A stretch of DNA of 64,000 nucleotides from OCS116 cluster bacterium AG-390-A19 (lineage in GTDB: Bacteria > Pseudomonadota > Alphaproteobacteria > MED-G09), in contig QCGV01000002.1 of NCBI GenBank assembly GCA_003278145.1, forward strand, positions 1 through 64,000, written 5' to 3'. Below the pieces are notes generated by a model. That model did no database searches, had not been told where the DNA came from, and was given only the letters and a program-made list of their open reading frames with translations. Shown piece after piece: positions 1 through 64,000 of the stretch. Within the stretch, counting starts at the first letter, position 1; every line of letters starts with the position of its first letter. A program made the translations under genes and the position numbers.

Positions 1-130
1 CAATCATATTTCGTATTATTTGACCGGGAAGAATTCCTGAAAGAGAAATCTTTTGACCAGGAGCACCTTTAAATTCAGCTTCATCAGAATTACTATCTAA
101 AAATAAGTCGGGTGATTTTTTTTTGCTCAT
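1..130 (-). CDS. Partial N-terminus, possibly dCTP deaminase (Dcd-like)
   Basis: ATG on the minus strand at 130, open to the window edge; translation MSKKKSPDLFLDSNSDEAEFKGAPGQKISLSGILPGQIIRNMI. The GILP..IR motif resembles alphaproteobacterial Dcd N-termini. Fragment only. Confidence 0.35.
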   Translation of the reverse strand, partial: MSKKKSPDLFLDSNSDEAEFKGAPGQKISLSGILPGQIIRNMI

Positions 131-239
131 AGTTTTAAATATCTCAAAGTAAAAAAATATCCAAAAGAATATATTATCTAATCTAATATAAGATCATAAG
201 TTCGTATATAATGATATTAAATAGGTATATAATAAAAAA

Positions 240-1697
240 ATGAAAACAGCATCTATTATTATACAGCCAATAGTATCAGTAATTGGAATTTTCCTTTTAT
301 GGCTATCTTTTGCTATGCTTATACCAGGTCTATTAGATTTCTTCGAAGGAAATCAAAATTGGACTGGTTTTTTTGTAAGCAGTGTTTTTACTTTCTTTAT
401 GGGCATGTCTTTTATTTTAATGAATAGAGGGAATAGTATTAAGATTGAGGTAAAAAGTGCTTTTATGTTGGTAGTATTAAGTTGGTTTTCTTTATCAATC
501 TTTGCATCACTACCCTTCATAACATCAACTCAAAATTTTAGTATTACAGATGCTTTTTTTGAGTCAGTTTCTGGACTAACAACAACTGGTTCAACAATAA
601 TTAATGATATCGAGAATTCATCAAGAGGAATAATTCTTTGGAGAGCGATTCTTCAATGGCTGGGAGGAATAGGAATTATTGTAAGTGCTATATCAATTCT
701 TCCAAGACTTGGGGTTGGTGGAATGCAATTATTCAGATTAGAAAGTTCTGATACATCAGAGAAAATATTACCCAAAGCTGCAAGAATAGCAGCAGAAATA
801 TCTGTTCTATATATTACCCTATCAGTTATCTGTGCTATTGCATTTATTTTTTCAGGACTTACTTTCTTTGATTCTGTGGTTCACGCGATGTCTACTATTG
901 CAACAGGTGGCTTTTCATCAAAATCAGGATCTATTGGAAGCTATAACAATGTTAATCTTGAAGCTTTAACTATTTTATTTATGATTTTAGCAAGCCTTCC
1001 ATTTGTTTTGTATCTAAAGGCAATAAGAGGTAAGCCAAAAGATTTAATAAGAGATCAACAAGTTCAAGGATTTTTTAAGATATTAGTAATTTCCATTCTA
1101 ATTGTTGTTTTTTACCTTTTTCTCACAAGCAATTTTACCTTTTCAGAGATTTTGAGATACTCGTTATTCAATGTTACCTCAATCTTAACAGGGACTGGAT
1201 TTACAAGTACTAATTATAATGACTGGGGAACACCAATAATTCTTCTTTTTCTCTTTATTACCTTTATCGGTGGGTGTGCAGGATCAACAACCTGTGGTGT
1301 AAAAATTTTTAGACTACAAATAGTATTTAACAACTCGAAAGAGATGATTTCAAAACTTATTAGCCCCAACAGAGTAGTCAATAAGAGATATAACGGTGAG
1401 CATTTAAGTCCTGAAATCACTCAATCTGTCATAACTTTTCTTTTCATTTTTATACTTACTTTTATAGTTCTATCTATTCTTTTAAGTTTTACAGGGCTAG
1501 ATCTTTTGACTGCGTTTTCTGCAGCTGCAACATCAATATCAAATGTTGGGCCTGGTCTTGGTCAAGTAATCGGTCCAGCTTATAGTTTTAGTCAAATTCC
1601 TGAAATAGCAAAATGGTTACTCTCTTTTGGAATGCTTGCTGGTAGGCTTGAGTTCCTTACATTAATTGTGATTTTTAATAAGTCTTTTTGGAGATAG
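240..1697 (+). CDS. trkH: Trk-type potassium uptake membrane protein TrkH
   Basis: 485 aa, multi-TM; TTTGSTI, GGIGIIV, ATGGFSSKSGSIG, GGCAGSTTCGVKIFR motifs typical of TrkH. Confidence 0.9.
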   Translation: MKTASIIIQPIVSVIGIFLLWLSFAMLIPGLLDFFEGNQNWTGFFVSSVFTFFMGMSFILMNRGNSIKIEVKSAFMLVVLSWFSLSIFASLPFITSTQNFSITDAFFESVSGLTTTGSTIINDIENSSRGIILWRAILQWLGGIGIIVSAISILPRLGVGGMQLFRLESSDTSEKILPKAARIAAEISVLYITLSVICAIAFIFSGLTFFDSVVHAMSTIATGGFSSKSGSIGSYNNVNLEALTILFMILASLPFVLYLKAIRGKPKDLIRDQQVQGFFKILVISILIVVFYLFLTSNFTFSEILRYSLFNVTSILTGTGFTSTNYNDWGTPIILLFLFITFIGGCAGSTTCGVKIFRLQIVFNNSKEMISKLISPNRVVNKRYNGEHLSPEITQSVITFLFIFILTFIVLSILLSFTGLDLLTAFSAAATSISNVGPGLGQVIGPAYSFSQIPEIAKWLLSFGMLAGRLEFLTLIVIFNKSFWR

Positions 1698-1698
1698 A

Positions 1699-2634
1699 TT
1701 AATTACTCTTTAAGCACCAATCAATTATGCCCTTTTGAGCATGTAATCTGTTTTCAGCCTCATCCCACACATATGAATGTGGTCCATCAATTACTTCAGA
1801 ATCAACCTCCTCACCTCGATGCGCTGGAAGGCAGTGAAGAAAAATTACTTTGTCATCAGCCAATGAAATTAATTTATTTGTAACTTGAAATTCACTCAAA
1901 ACTTTTCTTTTAGAACTATCTTCCTTGTCTCCCATTGAAAACCAAGTATCGGTTACAATACAATTAGAACCAATAGCTGCTTCTTTAGGATCGCCAATTT
2001 CTATAATCTTAGCGCCCTCATTTTTAGCTTTTTCAACAATACTTGAATTAGGTAAATAATCCCCTGGAGCACAGATCCTTAATTCAAAATCAAGCAATGA
2101 GGCAGCATGAATCCAGCTATGCGTCATATTGTTGCCGGGACCAAACCAGGTAACCACTTTACTCTCTATTGGGCCTAAAATTTCTTCAAAAGTCATCAAA
2201 TCTGCAACAACCTGACATGGGTGAGAAAGATCAGATAAACCGTTAATGACAGGCACAGATGAAGATTCAGAAAAGTCTAATATAGATGAATGCTCATTTG
2301 TTCTTAACATTACAATATCCACATATCTTGATAAAACTTTGGCAGTATCTGAAATAGTCTCTCCCCTGTTTAGTTGCATGTCATTTGAATTTACAACAAT
2401 TGATTTGCCTCCTAATTGATACATAGCTGTTTCAAAAGAAAACCTAGTTCTTGTTGATGGTTTTTCAAAAATCATGGCGAGTATTTTATCTTGTGCGCAA
2501 GCATCATCATCAATCTCCGCCTTTCCATTTCTTGTTTTAGAATTTTTTCTTTGATGACAACTATTCAGGAGATTTCTAAAGTCAGTTTTAGAAAAATAAT
2601 CTAGATCAATAAAATGTCGAATTTTTTCGGTCAT
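1699..2634 (-). CDS. argF: Ornithine carbamoyltransferase
   Basis: EKPSTRTRFSFE carbamoyl-phosphate motif, HPCQ, FLHCLPAHRGEEV. Confidence 0.95.
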   Translation of the reverse strand: MTEKIRHFIDLDYFSKTDFRNLLNSCHQRKNSKTRNGKAEIDDDACAQDKILAMIFEKPSTRTRFSFETAMYQLGGKSIVVNSNDMQLNRGETISDTAKVLSRYVDIVMLRTNEHSSILDFSESSSVPVINGLSDLSHPCQVVADLMTFEEILGPIESKVVTWFGPGNNMTHSWIHAASLLDFELRICAPGDYLPNSSIVEKAKNEGAKIIEIGDPKEAAIGSNCIVTDTWFSMGDKEDSSKRKVLSEFQVTNKLISLADDKVIFLHCLPAHRGEEVDSEVIDGPHSYVWDEAENRLHAQKGIIDWCLKSN

Positions 2635-2647
2635 GTTAAACCATATA

Positions 2648-3817
2648 CTATATATCTAAATTTGATAATGTTTCGTCGAATTTTTTTACAGCTTCCATGA
2701 CTTCATTTTCAGATATATTTAAAGGTGGTAAAAATCTGATAACATTATTAGCAGCATTTACAAGTAGTAAGCCGTTTTGAAAAGCTTGGTCAGTTATAAC
2801 AGAATTCTTTTCAATGCACTCTACACCAATCATTAGCCCCTTACCTCTAACACCAGAAATTTTATTATGATACTTCTCAACCAACTTTTCTAACTCGCTA
2901 ATAAGAATCCCTGAAAGTCTTGTTACATTGTATAAAATTTCTTCTTTTTCAATAAGTTCTATAACTTTTAGAGCAATCGAACATCCTACTGGATTACCTC
3001 CAAAAGTCGAACCATGACTTCCGTGTCGCATTCCTTTTGAGGCTTCCTCAGAAGCTAATACTGCACCAATTGGAAAACCTGCACCCAAACCTTTTGCAAG
3101 AGTAATTATATCTGGTTCAATGCCTGACCATTCATGGGAAAATAATTTACCAGTTCGACCCATCCCGCACTGAACCTGATCAAGGATCATCAAAATATTA
3201 TTCTCGTCACATAATTTTCTTATAAAGACCAAAAATTCATTTGAAACAGGATTTATTCCTCCCTCACCCTGTACAGGCTCAATTAAAATTCCAGCCGTCT
3301 TATCTGAAATAGTTTTTTTTAAGATGTTTTCATCTAGGGGTATATTCACAAAACCTTCAGGTATAGGATTAAAGCCCTCTGTATGAAGTGAATTAGAAGC
3401 AGCGGCAAGTGTTGCTAATGTCCTACCATGAAAAGAGTTCTTAAAAGTAATAATTTCATTTCTCTCAATATTACCTTTAAAAGATTGGAATTTTCTTGCT
3501 ATTTTAATAGCACCCTCAACTGCTTCTGCGCCAGAATTACAAAAGAAAATTTTTTCAGCAAAACTTAATTCACATAATTTTTTTGCTAGCAATTCTTGCT
3601 CGGGAATTGTGTACAAATTTGAAACATGCCAAATTTTATTTGCCTGCATTTCAAAGGTCTTATTAATCTCAGGATGATTATGACCAAGAATATTAACAGC
3701 AATACCTGAAGAAAAATCTAAAAATTTTTTATTATCCAAGGAAGTTAGCCATGCTCCATTTCCTTCCTTAAAAGAAACTGGATAACGATTATAAGTATTC
3801 ATTACTGAACTATTCAT
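2648..3817 (-). CDS. argD: Acetylornithine aminotransferase
   Basis: Class III aminotransferase: FCNSGAEAVEGAIKIAR, LDQVQCGMGRTGKLF, ITLAKGLGAGFPIGA; adjacent to argF. Confidence 0.93.
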   Translation of the reverse strand: MNSSVMNTYNRYPVSFKEGNGAWLTSLDNKKFLDFSSGIAVNILGHNHPEINKTFEMQANKIWHVSNLYTIPEQELLAKKLCELSFAEKIFFCNSGAEAVEGAIKIARKFQSFKGNIERNEIITFKNSFHGRTLATLAAASNSLHTEGFNPIPEGFVNIPLDENILKKTISDKTAGILIEPVQGEGGINPVSNEFLVFIRKLCDENNILMILDQVQCGMGRTGKLFSHEWSGIEPDIITLAKGLGAGFPIGAVLASEEASKGMRHGSHGSTFGGNPVGCSIALKVIELIEKEEILYNVTRLSGILISELEKLVEKYHNKISGVRGKGLMIGVECIEKNSVITDQAFQNGLLLVNAANNVIRFLPPLNISENEVMEAVKKFDETLSNLDI

Positions 3818-3871
3818 GTCATTCTCAAATTTAAAAAAAATAAATAATTTTTTCCTACTACTATCTTTTAA

Positions 3872-4687
3872 CTAAGTCTTCAACCTCCAACCTTTTTTTA
3901 ATAAAAATAAGCTTAAAACCCAAAGAAAAATATTCAGAATAAGAATAAATATGACACCAAAGAAAATAGAACTATCGGATGAACCTATAAAGCCATATCG
4001 GAAGCCATCGATTATGTAAAAAAATGGATTATAGTCTATTAATATCCTTGCAAACTCAGGCATTCTATCTACTGAATAAAATGTTCCCGATAAGAATGAT
4101 AGAGGTACAATAATAAAATTAGTTATAGTTCCTAAGTGATCAAATTTTTCCGACCAAATACCAGTGATTATACCAAGCAATGATAAAAATAAGGAACCCG
4201 CAACTGAATAGTATATTATCGCCCAGGTATGAAAAATGCTAAGCTCCACAAATAGAAAATGAATACAAGGTAAAGAAACTAGTGCAACTACAATACCCCT
4301 AGTTACACCTCCAAGTGAAATTGCAACATTCATTTCGCCTGCAGATATGGGTGGCATGAGAATATCAACTATATTCCCTTGAATTTTTGATATAAGCAAA
4401 GATGAAGATGTATGATTAAAAGCTTGCTGTAGGATTGACATCATTATTAAGCCAGGCGCTAAAAATTCAATAAATGGTACACCTTTAATATCTGGCCTCA
4501 AATTACCCAAAGCTAAAGTAAAAATTGCCATAAATAAGATAGTTGTTGCTATTGGCGCAGCTACTGTTTGTAAAAAAATTTTAAAGAATCTTTGGACTTC
4601 TTTCTTATATAAAGTCCACAGACCATACCAATTTACTCTACCGGGGTCTCTTGGTTGTATCCATTGAAATTTAGAATTATCAGACAT
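3872..4687 (-). CDS. ABC-2 type transporter permease
   Basis: 271 aa, six-TM ABC-2 pattern; PLSFLSGTFYSVDRMPEFARILIDYNPFFYIIDGFRYGF. Confidence 0.85.
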   Translation of the reverse strand: MSDNSKFQWIQPRDPGRVNWYGLWTLYKKEVQRFFKIFLQTVAAPIATTILFMAIFTLALGNLRPDIKGVPFIEFLAPGLIMMSILQQAFNHTSSSLLISKIQGNIVDILMPPISAGEMNVAISLGGVTRGIVVALVSLPCIHFLFVELSIFHTWAIIYYSVAGSLFLSLLGIITGIWSEKFDHLGTITNFIIVPLSFLSGTFYSVDRMPEFARILIDYNPFFYIIDGFRYGFIGSSDSSIFFGVIFILILNIFLWVLSLFLLKKGWRLKT

Positions 4688-4828
4688 GAGCTTATTCTGA
4701 ACAATAATGACAATAAATAAAGTTATTTCTTAAAAATATGCAATTTTTTTATCTTTTTTAACAACTACATCTTGTATACGATGAAAAAATGTATACCATA
4801 TATTTTATATTTGATGGGAGAAGATAAA

Positions 4829-5332
4829 ATGGCATGGACTGATGACAGGGTAGAAATTCTTACAAAATTATGGGGTGAAGGTCTTAGTGCAAGTCAAATA
4901 GCAAGAGAATTAGGTGATGTAACTAGAAACGCCGTAATTGGTAAAGTGCATAGACTGGGCCTAGCTGGAAGAGCTAGTCCAACAAGACCTAAAAGTAGGG
5001 TAAGACACAGAGAACCTTCAAATTTTTCTTCAAATTTTTCTTCAAAAGATAGATATAATGAAAATTTAAAGCCACTTTCTCTGCCCGAGCCTGCTGTTAA
5101 CTCAGATGGGAAACCAATTAATATTTTAATGTTAACAGAAAAAATTTGTAAGTGGCCAATTGGTGAGCCATCAGATGAAAATTTTAGGTTTTGTGGATTA
5201 AATAGAGTTCAAGGTTCTGTTTATTGTGAAGAACATACGAAAGTTGCTTATCAACCGCTTGAAACTAGAAGAAAAAAGAAAGTTAAATTTTCTGCAAAAA
5301 GAAATACTAAGACTAATGTAGGTAATTACTAA
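4829..5332 (+). CDS. gcrA: GcrA cell-cycle regulator
   Basis: MAWTDDRVEILTKLWGEGLSASQIARELGDVTRNAVIGKVHRLGLAGR is the GcrA N-terminal signature; ATG at 4829 preferred over the TTG at 4772 used in the ORF track. Confidence 0.93.
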   Translation: MAWTDDRVEILTKLWGEGLSASQIARELGDVTRNAVIGKVHRLGLAGRASPTRPKSRVRHREPSNFSSNFSSKDRYNENLKPLSLPEPAVNSDGKPINILMLTEKICKWPIGEPSDENFRFCGLNRVQGSVYCEEHTKVAYQPLETRRKKKVKFSAKRNTKTNVGNY

Positions 5333-6033
5333 AAGTTTTGTTCAAGTGAATAACCGGCGGACCTAACAGTTCTAATAGGGTCTTTTTTTCCTTCAATTGA
5401 AAGAGCTTTTCTTAACCTTCCTATATGAACATCCACAGTTCTTATTTCAACATTAATATTATCCACACCCCATACATTGTCTAATAGCTTTTCTCTACTA
5501 AAAACCATATTTGGATGCTCAATTAAACAATTTAGTAATCTAAATTCTGTTGGACCTAAGCTTAAAGAAATACCATCCCTTAAAACACGGTACTCATCTC
5601 TGTTAATTGTAATATCACCAACCTTAATAATATTTTGCCCCTTAGACAAATTTGATCTTCTTAAAACAGCTTGAATCCTGGCTAACAATTCAGGAAATGA
5701 AAATGGTTTGGTTATATAATCATCAGCACCAGTCTCCAAGCCCCTTATTTTGTCACCTTCTTCACCCATAGCAGTAATCATAATGATTGGAACATTATTA
5801 TATTTTTTTTGGGTTCTTAATCGGCGACATAATTCTATTCCTGAGATATTGGGCAACATCCAATCTAATAAAATTAAGTCTGGGTTAAAACTTTGGCACT
5901 CTGATAGAACAAGTTCACCATCTTTAACTATATTTGTTTGATAGCCATCCTTAATGAGATTATAATCAATCAACATTGCTAAACTTTCTTCATCTTCAGC
6001 TATCAAAATTTTATAATTTTTTTTAGTGTTCAT
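5329..6033 (-). CDS. phoB: Phosphate regulon response regulator PhoB
   Basis: REC domain (LLDWMLPNISGIELCRRLR) plus OmpR-type wHTH (TVDVHIGRLRKAL); next to phoU. Confidence 0.93.
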   Translation of the reverse strand: MNTKKNYKILIAEDEESLAMLIDYNLIKDGYQTNIVKDGELVLSECQSFNPDLILLDWMLPNISGIELCRRLRTQKKYNNVPIIMITAMGEEGDKIRGLETGADDYITKPFSFPELLARIQAVLRRSNLSKGQNIIKVGDITINRDEYRVLRDGISLSLGPTEFRLLNCLIEHPNMVFSREKLLDNVWGVDNINVEIRTVDVHIGRLRKALSIEGKKDPIRTVRSAGYSLEQNF

Positions 6034-6056
6034 CTTTTATTTCTTTTATAATAAAT

Positions 6057-6761
6057 CTAAAAAACCGTCTCATCTTCAACTTTCATTTTTCTATCATCTC
6101 CCAGTTTCTCTCCAGTAACTATAAAGTGAGCGACTTCAGCAATATTTGTTGCTTGATCACCAATTCTTTCTAAATATCGGGCAATGAAAAAAAGTGGTAC
6201 AAGGGCTTCAATTGCCTCTGGCTTTTCTTTAATATCGTTCAGGATAGCAGTCAAAATATTTGCATATGATGAGTCAATTTTTATATCAGACCTCCAAACA
6301 TCTAATGCATGGTCTGCTTTACCTTGAGCATAATCCTCTAAAACAAGATCTAAACTTTGTTGAACATCTTTTGTTAAATTTACAAGTGCGTCTATAGTAT
6401 TGGGCGATTTAGCATTCAATAGATCACCTTTTATGATACGCTTACAGACTCCTTTGCACATATCTCCAATTCTTTCCAAATAAAGAGAAACTTTTACTGC
6501 TGAAAAAACCAGCCTTAAGTCATTGGCCATTGGTTGTCTTTTAGCTAATATATTAAAAGTTAGATCCTCTAAAGAAACTTGCAGAGCATTTATTTGTTTA
6601 TCCGCTTCAATTGTCTGTTTAGCAAGATTATGGTCATTCATTCTCAGAGATTGCTCAACATTCCTCAATGCTAACTGAGCTAAACCTCCTAAACTTACAA
6701 GACCATCTGTTAAATCTTTTAATTCCTCATCAAATGAAGTTACTATATGCTGATCATCCAT
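6057..6761 (-). CDS. phoU: Phosphate transport system regulator PhoU
   Basis: Two PhoU repeats (LERIGDMCKGVCKR..., LERIGDQATNIAEVAHF). Confidence 0.94.
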   Translation of the reverse strand: MDDQHIVTSFDEELKDLTDGLVSLGGLAQLALRNVEQSLRMNDHNLAKQTIEADKQINALQVSLEDLTFNILAKRQPMANDLRLVFSAVKVSLYLERIGDMCKGVCKRIIKGDLLNAKSPNTIDALVNLTKDVQQSLDLVLEDYAQGKADHALDVWRSDIKIDSSYANILTAILNDIKEKPEAIEALVPLFFIARYLERIGDQATNIAEVAHFIVTGEKLGDDRKMKVEDETVF

Positions 6762-6769
6762 TTTTACCT

Positions 6770-7564
6770 CTAACCATACCTTCCTGTTACATAAGCTTCT
6801 GTTTGTTCGTGATCTGGACTTCTAAAAATTTTTTCTGTATCACCAACCTCAATTAATTTTCCTAAATGAAAAAAAGCAGTTCTTTGAGATACTCTTGCTG
6901 CTTGTTGCATAGAGTGTGTTACAATAGTAATTGTAAAATTATCTTTTAATTCGTCAATTAATTCTTCAATCTTTGCAGTAGCAATTGGGTCTAAAGCAGA
7001 ACATGGTTCATCCATTAAGATTATTGATGGATCAATAGCGATAGCTCTTGCAATACATAGGCGCTGTTGTTGGCCACCAGATAAACTAGTTCCTGGTTCT
7101 GAAAGTCTATCTTTAACTTCAGACCAAAGACCTGCTCTTTCTAAACTCTTTTCCACTTTCTCATCAAGATCATCTTTATGCAATATTCTACCATGAAGTT
7201 TAGGGCCATAAGCAACATTATCATAAACAGACTTTGGAAAAGGATTTGGCTTTTGAAAGACCATTCCTATTCTTGACCTTAACTCAACAACATCAATATC
7301 TGGATGGTATATATCTTCATTACTGATTTTAATGGAACCTTCTACTCTACATATATCGATAACATCATTCATCCTATTAATGCATCTCAAAAAAGTTGAT
7401 TTTCCACACCCTGATGGACCAATCAAAGAAGTAACCTCTTTTTCACCAATATTAAGATTGATACCAAATAAAGCCTGTTGATTTGCATAAAAAACGTCCA
7501 CATTTTTGCATTCAATTAAAGCCTTATTTTCAATTATATTATTATTTTCTAATTCTTTATCCAT
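6770..7564 (-). CDS. pstB: Phosphate ABC transporter ATP-binding protein PstB
   Basis: [46 protein letters not shown]. Confidence 0.96.
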
Positions 7565-7571
7565 AATTAAA

Positions 7572-8807
7572 TCACCATTTAACTTCGTAACGTTTCCTCA
7601 ATAATACTGCAGCAAGATTTATTAATATAAGAAGGCTTATAAGGATTAAAGTGGCAGCACTAGTTTTTGCAACAAATGCTCTTTCTGGGCTATCAGCCCA
7701 TATATATATTTGAACTGGAAGAGCAGTTGCGGGATCTGTAAATGTAGCGGGTATGTCGACAATAAAAGCAACCATTCCGATTAATAATAATGGTGCAGAT
7801 TCGCCAAAAGCCCTAGCTAAACCAATAATTGTTCCAGTGAAAATTCCAGGCATAGCCGAAGGGAGTAGATGTTGAAATACCACCTGCATCTCTGATGCTC
7901 CCATTGCCAGGGCGGCTTCTCTAATAGAAGGGGGAACAGATTGAAGCGATGATCTTGTAGCTATAATTATTGTTGGTAGAGTCATTAAAGATAACACAAG
8001 ACCCCCAACTAAAGGAACAGACCTAGGCATCCCAAAAAAGTTTATAAAAACGGCTAAACCTAATAAACCAAAAATTATTGACGGCACTGCTGCAAGATTA
8101 TTTATATTAACCTCAATAAAATCAGTTATACGATTTTTTACAGCAAAGTTTTCTAAATATATGGCGGTTAAAACTCCTATAGGGAAACTTAATAATAATG
8201 TAACAGTTATGGTAATTAAAGAGCCAATTGTAGCCCCCCAAAATCCTGCAACTTCTGGCTCTCTACTATCACCATTTAAAAATAAATTTCTAGATATTTT
8301 ATTTTTTACACGACCGGTTCCATCTAATTGATTTAACCAAGTAATTTCTTTATTATCCAATCTTCTTTCATCTTCTGGAAGAGATATATCAACGTAGCCT
8401 TTATAAAAAAGATCAGAATCATCAGTGAATAAAACATTAAAATAAAATTTCTTACCTATATATGAAGGATTCTCTCTAACAAAATCTCTAAGAGTATAGG
8501 TTGCGCTTGAAGAAATTAACTTGAATAATTTTCTTTTATCAGAACGACTCTGAACCTCAGGAAAAAAGGAAAAAAGAGAAGATCTTAGGATGCCTCTATA
8601 ATTAATATCATCTATTCCATCCTCTAAAGAAATTTCAGTCATATTTATTTCAAGGTCAATTGTATAATTTGTATAGGCTGGGATTGATCTATAAATCATA
8701 GAGCCAATTATTATGGCAAGCATTGTTGCAGCTGCAATTAATGAGAAAAATCCATATGCCTTAAAACGACTTTCTGCCTTGTGTCTTTTTGAAAAATTTT
8801 TATTCAT
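7572..8807 (-). CDS. pstA: Phosphate ABC transporter permease PstA
   Basis: BPD permease signature [30 protein letters not shown]; likely ATG at 8807 ([13 protein letters not shown]), overlapping the pstC stop; ORF track starts at 8831. Confidence 0.92.
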
Positions 8808-10155
8808 ATCGCTCTCTATATCTTCGAACAATTATCATAGCAAATACGTTGAGAGCTAGTGTGATCACAAATAACATCAATCCTAATGCAAAAGCTGCTA
8901 GGGTTTTAGCGCTATCAAATTCTTGGTCTCCGACCAAAAGAGTAACAATCTGAACAGTTACTGTTGTTACAGCAGAGAGTGGATTTGCTGTTAGATTTGC
9001 AGCCAAACCTGCAGCCATTACAACTATCATTGTTTCTCCAATTGCTCTTGAAATAGCTAAAAGAAGGGCACTAACTATTCCTGGCAACGCTGCAGGAATT
9101 ATGACTTTTTTAACTGTCTCAGCTTGCGTTGCGCCCAATGCAAGTGATCCATCCCGCAGGGATAAAGGTACAGCCGTCATAACATCATCAGATAATGATG
9201 AAACATAAGGAATAATCATTATACCCATTACCAAACCAGCAGCTAATGCTGATTCTGTTGCAACTGTTAAACCGATATATTCTCCGCAAGATCTTACAAA
9301 TGGCCCTACTGTTAAAGCAGCAAAAAATCCATAAACAACTGTCGGAATACCAGCTAATATTTCTAATATAGGTTTTAAGAAATCTCTAGTTTTTGGTTTA
9401 GCATATTGAGATAAGAAAATAGCTGAATATAAACCTAGTGGAGCTGCAATAGACATCGCTACGGCAGTAATTAAGAGTGTTCCAGTAAATAATGGAATGG
9501 CCCCAAAACTTCCTGATGATCCAACCTGATCTTCTCTGATGGCAGTTTGAGGTGACCAGTGTGTACCAAAGACAAAATCAAAGAAACCCACCTGGGAAAA
9601 AAATCTTAAAGTTTCAAAGATTAAAGAAAGGATAATTCCTATGGTTGTTAAAACAGCTATTGTTGAAAAAATAAAAAATATAAATTTCAAAATGCTTTCT
9701 ACTCTTCTTCTTGCATCAAATCGAACTGATAATTTTCTATACGATACAAAACTTAAAACAATTGATAATACAATTACAAAGATAAAAGAAATCAATCTTG
9801 AATTTTGGTATTTCTCAATTAATGAATTTGAATCAGCCTCAGAAATAAAACCGCTATTAATAAGATTATTTAAATTTGAAATATTATTAATTAAAAAATT
9901 TTTAACATACATTATTTCTTCAGATCCAAGGCTTATTGTTTCCTCGGAAAGATAAGGGGTGACAAGATAATTTAAATAATTGGCCTTAAAAGTGAGAAAT
10001 AGAATAATAAGGAAAAATGGAATTAAAAAAGCCCATAATGATACATAAAGCCCGTGATAAACTGGCATTGATCTTAAGGGTTCGTTATTTTGAAGGTAAA
10101 GTAACGCTCTTTGTTTAGCAATTGTGAAGGATAGTAATCCTAAGACAATTATCAA
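8800..10155 (-). CDS. pstC: Phosphate ABC transporter permease PstC
   Basis: BPD permease signature RDGSLALGATQAETVKKVIIPAALPGIVSALLLAISRAIGETM; start appears to be TTG at 10155, with no in-frame ATG/GTG upstream before a stop. Confidence 0.92.
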   Translation of the reverse strand: MIIVLGLLSFTIAKQRALLYLQNNEPLRSMPVYHGLYVSLWAFLIPFFLIILFLTFKANYLNYLVTPYLSEETISLGSEEIMYVKNFLINNISNLNNLINSGFISEADSNSLIEKYQNSRLISFIFVIVLSIVLSFVSYRKLSVRFDARRRVESILKFIFFIFSTIAVLTTIGIILSLIFETLRFFSQVGFFDFVFGTHWSPQTAIREDQVGSSGSFGAIPLFTGTLLITAVAMSIAAPLGLYSAIFLSQYAKPKTRDFLKPILEILAGIPTVVYGFFAALTVGPFVRSCGEYIGLTVATESALAAGLVMGIMIIPYVSSLSDDVMTAVPLSLRDGSLALGATQAETVKKVIIPAALPGIVSALLLAISRAIGETMIVVMAAGLAANLTANPLSAVTTVTVQIVTLLVGDQEFDSAKTLAAFALGLMLFVITLALNVFAMIIVRRYRERYE

Positions 10156-10228
10156 AGTTAAACTTATTAAAAGATCGGTATTGATAACTATCCTCCACCA
10201 TTGAATAGACTAAATTACTTTATCTTTG

Positions 10229-11290
10229 TTAAAGCTCCAATTCAATTAAATTTTTACCAGCTTTTTTATACTTTTTATATTCATCAGATGGTAATGGAAT
10301 TAGACCTTTTTCTACTAAATATCCATCAGGACCCATAGCACTTTTGCTAGTAAATTCTTTAACGAAATCATTAATAGAAGGTTTCATTCTTATATGATTC
10401 TTTTTTACATAAAAGAATAAAGATCTTGATATAGGGTATTCTCCTACAAGAATATTATCAAAAGTTGGTTCTGCACCATTAACAACAGAGCCTTGAACCT
10501 TATCAGCATTTTGGTCAAGAAAACTAAAGCCAAATATACCTATAGCATCTGGATTTTGATCAAGCTTTTGAATAATAAGATTATCATTCTCACCTGCTTC
10601 AATAAAGGCTCCATCTTCACGAATAGTACGAGCAATTTTCTTGAATTCTTTTTTTCCAGCTTTAGAGCTTCCTCTTAATTCCTTTAAAGCAGGAAAGGTT
10701 TTTGCTCCAGCATCCATTGCTAATTCAACAAAAGCATCTCTTGTACCTGATGTAGGAGGAGGACCAAGGACTTCTATTTTAACATTAGGAAGGCTTGGGT
10801 TAACATCGTTCCATGTTTCATAAGGATTTTCTTGTAATTCAGATCCATCGGCATTTGCAGGAACTTTTTCTGCAAGTGCCAAGTATATGTCACGAGTAGT
10901 GAGTTCAACAACATCTGCTTTCTTTGAATTTGCTAAAACAATACCATCGTAACCAACTTTGATCTCAACAATTTTAATACCAGCTTTAGAGCAATTCTTG
11001 AACTCTTTACTTTTGATACGTCTAGAAGCATTGGTAATGTCAGGATGCTGTTCACCATTGCCAGCACAAAAGAGTTTCATGCCGCCACCTGAACCAGTTG
11101 ACTCAACGATAGGTGTTTTATATTTTGTTTTCCTACCAAATTCTTCTGCAACGGCAGTAGAAAAAGGGAATACCGTTGATGAACCAACAATTTTAATTTG
11201 TTCCTCAGCATTTACTGAAATGCCTGGGATTAAAACAATTGAAAGAGCAACGATAAATGATTTAAATGTATTTCTCATTTTTTTCTCCAA
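10229..11290 (-). CDS. pstS: Phosphate-binding periplasmic protein PstS
   Basis: Signal peptide; EQIKIVGSSTVFPFSTAVAEEF, ESTGSGGGMKLFCAG, PPTSGTRDAFVELAM. Confidence 0.94.
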   Translation of the reverse strand: MEKKMRNTFKSFIVALSIVLIPGISVNAEEQIKIVGSSTVFPFSTAVAEEFGRKTKYKTPIVESTGSGGGMKLFCAGNGEQHPDITNASRRIKSKEFKNCSKAGIKIVEIKVGYDGIVLANSKKADVVELTTRDIYLALAEKVPANADGSELQENPYETWNDVNPSLPNVKIEVLGPPPTSGTRDAFVELAMDAGAKTFPALKELRGSSKAGKKEFKKIARTIREDGAFIEAGENDNLIIQKLDQNPDAIGIFGFSFLDQNADKVQGSVVNGAEPTFDNILVGEYPISRSLFFYVKKNHIRMKPSINDFVKEFTSKSAMGPDGYLVEKGLIPLPSDEYKKYKKAGKNLIELEL

Positions 11291-11301
11291 TTTTTTTTAT
11301 A

Positions 11302-12255
11302 TTAAAACATGTCAAAGCTGAATTTGTATTGAATACCAGCCATAATATGTTCTGATTCTTTAGAAGAGTCTGCAAAGGATTTGTCGACATAATTAAGATA
11401 TAATTTTAATGGTTTAGCAACTTTATAATCAAAACCAATACCTGTAAGCTCACCTCCAGCTTTAACCATATCTGATTCACCATACATGACTTTAAAGGCA
11501 GCTTTTTTTGACATTTTCATTTTTAAAGAAACTACATACCCATCGTCATCATATTTTCCTGTAGTGTCTTCAGATTCTTGCCAAATAAAACCAAGTGTTA
11601 CAGGTTTACCAAGAGGAATTGTTCCAGCGAATCTTGTTGTATCAAAGAAGTAACCCTTTTGAGGAACCTCTGAGTCAAAAGCTAAAGCAAAAAATGCTTT
11701 ATTACCGGCAATTTTACCTTTCCACTCAGCTGAAACAGAAAAACCTTCTTCATCTGCTTTTTCCATTATGGCCATCACATTAACAGTAAAACCATTAGCT
11801 TTTGGAGAAGACCACTGAATAACCTTTTTACTTCTATTTTCGCCCCAGATAATATTTTTTATATCACCTGCTGTATCATTGAATAAATCAACTTTACCTT
11901 GAGCTTTTTTCGTTGGTGTGTCGTGCATACCCATAAATACTTTACCAAAAGCACCTTTAAGGCCTACATAACTGTTTCTTTGTTTAAAGGTTGGATCACC
12001 ATCAATTGGATCTGTTTGATATTCATATTTATAAATAGCTGCAAGACCATTATCAAAAGTTTGTGAACCTTTTACACCCACGCGTGAAGCATGGGATTTT
12101 ACATCAGTGTAAGAACCACTTGAGGTATCTTCACTGCTTAAAGCAATATCTAAACGCCCATAAATTGATGATTTTGCAATTGCTTCAGTTGAATTTATTA
12201 CAAGACCAAAAAAAAGTGCGAAAAGAATTATTTTAATAGAATTTAACTTAGTCAT
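11302..12255 (-). CDS. Gram-negative porin, first gene of the pst operon
   Basis: Signal peptide; SSIYGRLDIALSSEDTSSGSYTDVKSHASRVGVKGSQTFDNGLAAIYKYEYQ; YVGLKGAFGKVFMGMHDTP; C-terminal aromatic (F). Confidence 0.88.
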   Translation of the reverse strand: MTKLNSIKIILFALFFGLVINSTEAIAKSSIYGRLDIALSSEDTSSGSYTDVKSHASRVGVKGSQTFDNGLAAIYKYEYQTDPIDGDPTFKQRNSYVGLKGAFGKVFMGMHDTPTKKAQGKVDLFNDTAGDIKNIIWGENRSKKVIQWSSPKANGFTVNVMAIMEKADEEGFSVSAEWKGKIAGNKAFFALAFDSEVPQKGYFFDTTRFAGTIPLGKPVTLGFIWQESEDTTGKYDDDGYVVSLKMKMSKKAAFKVMYGESDMVKAGGELTGIGFDYKVAKPLKLYLNYVDKSFADSSKESEHIMAGIQYKFSFDMF

Positions 12256-12325
12256 AAGCTCTCCCTTTTTTTATATGTGAAAGCTCATTTAAATAACTTT
12301 TAGATGAAGTTCTTATAGAAATTAT

Positions 12326-12343
12326 ATGACAGTTTTATGAAAT
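12326..12343 (-). promoter_or_regulatory. Putative Pho box upstream of porin-pstSCAB-phoU-phoB
   Basis: Minus strand: ATTTCAT-AAAA-CTGTCAT, two 7-mers 11 bp apart, one matching CTGTCAT exactly; about 71 bp upstream of the porin ATG. Confidence 0.7.
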
Positions 12344-12364
12344 ATCTCTTATGTAAACTACAAG

Positions 12365-13681
12365 TTATATTTTGTTAAAAATGATAGAAAAAGATGAACC
12401 AACACCCAACTTACTTTCAATTTCTAATTGAGCTTTGTGACGAGAAACAATATTTTTTACTATAGATAATCCAAGACCAGTACCTGTATTTCTAATGTCT
12501 GAATTTACTCTATAAAATCTCTCAGTAAGCCTGGATATGTGGTCTTCATGAATACCAGGCCCGTCATCTTTGACTTCAAAAATAATTTTAAAGTCATTTT
12601 CAAAAATCTTAATATTAACACTTTGACCAGTGTTATTATATTTTACTGCATTTTCTATTAAATTTACAAATGCTATCCTAATATCATTTTCATCGCCATG
12701 TATTAAATATTCCTTCTTTTCAAGTTCTTTTGAAAGTTTGATTTTATTTTTTTTGGCCAATTCATTTAATCCATCAAAAACATTATCAAGTACTTTCATC
12801 AAGTTAACTTCATTTTCAGGCAAAATATGTTGGCGCATTTCCGCTTGATTTAGGGATAACAAATCTTCAATTAAAAGTTGAGCTCTATTTGATTGATCAA
12901 TTAGTTTTTTTAAAAAATCTTTAGAAGCCTCTTTATCTTCATCTCCATATTTTTCAAGGGTTTCAGCGATTCCCTTTATTACGCTAATTGGAGTTTTTAA
13001 TTCATGACTTGCATTGGCGATAAATTCACTACGTAATGTCAATATTTTTTTTACTTCTGTAGTTTCTCTAAACATTAATAAATAATTAAATTCATCTTTT
13101 GAGAAATTAGGCACTCTTGAAATATCAACCTCATAAGATCTATCTATTTCACCTGGTAAAATAATTTCTATTTTTTCAATACTATTTTTTTGACTATTTT
13201 TATAGAGATTTAAAGTTTCTAATAATAGAGTTGACCTAATAATAGTTTGAATTCTTAGTCCTGTTGGAATTTCATTTTCAGAATTTAAAACAGAGTCTCT
13301 TGCAATTGATGAAAAAAAAGTCTTATCAGCACTTTGATTAAAAATTAATATAACATCATTTTCATTAATCAAAATTGTAGGTTCTTTAATAGCTTCAATA
13401 ATTGTTTTAAGTTTATTAAGGCCTTCACTAATATCCTTAAATTTTGACTCTTCTTGATTTTTATAAAATTCGAGTGCCTTCCTATCGTCACTTGACATTG
13501 CTAATAAAACTACTGTGAAAATCACGATAAAGAAAATTGCTGTAAAAAAAGTCAAGAAACCCAACAAGAAAAAAGCAAAACAGAGAACTATTAATAAAAA
13601 AATAATCGGAATTTTAGGGCGAATTATTTCACTCAAAACAGATCCTATTTTATAATCTGTAGTTTCAATTTTTTTATTCAT
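12365..13681 (-). CDS. phoR: Phosphate regulon sensor histidine kinase PhoR
   Basis: SHELKTPISVIKG H-box, N-box NLIENAVKYN, GTGLGLSIVKNIV; N-terminal TM hairpin; upstream of the pst operon. Confidence 0.9.
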   Translation of the reverse strand: MNKKIETTDYKIGSVLSEIIRPKIPIIFLLIVLCFAFFLLGFLTFFTAIFFIVIFTVVLLAMSSDDRKALEFYKNQEESKFKDISEGLNKLKTIIEAIKEPTILINENDVILIFNQSADKTFFSSIARDSVLNSENEIPTGLRIQTIIRSTLLLETLNLYKNSQKNSIEKIEIILPGEIDRSYEVDISRVPNFSKDEFNYLLMFRETTEVKKILTLRSEFIANASHELKTPISVIKGIAETLEKYGDEDKEASKDFLKKLIDQSNRAQLLIEDLLSLNQAEMRQHILPENEVNLMKVLDNVFDGLNELAKKNKIKLSKELEKKEYLIHGDENDIRIAFVNLIENAVKYNNTGQSVNIKIFENDFKIIFEVKDDGPGIHEDHISRLTERFYRVNSDIRNTGTGLGLSIVKNIVSRHKAQLEIESKLGVGSSFSIIFNKI

Positions 13682-13786
13682 GGTTGATTATAAGAATAAA
13701 AAGAAAAGTAAATCAATATTGTATGTATAAATATTATATATGAGATTATTAATACAAATGAATTTTATAGTGATAAAATAAGAAGA

Positions 13787-14284
13787 ATGAAAAAAACGCT
13801 AATATTGTGGAGACATGCTCAAGCAGAGATTGGTAACGATGATTTTAATCGTGCTATCGATGAAAGGGGAATAAAAGAATCTAAAATAATGTCGAAATTT
13901 CTTTTATCCAATGCATCTCCTGACCTTATCTTATCTTCCCCTGCTCGCAGAGCTCAAGAAACATTGGAATCATTTAGCGATCTATTCCCTCTAAAAAAAA
14001 ATAATATAGATAAAAATCTATATCTCGCAGAACCTGAAAAGATTGTACAATCAATAATTGAAAATGCAGATAAAGAAGATACGATTTTAATCGTTGGTCA
14101 TAATCCAGGTATTCATGAATTATCACTATTACTAACAAACAATAATCCAGATTTAATGGTTGAATTTTCTACATGTTCTATGAGTTTTATTTCTTTTAAT
14201 AATGATAATTGGTATGATTTTGATACAAAAAAATGTCTTTTAGAGAGATTTATCCGACCAAAAGATTTAAAAACTAATTATTAA
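13787..14284 (+). CDS. SixA-type phosphohistidine phosphatase / histidine phosphatase family
   Basis: MKKTLILWRHAQAE (RHG motif), SSPARRAQET, VGHNPGIHELSLLL. Confidence 0.88.
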   Translation: MKKTLILWRHAQAEIGNDDFNRAIDERGIKESKIMSKFLLSNASPDLILSSPARRAQETLESFSDLFPLKKNNIDKNLYLAEPEKIVQSIIENADKEDTILIVGHNPGIHELSLLLTNNNPDLMVEFSTCSMSFISFNNDNWYDFDTKKCLLERFIRPKDLKTNY

Positions 14285-14645
14285 AGTGAAGAATAATACT
14301 AGCAAAAGACATTACTGAAATTAATAGAAAAGTTCCTTGAGCACCAATTAATCTTGGATAATTCGCACCTTCATTTTTACTCATACCCCATGCATGAAGA
14401 AGTCTAAATAAAACAAGAAGGATACCAAAAATATGTATTAAGTTATTAGATGAAGAAGAATATTCAAAAATAAAAAGTATAATTAAAGCCAAAGGAACAT
14501 TTTCTACAAAGTTTGCCTGCACTCTCTCCGTGGCATTAGACCTCCATTTCTCTTCTTTACCACCCCTTAAACGAACATAAAGAACTTGATTAGCAAGTAA
14601 TACCGATAGAAGACCTAAAATAGCTGCATAAAGAAGAGTTATCAT
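14274..14645 (-). CDS. MAPEG family membrane protein
   Basis: ERVQANFVENVPLALIILF pattern, four TM segments. Confidence 0.8.
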   Translation of the reverse strand: MITLLYAAILGLLSVLLANQVLYVRLRGGKEEKWRSNATERVQANFVENVPLALIILFIFEYSSSSNNLIHIFGILLVLFRLLHAWGMSKNEGANYPRLIGAQGTFLLISVMSFASIILHFNN

Positions 14646-14869
14646 ATCAAACCTCTAATCAGAGAAAGAATTCCTATTACAATAATTATTAAACCTATCC
14701 AAGAATATTGATCTAGCCAAAAAAGCATAAAGGATCGTTGACTATCTACTTCACCATTTTCTGGTTTAGTTTTCTTTAATTGTCTTGGTAATCCAGCAAC
14801 CCAAAAAATTTGCAACCCATGCCACAAAAAGCCTAGACCAAATGCTAAAATAAAATTTGAAATTTCCAT
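14642..14869 (-). CDS. Small membrane protein of unknown function
   Basis: 75 aa with two TM segments; 4-bp overlap with the MAPEG gene. Confidence 0.6.
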   Translation of the reverse strand: MEISNFILAFGLGFLWHGLQIFWVAGLPRQLKKTKPENGEVDSQRSFMLFWLDQYSWIGLIIIVIGILSLIRGLI

Positions 14870-14908
14870 AATTAATAATGCAACATTTATTAATCTTTTT
14901 AAACTATT

Positions 14909-15961
14909 TTAATTAAATTTAGATGAGATTAGTGGAAGATCTAAAAAAGACTTAAATCCTGGACTTGCTTCACAAACTAGGGGTATTGCATGAATACCGT
15001 GCAAGGCAGTTGATACCAATGGATCATCATTCCAGTCATGTGAAAAATCAATTTTCATATTTGGCTTTCCTTTTACTTCAACACACATCCCAACTGGCTC
15101 TTCCCACTCAGGAGCTGCATCAGGGTGTGCTCTCCAAATTGTTTCTTGTATGATTTTAGTTCCATCTTCACAATTACCTGTCCACTTTCTTCTTTGACCG
15201 GAAATTTTTCCTTTTTCAACTACACCAGCAGCAATTTTATAATCTTTTTCAGCAGTAATTAAGTCTATACTTTCATCTACGTTAATAATTTTTGATCCTA
15301 TACCATCAGCAATTAAATATATCGCTTCTTTAAAAAGACCGCCCAACCAATTTTCATATCGACCAGCTTCTTGATTATATTGATCAAGAGATTTTCCCAT
15401 TAACATTGTATCAAAAACAATTTCCTCAGAAGGATAGTATGAAAATTCAGAACTCTCTGTTACAACTACCTCATTTACCTCCTCGGACATTCCACTCATA
15501 GTTAAAGGCATTAAATCAGAGAGCCAACCGGGAGCAATACCAGTACCATGAAGGCTTACACCCCCCTCAATACAAGCATCCTCTATTTCATTTGCAAAAT
15601 CTTCTCCAAAAGCCTTAGGATATAAAAAACCAACAGTGGTTACGACATTAAAACCGTTTTTTAAAAGCATAATTATATTTTTTTTATCTAAATCAGGATC
15701 TTCACCCAATCTTAGGGAGGCAAGCGGAGTATAATTTACACAATCAGCTTCAGTAGATAAGACTTTCTCAATATCAGTAGAGGCTTCAACACCTATTGGA
15801 TCAATCCCAGCAATAGTTCCAGCATCTAATCCATTTTTATTTTTGTCTGAGACTATAAGTCCAACAAGATCAAGATCACTCCTATTTTTAATACCCCTAA
15901 TAGAAGCTTTACCAACATTACCAGAAGACCATTGTATAACCTTGTATATTTTTTTAGGCAT
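14909..15961 (-). CDS. Dihydrodipicolinate reductase-like NAD(P)-binding protein
   Basis: KVIQWSSGNVGKASIRGIKNRSDLDLVGLIV Rossmann start; matches the DapB-N-like / amine dehydrogenase-like family pattern. Confidence 0.75.
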   Translation of the reverse strand: MPKKIYKVIQWSSGNVGKASIRGIKNRSDLDLVGLIVSDKNKNGLDAGTIAGIDPIGVEASTDIEKVLSTEADCVNYTPLASLRLGEDPDLDKKNIIMLLKNGFNVVTTVGFLYPKAFGEDFANEIEDACIEGGVSLHGTGIAPGWLSDLMPLTMSGMSEEVNEVVVTESSEFSYYPSEEIVFDTMLMGKSLDQYNQEAGRYENWLGGLFKEAIYLIADGIGSKIINVDESIDLITAEKDYKIAAGVVEKGKISGQRRKWTGNCEDGTKIIQETIWRAHPDAAPEWEEPVGMCVEVKGKPNMKIDFSHDWNDDPLVSTALHGIHAIPLVCEASPGFKSFLDLPLISSKFN

Positions 15962-16045
15962 TTATTACTCCCATAACTTTATATAAATTACTTAATATTA
16001 GAACTTATTTAACGATAAATAAAATTAAATTGATTATAAAGAAAT

Positions 16046-16076
16046 GGCCGCTGTAAAATTCTATCTCACAGCGGCC
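16046..16076. terminator. Strong hairpin between ppx and the DapB-like gene
   Basis: GGCCGCTGT (16046-16054) and ACAGCGGCC (16068-16076), perfect 9-bp inverted repeat, 13-nt loop; weak T-tract on either side. Confidence 0.5.
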
Positions 16077-16159
16077 TAACAATAAACTGGGGAGGTTAAT
16101 TGTTTGTACAACAATCTAAGGGTTAAATATGACAATTTAATAAATAAAATATTAACTTT

Positions 16160-17032
16160 TTATTTTTTCTTAACTAAAGAATAAGCAATACCCTCAACTA
16201 AACCCCAAGGTATTACTGATATTTTTTTTATATTAAGTTCATTGGCAATATTAGAATAAATCATTCCAGATTTTGAAATTAACTTCGCTCTATCTGGTCT
16301 AATATTATATTTTTTTATAATTTCACTTTTAGTCAGTCCATTTATTTTTTTTAAAATCAAATCAAATTCTTTTAGGGGAAGAGATTTTTCTTTTTTAACT
16401 TTAAATAGGCTTCTAATACCACCGCCGGTTCCAATTATTTGTGAAATATCATTACCTTTAAACTTATTTAACCAATCAACAATATTAGACCATTCTTTTG
16501 AAAAACCTTTTTTCCCTAAGTAGTGAATTGATAATGCTCCAACAGGAAATGATTTTGAGTCAATACATTCATTTTTTTTCTTTAACAGAACTTCTGTGCT
16601 TCCACCGCCAACGTCAACAATAAAATAATTCATATCTGGATTAAATTGACTTATATCCAAGTTTGAAATTAATTTTACTTCCTCAACACCATCAATAATT
16701 TCAATTGGAATACTTGAATAATCTGAAAGTTGATCAAGAATCAATTCTTGATTTGAAGCTTGTCTGAATGCTGCAGTAGCACATGCTCTAACATAATCAA
16801 CATCGTAAAGGTTAATAGTCTTCTCAAACTTTTTCAGAATTTTTCCAAGTCGCCTTATTGATTTCTGTCTAATCTTTTTATGTTTTTTTGAATATATATC
16901 CCTTCCAAGACCAAGGGCGTAACGCATTCTTAAATGAGAAATTTCATTTAAATTATTACTTTTATTATCATATTCAAACATTCTATGTTTGACAGAGTTT
17001 GTTCCGATATCTATTGCAGAAATTTTTTTCAA
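16160..17032 (-). CDS. ppx: Ppx/GppA family exopolyphosphatase
   Basis: MKKISAIDIGTNSVKHRMFEY, VDVGGGSTEVLL, IIGTGGGIRSLF. Confidence 0.85.
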   Translation of the reverse strand: MKKISAIDIGTNSVKHRMFEYDNKSNNLNEISHLRMRYALGLGRDIYSKKHKKIRQKSIRRLGKILKKFEKTINLYDVDYVRACATAAFRQASNQELILDQLSDYSSIPIEIIDGVEEVKLISNLDISQFNPDMNYFIVDVGGGSTEVLLKKKNECIDSKSFPVGALSIHYLGKKGFSKEWSNIVDWLNKFKGNDISQIIGTGGGIRSLFKVKKEKSLPLKEFDLILKKINGLTKSEIIKKYNIRPDRAKLISKSGMIYSNIANELNIKKISVIPWGLVEGIAYSLVKKK

Positions 17033-17033
17033 T

Positions 17034-17897
17034 TTAACCTAAATTTTCAGATAAAATTTTATATTGATTATATGTAAGACCATCAAAGACCTCACCTTGA
17101 TAACTATAAGAATAACTTTTAATTTCTTTACTCCATTTTTTAGGCTTTAGAACTTTTTTATTTTTATACTCAGTAGAATTTAAAAGATAATGCATTGCCG
17201 TGATTCTTGCTAACCTTTTATTTGATGAGTCAATAACAATCCAAGGACAAATTTTTGTTGAAGTTTGTTTAAACATTTGTTCTTTATAAAGAGTTAAAAC
17301 GTCAAATTTATCAATTATCATTTTATCAATATGAGAAAATTTCCAGTGTTTTATTGGACTGTTTTTTCTAGCATTAAGTCTATTTCTTTGGATAGTCTTA
17401 TCTATAGAAAGATAAAATTTTATTATTTCTGTTCCATTGTTTATATATTCCAATTCCCAATCATTTACATTTTTCATAAAATTTTTATATTGACGCTGAG
17501 TACAAAAACCCAAAGCGGGCTCTATTAAAGCTCGATTATACCAGGACCTATCAAAAAAAATCATTTCGCCATTTTTAGGCATCAATTTTTCATACCTTTT
17601 AAACCAGTGCTTTGATTCCCACTCTGTTGGAATACCAAGATTTATATACTTAACTTGTTCAGGAATTAAATATTTAGAAAACTGTTTTGCAGTATCTGTT
17701 TTACCTGCAGAATCTCTTCCTTCGAAGATAACTGCAACTTTTCTATTCTCTTTTATCACAGATTTTTGAAATTTTATTAACTCAACACGTAATCTAAATT
17801 TCTCCTTTTGATATTGTTTTTGAGTTAACTTTTCATAGCCTTGAAGATTAAATGTTCGTTCACCAATAACTTGGTTATTAACTTTGCTATTTTTCAT
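17034..17897 (-). CDS. ppk2: Polyphosphate kinase 2 family protein
   Basis: VIFEGRDSAGKTDTAKQFSKYL Walker A; MIFFDRSWYNRALIEPALGFC Walker B/lid region. Confidence 0.9.
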   Translation of the reverse strand: MKNSKVNNQVIGERTFNLQGYEKLTQKQYQKEKFRLRVELIKFQKSVIKENRKVAVIFEGRDSAGKTDTAKQFSKYLIPEQVKYINLGIPTEWESKHWFKRYEKLMPKNGEMIFFDRSWYNRALIEPALGFCTQRQYKNFMKNVNDWELEYINNGTEIIKFYLSIDKTIQRNRLNARKNSPIKHWKFSHIDKMIIDKFDVLTLYKEQMFKQTSTKICPWIVIDSSNKRLARITAMHYLLNSTEYKNKKVLKPKKWSKEIKSYSYSYQGEVFDGLTYNQYKILSENLG

Positions 17898-18543
17898 TAA
17901 AAAATCTCATTACTACCATAGCTGAAATTCCCCCCAGAAACTGAGCTGTAACAAAATAAAGCACCGAATTTGGCGAAATTCCTGTAAAGTTCTCAGTGAA
18001 AACTCTTGCAATAGTTACCGCAGGGTTAGCAAGGGACGTTGAAGATGTAAACCAATAAGCCGAAGTAATATAAAGCCCTACAGCGATACCAGTGTTAAAT
18101 TTATTTTTTTTAGTCGATAAAATAAAAATTATTAAAATTAATCCAAAAGTTGCAATGATCTCACTCAAAAATAAGTTAAAGCCAAGACGGTCAACTGAGG
18201 AAACACTAATATATTTATTTTTAAACATTATATTAGCAATTATAGTTCCAAAAAATCCTCCTATAATTTGCGAAATCCATAAGAAAAGCATTTCAATAAA
18301 ACTTATTGATTTTTTTAAAAAGAAACAAAATGATACAACAGGGTTAAAATGGGAGTCAGATAATTCATTAAAAACATTGATTAAGACAACTAAAATAGCG
18401 CCTGTAGCTATTGTATTAGCAAGTAACATTCCTCCTAAAGATTCAGAGTATAAATTCTGAGCCATAAAACCTGAACCAACAACAGTGCATACTAAAAAAA
18501 AAGTTCCTAAAAATTCCGAAAAATATTTGCTTAAATTATTCAT
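17887..18543 (-). CDS. MIP-family aquaporin / aquaglyceroporin
   Basis: FLGTFFLVCTVVGSG; HFNPVVSF (first NPA box is NPV) and LANPAVTIAR (second NPA); next to arsC. Confidence 0.88.
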   Translation of the reverse strand: MNNLSKYFSEFLGTFFLVCTVVGSGFMAQNLYSESLGGMLLANTIATGAILVVLINVFNELSDSHFNPVVSFCFFLKKSISFIEMLFLWISQIIGGFFGTIIANIMFKNKYISVSSVDRLGFNLFLSEIIATFGLILIIFILSTKKNKFNTGIAVGLYITSAYWFTSSTSLANPAVTIARVFTENFTGISPNSVLYFVTAQFLGGISAMVVMRFFNEK

Positions 18544-19087
18544 TATTATTGACTGCCTCCAAGAAAAGATTTGAAATCAAATCAATCCTATTTTCCCTTT
18601 TCTTAAATTTTTCTAATTGTGAATTCTTTATTTTAAAAGCTTCAAATTCAGATGATTTTAAATAATCTTTAATGTAATTAAATCTAAGGCTAAGTATGAC
18701 AAATAAATCTGAAAAACCTTTCATTGATAGTGAATGAGAATCTTTATGAATTGATGGATCTTCAAGATCCCATTTTATTTTTGGTATATCCTCCAACCAG
18801 ATTGGACAAGGTTCACTTCCAGCATTTGAGCATAAAGTTACAATAATTTCTGGTTTCCAGGAATTTGTTTTAGAAAATTCATTCCATGATTTACTCTCAA
18901 GATTACTTGTACACACTGACATTTTTTCAAGAGTTAAAAGACAATAAGGGTTTATTTCGCCTATTGGATTACTGCCAGCAGATTTAAATTGAATATAGTC
19001 AAACAAATAATTATTGCCAATTGCCTCAGCCATTATAGATCTTGCTGAATTTCCTGTGCATAACATAAGAGCTCTAATTGGTTTCAT
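18536..19087 (-). CDS. arsC: Arsenate reductase, LMW-PTP (thioredoxin-coupled) family
   Basis: LMLCTGNSARSIMAEA P-loop; VTLCSNAGSEPCPIW second Cys pair; WDLEDPS. Confidence 0.9.
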   Translation of the reverse strand: MKPIRALMLCTGNSARSIMAEAIGNNYLFDYIQFKSAGSNPIGEINPYCLLTLEKMSVCTSNLESKSWNEFSKTNSWKPEIIVTLCSNAGSEPCPIWLEDIPKIKWDLEDPSIHKDSHSLSMKGFSDLFVILSLRFNYIKDYLKSSEFEAFKIKNSQLEKFKKRENRIDLISNLFLEAVNNNE

Positions 19088-19152
19088 TTATTTTCTCTTT
19101 ATAGATTAAAAGATAAGATTTTATAATTTTCTTATTTTTATATTTGAAAAAT

Positions 19153-19170
19153 ATTACAGAATTATTACAA
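19153..19170 (-). promoter_or_regulatory. Putative Pho box upstream of arsC-aqp-ppk2-ppx
   Basis: Minus strand: TTGTAAT-AATT-CTGTAAT, two 7-mers 11 bp apart; about 66 bp upstream of the arsC ATG. Confidence 0.55.
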
Positions 19171-19195
19171 ATAACTATTCGAAAAGGTTGTTCAA

Positions 19196-19444
19196 ATGAA
19201 GCTATCGATAGAAATTACAATGTACCCTTTAGAGGATAAATACCTTCCTATTATAGAAAATTTTATTGAGCATTTAAAAAGCTACAATGATATTAAGCTA
19301 GAAGTTTTTCCAACCAGCACAGTTATCTATGGTGATTTTGATAATGTTATGGAAGTTTTATCGAGTTCAATAAAATGGAACGTTAACAATAAAAATAAAG
19401 CTGTTTTCGTTACAAAATTTTTACCTAATTATGAAGCAATCTAA
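19196..19444 (+). CDS. YkoF-like thiamine/HMP-binding-type small protein
   Basis: MKLSIEITMYPLEDKYLPIIENFIEHLKSY... STVIYGDFDNVMEVL, pattern of YKOF-like domains. Confidence 0.6.
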   Translation: MKLSIEITMYPLEDKYLPIIENFIEHLKSYNDIKLEVFPTSTVIYGDFDNVMEVLSSSIKWNVNNKNKAVFVTKFLPNYEAI

Positions 19445-19450
19445 AAAAGT

Positions 19451-20470
19451 TTAAGGATTCGATCCAACAACAGAATATCTATTTTCAGGGTCAGTATAAT
19501 AATGATCAACATAATCCCCATCTAGTCCAAAGTTTTTTTCTTGTATTTTATATAATTTTCCAAGCATCCATGCATGTGCAGCATCATTTTCTGATCGTTT
19601 ATTCCAAAATAAACGTACAGAATATTCATTGGTATCAAATGGCATGGGAGAAACAATAAAATTATTAGCCTTATTAAAATAAGATGCAAGGTGGCCTGAT
19701 AAAGTTATTAAATAATCAGATGCTCGTATAATTTCTTTTGCTACTGAAACATAATTTACTGACATACTAATATTTCTTTTTCTTCCTATTTCCTGCAAAT
19801 AGTCATTTACAGGACTATCGATTGTTCCGTCATAGCTGACATGTACATGATTTGCTGCTGTATAATTATCGAGACTTATTTCACCATTTTCATCAAAGAA
19901 AGGGTTTCCTTTTCTTCCAACACATAGGGGACGATCTTTATAAATTAGAAAACTATTAAAATACTCATCAAATTTATCGTTGGAATAGGATTTTAATTCA
20001 GATCGAAGACCTTCATCAGAGGAAATTATAAAATCTAACTCTTGATTTTTTAATTTCTCCAAATCTCCTTTTGAAGTTGATACTGATGATATTTGAATAT
20101 TAGGTGCCTCTTCTTGGAAAACTTTTGCAAGTTGAGGAAAAATTCTTCCTGCAGCAATATCAGGTAAACAAAACTTAAAAAGTCTATCTGATTTTGAAGG
20201 GTTAAATTCTTCATCACTTAATGATGATTGAATTGAATCAAGAGCATTTTGAATTGGATATATTAAATCTTCAGCTTTCTTTGTAGGTTTCATCATATCT
20301 GACGACCTAAAAAATAAATCATCATCTAATGTATATCTTAACCTATTTAGAGCATTACTAACAGCAGACTGCGATAAATTTAGTTTCTCTGCTGCTTTCG
20401 TTATAGTTTTCTCATTATAGATTGATGTAAAAACTAACAAAAGATTTAAGTCTATTCTTGATAAATTCAT
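19451..20470 (-). CDS. LysR family transcriptional regulator
   Basis: DLNLLLVFTSIYNEKTITKAAEKLNLSQSAVSNALNRLR HTH; LysR substrate-binding C-terminus. Confidence 0.92.
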   Translation of the reverse strand: MNLSRIDLNLLLVFTSIYNEKTITKAAEKLNLSQSAVSNALNRLRYTLDDDLFFRSSDMMKPTKKAEDLIYPIQNALDSIQSSLSDEEFNPSKSDRLFKFCLPDIAAGRIFPQLAKVFQEEAPNIQISSVSTSKGDLEKLKNQELDFIISSDEGLRSELKSYSNDKFDEYFNSFLIYKDRPLCVGRKGNPFFDENGEISLDNYTAANHVHVSYDGTIDSPVNDYLQEIGRKRNISMSVNYVSVAKEIIRASDYLITLSGHLASYFNKANNFIVSPMPFDTNEYSVRLFWNKRSENDAAHAWMLGKLYKIQEKNFGLDGDYVDHYYTDPENRYSVVGSNP

Positions 20471-20602
20471 AATATAAATACCTTTTCATTTATTTTGTTA
20501 ATAATATAACATTCATTAAATAAATAGTAAACATTTATATAATTGATTTGCTAAATATAATAGAAATACCATATAAGATTAATCAAGATTATGGAGTTGA
20601 TT

Positions 20603-20908
20603 ATGTCTTTGTTAAAAAATATTTTAATTGCTGGATTATTTCTTTCAGTTTTCGTTGCCGTTTCCCCTGCTTTTGCAGATACGGATAACAAAAATGAAGT
20701 AATTGTAACTGGTGGTAAAATTCTCTCTTACAAGACAACGGCAAAGTATAGAAACGCTGATAATTGTTTAACTGCTTGTAAAAGTAAGTCCAGTTGTGAA
20801 GCTTATAGCTTAAATTCTAACGGTGCTTACTGCGTTCTATATGAAAGTGTCAGATCAATTCAAAGAAAAGATGGTGCATTCACCGCGTTTAAAGCCGATT
20901 TTAAGTAA
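20603..20908 (+). CDS. Small secreted protein with PAN/apple-like Cys pattern
   Basis: Signal peptide MSLLKNILIAGLFLSVFVAVSPAFA; NCLTACKSKSSCEAYSLNSNGAYCVLYESV; ATG at 20603 preferred. Confidence 0.6.
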   Translation: MSLLKNILIAGLFLSVFVAVSPAFADTDNKNEVIVTGGKILSYKTTAKYRNADNCLTACKSKSSCEAYSLNSNGAYCVLYESVRSIQRKDGAFTAFKADFK

Positions 20909-20912
20909 TTTA

Positions 20913-20934
20913 GTTTCAACCTAACGGTTGCAAC
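20913..20934 (+). ncRNA. Small hairpin preceding the pyrimidine-loop hairpin
   Basis: GTTTCAACC-TAAC-GGTTGCAAC, imperfect 9-bp stem with one mismatch. Confidence 0.3.
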
Positions 20935-20938
20935 ATAA

Positions 20939-20988
20939 TGGACAACCTCTTCCTTCCCCCCCTCCCATTCCCTTGAAGAGGTTGTCCA
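20939..20988 (+). ncRNA. Candidate structured regulatory RNA, pyrimidine-rich loop hairpin
   Basis: TGGACAACCTCTTC (20939-20952) and GAAGAGGTTGTCCA (20975-20988), perfect 14-bp stem; loop CTTCCCCCCCTCCCATTCCCTT, 21 of 22 pyrimidine. Confidence 0.5.
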
Positions 20989-21010
20989 CAAAAGAAAGTG
21001 TTGATTGAAG

Positions 21011-21145
21011 ATGGTAAAAGATAGTGTAGTAAATTTTAAAGATCCTAAGCTAACTAAAGAGCTTAATCTTATAGAAAATAATAGAGTAAATTCTTTAGCT
21101 TCTCTCGATAGAATCCTTACAAAAGTTCTCTCAATAATTTTTTAA
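21011..21145 (+). CDS. Possible 44-aa small ORF
   Basis: ATG to TAA: MVKDSVVNFKDPKLTKELNLIENNRVNSLASLDRILTKVLSIIF; not in the ORF track; no homology known to me. Confidence 0.25.
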   Translation: MVKDSVVNFKDPKLTKELNLIENNRVNSLASLDRILTKVLSIIF

Positions 21146-22147
21146 TTATTCGTTAAATTTTATTATTGAACCTGGCTTCATTGTTACAAAAAAATCTTCT
21201 TCAAAATTACCCTTCTGTATTAGTTCATTAAGAATAATTTCAGGCTCTTTAATTGGCTCTGTTGTAAGTATAAATGTACCCCAATGCATTCCAATAGATT
21301 TTTTTGCACCCAGATCTAAAGCTGCATCTAAAGCCTCTCTTGGATTCATATGACTTTTCTTCATAATTCTTCTTGGTGAGTAAGCGCCAATAGGTATAAA
21401 TGCTACATCAGGACTACCAAGCCTTTTATTAATCTCTATAAAATCTTTTGAGTAACCTGTATCACCTAAATGAACTAATTTAATGTTTGAATTCTCAATC
21501 CACCATCCGCCCCATAAACTTTTATTTTTATCGAAAAGACCTCTTCTTGACCAATGCTGAACAGGAACAAATGTAAAAGTAGTATTTTCAATAATTTTTG
21601 ACTCCCACCACTCAAATTCATAAACATTTTTAATACCCTTACTTAAAAACCAATTTTTAAGTTTTAAAGGTACTAGAAAAATTGTATCTGGATTAAGTTT
21701 ATTTAACCTTTTTACACTTTTTAAGTCCAAATGATCGTAATGATTATGACTAATCACAACTACATCTATTTTAGGTAAATTTTTATAGCCTATTGCAGGT
21801 TCAATTAATCTCTTAGGTCCCAGAAACTGAAGTGGTGACGCCCTATCTGAAAACATTGGATCTGAAATAATATTGAGATCGTAATTATTAATTACAAAAG
21901 ATGAGTGACCAACCCAAGCAGCGTAGCCAAGAGGCTTTGTGATAAGATTATTATATTCATCTGAGACTTCAATCTCCTCTCTTTCAACAGATTGTAAGGC
22001 CTTAAAAAAACTAAAAGGTGGAGATTTTTCTTTTATAATATCTTCTTCAGACATTAAGTTATTATCAGTATTTTCAAATACTTCATCCTCAAAAATTGAA
22101 CATGATGAAAATATCATTAGGGAAAGACAAAGATAAAGAATTTTCAT
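21146..22147 (-). CDS. MBL-fold hydrolase (NAPE-PLD/RomA-like lipoprotein)
   Basis: Lipoprotein signal MKILYLCLSLMIFSSCS; ISHNHYDHLD; LVHLGDTGYS; GMHWGTF. Confidence 0.85.
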   Translation of the reverse strand: MKILYLCLSLMIFSSCSIFEDEVFENTDNNLMSEEDIIKEKSPPFSFFKALQSVEREEIEVSDEYNNLITKPLGYAAWVGHSSFVINNYDLNIISDPMFSDRASPLQFLGPKRLIEPAIGYKNLPKIDVVVISHNHYDHLDLKSVKRLNKLNPDTIFLVPLKLKNWFLSKGIKNVYEFEWWESKIIENTTFTFVPVQHWSRRGLFDKNKSLWGGWWIENSNIKLVHLGDTGYSKDFIEINKRLGSPDVAFIPIGAYSPRRIMKKSHMNPREALDAALDLGAKKSIGMHWGTFILTTEPIKEPEIILNELIQKGNFEEDFFVTMKPGSIIKFNE

Positions 22148-22527
22148 TATAATTTCTGTTCGGGAATACCATGTTTGATTGATTTAATATTGTTATCCTT
22201 ATCAAAATAAACCAGCGTTGGTTCATGAGTTTTTGCTTCAGATTCTTCGTATAAACCATATGCACAAATAATTATTATATCATTTGGTGAAGCTTTATGG
22301 GCTGCAGCACCATTAATAGATACAGTTTTAGAACCTGCTTCAGCTGACATTAAGTATGTAGAAAACCTCTCGCCATTGGTTACATTATAAATGTCAATTT
22401 TTTCATATTCTTGTAAATTACCTTTCGCCAAAATATCGGTATCAACCGCACAAGATCCCTCATAATCTAATTCAACCTGCGTAACATTTATGCGGTGTAA
22501 CTTGGATCTTAATAAAGTTTTCTGCAT
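22147..22527 (-). CDS. panD: Aspartate 1-decarboxylase
   Basis: KLHRINVTQVELDYEGSCAVD (GS self-processing site), NGAAAHKASPNDIIII. Confidence 0.95.
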   Translation of the reverse strand: MQKTLLRSKLHRINVTQVELDYEGSCAVDTDILAKGNLQEYEKIDIYNVTNGERFSTYLMSAEAGSKTVSINGAAAHKASPNDIIIICAYGLYEESEAKTHEPTLVYFDKDNNIKSIKHGIPEQKL

Positions 22528-22547
22528 TTTAACCTCAAAATTCTATT

Positions 22548-23360
22548 TTAATTAATCAATATATTATCAATCAACCTGACATTACCTAATTTTACTGCAA
22601 TAGCAATCAATACTGAAACATCATTATCTTTTGCATCATCTAATGTGTCTGGGTTAAGTATAGATAAATATTCTGGATGAATATTACTCTCTTTAAAAGT
22701 TTCAATAGAGTTCAAAATTAAATCACTATGACTTTGATTATCTATATTATCCCTAATCCAAGATAGTTGCTTATAAATTTTTGGAGCAATTTTTCTATTC
22801 TCACTAGTCAATAAATTATTCCTTGAAGACATAGCCAGTCCATCGCTCTCTCGTATAATAGGACTTCCAATAATTTCCGTATGAAAATTCATTTCATTAA
22901 AAAATTTTTTAATAATCAAAAATTGTTGATAATCCTTTAACCCAAAGATTGCATAATCAGGGTTTAAAACCTCAAATAATTTCCTAACAATTGTAACAAC
23001 ACCATCAAAATGAGTAGGTCTGCTTTTTCCACAAAGTTTTTTACTTATATCCGGTGCTTTATAATTTTTTATATTTTCTAAAATATCTTCCGAAGGGCAG
23101 AAAACAAAATCACATCCAGCCTTTTCAAGTTTAAGCAAATCATCATCAAGAGTTCTTGGATAATTATCAAAATCTTCATTTACACCAAACTGAAGTGGGT
23201 TGATATATATTGAGGCTAAAATTGTTTCTCCAACTTCTTTTGCCTTACTCAAGAGACTTAAGTGACCATCATGTAAATTACCCATTGTGGGAACAAGTGC
23301 GGTTTCACTGAAATCTTTCAAAACTTCTTTTGCTTGTTTTTCGTTGGTAATAATTTCCAT
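22548..23360 (-). CDS. panC: Pantothenate synthetase
   Basis: VPTMGNLHDGHLSLL, SIYINPLQFG, FGLKDYQQF, MSSRN. Confidence 0.95.
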   Translation of the reverse strand: MEIITNEKQAKEVLKDFSETALVPTMGNLHDGHLSLLSKAKEVGETILASIYINPLQFGVNEDFDNYPRTLDDDLLKLEKAGCDFVFCPSEDILENIKNYKAPDISKKLCGKSRPTHFDGVVTIVRKLFEVLNPDYAIFGLKDYQQFLIIKKFFNEMNFHTEIIGSPIIRESDGLAMSSRNNLLTSENRKIAPKIYKQLSWIRDNIDNQSHSDLILNSIETFKESNIHPEYLSILNPDTLDDAKDNDVSVLIAIAVKLGNVRLIDNILIN

Positions 23361-23361
23361 T

Positions 23362-24174
23362 TTAGTAGAAAGTATGAGCTCTTGAAGGAAACTTTTTTGT
23401 TTTCACACTTTTAACATATTTTTTTAAAGCTACTTCCACAGATGATGAGCCCTTTAAAAAATCTTTTACAAATTTTGGTGGCTTTTCTAAACATGAAATT
23501 CCTAATAAATCATGTATCACCATAATTTGACCATCAGTTTCTGGGCCAGCACCAATACCAATAACTGGTATTTTAAGTAAACTTGTAATTTCCTTCGATA
23601 AATCATTAGGGACACATTCGAGAAGTAACATTTCGGCACCCGCATTTTCTAATGACTGAGCCTCCTCTATAAGTTTTTGTCTTTTCTTTGTATCTCTTCC
23701 TTGAACGAAGTAGCCACCAATTCTATTTATTGATTGTGGTGTTAAACCCATATGAGCACATACTGGTATACCCCTTTCAGCTAGAGTGCTTGTCATTTTA
23801 CATATCCACGAACCACCTTCAATTTTTACTGAATGAGCTCCATTTTGCATTAGCCTTGTAGCATTTTCCAAAGCTAACTCATCTGTCGAGTAACTCATAA
23901 ATGGCATATCAGCCATTATATGAGAATTAACGTTACCCCTTGCGACACATTCAAGATGATAAATTAACTGATCCATAGTTACTGGCAGGGTACTATCATG
24001 ACCTTGAATAACCATTCCAAGGCTATCGCCAACAAGAATAACTTCTACACCAGCCTCGCTTATCTTTTGAGCTATAGTAGCTTCATAAGCAGTTAAACAA
24101 CTAAACTTTTCAGAAGTTTTTTTTAGCTTACGTAATGTTGAAATAGTTATTGGTTTATTTTTATGAGTAGACAT
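23362..24174 (-). CDS. panB: 3-methyl-2-oxobutanoate hydroxymethyltransferase
   Basis: LTAYEATIAQKISEAGVEVILVGDSLGMVIQGHDSTLPVT; HMGLTPQS; GIGAGPETDGQIMV. Confidence 0.96.
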   Translation of the reverse strand: MSTHKNKPITISTLRKLKKTSEKFSCLTAYEATIAQKISEAGVEVILVGDSLGMVIQGHDSTLPVTMDQLIYHLECVARGNVNSHIMADMPFMSYSTDELALENATRLMQNGAHSVKIEGGSWICKMTSTLAERGIPVCAHMGLTPQSINRIGGYFVQGRDTKKRQKLIEEAQSLENAGAEMLLLECVPNDLSKEITSLLKIPVIGIGAGPETDGQIMVIHDLLGISCLEKPPKFVKDFLKGSSSVEVALKKYVKSVKTKKFPSRAHTFY

Positions 24175-24338
24175 TTATTAAATAGATCTAGTTATAAAAT
24201 ACTTAATAGATAGTTTTTATAAATCCCCTTATTTGATTTTCGACATCATATTTATCTAGTTTTATAAATACAAACTAATTTTTTACAAAATATAACTCAT
24301 ATTATTTATTAATCTTTTTGATTTTAATAAAATTTTTT

Positions 24339-24950
24339 TTATTTTTCTGTTTCAATACTTTTTCTTTTTCCAAACTTCTTATACCACGCCATTGTTTTTG
24401 AAAAACCATTCTGATCCTCTACGCCAATACTTTCAGCAAAAGTAAAAGTTGAAAATAATGTACAATCAGCAACCGTTGGACGATCAAAAATTAAAAACTC
24501 ATCTCCCGTTATTGAATCTTCTAAAATTTGCAGATTTTTTTTATAACAATTAAGAGCCATTTCAGCTGCCTCTTTTGATTGAGGACCTTTGTCAGCAAAA
24601 AAAGGTGATATATTGTGAACATAATGTGCAAGCTCAATCATTAACCCAAGCTCCGCTAATCTATCAACTTCTTGAATCCTAGCTTTTTCAAGCGGTGATT
24701 TTCCTAACATATTTGGAGACTCTTTTATTCCCTCCAAATATTCTATTATAGCTCTAGATTCACGAATTATCTCACCATCCTCTAACTCTAAAAAAGGCAC
24801 AGTTCCCATTGGATTCTTATTTAACATTTCAGGAGTTCTCAATTCATGATTAATTAAATCAACAGGAATATATTCAATAGAAATTTCTTTTTCGTGCGCA
24901 AAAATTTTAACTTTTTGAGCATTTGGAGCGGGATAATCATACATTTTCAT
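24339..24950 (-). CDS. Glutathione S-transferase family protein
   Basis: MKMYDYPAPNAQKVKIFAHEKEI; NPMGTVPFLELEDGEIIRESRAIIEYLE; ATG at 24950 preferred (follows the ThuA stop). Confidence 0.85.
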   Translation of the reverse strand: MKMYDYPAPNAQKVKIFAHEKEISIEYIPVDLINHELRTPEMLNKNPMGTVPFLELEDGEIIRESRAIIEYLEGIKESPNMLGKSPLEKARIQEVDRLAELGLMIELAHYVHNISPFFADKGPQSKEAAEMALNCYKKNLQILEDSITGDEFLIFDRPTVADCTLFSTFTFAESIGVEDQNGFSKTMAWYKKFGKRKSIETEK

Positions 24951-24958
24951 GGTCGTAC

Positions 24959-25759
24959 CTAGATTTTGTTTATGCCCCATTTTATACCACGTCTTAGCAG
25001 TTCATAAAATACTTCACTTTCCCAGCCACCCCTATCGACTGGACATTCATCCATAAAAGGTCGCATATCATATTTACCTCTACAGTGACCAAGCATCAGA
25101 TATAATACACTCCCTTTGCCTACTTTATGTAAATACATCTGAGGTCTTGGAATATCCTCCTTCCAGGATGAGCTAACATAGGCATCTGCATCATCTGTAT
25201 ATCTAGATTCTAAGAGAATTTTTATACCATCTGAAAATTCACAATAATAAGGTTCATCAAAAATTTCAAAATCCTCTAAATCTTTTGTTACAGGGTGAGA
25301 CCTATCATTAACTGTTACTTTAATATTCATATTTGGAGGATGAGCTATAAAACGACTTCCTAATAATTTCATTAATTGAGGATTTTTGTTTGGAGTGTCA
25401 GTTTTACCTGGAATTTCAAGACCATCAACTATTTGCATCTCTCCAACAAATTCAATAAGTGCGTTAGTACCGTGCAAACCAAACCATTTTCCACCATTAT
25501 TAAGGAATTCCCTTAGTGTATCTACTTCTTCTTGCGCTGGAGAGAGATCGCAAGTATACGTAATTAATAAATCCGAGTCCTTATATTTACAAAAATCACT
25601 ATAGTCTTGCGATATTGAAACCCCTAAATCATCATGTTCAGAAAATAAATTAACCAATTCAGAACGTGCAAAATCTGTATCATGGTATTTAGCATTACAA
25701 ATCAAGTGAACATGATGTGGCTTAATTTTTGCCATTTTAACCCCCCCTATAATTAACAA
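24959..25759 (-). CDS. ThuA-like (trehalose utilisation) domain protein
   Basis: LLITYTCDLSPAQEEVDTLREFLNNGGKWFGLHGTNA; YLMLGHCRGKYDM. Confidence 0.75.
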   Translation of the reverse strand: MLIIGGVKMAKIKPHHVHLICNAKYHDTDFARSELVNLFSEHDDLGVSISQDYSDFCKYKDSDLLITYTCDLSPAQEEVDTLREFLNNGGKWFGLHGTNALIEFVGEMQIVDGLEIPGKTDTPNKNPQLMKLLGSRFIAHPPNMNIKVTVNDRSHPVTKDLEDFEIFDEPYYCEFSDGIKILLESRYTDDADAYVSSSWKEDIPRPQMYLHKVGKGSVLYLMLGHCRGKYDMRPFMDECPVDRGGWESEVFYELLRRGIKWGINKI

Positions 25760-25800
25760 AAAAAGCCAAGAAATCAGAAGATTTTTTGGCCTTTTTTTGC
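25757..25800 (-). terminator. Rho-independent terminator-like hairpin
   Basis: AAAAAAAGCCAAGAAATC...GATTTTTTGGCCTTTTTTT, directly downstream of the TBDR at 25815. Confidence 0.65.
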
Positions 25801-25814
25801 TTTTTTAAAAACGT

Positions 25815-27968
25815 CTAAAAGTTTTTATCAAATGATACACCTAAAGTTCTTGGAAAAGGTATAATATGTTGACCACCAGCCATTCCTGACGGGCCTTCTT
25901 CTTGAAGTAAGTTGCGACCAAATATTCCTACTTTCCAACTATCTCTTGCAACACTTATGCTTCCAGATAGTAATTCAATATCCTCAGAAACGCGACCATC
26001 GAATACACTAGTAACTTTGTCACGATAACTGAATAATGCATTTGCATTAAATATCATTCCGTTTTCCATTTCAGTTGAATAGTTAGATCTTATAGAATAT
26101 GTCGTTTTAGCTGTACCTGGAAGTTGGCTGCCATTTGCCATAAATGGATTTTTAACTTGGATGGCATCGTCAACATTATCAAGTTCAACCTCATTCGTAT
26201 TTCCTGAGAAATAAAGTGATAATCCATCGATTGGAGTATCCCAAGCAATAGTCAAATCAATACCTCTACCTTCTATATCCCCAATTGGAATAACAATAGT
26301 TTGAAGAGCAGGTGAAATTTCTATTTGAGCATCACCCCAATCATAGAAAAAAGCAGCAAGATCAATTTGAACAGATCCTAAATCCCACTTTCCACCTAAA
26401 GTATAATTCCACAATGTATCAGGTTCAGATGCGTTATCATAATTTGTACCGCCAAGAGTTGCGTTTGAGGCTGTCATAATAGATGTAGAACTAATTGAAC
26501 CACTTCTAAAACCTTTGGCAGCTTCAAAATAAACCATAGAATTATCATTGGGGTAGTAGGCTATATTTAAACGAGGATTAAAAGTATCATTCGTTGCACT
26601 ATCAACACCAACCGTATTAGTTATTATTGGTTCAGGCGCACCTGTGATTGCAGGTAATAACTCAACAGCACTGTTTTCATTAAAACTTCTTTTTTCCTCA
26701 TAGAATCTTCCACCAATTGTAACAACCCATTTTTCATCAGAAGAGGTTCTGCTTGCTTCACCATAAACAGCCCATGATTCACTTGATAGTAAATTTGATG
26801 CATTAATTGAATTAAAACCAAAGTCTGGTAGAAGAACATCTTGGCCACCAAAAGTTTCACCATCTTGATAAAAAAGACCAACAATCCAGCTCCATGCACC
26901 ATCACCATTTGAAATTAATCTTAAGTCCTCGTTAAAGTTCTCAGACTCTAAAGGCCATAGAGAGGAAAAATTTCCAATACCTGGAATAAAACCACCATTA
27001 TTTGAAATAACAGTATTTTCCATATAACCAGTAGTACTTTGCAATGTCGCAAAACCTAGGTCATATTCTATGTCTGCAACATAAATAGTAAAATCAGAAT
27101 AGGTTTCACCAAATGTATTATCTATTGCAGGAGGGTTTGGATAAGTCAGTCTATTAGCAAATTTCTGTTCTGAATCTTGATGCCAATATGTAAGTTTAAT
27201 ACTTAAATCTTCACTTGGTTCTACTAGTAATTTCAAGCGACCAGTAATTCCATCGTATGGATTACCATTTGTTTGATTAGAAGGAATAATTTCAGCCCAA
27301 CCACCTATATCTTTAATACTTAAAACCCCTCTTAAAGCGGCATTTTCAGATAAAGGGATGTTTAACATTAGATCGCCAGTATGACTGCTATCACCGTCAT
27401 CAATATCTGCTAAAGTTGCTTTGAAAGATCCTTCAAATTCTCCTATTACAGGATCCTTCGTTATAACTTTTATAGTTCCACCAAGTGAGCCTAATCCATA
27501 AAGAGTACCTGATGGACCACGCAGAACCTCAACTCTCTCAGTATCATAAATGTCGGTTACTGGAGCATAGGGACGTCCAGGTAAAGAAAAGGCAAAATTA
27601 TCCAAATAATAACCAATGGTTGCATCACCGTCAGTCTCAGCTGAAGCAACACCTCTAATAGAATAAACATTACTTCCCTGACTAATTGATGAATTTTGAA
27701 CAGCGCCTGGTATAAGATCAATCATTTGCTCAAAATCGGTTATTTGAAGATCTTGTAAATCATCACCAGATAAAGCCTGAACAGCCTGTGATACGTCACT
27801 TATCGATTGCTCTGTCCTATTAGCTGTTACTAATATCTCTTCAATATCAGCTTCAGTTTCTTCAGATGCACTAACATTTTCATCTGCAAAAACTTTGATT
27901 GAAGAAAAAATAAGTAAAAAAACTGATAATGATAAAATTAATATTGAATTATTTATTTTTAACAACAT
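25815..27968 (-). CDS. TonB-dependent receptor
   Basis: Signal peptide, TonB-box/plug EILVTANRTEQSISDVSQAVQALSG, RVEVLRGPSGTLYGLGSLGGTIKVITK, C-terminal LGVSFDKNF. Confidence 0.93.
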   Translation of the reverse strand: MLLKINNSILILSLSVFLLIFSSIKVFADENVSASEETEADIEEILVTANRTEQSISDVSQAVQALSGDDLQDLQITDFEQMIDLIPGAVQNSSISQGSNVYSIRGVASAETDGDATIGYYLDNFAFSLPGRPYAPVTDIYDTERVEVLRGPSGTLYGLGSLGGTIKVITKDPVIGEFEGSFKATLADIDDGDSSHTGDLMLNIPLSENAALRGVLSIKDIGGWAEIIPSNQTNGNPYDGITGRLKLLVEPSEDLSIKLTYWHQDSEQKFANRLTYPNPPAIDNTFGETYSDFTIYVADIEYDLGFATLQSTTGYMENTVISNNGGFIPGIGNFSSLWPLESENFNEDLRLISNGDGAWSWIVGLFYQDGETFGGQDVLLPDFGFNSINASNLLSSESWAVYGEASRTSSDEKWVVTIGGRFYEEKRSFNENSAVELLPAITGAPEPIITNTVGVDSATNDTFNPRLNIAYYPNDNSMVYFEAAKGFRSGSISSTSIMTASNATLGGTNYDNASEPDTLWNYTLGGKWDLGSVQIDLAAFFYDWGDAQIEISPALQTIVIPIGDIEGRGIDLTIAWDTPIDGLSLYFSGNTNEVELDNVDDAIQVKNPFMANGSQLPGTAKTTYSIRSNYSTEMENGMIFNANALFSYRDKVTSVFDGRVSEDIELLSGSISVARDSWKVGIFGRNLLQEEGPSGMAGGQHIIPFPRTLGVSFDKNF

Positions 27969-28095
27969 TTAAATCCTCCCTCTATACTTACTAATAAAAA
28001 TTATATTTGTAATTCTATGAAAGTAAAATAAAAACGGCATAAATAATTTATTCAACCGTATCCTTATGGATTGATATAATTATTATAGGGTATCT

Positions 28096-28722
28096 TTATT
28101 TAATATTTTTTATGATAATTTCTTTAGCATCATCAGGAAGAAGTTGAATAATATCAATAATTGCATTTAAGAATTTATCTAATGGCGCAGCTTTAGCAAC
28201 TGTATATTCTCCAGTTTCATGAATTTTATTTACCTTAGATGATATTTTATAAACAAATTTGAAGGTTTTATTATGAGCAATTTTTTTTAATTCTTCATCT
28301 GATAAATCTTTAACATTCACTTTTTCAAGCTCGCCAGTATTACATAATGATGCCACTCTTCTTTCAAACGTATCTCTGCTTAAAAGAGAAAACTTACCTC
28401 CTTTTGATTTAAAATAATGAATAATTTGATGGAGACTTAACCATGGAGAATTTTCAAAAGACTGAAGAGTCATTTTTATAATAATCATAGAGCTTATTTC
28501 ATCTCTATCTCTCTGAGGTCTTGAAAGACCTTCATCATAATCTTTAGTAGAATTTTGATCGATAACTCCTTTCTTACGAACACTTCTGTGAAAATTTTTC
28601 GATAAAAGAGCGATATCTACAATAGACTCTGTGATAGCTGATTTTTCATAAAGGGATAAATCCTCCCAGCCGAGATCTTTAATATATTTAAGTCTTTGAT
28701 TTATTTGATAAAATTCAGTCAA
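28096..28722 (-). CDS. Hypothetical protein, possible winged-helix-like segment
   Basis: About 208 aa; LLSRDTFERRVASLCNTGELEKVN looks wHTH-like; no ATG, TTG at 28722 sits behind a GAGGGGG ribosome-binding site. Confidence 0.55.
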   Translation of the reverse strand: MTEFYQINQRLKYIKDLGWEDLSLYEKSAITESIVDIALLSKNFHRSVRKKGVIDQNSTKDYDEGLSRPQRDRDEISSMIIIKMTLQSFENSPWLSLHQIIHYFKSKGGKFSLLSRDTFERRVASLCNTGELEKVNVKDLSDEELKKIAHNKTFKFVYKISSKVNKIHETGEYTVAKAAPLDKFLNAIIDIIQLLPDDAKEIIIKNIK

Positions 28723-28775
28723 TAATAACCCCCTCAAATATAGCTTATAAAACTATCAAAAAAGAAACAAGTTTA

Positions 28776-29267
28776 TTATTCTGCCCCTAGACTAAAAAAA
28801 GTATGTTTGGTTATCTTCCAGCAATCCTTATCTTTTAGCATATATGTTTCGTAATAACCCCATAAACTCACAGATCCTCCTTCCTCTCCTTTATAGTAAC
28901 CTCTAGAGTTTAAGTTTGATCTTACTTTGACTAACTCGCCATCATATGAAATAAGCGAATTTGCAATTAAATGTTGCGATGTCTTAAATAAAGCTCCAGA
29001 CTCTTTAATATAGCTCACCCACTTGTCTAAGCCGTTAATAATAATTTCCTCACCACCAAAAAAGCTAGGGTCAAAAACCAACCGAGCCTCAACATCATCA
29101 AAAAATAGTGATCTAAACAAGTCATAATCTTTATTATCGACAGCTAAACCATAATTATTGATAACATCAATAATATCCAGTCTATCAGCAGTTGTTAATG
29201 ACCTCTCACTTGCTAATAAATTAAAGGAAAAAAGAAATAACATTAAATATAAAGCAAATTTTTTCAT
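28776..29267 (-). CDS. Secreted SnoaL/NTF2-like protein
   Basis: Signal peptide; DIIDVINNYGLAVDNKDYDLFRSLFFDDVEARL...LWGYYETYMLKDKDCWKITKHTF. Confidence 0.75.
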   Translation of the reverse strand: MKKFALYLMLFLFSFNLLASERSLTTADRLDIIDVINNYGLAVDNKDYDLFRSLFFDDVEARLVFDPSFFGGEEIIINGLDKWVSYIKESGALFKTSQHLIANSLISYDGELVKVRSNLNSRGYYKGEEGGSVSLWGYYETYMLKDKDCWKITKHTFFSLGAE

Positions 29268-29291
29268 AAGGATCCTTTAAATAAAATAAAA

Positions 29292-29314
29292 CCCTGGCAA
29301 TATTATTGCCAAGG
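29292..29314 (-). terminator. Terminator hairpin after the TBDR at 29343
   Basis: TGGCAAT/ATTGCCA stem; minus strand followed by GGGTTTTATTTTATTT. Confidence 0.6.
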
Positions 29315-29342
29315 CTTCAAAATTTAAAATTTTCAAATTCAA

Positions 29343-31898
29343 TTAAAAATCTCTACTTACAGATATACCATAAGTTCTTGGCATTCCTGTCCAACGCATA
29401 AGTGTATCATTTGTGCTTTGTGCTTGCGTCCAATAATACTCATCCGTTATATTTCTACCCCATATTTGAGCTTGCCATTCTCCAAAGTCCATGCCTGCTC
29501 TAATATCAATTAAAGTACGAGAATTTATTCGAAGATCAGTAAGATTACCACGTATATCAACTAAATCACTTGTGCAAGGAACACCAGGCTCTTGGCAAGT
29601 ATCAACAAAACCTGCGGTTGTATCATCTTGGTAGTCCATATTAGCGCCAACATACATAGTTGACCCATTCTCAAGGTCCCATGAATATTGCACATCAATT
29701 TTTCCAAAAACCTCAGGTGTATGCGGGAATGGTTGTCCTGTAAAATTTTTTGATCCTGAATTGGCACCACCAGCAAAAGTATCCCAATTCCTATACTGGC
29801 CTACTTCTGAGTCAACATAAGTAAATGCTGGTGCAATTCGTAATCCCTCTATTGGATACCATTCTATAGATACATCGATACCTGTAACTTCTGCATCAGG
29901 AACATTAATAAGTGTAGGTAAAGGCCCTAAAATAGGATCTGGTGTTGAGCCAACTACTTGTTTGTCTTTATAATCATAATAGAAAACTGCAGCGTTTAAT
30001 TGCATACGGTTGTCCAGCATACTTATTTTACCACCAAGTTCATAAGCTAAGATTTCTTCTTGAACTACTGGATTATATTGAAGTGTTGTTGTGGCTCCTA
30101 TTGTAGGAAATGATCCTGATTTAAATCCTTTAGTCAAATTAAACCAAAATAAAGCATCCTCAATTCCACTATATGTTGTTCCAAGTTTCCAAGAAAAATT
30201 ATCTTCATTTAGTTCACGAGCAAAACCCTTCTCAGATGTGTAGAAAGGGTATTCTTGAGAAGCAACCCATGAACCTCCGGCAACAGCATTACCGCCAATA
30301 ACAGGTTGACCACTTAATATCTGATTATAGGTAATGATTTGATTACCAAAAGTAGCATTTACACCATCGCCATTATCTTGATTACTCATAACTGATTCTC
30401 TTTCTTGTTCAGTATAACGAGCACCCAAAGTAACAGCCCAATTATCGTTTACGGAAAAATCTACGCTACTAAAGAATGAGGTAGTATCTGTTTCTTGATT
30501 ATTAAAAGTGACTGTCGGTCCAAAAGGAATAACAGTAAAAAATGTATATGGTACTACAGTTGCATAACCGAATGATGCAAGGAAGTCATCCTTTGACTCA
30601 GTACTCTCGTAGTTGGTTCCAATCACCCAGTTTCCTGTTTGACCAAATGTTCCTGATAGCCTTAACTCTTGGAATTGTGATTCAACTTCACCGAGTAGAT
30701 GAACTTCATAATTTTGATAAATAGTACCATCAGCTTCAAGACCCTCTTCACGATCATAATCACTAATACTAGTCAAGGAAGTAAGGGTCATATTGTTACC
30801 TAAGTCCCAATCCATTCTTAAACTTACAGCAGTGTATTCGTTATCTTTTTCATTTTGAGTACACTCATTCCAATTTTGATTACTCAGATTTTCAGGATTG
30901 CCAAAAACATCTAGATTGCCTGTTTCATTATTTTCATTACCTGTTCTCTTAGAATTAACACATGGTCCCCAATCTGATGCACGATTATCATTTGGAGGTA
31001 GTGGATAATTTTTAATTAGAGGTGGGAATTCACCTGGTCCTCTAGCCCACGAAGCTTGATATTGTGGCATTGGGGAGTCACCACCATCAGACCAATTATC
31101 AATTCTTAATAAAGCCGTGAAGCTCTCACTTGGCTCCCATAAAAGAGATAATCTTGCATTTAGAAAATCTTTAGCACCTTTTTCATCGTCCCAAGTATAA
31201 TTATCACCTCTTGATGCCCACATTGGATTAGGACCAGCGCCTTTATTTTCAGTATATGAATAGTAATGACCATCAGAAGTAATTGACCTTACCGCAACTC
31301 TTGCACTTAGTGTTTCACTTAAAGGTCCACTTAAATAACCAGATACATCAATTTCACCAAAACTAGCTGCACCAATTGAAAAACCACCTTCAAATTCTCT
31401 TGTTGGCTTATTCGCGATATAATTGATAGCACCACCTGTTGTATTCATTCCAAAAAGAGTACCTTGAGGACCTTTAAGAACTTCTACTCTTTCAACATCT
31501 AAGATTGCTCCACTTGCCATGGGTGCAAATGGAATTGGCATTTGGTCAATACTTACACTTACTGTTTGTGGTGAAGCTAGAGCTGTATCTTGGAAACCAA
31601 TACCTCTAATTGTATATATAGGTGAGCCGTAATAATTCAAATTTGCAGAAAAACCACTTACTAATTTACCAATATCAAATGTATCAGTTACACCAGCTGT
31701 TTTAAGAGCATCTCCAGTTGCAACGTCAATTGTCATGCCAACATCATTGATATTTTGCTCTCTTTTCTGAGCTGTGACAACGATCTCTTCAAGGCCAAAA
31801 GATTCTACTTTATCTTGAGCATGTAAGTATGTTGGGATAGATCCTAACAACAAAGAAAATGAAAAAATTAATAATAAATTATATTTAAAAAAACGCAT
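29343..31898 (-). CDS. TonB-dependent receptor
   Basis: LEEIVVTAQKREQNINDVGMTIDVATGDALK; RVEVLKGPQGTLFGMNTTGGAINYI; C-terminal YGISVSRDF. Confidence 0.94.
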   Translation of the reverse strand: MRFFKYNLLLIFSFSLLLGSIPTYLHAQDKVESFGLEEIVVTAQKREQNINDVGMTIDVATGDALKTAGVTDTFDIGKLVSGFSANLNYYGSPIYTIRGIGFQDTALASPQTVSVSIDQMPIPFAPMASGAILDVERVEVLKGPQGTLFGMNTTGGAINYIANKPTREFEGGFSIGAASFGEIDVSGYLSGPLSETLSARVAVRSITSDGHYYSYTENKGAGPNPMWASRGDNYTWDDEKGAKDFLNARLSLLWEPSESFTALLRIDNWSDGGDSPMPQYQASWARGPGEFPPLIKNYPLPPNDNRASDWGPCVNSKRTGNENNETGNLDVFGNPENLSNQNWNECTQNEKDNEYTAVSLRMDWDLGNNMTLTSLTSISDYDREEGLEADGTIYQNYEVHLLGEVESQFQELRLSGTFGQTGNWVIGTNYESTESKDDFLASFGYATVVPYTFFTVIPFGPTVTFNNQETDTTSFFSSVDFSVNDNWAVTLGARYTEQERESVMSNQDNGDGVNATFGNQIITYNQILSGQPVIGGNAVAGGSWVASQEYPFYTSEKGFARELNEDNFSWKLGTTYSGIEDALFWFNLTKGFKSGSFPTIGATTTLQYNPVVQEEILAYELGGKISMLDNRMQLNAAVFYYDYKDKQVVGSTPDPILGPLPTLINVPDAEVTGIDVSIEWYPIEGLRIAPAFTYVDSEVGQYRNWDTFAGGANSGSKNFTGQPFPHTPEVFGKIDVQYSWDLENGSTMYVGANMDYQDDTTAGFVDTCQEPGVPCTSDLVDIRGNLTDLRINSRTLIDIRAGMDFGEWQAQIWGRNITDEYYWTQAQSTNDTLMRWTGMPRTYGISVSRDF

Positions 31899-32135
31899 AT
31901 TACGGCTCCCCTTTCGATTATTATTATCTAAGTACCTGGGGAAATTCAGATAAAATAACCAGTTAATTTAAGTGTATTATTATTCATGAATTATAAATTA
32001 CAATGATATAACTTATATTCATCCGCACTGGTGAGAATGATAACCGTCCGCTAATATGAGCATCTAATTCAAAAGCGATATTGACAGTTTATAATTTATA
32101 AATTGTAATTAGTTGATAAATTTTAGGTTTTTATA

Positions 32136-33518
32136 ATGGCGAAAATTGAAAAAGATTTTTTAGAAAGAAAGAATCCAACAAAAAGAGATTTTAAAGCTGA
32201 ACCTTTTATTCCTAGAAAACCAATTCCGGACTTAGGTCATGAAAAACTAGATGGTGAAAGGTTTTACTCTAGAGAGTTTATGCAAAAAGAGTGGGATTCT
32301 GTTTGGACTAAAACTTGGCAAGTAGTTCACAGAGAGTCAGAATTAGAATTTGATGGTTCTTTTATTACACATTCAATAGGTAAGGAGTCATTTCTTATTG
32401 TTAGAGGAAATGATAGTAAAATAAGAGCATTTTATAATGTTTGCCAACATCGAGGAAATCAACTATGCACCCTCGAGTCTGGGGAACTTGATACTTTTTC
32501 CTGCCCATTTCATGGCTGGAAATGGAATAATGACGGAACACTAAATTCTGTTTTTGCGCCAGAATTATATAAACAGTTTAAGGATGGAGTACCTACAGAA
32601 GAATTAGGCCTAACTGAGGTAAAAATTGATACCTGGGGAGGATGGCTCTGGATCAATATGGATCCAGATTGCATACCGCTAAAAGATTATTTATCAGACT
32701 ATGGTGAACATTTAGAGAGTTATAATTTTGAAAATTGGGCTCTTATAGACTATCAAACATTCGAATGGAACGGTAATTGGAAACATGCTGTAGATGCATT
32801 CAATGAAAGTTATCATTTTACAGCACTACATCCGGATATGATTCAATTTGGAGAAGGTCATGATATCCCAATTGAAATTTCTGGGAATCATTCCCGTATG
32901 ATTAATTTTAATGAAACTGTAAGTGAGGTCGTCGAAGATAGAGAAACCTTTACCCCTTTACGGTCTGAAATGATGGGGGATCGTTCAGTAGGTAAAATGC
33001 AAGATATTGATGACGGTTATAAGGGTTTAGCTAAAGATTTACATCTTTATTACATAGATAAAAGAAGATCTGAGGAAGATACAATAACGTATTATCAGGA
33101 TATGAACGATGAGCAATTAGTCCATCAATATCATTATTTTTTCTTCCCGAGCGCAGTTTTTACTAATAAGCCAGAAGCTGGGAATGTTTTTAGATATAGA
33201 CCACACCCAACTGATCCAGATAAGTGTTATTATGATTTTTTTATACTTATAAATAATACGGATAATAAAGAATTACCGCCTCGAAGACCTCACAAAATAT
33301 ACAAAGGTAATGGACCTGAGCTTTATGATGAAGCTTTTGAAGGAACTTTTCCTCCTGTCTTTAATAATGTTTTAGCGCAAGACGGTTCTAATATGGAAAC
33401 TATGCAATGGGGTTCTAAATCAGATAGTTTCAAAGGAGGAATTTTGTGTGAGCAGGAGATAAGAGTAAGACACTTTCATCAAACTATTGATAAGTTTATC
33501 GAAAAATACAAAAAATAA
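32136..33518 (+). CDS. Rieske [2Fe-2S] aromatic-ring-hydroxylating oxygenase alpha subunit
   Basis: Rieske CQHRGNQLC...CPFHGWKW; mononuclear Fe motif FNESYHFTALH. Confidence 0.92.
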   Translation: MAKIEKDFLERKNPTKRDFKAEPFIPRKPIPDLGHEKLDGERFYSREFMQKEWDSVWTKTWQVVHRESELEFDGSFITHSIGKESFLIVRGNDSKIRAFYNVCQHRGNQLCTLESGELDTFSCPFHGWKWNNDGTLNSVFAPELYKQFKDGVPTEELGLTEVKIDTWGGWLWINMDPDCIPLKDYLSDYGEHLESYNFENWALIDYQTFEWNGNWKHAVDAFNESYHFTALHPDMIQFGEGHDIPIEISGNHSRMINFNETVSEVVEDRETFTPLRSEMMGDRSVGKMQDIDDGYKGLAKDLHLYYIDKRRSEEDTITYYQDMNDEQLVHQYHYFFFPSAVFTNKPEAGNVFRYRPHPTDPDKCYYDFFILINNTDNKELPPRRPHKIYKGNGPELYDEAFEGTFPPVFNNVLAQDGSNMETMQWGSKSDSFKGGILCEQEIRVRHFHQTIDKFIEKYKK

Positions 33519-33564
33519 TTTTTAAGAATTATTTAAGTTATTCATAATCAAAAAGGACTAAAAA

Positions 33565-34365
33565 ATGAATGAGTTTACATTTCTAAAAGATAAGCTTGTA
33601 CTTGTTACGGGTGTTAGCAGCACTGATTTACGTTACAAAAATATTGGTCAAGCATTAGCTGAGTTATTGGCAAGAAACGGCTCTCAAGTTATTGCTGTTT
33701 CAAGAGATTTAGAAAAATGTGAAAAAGCAATTAGTCACCTTAAGGAAGAAGGATTATCAATTGATTCTAAGCAATGTGATATAACTGATTATTCTCAAGT
33801 GGAATCTCTCTTCAATTGGATTAAAGAGACTTATGGTTGTTTAAATTATTTAATAAACAATGCTGGTACTGAAGGAAAATTAGAGCCCTTGGATGAGCTT
33901 AGTCTTGATAATATAGATACTGTCATAGCAACAAATGGTAAAGGAACATTATATTGCCTAAAAGAGGCTATTAAATTGATGAAGGATCGACTTAAAGAAA
34001 ATAATAAAGAGGATTGTTCAATTATTAATATTTCAAGTATTGCTGCAGAAATAGGCATGCCTAATACAAGTGTATATGCATACGCTAAAGCCGGTATTGC
34101 ATCCATAGGTAGAGTAGCAACTATTGAGCTTAATGAATATGCTCTTAAAACCAATACCTCGCCAATAAGAGTTAATACTATTCTTCCTGGTGTAATTAGA
34201 ACTCCAATGCATGGAAGATTTTTGGATGATAATGGTCTAGAAGGAATACCTCCATCTGAGTCTACTTCACCTGAAGAATTGGCTAAATGCATCATTACTC
34301 GATTAAATGAAAAATTTTTAATGGGTAGCGTTTCTATAATTGATGGTGGTTATACAGCTCAATAG
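33565..34365 (+). CDS. Short-chain dehydrogenase/reductase
   Basis: NNAG, INISSIAAEIG, YAYAKAG catalytic motif, IDGGYTAQ. Confidence 0.9.
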   Translation: MNEFTFLKDKLVLVTGVSSTDLRYKNIGQALAELLARNGSQVIAVSRDLEKCEKAISHLKEEGLSIDSKQCDITDYSQVESLFNWIKETYGCLNYLINNAGTEGKLEPLDELSLDNIDTVIATNGKGTLYCLKEAIKLMKDRLKENNKEDCSIINISSIAAEIGMPNTSVYAYAKAGIASIGRVATIELNEYALKTNTSPIRVNTILPGVIRTPMHGRFLDDNGLEGIPPSESTSPEELAKCIITRLNEKFLMGSVSIIDGGYTAQ

Positions 34366-34372
34366 AAAGTTA

Positions 34373-34828
34373 TTAAAAATTCATTGAACCTAATTGGCCA
34401 GAATGTCCATTTAATTTATTATTATCGAATAGTCTTTCGCCTTGTGCAGTATCAAAAAATTCATGCACCTCAATAATTTGAGTCTCATTAAATTTTAAAA
34501 TATGGCAGTAAGTCATATCTAGTTTTTTACCATTATGCGTTTCTGCTCTTGCGCTCATAAGACCTGTAGCTCTATTTTCGTCAACACACATGACATTCCA
34601 ATTTTCAGCAAATTTTACACTACCTTCTTTAAAATTTGAAACTACTGCAGGAACTAAAATACCATAAATATTATCTCTTCCTTCCCACTTACCAGCATAA
34701 GGAGTTTCCCCTACTATATTGAAAACTACATCCTCATGCATGAGGGACATAACAGTTTCAAAATCACCGCTAGAAATTGATTTATAATATGTTTCAATTA
34801 TTTTTCTGTTATTTTCAGCTTTACTCAT
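34373..34828 (-). CDS. SnoaL-like (NTF2-fold) protein
   Basis: ETYYKSISSGDFETVMSLMHEDVVFNIVGETPYAGKWEGRD. Confidence 0.82.
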   Translation of the reverse strand: MSKAENNRKIIETYYKSISSGDFETVMSLMHEDVVFNIVGETPYAGKWEGRDNIYGILVPAVVSNFKEGSVKFAENWNVMCVDENRATGLMSARAETHNGKKLDMTYCHILKFNETQIIEVHEFFDTAQGERLFDNNKLNGHSGQLGSMNF

Positions 34829-34849
34829 GAAAATCTCCTAAGAATTTAA

Positions 34850-36022
34850 TTATAATTTAGGTGGCTCTTTAATATTATCGTGAACGTAGTAATCAACATA
34901 TTTGTGAAAAAATTGATTCCCTTTTTCATTTCGACCAAATAATACAGAATCATTTGAATGAGAATTAAGTCCTTTTTGAATTTCTATACCAAGTAAATAG
35001 TCTTCGTCATTAACGACATTTCTCAAAAATTCCATATTTTGATCAAGTTCAGCTATTTCTTCATCATTCTTCGGGGGCTGAGGTGCGATATAATGAAGAA
35101 CTGTTATATTATCATTAGGTGTTTTACCAGGAAGAATTTGAGCTATTTGACCAATACCAAGGCCCAAAGAAATTGCAATATTAGGAAAAATTGTTCTTAC
35201 GAAATCTACACCACTACCTTCTTTTTTCCACCACTCTTCTTTAGGTAATTCAAAGATTTCTTCAATATTAGTCGAGGCAAATGCAATTCTTAAATGGGGC
35301 CCAAAAGCTGTAAAGTCCATTATATCATTCATCGTCATATTGGCTATCGTATCTTTATGAGCAGTGGTAAAATGATATCCCTCTAAATAACCATCAAAGG
35401 CAATTTTCCAATTTGCCCCTTCAATAACTTTAAAACCATGATAGTACCAATTTTCAAGTTTAAAATGTTCTATTTCGGGAAGCATTCCATCTAAAAAATC
35501 TTCGAAATTTATTTTTTCATCTTTAGATAAAGAGACAAAAATCATTCCCCCTAACTCTTTACAAGGTAATTTTGATAATCCATGACAGCTTGGATCAAAA
35601 TCACCAAACTTTTCTTTATCTGTTACCCCAATCAAATCTCCATTATTTGAATAAGTCCAACCATGATACGGGCATGAAAATCTACTTTTATTGCCTATTC
35701 CAGGTTCAGTAATTATTGCTCCTCTATGAGTACAAACATTTCTAAAAGCATTAACTTTACCATCCTTACCCCTAGCTACCAGTATTGGAACTCCGGTAAT
35801 TTCAAGAGATTTGTAATCACCTGGATTTGGTATCTCAATTGTCATCGCCGCCATTAAAGGTAAAGTCTGGAAAATATTTTTTATTTCTAAATCCCAGCGC
35901 TCTTTACATGTGTAATCTGATGTTGGAATAGAGATAACATCCTCAGCCTGATCAGTTGTACCATTCTTTACATGGCCCACAATTTTTTCAGCTATCTTAT
36001 TATACTCTTCTTTACGATCCAT
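34850..36022 (-). CDS. Rieske [2Fe-2S] oxygenase alpha subunit
   Basis: CTHRGAIITEPGIGNKSRFSCPYHGWTY; YLEGYHFTTAH. Confidence 0.92.
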   Translation of the reverse strand: MDRKEEYNKIAEKIVGHVKNGTTDQAEDVISIPTSDYTCKERWDLEIKNIFQTLPLMAAMTIEIPNPGDYKSLEITGVPILVARGKDGKVNAFRNVCTHRGAIITEPGIGNKSRFSCPYHGWTYSNNGDLIGVTDKEKFGDFDPSCHGLSKLPCKELGGMIFVSLSKDEKINFEDFLDGMLPEIEHFKLENWYYHGFKVIEGANWKIAFDGYLEGYHFTTAHKDTIANMTMNDIMDFTAFGPHLRIAFASTNIEEIFELPKEEWWKKEGSGVDFVRTIFPNIAISLGLGIGQIAQILPGKTPNDNITVLHYIAPQPPKNDEEIAELDQNMEFLRNVVNDEDYLLGIEIQKGLNSHSNDSVLFGRNEKGNQFFHKYVDYYVHDNIKEPPKL

Positions 36023-36110
36023 CTTTATCCCCTAATAAATAAAAATTATCTTATATAAAAAAGTTTCCTTTTTAAATGATAATTAAAAAATTAATATTAT
36101 AAAAACTCAT

Positions 36111-36138
36111 AAAAAAACCCCGTTAAAAACGGGGTTTT
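36111..36138 (-). terminator. Rho-independent terminator
   Basis: AAAACCCCGTT-AAA-AACGGGGTTTT; minus strand runs into TTTTTTT; follows the TBDR stop at 36165. Confidence 0.85.
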
Positions 36139-36164
36139 AATAGTTTATTAGTAAGAACTAATTT

Positions 36165-38621
36165 TTACCAACGATATCCTGCTTCGATACCGTATTCCAT
36201 AGGTTCACCGTAAAGAGTAAAATTCCATAAACCAGCTACACTATTAGAGCCAACTCTATAAGTTTCGTCGGTTAAATTTTTACCATAAACAGTTACCCAG
36301 TAAGTATCATCAACATTTCTCCAAGTAATATTAGCATCAACTAAAGTTCTATCTTCTAATTGACTATATATTGGATTAGTTGGTTGAGTTTGTGCTTCGT
36401 CCTGATAATTACCTAGTACATTGTAGGTAAGAGAACCATTTGCACCCAAATCTTGATCATAAGTAAGTGATAAGCCCCAGCTCAGTTCAGGTGAGAATGG
36501 TAGCTCGAAACCACTAAAGTCAGTAGGGTTATCAACACCATCATTAGGAGACTCATCCCAAAGGAAGACATCATATTTATGATCTTGAGTAGCAATATTT
36601 GCATCGATACGGAAATTATCTGTGACTAGATAATTTAATTCAATTTCGATACCTTGGTTAGTTGATTTACCAGCATTAACCTTAATTGTTTCTTGGTAAG
36701 GCGGTATTGGTAAAGGAAGAACCTGATTTCTTTGAAGATCCTCAAATTCAGTATTAAAGATTGAAACGTTTAATCTTAGACGACCATCCATGAAATCACC
36801 TTTCATGCCTAACTCAATGTTAGTATTTGTTTCAGGATCATAAGGATATGCACATGAATAAGTTGTTGAGCAAGTCTCTGTATAACCACCAGCCATAAAG
36901 CCTGTAGCCAGTGAAGCATAGAACATAACATCTTCATTCATTGTATAATCAACAACCAATCTATAAGTTGTTTCACTCCAATCATCTGTATTATTGACAC
37001 AAATTTCTCTTAGATCACAACTTAACCAATCAGTATGGAATTGAGGAACATCATCATCACGAGTAAAACCACCTGTACTGATGTTATTGTTAGCTCTTCC
37101 AAGAGCATTAAGACCTTTAGTACCAGTTTCACGAACAAATGTTTTCTCATCTTGAGTTTCACGAACACCTGCAGAAATTCTCCAAGCTTCATTTAACTCA
37201 TAGGTGAAATCAAAATAGAAAGCTTTACTAGTTCTGTTTTGATGAGTAGCAGTTGAAGAATAATCAGTATGAATATATCCAGGAACACCTAAGAACCACT
37301 GAAGACCAACTGCAGCATATGCAGCAAAATTTAAATTATCCTCTGCATAACTTACACCGGCAGTAAAGTTAAACGGTCCGTCATACTCACTGGTTAAACG
37401 AAATTCTTGTTGCATTTGATCTCTATCTGTATTTCTAGAAGCATCATAAAGACTTGCAAATGCTTCACCAGTATAGGTACTAGCATTAAGTTCTTTATGA
37501 TTTCTATAACCAGTAATAGATTTTAAAGTTAGACTATCACCAATAGCAAATGTTTGATTTAGGTATACACCTCTACTATCCATTCTATGACCTCTACAAG
37601 TTGATAGAACAGAATTACAATGGAAGCTTTCACCTGTTTCAAATACATTAGTCCATTTTTCACCACCCCAATTAGGAGATGGAGTATGAATTCCACTGAA
37701 ACCTAAAAGACAGAATAACATACTACTTGGACACTCTGTTTCATTGACTGCTGCGGGAGTACCAGAGTCATCTTTACTTAACTCAAATGTCAAAAGAGCA
37801 GAATATGTAGGAGAAGCTTCATATAAAAATTTAATTTTAGCAGCTAATACATCTTTACCGCCTAGGTCTCCACCATCACCTCTATTTGCAAGAGAAGTAC
37901 CATCATCAGGCCAATTTCCTGTTGGATTAAAGAAAGTTGGTCCAGGGAAATCACTTGCAGGTTTAGAATTTCTGTAAAACCCTTGGTCTTTATCCCATAT
38001 TGCAGCAATTCTCATTGCGAGTTTGCCTTCAACAATTGGAACATTTAAAGCAAGTTTAAATTTATTAATACTTCCTTCATTCCAGTCATATTGACCTTGT
38101 AAAGCACTAAACTCACCAGAATATTCATCAAGGACAGGTTTTTTGGTTGTAACTGAAATAACACCACCTGTTGAGTTTTTACCAAACAAAGTTCCTTGAG
38201 GACCACGATAAACTTCAATTTGTTCTATGTCGAACATTTCAACAAATTGAGACTGAACGTGATTTAATCCAAAATCATCAACTAAGAAAGCCACGGAAGG
38301 ATCTTCTGTAACTAGGATTGAAACACTACCAGTTCCTCTAATACCACCAGAAACAGCATTAAAACCTGGTTGAGTTGTTAAAGTAAGATTTGGAACTAAT
38401 GAACCTAAATTTGTAACTTCATTAGCAAAAGTATTTCTGAAAGCTTGTTCAGTAATAGCAGAAACAGCAATAGCTGCATCTTGTTGACCAATATCTCTTT
38501 TTGTACCTGTAACGACAATCTCTTCAATATCTAAACGACTGCTTTGAGCAGAAACGTTCTGGGAATAAAAAGAAATGATTACAAATAAAAATAATGTAAA
38601 AATTGAAATTAATTTTTTCAT
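36165..38621 (-). CDS. TonB-dependent receptor
   Basis: DIEEIVVTGTKRDIGQQDAAIAVSAITEQAF; IEVYRGPQGTLFGKNSTGGVISVTTK; C-terminal YGIEAGYRW. Confidence 0.94.
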   Translation of the reverse strand: MKKLISIFTLFLFVIISFYSQNVSAQSSRLDIEEIVVTGTKRDIGQQDAAIAVSAITEQAFRNTFANEVTNLGSLVPNLTLTTQPGFNAVSGGIRGTGSVSILVTEDPSVAFLVDDFGLNHVQSQFVEMFDIEQIEVYRGPQGTLFGKNSTGGVISVTTKKPVLDEYSGEFSALQGQYDWNEGSINKFKLALNVPIVEGKLAMRIAAIWDKDQGFYRNSKPASDFPGPTFFNPTGNWPDDGTSLANRGDGGDLGGKDVLAAKIKFLYEASPTYSALLTFELSKDDSGTPAAVNETECPSSMLFCLLGFSGIHTPSPNWGGEKWTNVFETGESFHCNSVLSTCRGHRMDSRGVYLNQTFAIGDSLTLKSITGYRNHKELNASTYTGEAFASLYDASRNTDRDQMQQEFRLTSEYDGPFNFTAGVSYAEDNLNFAAYAAVGLQWFLGVPGYIHTDYSSTATHQNRTSKAFYFDFTYELNEAWRISAGVRETQDEKTFVRETGTKGLNALGRANNNISTGGFTRDDDVPQFHTDWLSCDLREICVNNTDDWSETTYRLVVDYTMNEDVMFYASLATGFMAGGYTETCSTTYSCAYPYDPETNTNIELGMKGDFMDGRLRLNVSIFNTEFEDLQRNQVLPLPIPPYQETIKVNAGKSTNQGIEIELNYLVTDNFRIDANIATQDHKYDVFLWDESPNDGVDNPTDFSGFELPFSPELSWGLSLTYDQDLGANGSLTYNVLGNYQDEAQTQPTNPIYSQLEDRTLVDANITWRNVDDTYWVTVYGKNLTDETYRVGSNSVAGLWNFTLYGEPMEYGIEAGYRW

Positions 38622-38748
38622 AAATTACCCTCCCCGGAAACAATAATAAGTTATACTAATTTAATATCAAATTAACTCTAAAAACAAGAATTTTTAGTAA
38701 TTTTAGCAAAATTAATTAATTAATTAAATTTGGTATCAATTTCATAAA

Positions 38749-38773
38749 AAAACCCCGCTCTGGGCGGGGTTTT
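38749..38773 (-). terminator. Rho-independent terminator
   Basis: AAAACCCCGC-TCTGG-GCGGGGTTTT; T-tract on the minus strand; follows the TBDR stop at 38798. Confidence 0.85.
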
Positions 38774-38797
38774 AAATTAAAGGCTTTAATTTTTAAT

Positions 38798-41335
38798 TTA
38801 GAAATTAAAGTCCGCTTTTACGCCAACTGACATTGGGGCGCCATAACGTCCAAAATTCCATAAAGTAGCAACAGGATTTGCTGAAACTCTATAAACTTCA
38901 TCAGTTAAATTCTTACCCCAAAGAGTTAGGGCAATATTATCATTTATATCCCAAGTGATATATGCATTTACTAAAGTACGCTCTTCGGCTTGAGTATTTC
39001 TTTTTTGCATAATAACTGGGTTTTCAGCTGTTCCCCCTGCAGCATTCGCTGGTAAAGGATTAACTTCAAACTCATCACGATAATGGACATTAACATTATA
39101 AGTTAATGAACCACCTGACTGAAGATCTTGGAAATATGTAGCAGATAAACCAGCAGTTGTTTCAGGAGAAAAAGGTACGCTTAAACCTGAAAGATCTGGA
39201 TTTATAGTTACACCAGATGGAGCGCCTACTGTTAAGGTACCAGCATCAAGACCAGGTGAATATGAGTCATATTCATGATCCAATAATCCAAGGAAACCGT
39301 CGAAACGAAGATTTTCATTTGCAACATAAGATACTTCAATTTCAAATCCTGTTGCTGTTGACTCACCTTCATTAACAGATGCTGTTTCTTGGAATTGAGT
39401 ATCTCCAACTAAACGAACTTTAACTGAGTCTCTTTGAAGACTATCGTATTCAGTTTGGAAGATAGCACCATTAATTCTGAGTCTTCCATCCATTCTGTCA
39501 GCTTTAAAACCAAACTCAACATTAATGTTTTCTTCATCATTGTAAGGTTGACATGTAAATACTGAACCACAAGTTTCAGTAAACCCACCAGCTACATAGC
39601 CAGTTGCGATACTACCATAAACCATTGTGTCTTCATCAACTTGATAATCTAAAACAACACGCCAAGTTGTTGCTTCAAAATCTTTACTATCATTATAATT
39701 TAAACCAAAGCTCTCTTTAGGTAATGGATTTGTCCATGGACCTAGATATTGGTCAGGCGTAAAAATCAAAGCAAAACCAGCACCATCAGATGCGTACTGT
39801 TGACGACTAAATTTCTTTTCATCTTCAGAACGTCTTACACCAAGAGTAAGCTTAACCTGATCAGTAAAATCAAAAGTGGTATCTAAATAAATAGCTCTAC
39901 TCTCTCTATCTTGAGAAGTTGCTTGAATTTCAGCTACATTTGCGAATTGTAGAGCAGCAGATGTTCCAGCTGGAGAGATTAGATCAACAAAGCCTAAATT
40001 ACCGAATACAACAAAATCAAGATTATCTTCATAATATGCAGCACCTGCTACAAAATTAAAGAAACCATCAAACTCAGATGTAAGTCTAAATTCTTGTTGA
40101 AATTGTTCTCTAGATGTATTTCTAGCTGCATCATACAAAGATGTATATGACTCACCTGTGTATGTACTATTTAAGATTTCGTCTTGATCACGAGAACCGG
40201 TGATTGATTTTAATGAAAAATTATCAAAATTAAATGTTTGAGTTAAATAAAAACCCTCTACTTCAATAGCATGACCTCTGCCAATACATGTAAAAGTGTT
40301 ACAAGTAGCAGATTCACCAGTGATAAATGGATCACCAGGATATGGACCATCTTGGAAGCCTGGGAATCCAATAATTGGCCATAGATATGCTTCGGCACCA
40401 CCGCCAGGTGTATCATTAGCTGTTGCTGGGGCATCACTGCTGTCATCGACATACTCATAAGTAAAGTCTGCACGATAAAAGTCACTAGGCTCATAACGAA
40501 CTTTTACTTTAGCAGCTAATACATCTTTGCCACCAATTTTTGCACCATTACCAACAGATACAAATGAACCGTCTGCCTGTTGTGAAGCGCCGGCATCATT
40601 AATTTGTCCACCTTGACTATAAAGTGCAGTAGAACCTGGGCCACCAACTGAAATTATGCTTCCTGAAGGTTTACTATTGGTATAAAAACCTTCTTCCTCA
40701 TCCTGTATAACAGATATTCTAACTGCCATTGTATCTCCAATTGGGAAATTAACAGCTGCATTAATCTTCTCTATTGAAGCATCATTAGAACTATATTGAC
40801 CATATGTTGTTTCAAGATCAAAAAATGTTTCACCGAGTACAGGTTTCTTCGTTGTAAAACTTAAAGCACCGCCAGTGGTATTTTTACCAAAAAGTGTTCC
40901 TTGAGGACCACGAAAAATTTCAACTTGTTCCATGTCAAACATTTCAATTGCTTGAGCTTGAACATGATTAAATGCAAAGTCATCAACAACTACACCAACT
41001 GATGGGTCTTTAGTAACAAGAATTGATATAAAACCAGTTCCTCTCATACCACCAGCGATAGCATTAAAACCATTTTGTGGAGTAAGTGTTACATTAGGTG
41101 CAAGCTGACCCAATGCAAAAACATCATTTCTGAATGTATTATCCAATTGTTTGGCGGTTAAAGTTGAAACCGCAATTGGAACATCTTGTTGAGACACATC
41201 TCTTTTAGTACCAGTAACAATAATTTCTTCAATATCTAAACGACCGCCATCATCTGATTGAGCTATAACTAAATTAGATGTAAGAGAAACTGTTATTACA
41301 GTTAGAAAAAGAAAAAGTTTATTAAATAATTTCAT
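38798..41335 (-). CDS. TonB-dependent receptor (paralogue of 36165-38621)
   Basis: DIEEIIVTGTKRDVSQQDVPIAVSTLTAKQL; VEIFRGPQGTLFGKNTTGGALSFTTK; VGVKADFNF. Confidence 0.94.
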   Translation of the reverse strand: MKLFNKLFLFLTVITVSLTSNLVIAQSDDGGRLDIEEIIVTGTKRDVSQQDVPIAVSTLTAKQLDNTFRNDVFALGQLAPNVTLTPQNGFNAIAGGMRGTGFISILVTKDPSVGVVVDDFAFNHVQAQAIEMFDMEQVEIFRGPQGTLFGKNTTGGALSFTTKKPVLGETFFDLETTYGQYSSNDASIEKINAAVNFPIGDTMAVRISVIQDEEEGFYTNSKPSGSIISVGGPGSTALYSQGGQINDAGASQQADGSFVSVGNGAKIGGKDVLAAKVKVRYEPSDFYRADFTYEYVDDSSDAPATANDTPGGGAEAYLWPIIGFPGFQDGPYPGDPFITGESATCNTFTCIGRGHAIEVEGFYLTQTFNFDNFSLKSITGSRDQDEILNSTYTGESYTSLYDAARNTSREQFQQEFRLTSEFDGFFNFVAGAAYYEDNLDFVVFGNLGFVDLISPAGTSAALQFANVAEIQATSQDRESRAIYLDTTFDFTDQVKLTLGVRRSEDEKKFSRQQYASDGAGFALIFTPDQYLGPWTNPLPKESFGLNYNDSKDFEATTWRVVLDYQVDEDTMVYGSIATGYVAGGFTETCGSVFTCQPYNDEENINVEFGFKADRMDGRLRINGAIFQTEYDSLQRDSVKVRLVGDTQFQETASVNEGESTATGFEIEVSYVANENLRFDGFLGLLDHEYDSYSPGLDAGTLTVGAPSGVTINPDLSGLSVPFSPETTAGLSATYFQDLQSGGSLTYNVNVHYRDEFEVNPLPANAAGGTAENPVIMQKRNTQAEERTLVNAYITWDINDNIALTLWGKNLTDEVYRVSANPVATLWNFGRYGAPMSVGVKADFNF

Positions 41336-41584
41336 AGATTTTCCTCCCCAGGAATTATTTTTATTAAAATATGTAAACTTAATATGGTAGTTAATATCTT
41401 AAATTAATATCTAAAACAAATTATTAATAAAAAAAAAATATTCAAAATACTAGATTTAGTATTTATAAGACTTACTTAACCATACATATAGGGATTATTA
41501 ATTTTTCATAAATATGAAAAATTTAAGATTATTATATAAAGAATTTTATTGAATAAATATAATTAGATTGAGATAATAATAATT

Positions 41585-42352
41585 ATGATAATTTTACTTT
41601 CACCAGCCAAAACACTTGACTATGAGACACCCCCAATAAATATATCTCATACTATCCCAAATTTATTAACCAATTCCAAAAAGCTTATCAAGAATCTAAA
41701 AGAAAAAAAACCTGAAGAGATTTCTAATCTTATGAATATAAGCGATAAGCTAGCCTCTCTTAATAGTGATAGATACAAATCTTGGAAAGGATTAAAAAAG
41801 AAATCAGAAAATTCGAAACAAGCAATATTTGTTTTTAAAGGAGACGTATATCAAGGCTTAGATATAGATAGCTTTGGAAAAAAGGATCTTGAATATTCTC
41901 AAAATCATCTTCGATTATTATCTGGCCTATATGGTTTGCTTAAACCTTTAGATATTATTGAACCATATAGATTAGAAATGGGCACAAAATTAATGACCGA
42001 TAAAGGTAAAAATCTATATGAGTTTTGGGGTCAAGAAATTTGTAATGAAATAATCAAAGATCTTAAATCTTTAAAATCAAATACAATTATTAATTTAGCC
42101 TCTAATGAATATTTTGACTCAGTCAAGGATATTAAAAGTACAGCCAATGTTATTTCACCTGTATTTAAAGACTTTTCAAAAGGTAAATATAAAATTATTA
42201 GTTTTTATGCAAAAAAAGCTAGAGGTTTGATGACTGCATGGATTTTGAAAAATAAAGTAAAAGAAAACGAATTAAAGAATTTTAATGTAGATGGATATTA
42301 TTTCGCTAAAGAAGAGTCTTCTGAGAATTCTCCTGTTTTCCTAAGAGATTAG
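41585..42352 (+). CDS. yaaA: Peroxide stress protein YaaA (DUF328)
   Basis: MIILLSPAKTLDYETP; VFKGDVYQGLD; YGLLKPLDIIEPYRLEMGT. Confidence 0.93.
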   Translation: MIILLSPAKTLDYETPPINISHTIPNLLTNSKKLIKNLKEKKPEEISNLMNISDKLASLNSDRYKSWKGLKKKSENSKQAIFVFKGDVYQGLDIDSFGKKDLEYSQNHLRLLSGLYGLLKPLDIIEPYRLEMGTKLMTDKGKNLYEFWGQEICNEIIKDLKSLKSNTIINLASNEYFDSVKDIKSTANVISPVFKDFSKGKYKIISFYAKKARGLMTAWILKNKVKENELKNFNVDGYYFAKEESSENSPVFLRD

Positions 42353-42361
42353 TTTATAAAA

Positions 42362-42982
42362 TTGTTAGTAATTTTCAAAAATTTTTTTGCGCACAATACG
42401 ATAAGATATCTTTTAGTGTTTTCTTTCCTCTCTGGCCTTTTAGTTAATTATTTCGATCTATGGAATAAATGGCCTTTAATGCTTTTAGTTATTTTATTTG
42501 CCCCTTTTTATGAGTGGTATGCACATAAATTTATTCTTCATAAAGAGTTAACAATAAAAGATGGTTGGTTTAGAGAATTTCAAATTAAATTACATCACGG
42601 ACACCATGCAAAACCAGAGGATATCAATCTACAATTTGCTCCTCCTTTAGCTATTATAACTCTATTTATTCAGACATATCTATTTTACTCTTTGTTATGT
42701 TTAAGTTTTAAAACTGCATTAGTTCCGATTTTTTCAACCTTTTTGTACTATCTCCTCTATGAATGGATACATCTTGCTCATCATTCGACGCAATACATAC
42801 CAATAACAAAAATTGGCAAAAGTCTAAAAGAAGCTCACATGCAGCATCATTTTCATAATGAAAATTATAATTGGGGTATTACTAATCTTATGGCTGATTA
42901 TTTTTTTAAATCATTAAAATCTTCAAAAGAAGTAAATAAAAGCCCAACAACCAAAAAAATTGCAGGCTATATAGAAGATTAA
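42362..42982 (+). CDS. Fatty acid hydroxylase / sterol desaturase superfamily membrane protein
   Basis: His clusters HKFILH, HHGHH, HLAHH, HMQHHFHN; TTG start in the ORF track. Confidence 0.8.
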   Translation: MLVIFKNFFAHNTIRYLLVFSFLSGLLVNYFDLWNKWPLMLLVILFAPFYEWYAHKFILHKELTIKDGWFREFQIKLHHGHHAKPEDINLQFAPPLAIITLFIQTYLFYSLLCLSFKTALVPIFSTFLYYLLYEWIHLAHHSTQYIPITKIGKSLKEAHMQHHFHNENYNWGITNLMADYFFKSLKSSKEVNKSPTTKKIAGYIED

Positions 42983-43042
42983 CTATTAAATAATAATTTT
43001 TGTTGAGGAATTTTCTCTCTTGCCCTATAAGAGTTTATCAGT

Positions 43043-43118
43043 GGGGCCATAGCTCAGTTGGGAGAGCGTCTGGTTTGCAACCAGAAGGTCGTCGGTTCGA
43101 TCCCGTCTGGCTCCACCA
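43043..43118 (+). tRNA. tRNA-Ala (anticodon TGC)
   Basis: GGGGCCA...TGGCTCC acceptor, anticodon loop TTTGCAA, GGTTCGATCC T-arm, encoded CCA. Confidence 0.95.
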
Positions 43119-43123
43119 ATCAA

Positions 43124-44431
43124 TTAATGCTGTGATCCTAATTCCTCATTTAATGACTTTCGTCCCAAAAAGAAAATTAGAAATGAAAGTGGACCAAAAA
43201 TCAAAAATGTATTGCTTAAAGCTATATTAATAGACATATCACTTTCATATATTACACTTGTAAAAAACGGAACGACTGTAGGACCAAGACTTAAGCCAAC
43301 AATATTCATTATAAAAACATATAAACCTGAAACGGATCCTCTATAATTTTGAGGTGTCATTTTTTGCAAACCAGAAGCAAAACAAGCCATAGGCAGTGTT
43401 ATAAAAAAGCTTATAACAAACATTCCGGGTAAAACGAACTTCTCATTAACAAATAAAAAGGTAAAAGCAGGAATTATTGCTACCGCGGAGGAGGAAATAA
43501 GAAATACAGTGTGAGTAGAATTTTTTATATTTCTTCTCTCTAAAAATTTCTCAACAACTGGTCCAGACAGAACCCCAAGAGAACCAGAAATTAATGTAAC
43601 AATTCCAAAAAGATAACCAACTCTAGATAAATCCCAACCGTGAATACGAGAAATATATGTTGGAACCCATGCTTGAAATGTATAAAGAAGAACCACAATA
43701 AATGACGCGGCTATCATTAGTGTAAAATAAGCAGAAAATTTACTTTTTATGTAGGCAATTACATCAACAAAAGACTCTTCATGCTGTTTTTCTTTATTAA
43801 TTATTCCCTTTCTTACTGGATCAGTAAGAAACGCAAGACCTAAAGATAGTATAAATCCTGGAATAGCGATAAGAATAAAAATCATTTGCCAAGGCTGAAG
43901 AGTAAACCCTAAAAAAACTATAGGATCGGTATAAAGTTGAATTACAAGTCCACCAAAAAGAAGAGCTAATCCCTGTCCAATATATGGACCCATAAGATAA
44001 AAACTCATAGGAAAAGCTCTATCTTCAGGTCGGAATAAATCGGCAATTATAGACCATGAAGCTGGGGTCACTGCAGCTTCACCAGCCCCAACACCGGCAC
44101 GAGAAACAAACAAACTATAATAATCACTTGAAAATCCATGAGCTGCCGTAGCTATACTCCAAAGAATAATACCGCCAATTAAAACAGCAATTCTATTAAA
44201 TTTATCAACCATTCTCCCAACAGGAAGACTTAATAAAATATAACTAATCATGAAACCAGGGCCAAGAATTTGACCCATTTGTATATCTGAGAGTTTTAAG
44301 TCACTTCTTATTGGATCAATAAGAAGATTAATCATGGCTCTATCAATAAATGAAACCGTATAAGTAATTAATAAAAGGGTTGTAAAAAACCAAGCATATT
44401 TTTTACTAGGCCAATCAATTTTTTCGTTCAT
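43124..44431 (-). CDS. Major facilitator superfamily transporter
   Basis: 12-TM pattern; LLSLPVGRMVDKFNRI; RAGVGAGEAAVTPASWSIIADLF. Confidence 0.9.
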   Translation of the reverse strand: MNEKIDWPSKKYAWFFTTLLLITYTVSFIDRAMINLLIDPIRSDLKLSDIQMGQILGPGFMISYILLSLPVGRMVDKFNRIAVLIGGIILWSIATAAHGFSSDYYSLFVSRAGVGAGEAAVTPASWSIIADLFRPEDRAFPMSFYLMGPYIGQGLALLFGGLVIQLYTDPIVFLGFTLQPWQMIFILIAIPGFILSLGLAFLTDPVRKGIINKEKQHEESFVDVIAYIKSKFSAYFTLMIAASFIVVLLYTFQAWVPTYISRIHGWDLSRVGYLFGIVTLISGSLGVLSGPVVEKFLERRNIKNSTHTVFLISSSAVAIIPAFTFLFVNEKFVLPGMFVISFFITLPMACFASGLQKMTPQNYRGSVSGLYVFIMNIVGLSLGPTVVPFFTSVIYESDMSINIALSNTFLIFGPLSFLIFFLGRKSLNEELGSQH

Positions 44432-44550
44432 AATTTCCCTCCGAAAGCCTATAAAATATAGCTAGCTTTATACTAACTTCAAGTGGCTAAAATTTTCTTC
44501 ACATAGAATTAACCCAATAAATTAAATTCATTTTTACATGAATAAAAAAA

Positions 44551-44571
44551 CCCCGTTAAAAAATAACGGGG
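44551..44571 (-). terminator. Rho-independent terminator
   Basis: CCCCGTTA-AAAAA-TAACGGGG; minus strand followed by TTTTTTT; downstream of the 44600 gene. Confidence 0.85.
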
Positions 44572-44599
44572 TTAATTTAAATAAAGTGTGATTAAATTT

Positions 44600-45286
44600 T
44601 TAATCCCAAGTTTTGATATGATACATTAAATTTGTACTTATCACTTTTCTAACACTATTAGCTCTTTTTTGAAATTTTTGACCAGATTCACTATTTAGTG
44701 TTGACGAAATACCATCCATAAGGGCGTCTAAAGATGGACCTGACATTACAACATAGTGTGTTCTATTTTCTAATCCAGTAAAAGTATCTTGATAAAGTGT
44801 GGCTGAACCAGGCAAATCTGCTGAATTCATAAAATCAGAGAATACTTCACCATATCTTTTCGCATCTTTAACTCTAACATTATATAAAGCTAAATATGGA
44901 TTTTTCTCAAAATCTACATCACCAAAATTAAGTATAGGAGTACCAACTCCCTCCAAACCACTAACAGCTACGGTAGATAAATCTCTTAAAAAATCTTGTC
45001 CTGCTTGTGATTGAAAGATTGCAGATGCTCTCTCAAAAGAAGCGCCATCCGGATGTTGCTGAACCGCACAATGCGTCTCAGGATTTTCTCCATTAAATAA
45101 CATTGTCCACAAAGTAATAGATGGTAAATCTTTTGCAGCATCACTATTTATAAAATTATCCATTTTTTCTACAACAGCTGCATCTTCAGTTGATGAAAAA
45201 CAATAATATGCATCCATTGGAGCAGCTTCTAGCCTTACAAAAGATAGAACTCCAAAAATCATCGGCATTAATAAATATTTTCTCAT
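44600..45286 (-). CDS. Secreted protein of unknown function
   Basis: Signal peptide MRKYLLMPMIFGVLSFVRLEA; tandem with two further secreted proteins. Confidence 0.7.
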   Translation of the reverse strand: MRKYLLMPMIFGVLSFVRLEAAPMDAYYCFSSTEDAAVVEKMDNFINSDAAKDLPSITLWTMLFNGENPETHCAVQQHPDGASFERASAIFQSQAGQDFLRDLSTVAVSGLEGVGTPILNFGDVDFEKNPYLALYNVRVKDAKRYGEVFSDFMNSADLPGSATLYQDTFTGLENRTHYVVMSGPSLDALMDGISSTLNSESGQKFQKRANSVRKVISTNLMYHIKTWD

Positions 45287-45308
45287 TTCCTTCTCCTTTT
45301 TTTATTTT

Positions 45309-46085
45309 TTATGGACGATATAAAATTTCTTCCTGCATTAATGATGAGCCATTACATTGTGCAAATTCCGTTTCGTAATCACGACGATCTTTCCAGCCAC
45401 CATTTCTTTCCGCCATCTTATTTTTCATAACCGAGTCAACATCAGGATAAAGCACTATGTGCGCGAAAGTAGGAAGATTTGCACCACCAAGATGAGGAAC
45501 AAAAGTTAACCAACCAATAATTCCATTTGGACTTTCAGCAATATTATTCGCGATTCTATTATGCTCAATAATCAAGTCCTCAGCTTTTTTTCCTTCACGA
45601 ATATTACACCAATTCCATTCAGCATATCTCAAATCTCTTTTGTTAAGAACATCCTCATTTGCATATAGGAAATTACCTGAAGCAGCTTTTACATAACAAG
45701 TTGCAACATCTGCCCACTCATTACGTAGTGTCTCAGCATCTTTTTTACTTAGCCATTTATCCCATGTTTTACCAACATTTGGACCAATAAGAAATTCAAT
45801 GAAATCATATTTCACTGGATTATTAAAATTACCATTCGAATAAAACGGAATATGACTTACAACTGTTAGCTCAACATCATGCTTTTTTGTCCACTTATAA
45901 AACTTATCATTCAGAGAATGATAATCCTCCATTGTCTTACCCTCATTTAATTTACAAATATTAGCATTAATAGCAAAAGGGGCATTACTAGAAACTCCTC
46001 CTCCTAAATTATTATCATCAGCAAATACATTATTATTGCTGAATGGAATTGTTAATAAAGTAAGTATTAGTAGATACTTCTTCAT
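45309..46085 (-). CDS. Secreted protein of unknown function, paralogue A
   Basis: Signal peptide; CKLNEGKTMEDY...TWDKWLSKKDAETLRNEWADVATCYVK; co-linear with 46106-46882. Confidence 0.75.
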   Translation of the reverse strand: MKKYLLILTLLTIPFSNNNVFADDNNLGGGVSSNAPFAINANICKLNEGKTMEDYHSLNDKFYKWTKKHDVELTVVSHIPFYSNGNFNNPVKYDFIEFLIGPNVGKTWDKWLSKKDAETLRNEWADVATCYVKAASGNFLYANEDVLNKRDLRYAEWNWCNIREGKKAEDLIIEHNRIANNIAESPNGIIGWLTFVPHLGGANLPTFAHIVLYPDVDSVMKNKMAERNGGWKDRRDYETEFAQCNGSSLMQEEILYRP

Positions 46086-46105
46086 TTATTTCTCCTTTGC
46101 AGTAA

Positions 46106-46882
46106 TTAATTTTTAGGACGGTTTAATACTTCTTCAGAATACAACTCTTCGCCTGAACAACTTGCATAATTTTCAGTATATTCGTAATAACCTTCCCATC
46201 CCCCGGCAGCGAAAGCTTCTTTATATTTCATGAACGATTCAACATCATCATAAATACCCAAGTGAACAAAATCGCCAGGTGCTTGAGCACCCCCAGTAAC
46301 GGGTGTTACTATAACCCAACCGCTAAGACCAATATTATCTTTTTTAAGCTCCTCAATCATCATTGCATGCCTTGCTTGTAAATCCTTAATTGATACTCCA
46401 TCTTTTCTTGAGCACCAATTCCAGCTAACAACACGATCATTTTCAGAATCGAGAGCCTTCTGATCTAAATACTGAGGATAGGCATGACCCCACTTAACAT
46501 AACAATCGGCAGCTTCTTGCCATTTTTTTGCTAGCTTTTGACCTTCTTTAGTGCCTAGCCACATATCCCATGCCTTACCTGTTGTATTGTGTGGGCCAGC
46601 AAGAATTTCTTGAAAATCAATTCCTCTGTCGGATACAAAATTATCATGTGGAAATAAAGGCATTTGTCTTGATACGAAAACCTCTACGTCATTTTTCTTA
46701 GACCATTTGATATAATTATTAACGGCATTAGAATAATCTTCCATTGAAGAACCATCATTTAATTTACAAAAATTAACTTGAAAATTAAAATATGATTGTT
46801 CAGCATGGTCATCTGCTTTTAAAATTGATGTAAATGAAATAGTAGCTATCAAAGCTATAAAACTAATAATAAAATTTTTCAT
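46106..46882 (-). CDS. Secreted protein of unknown function, paralogue B
   Basis: Signal peptide; CKLNDGSSMEDY...AWDMWLGTKEGQKLAKKWQEAADCYVK; ASCSGEELYSEEVLNRP. Confidence 0.75.
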   Translation of the reverse strand: MKNFIISFIALIATISFTSILKADDHAEQSYFNFQVNFCKLNDGSSMEDYSNAVNNYIKWSKKNDVEVFVSRQMPLFPHDNFVSDRGIDFQEILAGPHNTTGKAWDMWLGTKEGQKLAKKWQEAADCYVKWGHAYPQYLDQKALDSENDRVVSWNWCSRKDGVSIKDLQARHAMMIEELKKDNIGLSGWVIVTPVTGGAQAPGDFVHLGIYDDVESFMKYKEAFAAGGWEGYYEYTENYASCSGEELYSEEVLNRPKN

Positions 46883-47092
46883 GATCCACTCCCATAGATA
46901 TTAATAATAATTCTTAACTAGCGTCTTTCAGTTAAAAACATAATGAAAGGGTGAAAAGTGATAAATTTATAAAAAAATCGAAAACTTATACATAATATTG
47001 TGGATAACGGGGATAACTTTTTATTTTATTAATAGCAATAAATTTAATAATGCAAATATAATATTACTTAATAAAGAGTCAAAGGGGTAAAA

Positions 47093-47626
47093 ATGGAGAA
47101 TTTAAGACGCATTGTTACAGGTCATGATGAAGAGGGTAAATCTATAATCATGATTGATGGAGGACCTTCAAGAACAATAGGTGAAGATGTTGGTGGATTA
47201 TTTGAGATCTGGAATACGGATGGAAAAAAAATTGATAGTTTGGATAATAGGGATAGAGCTGATATTGAAATAATCTTATCTCCTGAAGCAAATGGAACAA
47301 AATTTAGATATTTTCAAATTCAACCTACCCCAGAGAATATACCAAGAGAAAAACTTGAAGAAGCAGCAGCAATTGCTTTTGATAAAATTGGTGCCGCACA
47401 TGAGAGAATTGATACCTCAAGACATCATGCAATGCATCAAACAAAAACAATAGATTATATAATTCTATTGAAGGGGGATGTTACTCTTTTATTAGATAAA
47501 GATGAAGTTAGACTTAAACCTTTTGATACGGTTGTTCAAAGAGGAACTAATCATGCTTGGGTTAATAATGGAAATGAACCTGCATTACTCATTGCTGTTT
47601 TAATTGATAGCGATATAAAAAGATAA
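47093..47626 (+). CDS. Cupin domain protein
   Basis: RHHAMHQTKTIDYIILLKGDVTLLLDKDEVRLKPFDTVVQRGTNHAWVNNGNEPALLIAVL. Confidence 0.88.
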   Translation: MENLRRIVTGHDEEGKSIIMIDGGPSRTIGEDVGGLFEIWNTDGKKIDSLDNRDRADIEIILSPEANGTKFRYFQIQPTPENIPREKLEEAAAIAFDKIGAAHERIDTSRHHAMHQTKTIDYIILLKGDVTLLLDKDEVRLKPFDTVVQRGTNHAWVNNGNEPALLIAVLIDSDIKR

Positions 47627-47631
47627 ATAAA

Positions 47632-48978
47632 TTAAGAGGATTTTGAATTATATTCTTTTAATCTTTGTTCAATATCATTTGGATACGTCCAATCATCACC
47701 CATAGCCTGTTCTACTCTGAGTTCTTTAGGAATCTTATTTATACCAATAATTTTATCCACTTCTTGATGCCAATGATAAATTCTTGCCTCTTGGTAACTA
47801 AGAGGTACACCATCAAAAGCATAAGAGTCGACAGCTTTTTGAATCCAGCCTCCAAACTGAAGATCCTCATCGAGAACATCATTAAATCCTTGAATTTGAG
47901 AGTCCCATATCTCAGGTCTTTCTCCTCCACCCCAATCAGGGGCTATCCACATAACCTCAAAAATACACTCGTTAATACTTGTTGGCCACCATTGTAATAT
48001 AGGAAAGCCTCTCTCTGACATTGGAGAAACTAAATTAGGCATTAAGTTATAGGATTGGGTACACGTTCTAGCGATATATCCAGCCGTCTCTATTTCAGGT
48101 CTTGGATCTACAGTACCAATTTCTATTCCTAACTTTTTAGTACCCTTCGGAAGCGGATGATAACTAGTCGAATTTGGGTCTGAAGAATCAGCAACACCAT
48201 AAACTGGTAAATCTGGATAAGATCTACTTGGTGCTACCATTCTGCCATGGCCATGAGGATAGAAAGTATTTACATTTCCTCGATAATCTAAGCCTACATG
48301 AACTGTTTTAGGATGAATTGATTGAACATGGTAAACTTCCATATTTGCTTCCATTGCAATTTTCCAATTACACTTTACATCATAGCTGTACTGATCAACT
48401 AAACGCAGAGATCCTAGCTGGAATTCTTTAAGCTCTTCATAAATAGGACCTAAGCTTTCTTTCAAAGTAATTGCATCAAGGTCAAAATTTATAAATATAA
48501 GATTCCCCATTAACTCAATATTGATTTTATGAAGACTTCTGCAGCTATCATCAAAATCTACAAAGTCTTGAGGGTCTCTTTTACCTATTAAATCGCCGTC
48601 AAAATTATAATTCCAGCCATGGTAGCCGCATAATAAACTTTTTTCTTTTCCATAATCCTCTCTAACAATTGCAGCACCTCTATGACGGCACATATTATAA
48701 AAAGCGGTCACTTCATTTTTATTTTTTCTTACAATAATAACAGGCTGGCCTGTTTTTTCCCAAAGTTTATAACAACCAGTTTCTGGAATCTCATCTAGAT
48801 GACCAGCCAAAAGCCAAGTCTTTTTCCACAAATTTTCTTTTTCTAACTCAAAGAATTCTTTATCAGTATATCTCTTTCCTGGAAGATCTGGTAATTTAGG
48901 AAAAGTTGAAGGTGGAGATGTTCTATTCCTCTCGTATTCAATCAAATCTTTTATCTTATCAATTTGTACTTGATCCAT
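47632..48978 (-). CDS. Rieske [2Fe-2S] oxygenase alpha subunit
   Basis: CRHRGAAIVREDYGKEKSLLCGYHGWNY; NMEVYHVQSIH. Confidence 0.92.
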   Translation of the reverse strand: MDQVQIDKIKDLIEYERNRTSPPSTFPKLPDLPGKRYTDKEFFELEKENLWKKTWLLAGHLDEIPETGCYKLWEKTGQPVIIVRKNKNEVTAFYNMCRHRGAAIVREDYGKEKSLLCGYHGWNYNFDGDLIGKRDPQDFVDFDDSCRSLHKINIELMGNLIFINFDLDAITLKESLGPIYEELKEFQLGSLRLVDQYSYDVKCNWKIAMEANMEVYHVQSIHPKTVHVGLDYRGNVNTFYPHGHGRMVAPSRSYPDLPVYGVADSSDPNSTSYHPLPKGTKKLGIEIGTVDPRPEIETAGYIARTCTQSYNLMPNLVSPMSERGFPILQWWPTSINECIFEVMWIAPDWGGGERPEIWDSQIQGFNDVLDEDLQFGGWIQKAVDSYAFDGVPLSYQEARIYHWHQEVDKIIGINKIPKELRVEQAMGDDWTYPNDIEQRLKEYNSKSS

Positions 48979-49021
48979 TTTTTACCTCATACACTATTCG
49001 AAATTATGGTTATCAAAAAAT

Positions 49022-50689
49022 TTAAACTATAGTTCCGCTTTTAATATCAGTATATTCATTATTTTCATAAACAACTGAACCATTAACAATAACTTTTTCA
49101 TAGCCTTTTGAGTACCGCATATAACGACTAGCCTCGCCAGGAAAATCATTCACGAATGCTTCATCAGAAATTCCTACTTCATTAATATCAAATAGAACTA
49201 AATCAGCAGCTTTACCTTCTTTAATCTCTCCTCGATCAAAGAGACCCCAATCATCCGCAACTTCTTTTGTCATTCTATGAACAGCTGTTGATAAAGATAT
49301 TTTATTAGTATCTCTTACGTAATGTTCTAAAAGGTGAGTAGTGTCTCCCGTGCCACAAAATTGAGTAATGTGGGCGCCAGCATCAGATGCTCCAAAGTGA
49401 CAGAGTTCATTCATAATAAGATAAGAAACGGACTCTTTATCAGAGTTAATTACATCCATAAGTTGAAATTCAGTCTTTAAGTCATCGGCATTAGCAATAT
49501 CTAAAATCACTTGTCCAATTTCCTTTTCTTCAGTTTGAGCAATTTCAGCTAAATATTTTCCAGTATATTTTTTATTATCATCCGAATAAACTTGACCAAC
49601 TTTCAGCATCGGCAATGCAGCGCTCATCCCTTGAGCATTTTTAGCTTCTTCAATAAGTATTTTTTGATTATCTATATTTGAAAATGCCTCTTTTCTATCT
49701 TTTACTGATAGATCCATAATGGATTTCCAAGTAGGCATTCCAAATAAAAGCATACTTGTCTCAGATAATCGCATATTCAAGTCAAAACAACGCGGCATGG
49801 TTTGACCGAATACTTTTGCTCCCCTATCTCTCTCTTTTTGAAGAGCTTCCATAATTCTCTCTGCTTTAGGAGCATCAGGAGTAGATAATACTGGTTGAAA
49901 AGTACACATGATACCTGTCTCTATACTTATATCCCCTAATTCTTGAATATTTTTTAATTGAGTTTCCATATCAATAAAGTATGGAACAACCTGCCAGACA
50001 CCTCTTCCTGTTATGGTTGCAGCTTTCGCAAGTGCCATTTTTTCTTTTATGCATGAAAAACGACTGGGTACAGGATCAAAATTCTCGTCAACATCAACAT
50101 ATGAAGATGAGACACCTAAGGCTCCATGCTTCATTGCCATTTCAACAATTTCTACCATTTGTTTAATTTCATCGTCTGTTGCTTCTCTTTTCTGGCTATC
50201 TTCACCCATTACATATAAACGAACTGCAGAATGACCAATCAAAGCACCAACATTAATGCCTAACCCAGGTTTGATATGATCAAGATACTCTCCAAAACTC
50301 TCCCATGAAAAAGGCACCGCTTCTTCAAAAGTAGGTTTTTTGATATCTTCAATTACCTGAAACATTGAGATAATTTTATTTTCACCGCCATTCCTAATTG
50401 GCGCAAGAGATAAAGAACAATTTCCTGTTACAACAGTTGTAACCCCGTGTTCAATTGAAGGAGTTGCATAACCATCCCAGCATAACTGTGGATCAAAATG
50501 TGTATGGATATCTATAAATCCTGGTGACAGTATTAAGCCCTTAGCATCAATTTGTTTATCACAATCATTGCTAATATTTCCAACCTCTTGAATGATACCA
50601 TCCTTAATAAATACGTCACCTTCAAAAGGATCTCCTCCAGTTCCATCAACAATGGTTGCATTTCGAATTACCATAGAATTATCTGACAT
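49022..50689 (-). CDS. Amidohydrolase, N-acyl-D-amino-acid deacylase-like
   Basis: MVIRNATIVDGTGGDPFEGDVFIKDGIIQEVG; SPGFIDIHTHFDPQLCWDG; VTTVVTGNC; GASDAGAHITQFCG. Confidence 0.88.
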   Translation of the reverse strand: MSDNSMVIRNATIVDGTGGDPFEGDVFIKDGIIQEVGNISNDCDKQIDAKGLILSPGFIDIHTHFDPQLCWDGYATPSIEHGVTTVVTGNCSLSLAPIRNGGENKIISMFQVIEDIKKPTFEEAVPFSWESFGEYLDHIKPGLGINVGALIGHSAVRLYVMGEDSQKREATDDEIKQMVEIVEMAMKHGALGVSSSYVDVDENFDPVPSRFSCIKEKMALAKAATITGRGVWQVVPYFIDMETQLKNIQELGDISIETGIMCTFQPVLSTPDAPKAERIMEALQKERDRGAKVFGQTMPRCFDLNMRLSETSMLLFGMPTWKSIMDLSVKDRKEAFSNIDNQKILIEEAKNAQGMSAALPMLKVGQVYSDDNKKYTGKYLAEIAQTEEKEIGQVILDIANADDLKTEFQLMDVINSDKESVSYLIMNELCHFGASDAGAHITQFCGTGDTTHLLEHYVRDTNKISLSTAVHRMTKEVADDWGLFDRGEIKEGKAADLVLFDINEVGISDEAFVNDFPGEASRYMRYSKGYEKVIVNGSVVYENNEYTDIKSGTIV

Positions 50690-50773
50690 TTATAGCTCCT
50701 AAAAATTAATGTATTTTTTCCTAGATAAAAAAAATTGTCTAGGCTTTTCATAAAAAAATTGTAAAGTATTAAA

Positions 50774-51289
50774 ATGTTTACTTCTGAACGTCCAATAATA
50801 CAAATAGCTTATGCAGTCAGAGATGTAAGAGAAGCCGCAGCATTTTGGTCTAAAAAATATAATATTGGACCATTCTATGTAAATGAACATATAAAAATAC
50901 AAAATACTCTTGTTAATAGAAAAGAAAGCGAGTTTGACCATTCGTCAGCATACGGGTGGAAAGAAAATACAATGATTGAGTTAATATGTGATCATGAAAT
51001 TCAAGATATTCCAAAAAATAGTAACTCAAAAGGAATACATCACGTTGCCTGGATTGCTCCTGATTTTGAAAAAGAAAAAGAAATTTTAGAAAAACAAGGT
51101 TGTGAGGAGGTATTATCTGCAAACGTAGGGCACCGAAACGGAATGAAATTCGCTTGGTTTTATCCAGGTGATGAAATAAATCACTTCTATGAAATTTATC
51201 AAAAAAGCGATGACATTAATAATTTTTATGAATTTTTATATGAGCAATCAAAGGATTGGAACGGAAAAAATCCAGTTAGAGATATATAA
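50774..51289 (+). CDS. VOC/glyoxalase-like protein
   Basis: QIAYAVRDVREAAAFWSKKYNIGPFYV; GIHHVAWIAPDFEKE. Confidence 0.8.
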   Translation: MFTSERPIIQIAYAVRDVREAAAFWSKKYNIGPFYVNEHIKIQNTLVNRKESEFDHSSAYGWKENTMIELICDHEIQDIPKNSNSKGIHHVAWIAPDFEKEKEILEKQGCEEVLSANVGHRNGMKFAWFYPGDEINHFYEIYQKSDDINNFYEFLYEQSKDWNGKNPVRDI

Positions 51290-51293
51290 GATA

Positions 51294-52349
51294 TTAGCTG
51301 AAATTTTTATTCACAAAATCTAAACCACTTGAACCAGGGCATAATTCTTTTTCTGAGAGAATATTGAGGGGCTTATGGTTAGTGTTGATAGTATCATGTA
51401 AATCCATTTCATTCTTATCGAGATAAATTAAACCTGTAACTACAGAACCATCGGATTGATGACCGTTAAGAACACTTAATGCATTTGATTTATCATAAGG
51501 GTTATGATTATTGTCTAATTTTCGTAAAATCATTTTTGAGCCATCATGAATTTCTACTTCTGTAGTTGTACCCTCATCATATTGAATCTTAATTTCTTCT
51601 TTGTCAGGAATAACATCTAAAAAACCAAGAGCTTCATTATGCTCCCTAAAATATTGGTAGCTTTTTGTGGATTGAATATGATTATTAAAAGTTACACATG
51701 GCGAAATGACATCAATAAATGAAAAACCTTTATATTTTAAAGCAGCAGTCATTAAAGGAACTAGCTGCTCTTTGTCGCCAGAAAAACTTCTAGCAACAAA
51801 ACCAGCTCCAAGTTGTATAGCTAATGCAGCAAGATCGATAGATTCAAAAAGGTTATCCTCGCCCTTCTTACTTTTAGATTCTTTATCGTTTGTTGCAGAG
51901 AACTGGCCTTTAGTAAGACCGTAGGTCCCATTATTATCCACAACATAGAGCATATTAAGACGGCGCCTTATAATATGACAAAATTGACCAAGACCAATTG
52001 AAGCAGTATCACCATCACCTGATACACCCAAATAAAACAAATCCCTATTAGCTAGATTAGCGCCTGTTGCTACAGAGGGCATTCTTCCATGAACTGAATT
52101 AAAACCATGAGATTTATTTAAAAAATAAGTAGGAGTTTTAGAAGAACAACCTATTCCAGATAGTTTAGCCAATTTATGAGCTGGTATTGATAAATTAAAA
52201 CAGGCCTCAATTATTGCCGATGATACAGAGTCATGACCACAGCCTGCACATAATGTTGATAATGCCCCCTCATAATCTCTTCTAGTCAATCCAAGTCTAT
52301 TCTTGGGTAATCGAGGGTGTTTAGCTGATGGTTTTTTTATATAACTCAT
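51294..52349 (-). CDS. 2-oxoacid:ferredoxin oxidoreductase beta subunit
   Basis: LCAGCGHDSVSSAI; SGIGCSSKTPTYF; HGRMPSVATG; GVSGDGDTASIGLGQFCHIIRR; YGLTKGQFS (TPP-binding). Confidence 0.9.
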   Translation of the reverse strand: MSYIKKPSAKHPRLPKNRLGLTRRDYEGALSTLCAGCGHDSVSSAIIEACFNLSIPAHKLAKLSGIGCSSKTPTYFLNKSHGFNSVHGRMPSVATGANLANRDLFYLGVSGDGDTASIGLGQFCHIIRRRLNMLYVVDNNGTYGLTKGQFSATNDKESKSKKGEDNLFESIDLAALAIQLGAGFVARSFSGDKEQLVPLMTAALKYKGFSFIDVISPCVTFNNHIQSTKSYQYFREHNEALGFLDVIPDKEEIKIQYDEGTTTEVEIHDGSKMILRKLDNNHNPYDKSNALSVLNGHQSDGSVVTGLIYLDKNEMDLHDTINTNHKPLNILSEKELCPGSSGLDFVNKNFS

Positions 52350-52359
52350 TATTTTTTAC

Positions 52360-54192
52360 TCATGCAGCAGTCTTTTTCTTTTTAGAAGCTTTTAACATGG
52401 ATTCATTCTTCTTCAAAAGATTTAAATATTCTTTGACTATAAAATCTGCAGTCACTGGGCTGCCATCAAAATTTAATATGGAATGTATATTTGAACAATT
52501 TTTATTTAATTCGTTAATTAATAAAGATCTCATTTGAGCATCTCTATTTTGTTCCATCACAATTATATGCTCATGCTCATCAATAAAAGATGAAATCCCT
52601 CTTCCAAATGGAAAGGATCTTATTCTGAGTAAGTCAATATTATGCCCTTGAGACTCCAAAATATCATTAGCTTCATCTATAGCACATGCTGTAGACCCAA
52701 AATATATTATACCTATACTAGTCTCTTCTTTTGCTTTCTTTCTAATTGACCTAGGAAGATATTTAAGAGATTTTTTAAATTTCTTAGTAATCCTCATCAT
52801 ATTATCGGCATTGATTCTACCGTCCTCAGTATAACCAGCGAAAGCATCATGCGATGTACCACGTGTAAAATATGAACCCTTAGTTTCATGAGTGCCTGGC
52901 AATGTTCGATATGGAATACCATCTCCGTCAACATCAAGATATCTTCCCCAGTTTACTAAATCATCTAAGTCTTTTTTGTTCAGTACTTTTCCTCTATTAT
53001 ACTTTGTTTTATCATCCCATTTTAATGGATCAATAACCCAATCATTCATTCCAATATCAAGATCACTCATTACAATAATTGGAGTTTGTAATATGTCAGC
53101 AAGATCAAAAGATTGCGCAGCCATTTCAAAGCACTCTTTTGGATCAGAGGGAAATAATAAAATATGCTTAGTATCACCATGAGAGGCATAAGCGCATGAT
53201 AAAATATCGGACTGTTGAGTTCTTGTTGGCATACCAGTAGAAGGTCCACCCCTTTGAATATTGAACAATACCAAAGGAATTTCAGCAAAATATGCTAGAC
53301 CAAGAAATTCACTCATTAAGGAAACTCCAGGTCCAGATGTCGCGGTAAATGCCCTTGCACCATTCCAGTTAGCTCCAATTGCCATACCAACCGCAGATAA
53401 TTCATCCTCTGCTTGAACAATACCAGCATTAACCTTATTTTCATCATTAACCCTGAAAATATTCACATATTTTTGGAAGGCTTCAACAAGAGATGTAGAT
53501 GGGGTAATTGGATACCATCCAGCAACGGTTGCACCACCATAGACACAGCCAAGGCCTGCGGCTTCATTACCTTGAATCAATATTTTTTTCTTTGTAGTCC
53601 TTACCTTTTTAACACTTATATCCAAATTAAGGTCTAAATTATTTTTAGCATAATCTATTCCTAAATGAAGAGCCTGAATATTTGGAGGAATAAGCTTAGG
53701 TTTCTTTTCAAAGTCTTCCTTAATTAAATTCTCAATAATCTTAATATCAATTTTCAATAAAACTGCTAATGCACCCAGACAAACAATATTTTTAAATAAT
53801 TGCCTTTGTCTTGGATCTTCATAGTTATCTGAGCAAATTTTGGCCATTGGAATACCAATGTAATTAATATTTTTTCTAGGAAATTTTCTTTCCATTGTAT
53901 TATCATAAATTAAATAACCACCGGGAAGAATTTCTTTCATATCAGACTGATAAGTCTGAGGATTTAAAGTTATAAAACAATCAATACCATCTCTTCTTGC
54001 GGCATAACCATCTTTACTTATCCTTACTTCAAACCAAGTTGGTAAACCTTGAATATTAGAAGGAAAAATATTTTTTGGAGTTACAGGAACACCCATACGA
54101 AATATAGATTTTGCAAACATTAAATTTGCACTTGCAGAACCAGATCCGTTAACATTTGCGAACTTGACTACAAAATCATTTACTTTACTCAT
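52360..54192 (-). CDS. 2-oxoacid:acceptor oxidoreductase, fused gamma-alpha subunit
   Basis: N-terminal gamma domain (VKFANVNGSGSASANLMFAK), then IQGNEAAGLGCVYGGATVAGWYPITPSTSLVE; true ATG likely 54192, overlapping the upstream stop by 4 nt. Confidence 0.9.
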   Translation of the reverse strand: MSKVNDFVVKFANVNGSGSASANLMFAKSIFRMGVPVTPKNIFPSNIQGLPTWFEVRISKDGYAARRDGIDCFITLNPQTYQSDMKEILPGGYLIYDNTMERKFPRKNINYIGIPMAKICSDNYEDPRQRQLFKNIVCLGALAVLLKIDIKIIENLIKEDFEKKPKLIPPNIQALHLGIDYAKNNLDLNLDISVKKVRTTKKKILIQGNEAAGLGCVYGGATVAGWYPITPSTSLVEAFQKYVNIFRVNDENKVNAGIVQAEDELSAVGMAIGANWNGARAFTATSGPGVSLMSEFLGLAYFAEIPLVLFNIQRGGPSTGMPTRTQQSDILSCAYASHGDTKHILLFPSDPKECFEMAAQSFDLADILQTPIIVMSDLDIGMNDWVIDPLKWDDKTKYNRGKVLNKKDLDDLVNWGRYLDVDGDGIPYRTLPGTHETKGSYFTRGTSHDAFAGYTEDGRINADNMMRITKKFKKSLKYLPRSIRKKAKEETSIGIIYFGSTACAIDEANDILESQGHNIDLLRIRSFPFGRGISSFIDEHEHIIVMEQNRDAQMRSLLINELNKNCSNIHSILNFDGSPVTADFIVKEYLNLLKKNESMLKASKKKKTAA

Positions 54193-55976
54193 CCTGAACA
54201 ACCATCTTTTGATTGAGCACCCATATAGAAGAATTTTTGCATATCCCATGCCCCAGTTGGACAACGCTCTGCGCATAACCCGCAATGCAGACATAAATCC
54301 TCATCTTTTACCATGACTCTAGATGTTGGTAGAACATCAGAAACATAAATATCTTCTTCCAAATTTAAAGCTGGAACTCTTAAACTAGCTCTTAATTTAT
54401 CTTCCTCATCATTCTGAACAAAATTAATACAGTCTTCCGGACATACATCAACACAAGCATCACATTCGATGCATCTATTCTCTTCAAATACTGTTTGGAC
54501 ATCGCAGTTAAGGCAACGACTGGCCTCCTGGAAAGCCATCTCATCATCGTACCCTAGCTCTACTTCTAGTTTTCTATTTTTTAATGATTCTTTTAAATCA
54601 GCGTGAGGAACCGATAGACGTTCAACTTCATCATAGCCATTATCGTATGACCATTCATGAAGTCCCATTTTTGAAGATTCAAGAAATACATGAGGTTCCG
54701 GTCTTTCATTTAAATCTTTACCATTGCAAAATAAATCTATCGAAATAGCTGCTTGGTGAGCATGCGCAACTGCTGTTATAATATTTTCAGGACCCCAAGC
54801 AGCATCACCACCAAAAAAAACTTTAGGAAGAGTTGACTGCATGGTTTTTTTATCAACCACTGGCATATCCCATTCACCGAATTCGATTCCAAGATCTTTC
54901 TCCATCCATTCAAAAGCATTGTCCTGTCCAATTGCCATGAGAACATCGTCACATTCAACTTCGACTAAAGGTTCACCTGTTGGAATAAGTTTTCTTTTAC
55001 CATTTGAATATTCTGCAGTAACTTTCTCGAAAAGCATTCCACATAATTTGCCATCCTTTATAATAAATTCTTTAGGGACATGGTTTTCATAAATAGGAAT
55101 ATTTTCCATTTCAGCCTCTTCAACTTCCCAATCTGAAGCTTTCATATCAACCTTAGGAGATCTAACATAAACACCAACCTCTTTACCACCCAATCTAACT
55201 GCAGTTCTGCAGCAATCCATGGCTGTATTACCACCTCCTAAGACAATTACTTTTTTACCAATTTTTGATACATGTTCAAAAGCTACTGAAGCTAAAAAGT
55301 CTATTCCTATATGAATATTTTTGGATGCTTCTTGCCTTCCAGGAATATTTAAATCTTTCCCTTTAGGAGCACCAGTACCTATAAAAACAGCATCATGATC
55401 AAGTTTTAAAAATTCCTTAAAGCTATTAACTTCATGATTATATTCTACTTTCAAACCCATATTAATTATTTGATTACATTCTTCATCTAAAACTTCTGCA
55501 GGCAATCTAAAAGAAGGTATATTAGTTCTCATTAAACCACCTGGAACTGGATCCCTCTCATAAGCAGTACACTCATAACCTAGTGGTAATAAATCTCTAG
55601 CAACTGCTAATGAAACAGGTCCTGCACCTAATAGCGCTATCTTTTTACCGTTGGTCTTTTTAGGAGGCTTAGGAATTAATTTACTTACATCGTCTTTGTA
55701 ATCAGCAGCAACTCTTTTTAATCTACAAATGGCTACAGGTTCATCTTCAACTCGAACTCTTCTACAAGCAGGCTCACAAGGCCTATCACAGGTTCTCCCT
55801 AAAACACCAGGAAAGACATTTGACTCCCAATTAAGCATGTATGCATCTGTATACTTACCAGCGGCAATTAATCTTATGTATTCTGGTACTGGTGTATGCG
55901 CGGGACAAGCCCACTGGCAATCAACAACTTTGTGAAAGTATTCAGGGTCCGAAATATCCGTCGGCTTCATTGACAT
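54189..55976 (-). CDS. GltD-like NAD(P)-binding oxidoreductase with C-terminal 4Fe-4S ferredoxin domain
   Basis: CQWACPAHTPVPEYI; GRTCDRPCEPACRR; LGAGPVSLAVARDL; CIECDACVDVCPEDCI; CLHCGLCAERCPTGAW. Confidence 0.9.
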   Translation of the reverse strand: MSMKPTDISDPEYFHKVVDCQWACPAHTPVPEYIRLIAAGKYTDAYMLNWESNVFPGVLGRTCDRPCEPACRRVRVEDEPVAICRLKRVAADYKDDVSKLIPKPPKKTNGKKIALLGAGPVSLAVARDLLPLGYECTAYERDPVPGGLMRTNIPSFRLPAEVLDEECNQIINMGLKVEYNHEVNSFKEFLKLDHDAVFIGTGAPKGKDLNIPGRQEASKNIHIGIDFLASVAFEHVSKIGKKVIVLGGGNTAMDCCRTAVRLGGKEVGVYVRSPKVDMKASDWEVEEAEMENIPIYENHVPKEFIIKDGKLCGMLFEKVTAEYSNGKRKLIPTGEPLVEVECDDVLMAIGQDNAFEWMEKDLGIEFGEWDMPVVDKKTMQSTLPKVFFGGDAAWGPENIITAVAHAHQAAISIDLFCNGKDLNERPEPHVFLESSKMGLHEWSYDNGYDEVERLSVPHADLKESLKNRKLEVELGYDDEMAFQEASRCLNCDVQTVFEENRCIECDACVDVCPEDCINFVQNDEEDKLRASLRVPALNLEEDIYVSDVLPTSRVMVKDEDLCLHCGLCAERCPTGAWDMQKFFYMGAQSKDGCSG

Positions 55977-56117
55977 TTTAATGCAGGCTCATCTCTAATA
56001 TTAAATCCCAATAATTTATATTCGAATCAGTCCTTAATTAATTACGAATCAGAAATTAAGATTCACTGACTAACAAGTCAACTTAATAACTAAAAAATAG
56101 GGCAGAAAGATGACTTA

Positions 56118-56498
56118 TTATCCTAAAACTCTGGCAGTTTCCTGTTCATAAGCCTTCATATCAAAATAATCTCTCCAATTGCATATGAGACCATCTTTAA
56201 ATTCCATAACCCCCATTACTAAAATATCCATCCACTGGCCATTTATTTCAAATCTATCGGTTCTCTCTGTAAGAACAATTCCATCAGAATTCTCAGCAAT
56301 ATTATGGACAATCCACTCAATATTTGATGCCATCTGAATAAATGCCTCTAAAGAAGGTCTAATTTCATCCTTACCACGCTGAGGGTCCATTGGAATATTA
56401 TGATAAAAACAATCATCAGTCATAGAGTCCATGATTCCATCAATATCTCTATTGTTCCAATGTTCGATAAATTTTAAAGCTCTTGTAGTATTACTCAT
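56118..56498 (-). CDS. Limonene-1,2-epoxide hydrolase / SnoaL-like protein
   Basis: FIEHWNNRDIDGIMDSMTDDCFYHNIPMDPQRGKDEIR; DRFEINGQWMDILVMGVMEFKDGLICNWRDYFD. Confidence 0.85.
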   Translation of the reverse strand: MSNTTRALKFIEHWNNRDIDGIMDSMTDDCFYHNIPMDPQRGKDEIRPSLEAFIQMASNIEWIVHNIAENSDGIVLTERTDRFEINGQWMDILVMGVMEFKDGLICNWRDYFDMKAYEQETARVLG

Positions 56499-56525
56499 TT
56501 CATATCCCCTAAAAATAAAACTTAA

Positions 56526-58040
56526 TCATAATAAAATTTTTTCATATTTAATACGTAAATTTTTCTTTTGTACTTTCCCCATGGCGTTGAGAGGTAACTC
56601 ATCAATCCAAATAAATAATTTTGGTATTTTATATTTGGCAATTTTTTCATTTAATATTTCAATAATTTCCTTATCAGGAATTTTGTAATCTTCGCTCTCT
56701 GAAACTAAAATTGCTATAGGAGACTCGCCCAAATCTGAATGCTTAACACCAATTATTGCACTCTCTCTTATTCCTTTAATAGTATTTAAAATTATTTCAA
56801 TTTCTTTTGGATAAACATTGTATCCCCCAGAGATAATCATATCACTTGATCTTCCAGATAAAGTTAGCCGTCCATTTTTATCAATCTGACCAATATCACC
56901 TGTTATAAAAAAACCATCCTCTGTAAATTCTTCCTTTGTTTTCTCTTCCATTCTCCAATAACCCCTAAAGACGTTAGGCCCTTTTACCTCAATTACACCT
57001 TTCTCATTATTAGATAAAATCTTTCCGTCTTTCATAGCTCTAATTGAAACTTTAGGAAGAGGAAAGCCAACTGTCCCCTCCAATCTATTTCCATGAAGAG
57101 GGTTAGAAGTGATCATTCCTGTCTCAGTCATTCCGTATCTTTCTAGAATCGAGTGATTTGTTTTTTCTTTAAATTCATTAAAAGTTTTTTCAGTTAATGG
57201 CGCGGATCCAGAAATAAATAAACGCATTTTGTTGTATGACTCATGCTTAAATTCCTCTTCATTAACCAATCTATTATAGTAAGTCGGAACACCCATCATA
57301 ACAGTTGACTTAGAGAGATTTCTTACAACATCTTCGATATTAAATTTTTCCAAAAATATTATTTTTGAGGCACTTAACAAAGCTGTATTTAAGGCAACAA
57401 ATAAGCCATGAACATGAAAAATCGGCAAGGCGTGTAATAAAACATCTTCACTAGTAAAACCCCATATTTCTCTCAAGGCTAGTGCATTAGATGATAGATT
57501 ACCGTGAGTAATCATAGCCCCTTTTGATTTACCAGTCGTACCAGATGTAAATAAAATTGCTGCAATATCTTGATCGCTACAATTCTCAAATATATTCAAA
57601 GGTTTTGTTGATAAAATTTCATTAAGCACAGGATCGTTCTCTTTTGTTCCAATCGCTATAAATGAAGGCACGTCTAATAGTGAACAAATATTTTCAATGA
57701 TATCTTTTGATTCTGGTCTACAAACAAATAACTTGGGTTCAATATTGTTTATAAAATATTCAACCTCGTTCTTCGTGTAAGATGTATTCAAAGGTGTATA
57801 TATTATTCCAGTTCTTAAACAACCTAAGTATAATCCAATCGCTGATAAGGATTTATCAATTTGACAAATCATTCTATCACCTTTTTTTAATCCCAAGTTA
57901 TTTAAGAATGAAGCAAAATGTGCTGACAGAATATCTAAATCCTTAAAAGATATTTTTTTATAATTTGGAATTTCTAAGCAAGTTCTGTCTAGGTCTGATT
58001 TAAAATTTTTATATAAAATTTCATATAAATTTTGATTCAT
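56526..58040 (-). CDS. AMP-dependent acyl-CoA synthetase (malonyl-CoA synthetase-like)
   Basis: AAILFTSGTTGKSKGAMITHGNLSSNA; GMTETGMITSNP; FITGDIGQIDKNGRLTLSGRSSDMIISGGYNVYPKEIE. Confidence 0.9.
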   Translation of the reverse strand: MNQNLYEILYKNFKSDLDRTCLEIPNYKKISFKDLDILSAHFASFLNNLGLKKGDRMICQIDKSLSAIGLYLGCLRTGIIYTPLNTSYTKNEVEYFINNIEPKLFVCRPESKDIIENICSLLDVPSFIAIGTKENDPVLNEILSTKPLNIFENCSDQDIAAILFTSGTTGKSKGAMITHGNLSSNALALREIWGFTSEDVLLHALPIFHVHGLFVALNTALLSASKIIFLEKFNIEDVVRNLSKSTVMMGVPTYYNRLVNEEEFKHESYNKMRLFISGSAPLTEKTFNEFKEKTNHSILERYGMTETGMITSNPLHGNRLEGTVGFPLPKVSIRAMKDGKILSNNEKGVIEVKGPNVFRGYWRMEEKTKEEFTEDGFFITGDIGQIDKNGRLTLSGRSSDMIISGGYNVYPKEIEIILNTIKGIRESAIIGVKHSDLGESPIAILVSESEDYKIPDKEIIEILNEKIAKYKIPKLFIWIDELPLNAMGKVQKKNLRIKYEKILL

Positions 58041-58055
58041 TGAAAAACCATATGA

Positions 58056-59750
58056 TTAGTTAATTGGGATAACTAAACCCTCTCTTCTTGGGTCAGCTGC
58101 TCCTATATATCCATTATCTTTTTTTAATGCGACATGAAGACCACTTCTTTTATTCTGAATTTTAATTGGATGACCTAAGGATTCTAATTCAGTTTCTAAA
58201 TTCTCAAGAACTGAATTTTTCTCTAATTCTGTATAATTACCTCTATTCATATAGTGAGGCAATTCAGTAACTTCAGATGGATCTAAACTCCAGTCAATAA
58301 GACCTAAAACTGATTTAGTTACATAATTAATTATACTTGTTCCTCCTGGAGATCCTGTAAGGGCAAATAAATTTTTATCCTTAAAAATAATTGTTGGTGT
58401 CATAGAAGACATTGGTCTTTTGTTTGGCTCAACCCTATTAGCTATCTTTCTACCATTTAGTTCAGGCAACATAGAAAAATCAGTTAGTTCATTATTAAGT
58501 ATAAAACCCCCCGCCATTAAATGACTCCCAAAAGGGCCCTCAACTGTCGAGGTCATAGAAACTGCATTACCATCTTTGTCAACTATGACAAAATGACTTG
58601 TTGAGGGTTTTGAAATATCAATATTTTTTTCAAATTCCTCTGCACCTTTAGGATAACCGTGTGTAATATTTTTAGTGTAGCTTTTTGAATTAATGATTTT
58701 TTTTCTTTCCTCTAAATAGGATTTATTTAGCAAGCCTTCAACTGGAACATCAATAAAGTCAGAGTCAGCCATATAATAAGCTCTATCAGCATAAGCGATT
58801 CTATTAACTTCGGAAAAGAGATGGATCATTTCAATAGAATTAGGTCCCATTGATTTAATATCAAAACTTTCAAAAATTTTAAGCATCATCAACATTGTCA
58901 ATCCGCCAGATGATGGGGGGCCCATGGCACAAACATTATATGATCTATATTTTCTACATAGAGGCTCTCTCCATACAATTTGATAATTTTTTAAATCTTC
59001 GAGGGACATTTTTGAGTTTTCATTATCATTCTTTAGTGAGTCAATAATTAGCCTTGCAGTTTCTCCTTTATAAAAATCATCAGAACCATATTTTGATAAT
59101 CTTTTCAGTGTTTTTGAGTACTCTATATTTTTTAATGTATAACCAACCGGAACAGGTTTCTTTATACCTTCAGGACTCTCAATAAAATAAAAGGAGGCTG
59201 CCGGCTCTATTTCTTTAAGAGGTTTGAGATAACCTAAAATTGAATTTAACGCTGGTGAGACAGAAAAACCATTTTCAGCTAAATTAATTGCATATTCAAA
59301 AAGATCTTCCCATGGCAATTTACCAAATTTTTTATGCGTCTCCTCTAGAAGTTTTATAATACCTGGAACACCCACTGACTGAGATCCAACAACGGCATCG
59401 GGATAAAATCTTTTTTTATCACCATTCTTATCTAAAAATAAATTCTCATTTACTTTCGATGGAGCTTTCTCTCTACCATCTATCGAATATAACTTTGATG
59501 TACTCTCGTCCCAATAAAGCATAAAAGCACCTCCACCAATTCCAGTAGCCTGAGGTTCAGTAAGAGTAAGAACTAATTGAACTGCGACCGAAGCGTCAAT
59601 TGCATTTCCACCTTTATCAATAATATCTTTTGCTGCTTTAGATGCATGGGGATTTGATGTTGCTATTATTCCCTTAGATGGGGAAGTACTCTCTGCATAA
59701 ATAGATGAAAGAGAGGTTAAGTATAGAATTATAAAAACAAAAAATTTCAT
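58056..59750 (-). CDS. ggt: Gamma-glutamyltransferase
   Basis: Signal peptide; GIIATSNPHASKAAKDIIDKGGNAIDASVAVQLVL; STSHFVIVDKDGNAVSMTSTV nucleophile Thr; GSPGGTSIINYV. Confidence 0.94.
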   Translation of the reverse strand: MKFFVFIILYLTSLSSIYAESTSPSKGIIATSNPHASKAAKDIIDKGGNAIDASVAVQLVLTLTEPQATGIGGGAFMLYWDESTSKLYSIDGREKAPSKVNENLFLDKNGDKKRFYPDAVVGSQSVGVPGIIKLLEETHKKFGKLPWEDLFEYAINLAENGFSVSPALNSILGYLKPLKEIEPAASFYFIESPEGIKKPVPVGYTLKNIEYSKTLKRLSKYGSDDFYKGETARLIIDSLKNDNENSKMSLEDLKNYQIVWREPLCRKYRSYNVCAMGPPSSGGLTMLMMLKIFESFDIKSMGPNSIEMIHLFSEVNRIAYADRAYYMADSDFIDVPVEGLLNKSYLEERKKIINSKSYTKNITHGYPKGAEEFEKNIDISKPSTSHFVIVDKDGNAVSMTSTVEGPFGSHLMAGGFILNNELTDFSMLPELNGRKIANRVEPNKRPMSSMTPTIIFKDKNLFALTGSPGGTSIINYVTKSVLGLIDWSLDPSEVTELPHYMNRGNYTELEKNSVLENLETELESLGHPIKIQNKRSGLHVALKKDNGYIGAADPRREGLVIPIN

Positions 59751-59816
59751 AAAATCTCCAAAGCAATTAATTTTTCATACTATACAATTTTATAAGCTTT
59801 GTTTAGTTTCCTTATA

Positions 59817-60821
59817 ATGATTAGTACAGGAAAAAAAAATCTAATTACAGATGTTGATGGTGTTCTAGTTGGAAACTCTCATGATGAGAAAGTTTTTACT
59901 GGATGCACAGTTATTACTCCTATTGAAGGTAGTATTGCATCAGCAGATGTTAGAGGGGGTGCTCCTGGTACAAGAGAAGTTGGGGCATTAAACCCATACA
60001 ATTTAGTTGATACTGTTGACTCAATCGTACTTTCAGGCGGATCAACATGGGGGCTAGAGGCTGCAAGCAGTGTAGGAAATTATATTGGTTCACAAGGAAG
60101 AGGTTATAAACCATCTGAAAAGTCAAAACATGTTCCCATGATACCAGGCGCAATTCTTTATGACCTTGCAAATGGCGGTGATAAAGAGTGGAAAGATAAT
60201 CCTCCTTATTATGACCTAGGACAAGAAGCTGCAAAAAACTTATCTGAAGATATTATTCTTGGTAATAGCGGCGCTGGTTATGGTGCAATGGCTGGTTCAC
60301 TTAAGGGCGGGCTTGGAAGCGCATCATATATTACAGAGGAAGGATTACAGGTTGGAGGCTTGTTTGCTGTAAATAGTTATGGTTCAGTTGTTAATGATGA
60401 AACTGGTCAATTTTGGGCTGCAACCGATGAGTGTAATAAAGAGTTTGGAGCAAAAGGTCCCCCTAATAAAGCTTCATTAAATATTCTTGGTGGAACTTCA
60501 ACAGCTAGATCTATGCCTAAGCAGAATACAACAATAGGCATTATTGCTACCAATGCAAAACTGGACTCAAAAGGTGCAAAAAGAATAGCTATTATGTCTC
60601 ACTCAGGAATGTCACGTGCAATTAGACCAATTCATTCTCCTGTTGACGGTGATGTAATATTTGTATTAAGCACTGGTACATTGAGAAAAGAATTAACCCT
60701 GAATGATATAAATATAATTGGAGAGTTAGGAGCTAGAGTATGCTCAAGGTCTATAGCAAGAGGAGTTTACGAAGCAAAAAGCTTAGGGGATATGACCTCT
60801 TGGAAAGAAAAATATGATTAA
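59817..60821 (+). CDS. P1 family peptidase (DmpA/S58-like)
   Basis: ITDVDGVLVGNSHDEKVFTGCTVI; DVRGGAPGTREVGALNP; GNSGAGYGAMAGSLKGGLG; MISTGKK start at 59817 possible (ORF track 59799). Confidence 0.88.
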   Translation: MISTGKKNLITDVDGVLVGNSHDEKVFTGCTVITPIEGSIASADVRGGAPGTREVGALNPYNLVDTVDSIVLSGGSTWGLEAASSVGNYIGSQGRGYKPSEKSKHVPMIPGAILYDLANGGDKEWKDNPPYYDLGQEAAKNLSEDIILGNSGAGYGAMAGSLKGGLGSASYITEEGLQVGGLFAVNSYGSVVNDETGQFWAATDECNKEFGAKGPPNKASLNILGGTSTARSMPKQNTTIGIIATNAKLDSKGAKRIAIMSHSGMSRAIRPIHSPVDGDVIFVLSTGTLRKELTLNDINIIGELGARVCSRSIARGVYEAKSLGDMTSWKEKYD

Positions 60822-60859
60822 TTCTTTCTTTCCAATTTTTAGTTTATAATATTTGTATT

Positions 60860-60936
60860 GCGCCGGTAGCTCAGCTGGATAGAGTACTTGACTACGAATC
60901 AAGGGGTCGGGAGTTCGAATCTTCCCCGGCGCGCCA
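60860..60936 (+). tRNA. tRNA-Arg (anticodon ACG)
   Basis: GCGCCGG...CCGGCGC acceptor, anticodon loop CTACGAA, GAGTTCGAATC T-arm, encoded CCA. Confidence 0.95.
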
Positions 60937-60959
60937 TTTAAAATATTATAAAGGTAAAT

Positions 60960-61880
60960 ATGGATTATTTAATTTTAATACTATTAATTACTTTGCTAGT
61001 TGTAATGGCCTTAATATTTTTTAATATTAATAAACAAAACAAACGAACAAACGATAATAAGAATATTTTTATAGACTTTGAAAAAAATCAAGAAACTCAA
61101 AGTGAAACGCTTAATAGACAAGAAAAAGCATTATCAGATTTAAGAATTTCTATTGAAAACTTTCAAGAACCAATTCAGAAATTACGTAACTACTTGTCTG
61201 GTGGAACTAAAGCAGGACAGTTTGGTGAATGGTCATTAAAGGCTATCATACAAGATATTTTTCCTGAAAACAGATACAGAGAAAATGAAGAGATAATTGA
61301 AGGCAGCGGCAAAAGAGTTGAATTTGTAATTATCCTTCCAGGAGGATTACTACAGCCAATTGATGCTAAATTTCCATCTGGTCTATATGACAATTATATA
61401 GAAGCCTCATCAAAAAGTGATAAAGAAAAGGTAAAATCATCAAAAAAAGATATTGAAAGGCACGTTAAGAGCGATGCCGAAGATATAAAAACAAAATATT
61501 TACTAACCGGTAAAACTTCAGATCTTGGAATTATGTATATCCCCAGTGAGGCTCTTATTCAATTGATCGATACATTAGATATAAGAGAAGAATTATTCAG
61601 AGATTACAGAGTATTAATTCTAGGTCCAAATTCACTTGCAGCTTACCTTCTGAGTATTTCTATGAATTATAGAGTTGAGTCATTTAATGAAAGAGCCTCT
61701 GAAATTATGAATGAATTTGGAAAGCTTAAAAAAGAGTTTGAAAAATTTAGCAATTCAACAAATGAATTAAGAAAAAAAGCAGAGGAAATTCTAAATAAGA
61801 TTGATGAATATGGAACTAGAGAAAGACAAATGTCAAAAGCTATTGATAATATGGAAAATATCAATAAGGAAAAAAGATGA
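60960..61880 (+). CDS. rmuC: DNA recombination protein RmuC
   Basis: YLSGGTKAGQFGEWSLKAIIQDIFP; QPIDAKFPSGLYDNYIEA; LGIMYIPSEALIQLI; LILGPNSLAAYLLSI. Confidence 0.9.
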   Translation: MDYLILILLITLLVVMALIFFNINKQNKRTNDNKNIFIDFEKNQETQSETLNRQEKALSDLRISIENFQEPIQKLRNYLSGGTKAGQFGEWSLKAIIQDIFPENRYRENEEIIEGSGKRVEFVIILPGGLLQPIDAKFPSGLYDNYIEASSKSDKEKVKSSKKDIERHVKSDAEDIKTKYLLTGKTSDLGIMYIPSEALIQLIDTLDIREELFRDYRVLILGPNSLAAYLLSISMNYRVESFNERASEIMNEFGKLKKEFEKFSNSTNELRKKAEEILNKIDEYGTRERQMSKAIDNMENINKEKR

Positions 61881-61958
61881 TATATTTGATCACTTAATTT
61901 GACTTAACAATATGTTGGTTTTATAAACCCTGTAAGTTTAAATTATAAAGGTTAAATT

Positions 61959-62093
61959 ATGAAAAGAACATTCCAGCCTAGTAACTTAGTTAGAAAAAGA
62001 CGTCATGGTTTTCGTTCAAGATTACAAACTGTAGGTGGCAGAAATGTCTTATCTAACAGAAGAGCTAAAGGTAGAAAGTCTCTATCTGCTTAA
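61959..62093 (+). CDS. rpmH: 50S ribosomal protein L34
   Basis: [44 protein letters not shown], 44 aa; absent from the ORF track because of its length. Confidence 0.98.
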
Positions 62094-62100
62094 ATATTTT

Positions 62101-62469
62101 ATGAAATCTGAACAAGATGAAAGTGGCTCTAAAGAACTAGGGTTTATTTTAGGTAAAATTACTAAACGTTCAGATTATGTAAAGGCCTCAAAAGGACAAT
62201 ACATAAAAACCTCAGCCCTGTTTCTTCAAAAAGTCAAAAGAGATGATAAAAAAAATCCAAGATATGGTGTTACAGCTTCAAAAAAAATTGGTAATGCTGT
62301 CGAGAGGAATAAAGCTAAAAGAAGAATAAGGCATGCGATTAAAGAAGTTCTTCCAAAGTATGGAAAAAGTGGTTACGACTATGTAGTAATAGCTACAATT
62401 AAAACAAATAAAGTTTCTTGGAATACTGTTCTAAATGATTTAGAGAAAGCTTTTAGGGAGATTAAGTAA
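62101..62469 (+). CDS. rnpA: Ribonuclease P protein component
   Basis: YGVTASKKIGNAVERNKAKRRIRHAIKEVLP; ATG at 62101 preferred over 62035, which lies inside rpmH. Confidence 0.93.
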   Translation: MKSEQDESGSKELGFILGKITKRSDYVKASKGQYIKTSALFLQKVKRDDKKNPRYGVTASKKIGNAVERNKAKRRIRHAIKEVLPKYGKSGYDYVVIATIKTNKVSWNTVLNDLEKAFREIK

Positions 62470-64000
62470 TGAATGATTCATCGAGGTATATAATGGCAAT
62501 AGTTATAGCCATGATTATTCTCTTTACCTGGCAAATTTTATTTCCTGTCGAACAACCAAACTATCAACAAGAGAATGGTCAAGAAACATTATTAGATGAC
62601 CCATCTATACCAGAGGTTAGTAATATAATTCCTGTTAAAGCAGTTAGTTGTGAGTCTGAAAAGATAATTATCGATAACGATAGACTAGAAGGGTCAATTG
62701 ATCTTTGTGGAGCTCAAATTAATGAAATTTACTTAAAAAAATTTAATACTACTGCAAGCATTGATAGCGATTATGTTCAATTATTTAAGAAGGATTCATA
62801 TTGGGTTGAGTCAGGTTGGTTGGCACCAAGAGGAGCAAATTTTTTATTACCCGATGAAAATACTCTTTGGAAACTAGAATCACAAAATAGTATACTTTCA
62901 CCAAATACACCCGTGGTTATTTCATGGGAAAATGGTGATGGGTTAAAATTTATTCAAAGATTTTCTATAGATGAAAATTATCTTTTTACTTTTACCCAAG
63001 AAGTTGAAAATAATACTCTTGGACTTATAACACTATTTCCCTTTAATAAATTGTCTAGGAAAGATTTGCCAACAAGCCAAACACTTGGTCTTCTTCATGA
63101 AGGTCCTGCTGGATGGTTTGACGAAAAATTAGATGAGCAAGATTATGATGATATTTATGAGAAAGATTTTCGAAAAGAATTTAAAAATGGCTGGATAGGA
63201 ATTAGAGATAAATATTGGGCAACAGCAATAAGTTCACTTGATGAAGGTGAAAAAAAAGCTCACTTTAAAGTATCAAAACAAAATCAAGGCGATATTTATA
63301 GAATTGGGTACACTGGTGAGGCTACAAGCGCTTCTCCAGGTTCAACTTTGTCATCCGATGGCTTAATATTCATTGGAGCTAAAGAAGTTGATATAATTCA
63401 GGATTATTCAGGTAAAAAAGGTCTCTCAAAATTTGATCTAATTATTGACTGGGGATGGTTTTATTTTATCTCCAAACCCTTATTTTATATTCTAGATTTC
63501 TTATACATATATACAGGAAATTTTGGAGTAGCTATTCTCCTTTTAACCGTTCTCATAAAGCTTGTTTTCTTCCCTGTCGTCAATAGATCTTATGTCCAAA
63601 TGGCTAAAATGAGGAAAGTTCAACCAGAAATACAAAAAATGAAAGAACTTTATGGTGATGATCGCCAAAAAATGGCTCAAGAAATGCAAACCCTATATAA
63701 AAAAGAAGAATTAAAACCTCTGTCAGGTTGTTTGCCTGTATTCATTCAAATACCAGTATTCTTTGCGCTATATAATGTTTTACTTGTAACAATTGAAATG
63801 AGACATGCACCCTTCTTTGGATGGATTAGAGATTTATCTGCGCCTGACCCATTATCGGTATTTAATTTATTTGGAATAATTGATTGGACCCCACCTCAAA
63901 TTTTAATGATTGGAATATTTCACTTATTATTTGGACTTACCTTTTTACTTCAAACAAAACTGAATCCAGCTCCTACAGATCAGATTCAAAAAACACTTTT
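62469..64000 (+). CDS. yidC: Membrane protein insertase YidC, truncated by the window end
   Basis: ATG at 62469 overlapping the rnpA stop; MNDSSRYIMAIVIAMIILFTWQILFPVEQP; later FPVVNRSYVQMAKMRKVQPEIQKMKELYGDDRQKMAQEMQTLYKKEELKPLSGCLPVFIQIPVFFALYNVL. Confidence 0.96.
   Translation, partial: MNDSSRYIMAIVIAMIILFTWQILFPVEQPNYQQENGQETLLDDPSIPEVSNIIPVKAVSCESEKIIIDNDRLEGSIDLCGAQINEIYLKKFNTTASIDSDYVQLFKKDSYWVESGWLAPRGANFLLPDENTLWKLESQNSILSPNTPVVISWENGDGLKFIQRFSIDENYLFTFTQEVENNTLGLITLFPFNKLSRKDLPTSQTLGLLHEGPAGWFDEKLDEQDYDDIYEKDFRKEFKNGWIGIRDKYWATAISSLDEGEKKAHFKVSKQNQGDIYRIGYTGEATSASPGSTLSSDGLIFIGAKEVDIIQDYSGKKGLSKFDLIIDWGWFYFISKPLFYILDFLYIYTGNFGVAILLLTVLIKLVFFPVVNRSYVQMAKMRKVQPEIQKMKELYGDDRQKMAQEMQTLYKKEELKPLSGCLPVFIQIPVFFALYNVLLVTIEMRHAPFFGWIRDLSAPDPLSVFNLFGIIDWTPPQILMIGIFHLLFGLTFLLQTKLNPAPTDQIQKTL

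Follow-up and report, generated by a model that had tools for sequence, protein, structure and literature searches.

The toxicity of arsenate is governed by the arsenate/phosphate ratio, and a coupling of arsenic to phosphorus is already known in outline from the arsC gene of SAR11 and from the PhoB-controlled aioBA genes. The ars operon of Sinorhizobium is of the ArsR-regulated kind. It pairs ArsC with the aquaglyceroporin AqpS, which releases arsenite (as cited in passages of PMC6426599). Passages of the same study describe in SAR11 a module of LMWPc_ArsC and an aquaporin, the frequency of which rises as phosphate falls (PMC6426599). In Halomonas HAL1, a PhoB-bound Pho box, TTGACACTCCATTGTTAT, controls the arsenite oxidase genes aioBA (PMC4563254). 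Arsenic islands often contain pst genes (PMC3834237), and ArsR1 of Agrobacterium represses the nearby phoB1/pstS1 (PMC7965956).

The locus analyzed here lies in a stretch of 64,000 nucleotides (the window) from contig QCGV01000002.1 of OCS116 cluster bacterium AG-390-A19. With the proteobacterial Pho regulon it shares two 7-mers with a 4-bp spacer and a -10 downstream, PhoBR, phoU and pst encoded in the same window, and the same box type at pst; unlike that regulon, the operon joins an arsenate reductase and a channel with ppk2 and ppx. The pair of ArsC and aquaglyceroporin is also that of the Sinorhizobium ars operon, which is ArsR-regulated, whereas no HTH_5-type ArsR was detected in the window genome. 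The gene pair, its order and the setting in alphaproteobacteria of the low-phosphate ocean are those of the SAR11 module, but the passages on that module mention neither PhoB nor pst, and the window operon adds ppk2-ppx and a recognizable Pho box (PMC6426599). As in Halomonas HAL1, a Pho box stands over an arsenic gene, bound by PhoB there and only predicted to be so before the window arsC; aioBA differs in serving arsenite oxidation instead of arsenate reduction, in belonging to a gammaproteobacterium and in having its box on the antisense strand. In the open literature searched, outside which most subscription journals lie, we found no described Pho regulon composed of arsC, a channel, ppk2 and ppx, no report of a Pho box before an alphaproteobacterial arsC, and none of an arsC operon with ppk2-ppx.

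The arsC operon, its promoter and the neighboring pst cluster

The operon and its control elements comprise the following features:

19153-19170, minus strand: Pho box of arsC, TTGTAATAATTCTGTAAT (TTGTAAT-AATT-CTGTAAT)
19164-19170 and 19153-19159, minus strand: its half-sites TTGTAAT and CTGTAAT, with the spacer AATT
19137-19142, minus strand: -10-like TATAAA, exactly 10 bp past the Pho box
18536-19087, minus strand: arsC, arsenate reductase of the low-molecular-weight phosphatase fold, 183 aa
17887-18543, minus strand: aqp, major intrinsic protein, aquaglyceroporin-like channel, overlapping the end of arsC
17034-17897, minus strand: ppk2, polyphosphate kinase 2, overlapping the end of aqp
16160-17032, minus strand: ppx, exopolyphosphatase, short Ppx/GppA form, abutting ppk2
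16046-16076, minus strand: intrinsic terminator 3' of ppx, 14-bp stem, -23.1 kcal/mol, z = -5.6

The operon arsC-aqp-ppk2-ppx, as proposed in the initial annotation, holds: the reading frames overlap or abut, a second genus has them in identical order, and ppx is followed by a strong terminator. The P-loop of ArsC is of the CX5R type (CTGNSARS, with Cys10). In an alignment with pI258 ArsC, Cys10, Cys86 and Cys94 fall on the redox triad of that enzyme (Cys86/Cys94 corresponding to C82/C89), i.e., the redox cysteines of the thioredoxin type are present. Since its score of 60.8 bits lies under the NCBIfam arsC_pI258_fam cut-off (174.3), the protein appears to be a distant member of the superfamily and is named ArsC-like, in line with the LMWPc_ArsC of SAR11. 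PPK2 contains the PF03976 domain (218 bits) and reaches 265.4 against TIGR03707 (cut-off 301.8); its Walker motifs A (GRDSAGK) and B (FDRSW) align with those of 5llb. Solved relatives of the operon proteins are thioredoxin-type ArsC with the cysteine triad, class I-like PPK2, NIP/aquaporins and Ppx.

The operon might be Pho-controlled and yet not concerned with arsenic, in which case an LMWP-like phosphatase would belong to a unit for phosphate storage or recycling with an osmotic channel. Two of the four genes are indeed polyphosphate genes, ArsC falls below the NCBIfam cut-offs for ArsC and the substrate of the MIP is not readable from sequence. However, the three redox cysteines align, arsC and aqp recur as a pair (43 of the 84 alphaproteobacterial loci sampled, see below) and the corresponding SAR11 pair is associated with arsenate resistance in passages of the published study (PMC6426599); we regard a non-arsenic function as unlikely. 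The arsenate rationale of the initial annotation, according to which high-affinity phosphate uptake can let in arsenate, fits the SAR11 work (PMC6426599). The search for HTH_5 (Pfam) yielded no ArsR in the genome (83% complete) and matches in 14 of 14 control genomes; by this search, the ArsR repressor over arsC that marks a classical ars operon is missing.

In PhoB-dependent promoters, the Pho box stands in for the -35, upstream of the -10. The same layout is found before arsC, where two tandem CTGTMAY-like 7-mers with an 11-bp period and a 4-bp spacer lie in sense orientation, with the -10 directly downstream. Among the pairs listed by a promoter scan, no sigma-70-like -35/-10 pair uses TATAAA, and the box probably replaces the -35. 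The ATG of arsC (at 19087) is separated from the box by 65 bp.

The box sits in a 108-bp divergent intergenic region, with a small thiamine-binding-like gene at 19196 opposite, and could for this reason be assigned to that gene or to DAPDH instead of arsC. Its orientation and the -10 face arsC, however; it is kept in two genomes of another genus (G010 and G014) in which LysR takes the upstream place of the small gene, the small gene persists in G008 without a box, and in the deletion genomes described below a terminator lies between box and DAPDH. An assignment to either of these genes is thus extremely improbable. The neighboring LysR was considered separately as main controller and rejected, because it stays when the operon is absent.

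The predicted regulator of the arsC box is encoded in the same window:

12365-13681, minus strand: phoR, sensor kinase, just upstream of the porin gene
12326-12343, minus strand: Pho box ATTTCATAAAACTGTCAT, which precedes the first gene of the porin-pst-pho operon by 70 bp
11302-12255, minus strand: porin gene, opening the pst operon, with pstS second
6770-11290, minus strand: pstS, pstC, pstA and pstB
6057-6761, minus strand: phoU
5329-6033, minus strand: phoB, scoring over the NCBIfam equivalog cut-off for PhoB; its product is the predicted regulator of the two boxes

On the minus strand the gene order is porin-pstS-pstC-pstA-pstB-phoU-phoB (12255 down to 5329), and the arsC operon (19087 down to 16160) lies about 4 kb beyond phoR. 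The cognate PhoB expected for a member of the Pho regulon is present. Sequence, strand, 7-mer spacing and position of the arsC element were all confirmed as initially annotated (distance to the ATG claimed as about 66 bp), and so was the pst element of the same geometry (claimed at about 71 bp).

The porin that opens the Pho-controlled pst operon is a family-wide partner of pstS and a candidate phosphate-starvation porin. Conservation of PhoR in relatives is low (39-58% in G010, G003 and G008) compared with the adjacent porin (at least 80%) or pstS.

The arsC box in window, genome and another genus

In a window with 67% A+T, the similarity of the two 7-mers to a Pho box might be accidental. 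Judged by the strict E. coli consensus CTGTCAT-N4-CTGTCAT alone, which is poorly discriminating in this AT-rich genome, the arsC site is unremarkable and at chance level, since it has three mismatches and the window holds 7 such sites vs 5.2 expected; sites with two mismatches are many genome-wide. Because the strict consensus lets the arsC site blend in, a matrix was learned from the arsC boxes of other families and the pst boxes of the family, the arsC site of the own family being left out. Over the approximately 128,000 positions of the window, the pst box ranked first with 19.8 bits and the arsC box second with 15.6, followed by a third site with 12.6, and a second, hand-made PhoB matrix built from general knowledge placed the arsC box first and the pst box second.

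Genome-wide (1.37 Mb assembly, 83% complete), the pattern YTGTMAT-N4-YTGTMAT, which was picked after the site had been seen, has a single exact match, the arsC site. The more degenerate HTKTMAY-N4-YTGTMAY, which fits both the pst and the arsC box, has 8 matches vs 2 for the reversed control; only these two boxes are intergenic before a gene, and the other six matches lie within coding sequence (accA, purU, recR, ftsK, rne and prfA, named by inspection). A profile search of the own genome with model R1, in which 150 of 370 candidates were scored, found the pst site; the arsC site was not among the matches listed. By the window matrices and the degenerate pattern, equally good promoter-located sites are not numerous.

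The two genomes of the other genus (G010 and G014) carry these four genes in unchanged order and at the same place near phoR-porin-pst, with ArsC proteins 53-55% identical to that of the window. Upstream of arsC they have TTGTAAT-ATTT-CTGTAAT, in which both half-sites are identical to those of the window. With the box as anchor of the alignment, the stretch that begins with the first half-site and ends with the -10 (TATATT in G010, 10 bp downstream of the box) is identical at 30 of 36 positions, and the flanks on both sides are random; conservation of the box in these orthologs thus goes beyond flanking similarity. The site is kept upstream of arsC orthologs and, as a class, in Alphaproteobacteria (see below). 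The exact half-sites amid random flanks largely refute an accidental origin, the top rank of the box in the window and the class-wide excess specific to the 4-bp spacer also argue against it, and we consider it very improbable.

A genome of another species of the same genus (G002) was not counted as a further independent case of conservation, since a tract of it is nearly identical to the window. The near-identity extends over no less than 1-6692 and 12747-19269, with roughly one mismatch in every 1-6 kb; from 19270 onward the two are about 10% divergent. The break, on the upstream side of the arsC Pho box and 100 bp from it, may reflect either a recombination event of recent date or a chimeric joining of single-cell assemblies.

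Distribution of box and operon in the family and in Alphaproteobacteria

Orthologous phoB (65-100% identical) is present in 10 of the 18 family genomes, the other eight having only PhoB paralogs of 37-40% identity, which are also found in the phoB-bearing genomes. The arsC operon occurs in 5/10 genomes with phoB vs 0/8 without it (p = 0.03 when phylogeny is ignored, the association reflecting few independent events); one of the five (G007) was counted from a ppx end at a contig edge, its arsC being off-contig. Likewise, the pst box is found in 6/6 loci with phoR between sixA and porin (scores 12.7-14.6) and in 0/6 phoR-less loci (best score 6.6).

Members of the OmpR family other than PhoB bind tandem repeats of similar period, three further PhoB relatives (38-40% identical to PhoB) scored in the genome, and one of these response regulators might read the arsC box. 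These paralogs are, however, also present in the PhoB-less genomes, which have neither pst box nor arsC operon; moreover, the arsC box is of the pst-box type, and elsewhere arsC lies inside or beside pst-pho clusters. Reading of the box by a regulator other than PhoB is improbable.

In six family genomes (L075, L076, L077, L080, L081, and L082), the porin-pst operon is kept, and phoR at the locus, the orthologous phoB and the pst Pho box are gone together.

In two relatives, loss of the operon corresponds to one segment of the window:

16160-19139: segment between 8-bp direct repeats, TTATTTTT, with copies at 16160-16167 and 19132-19139

Two phoB-bearing genomes, G001 (L078) and G005 (L073), are missing one repeat copy and the 2,964 bp between the copies, i.e., 2,972 bp. 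At the deletion site, between DAPDH and the thiamine-binding-like gene, the four operon genes are gone exactly, and an orphan Pho box, the -10 and the terminator are retained; in G008 the box is lost as well. This exact joint loss in G001 and G005 indicates that the operon acts as one block. What lies between DAPDH and LysR varies: a metallo-beta-lactamase-fold lipoprotein (G003/G004) or an amidohydrolase-like gene (G011, by inspection) is found in place of the arsC operon (L071 7902-8879, L075 10432-11492, and L076 6768-8653).

The class-wide comparison was based on 386 alphaproteobacterial genomes, 149 of them with an ArsC relative, from which 80 arsC neighborhoods plus four more gave 84 loci. 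A Pho box, defined as a sense-strand pair with a 4-bp spacer and a score of at least 10 within 200 bp upstream, precedes 18 of the 82 arsC loci outside the family vs 2.2% (about 15/670) of the control ORF starts within the neighborhoods sampled (Fisher 2e-10). Counted by family, 12/48 families have a box with spacer 4, whereas fifteen other spacers give 2.3 families on average and never more than 7, and no comparable peak was seen for opposite-strand or inverted arrangements in the same arsC upstream regions. Boxes are found in 13/41 loci with aqp following arsC vs 5/41 without. Since 64/82 sampled arsC genes score under the threshold, Pho wiring of arsC is common, not universal.

In one family (f31; L033, L110, and L112), arsC directly follows phoB in the pst operon, which is complete in L033 as phoR-pstSCAB-phoU-phoB-arsC with a convergent aqp; in f93, arsC-aqp adjoins phoR, phoB and phoU, and f103 and f127 provide single cases of an arsC-Pho neighborhood. 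No Pho linkage was scored from tblastn matches to phoB or phoR that lack pst/phoU neighbors, nor from lone pstB matches in f55/f59. From these sequences it seems rather probable that in many alphaproteobacterial lineages the core Pho regulon includes arsC, in most cases accompanied by an aquaglyceroporin gene, with phosphate starvation instead of arsenic as inducer, and that this marine family added ppk2 and ppx, the block being gained and lost as one.

A proposed feed-forward arsenic defense under phosphate starvation

The arsC element is very likely a PhoB site in the promoter of arsC-aqp-ppk2-ppx, through which starvation would serve as a feed-forward signal of arsenate risk. Pho control of the operon, as it was initially annotated, is supported by the rank of the box, its footprint and the class-wide excess. 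From the box and its conservation, the operon structure, the terminator, the co-occurrence with phoB and the undetected HTH_5-type ArsR, all read from sequence, we infer binding and activation by PhoB, the substrate specificities and the role of polyphosphate as follows, the enzymatic roles being those of the protein families. When phosphate is scarce, PhoR would phosphorylate PhoB, and PhoB-P would bind the tandem 7-mers and recruit RNA polymerase to a promoter with a -10 and without a -35; porin-pstSCAB-phoUB would be switched on simultaneously. Pst would then bring in arsenate together with phosphate. ArsC would reduce arsenate to arsenite, the aquaglyceroporin would release the arsenite, and polyphosphate turnover by PPK2 and PPX might buffer the phosphate and nucleotide pools. 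Phosphate starvation would thereby act as a feed-forward signal of arsenate risk that substitutes for an arsenic sensor, and since no HTH_5-type ArsR was found in the genome, it may be the sole cue for the operon.

An arsenate defense tied to phosphate scarcity would dispense with an arsenic sensor, in keeping with the streamlined genomes of the ocean, and within one transcript it would link polyphosphate turnover to arsenate exposure. Such Pho wiring would account, at the level of regulation, for the published finding that arsC frequency in SAR11 is inversely related to phosphate, and by the same logic arsC transcripts in ocean metatranscriptomes are expected to be markers of phosphate stress. 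This marine bacterium appears to arm its arsenic defense when phosphate scarcity makes poisoning likeliest, by a wiring that appears to be frequent in related alphaproteobacteria.
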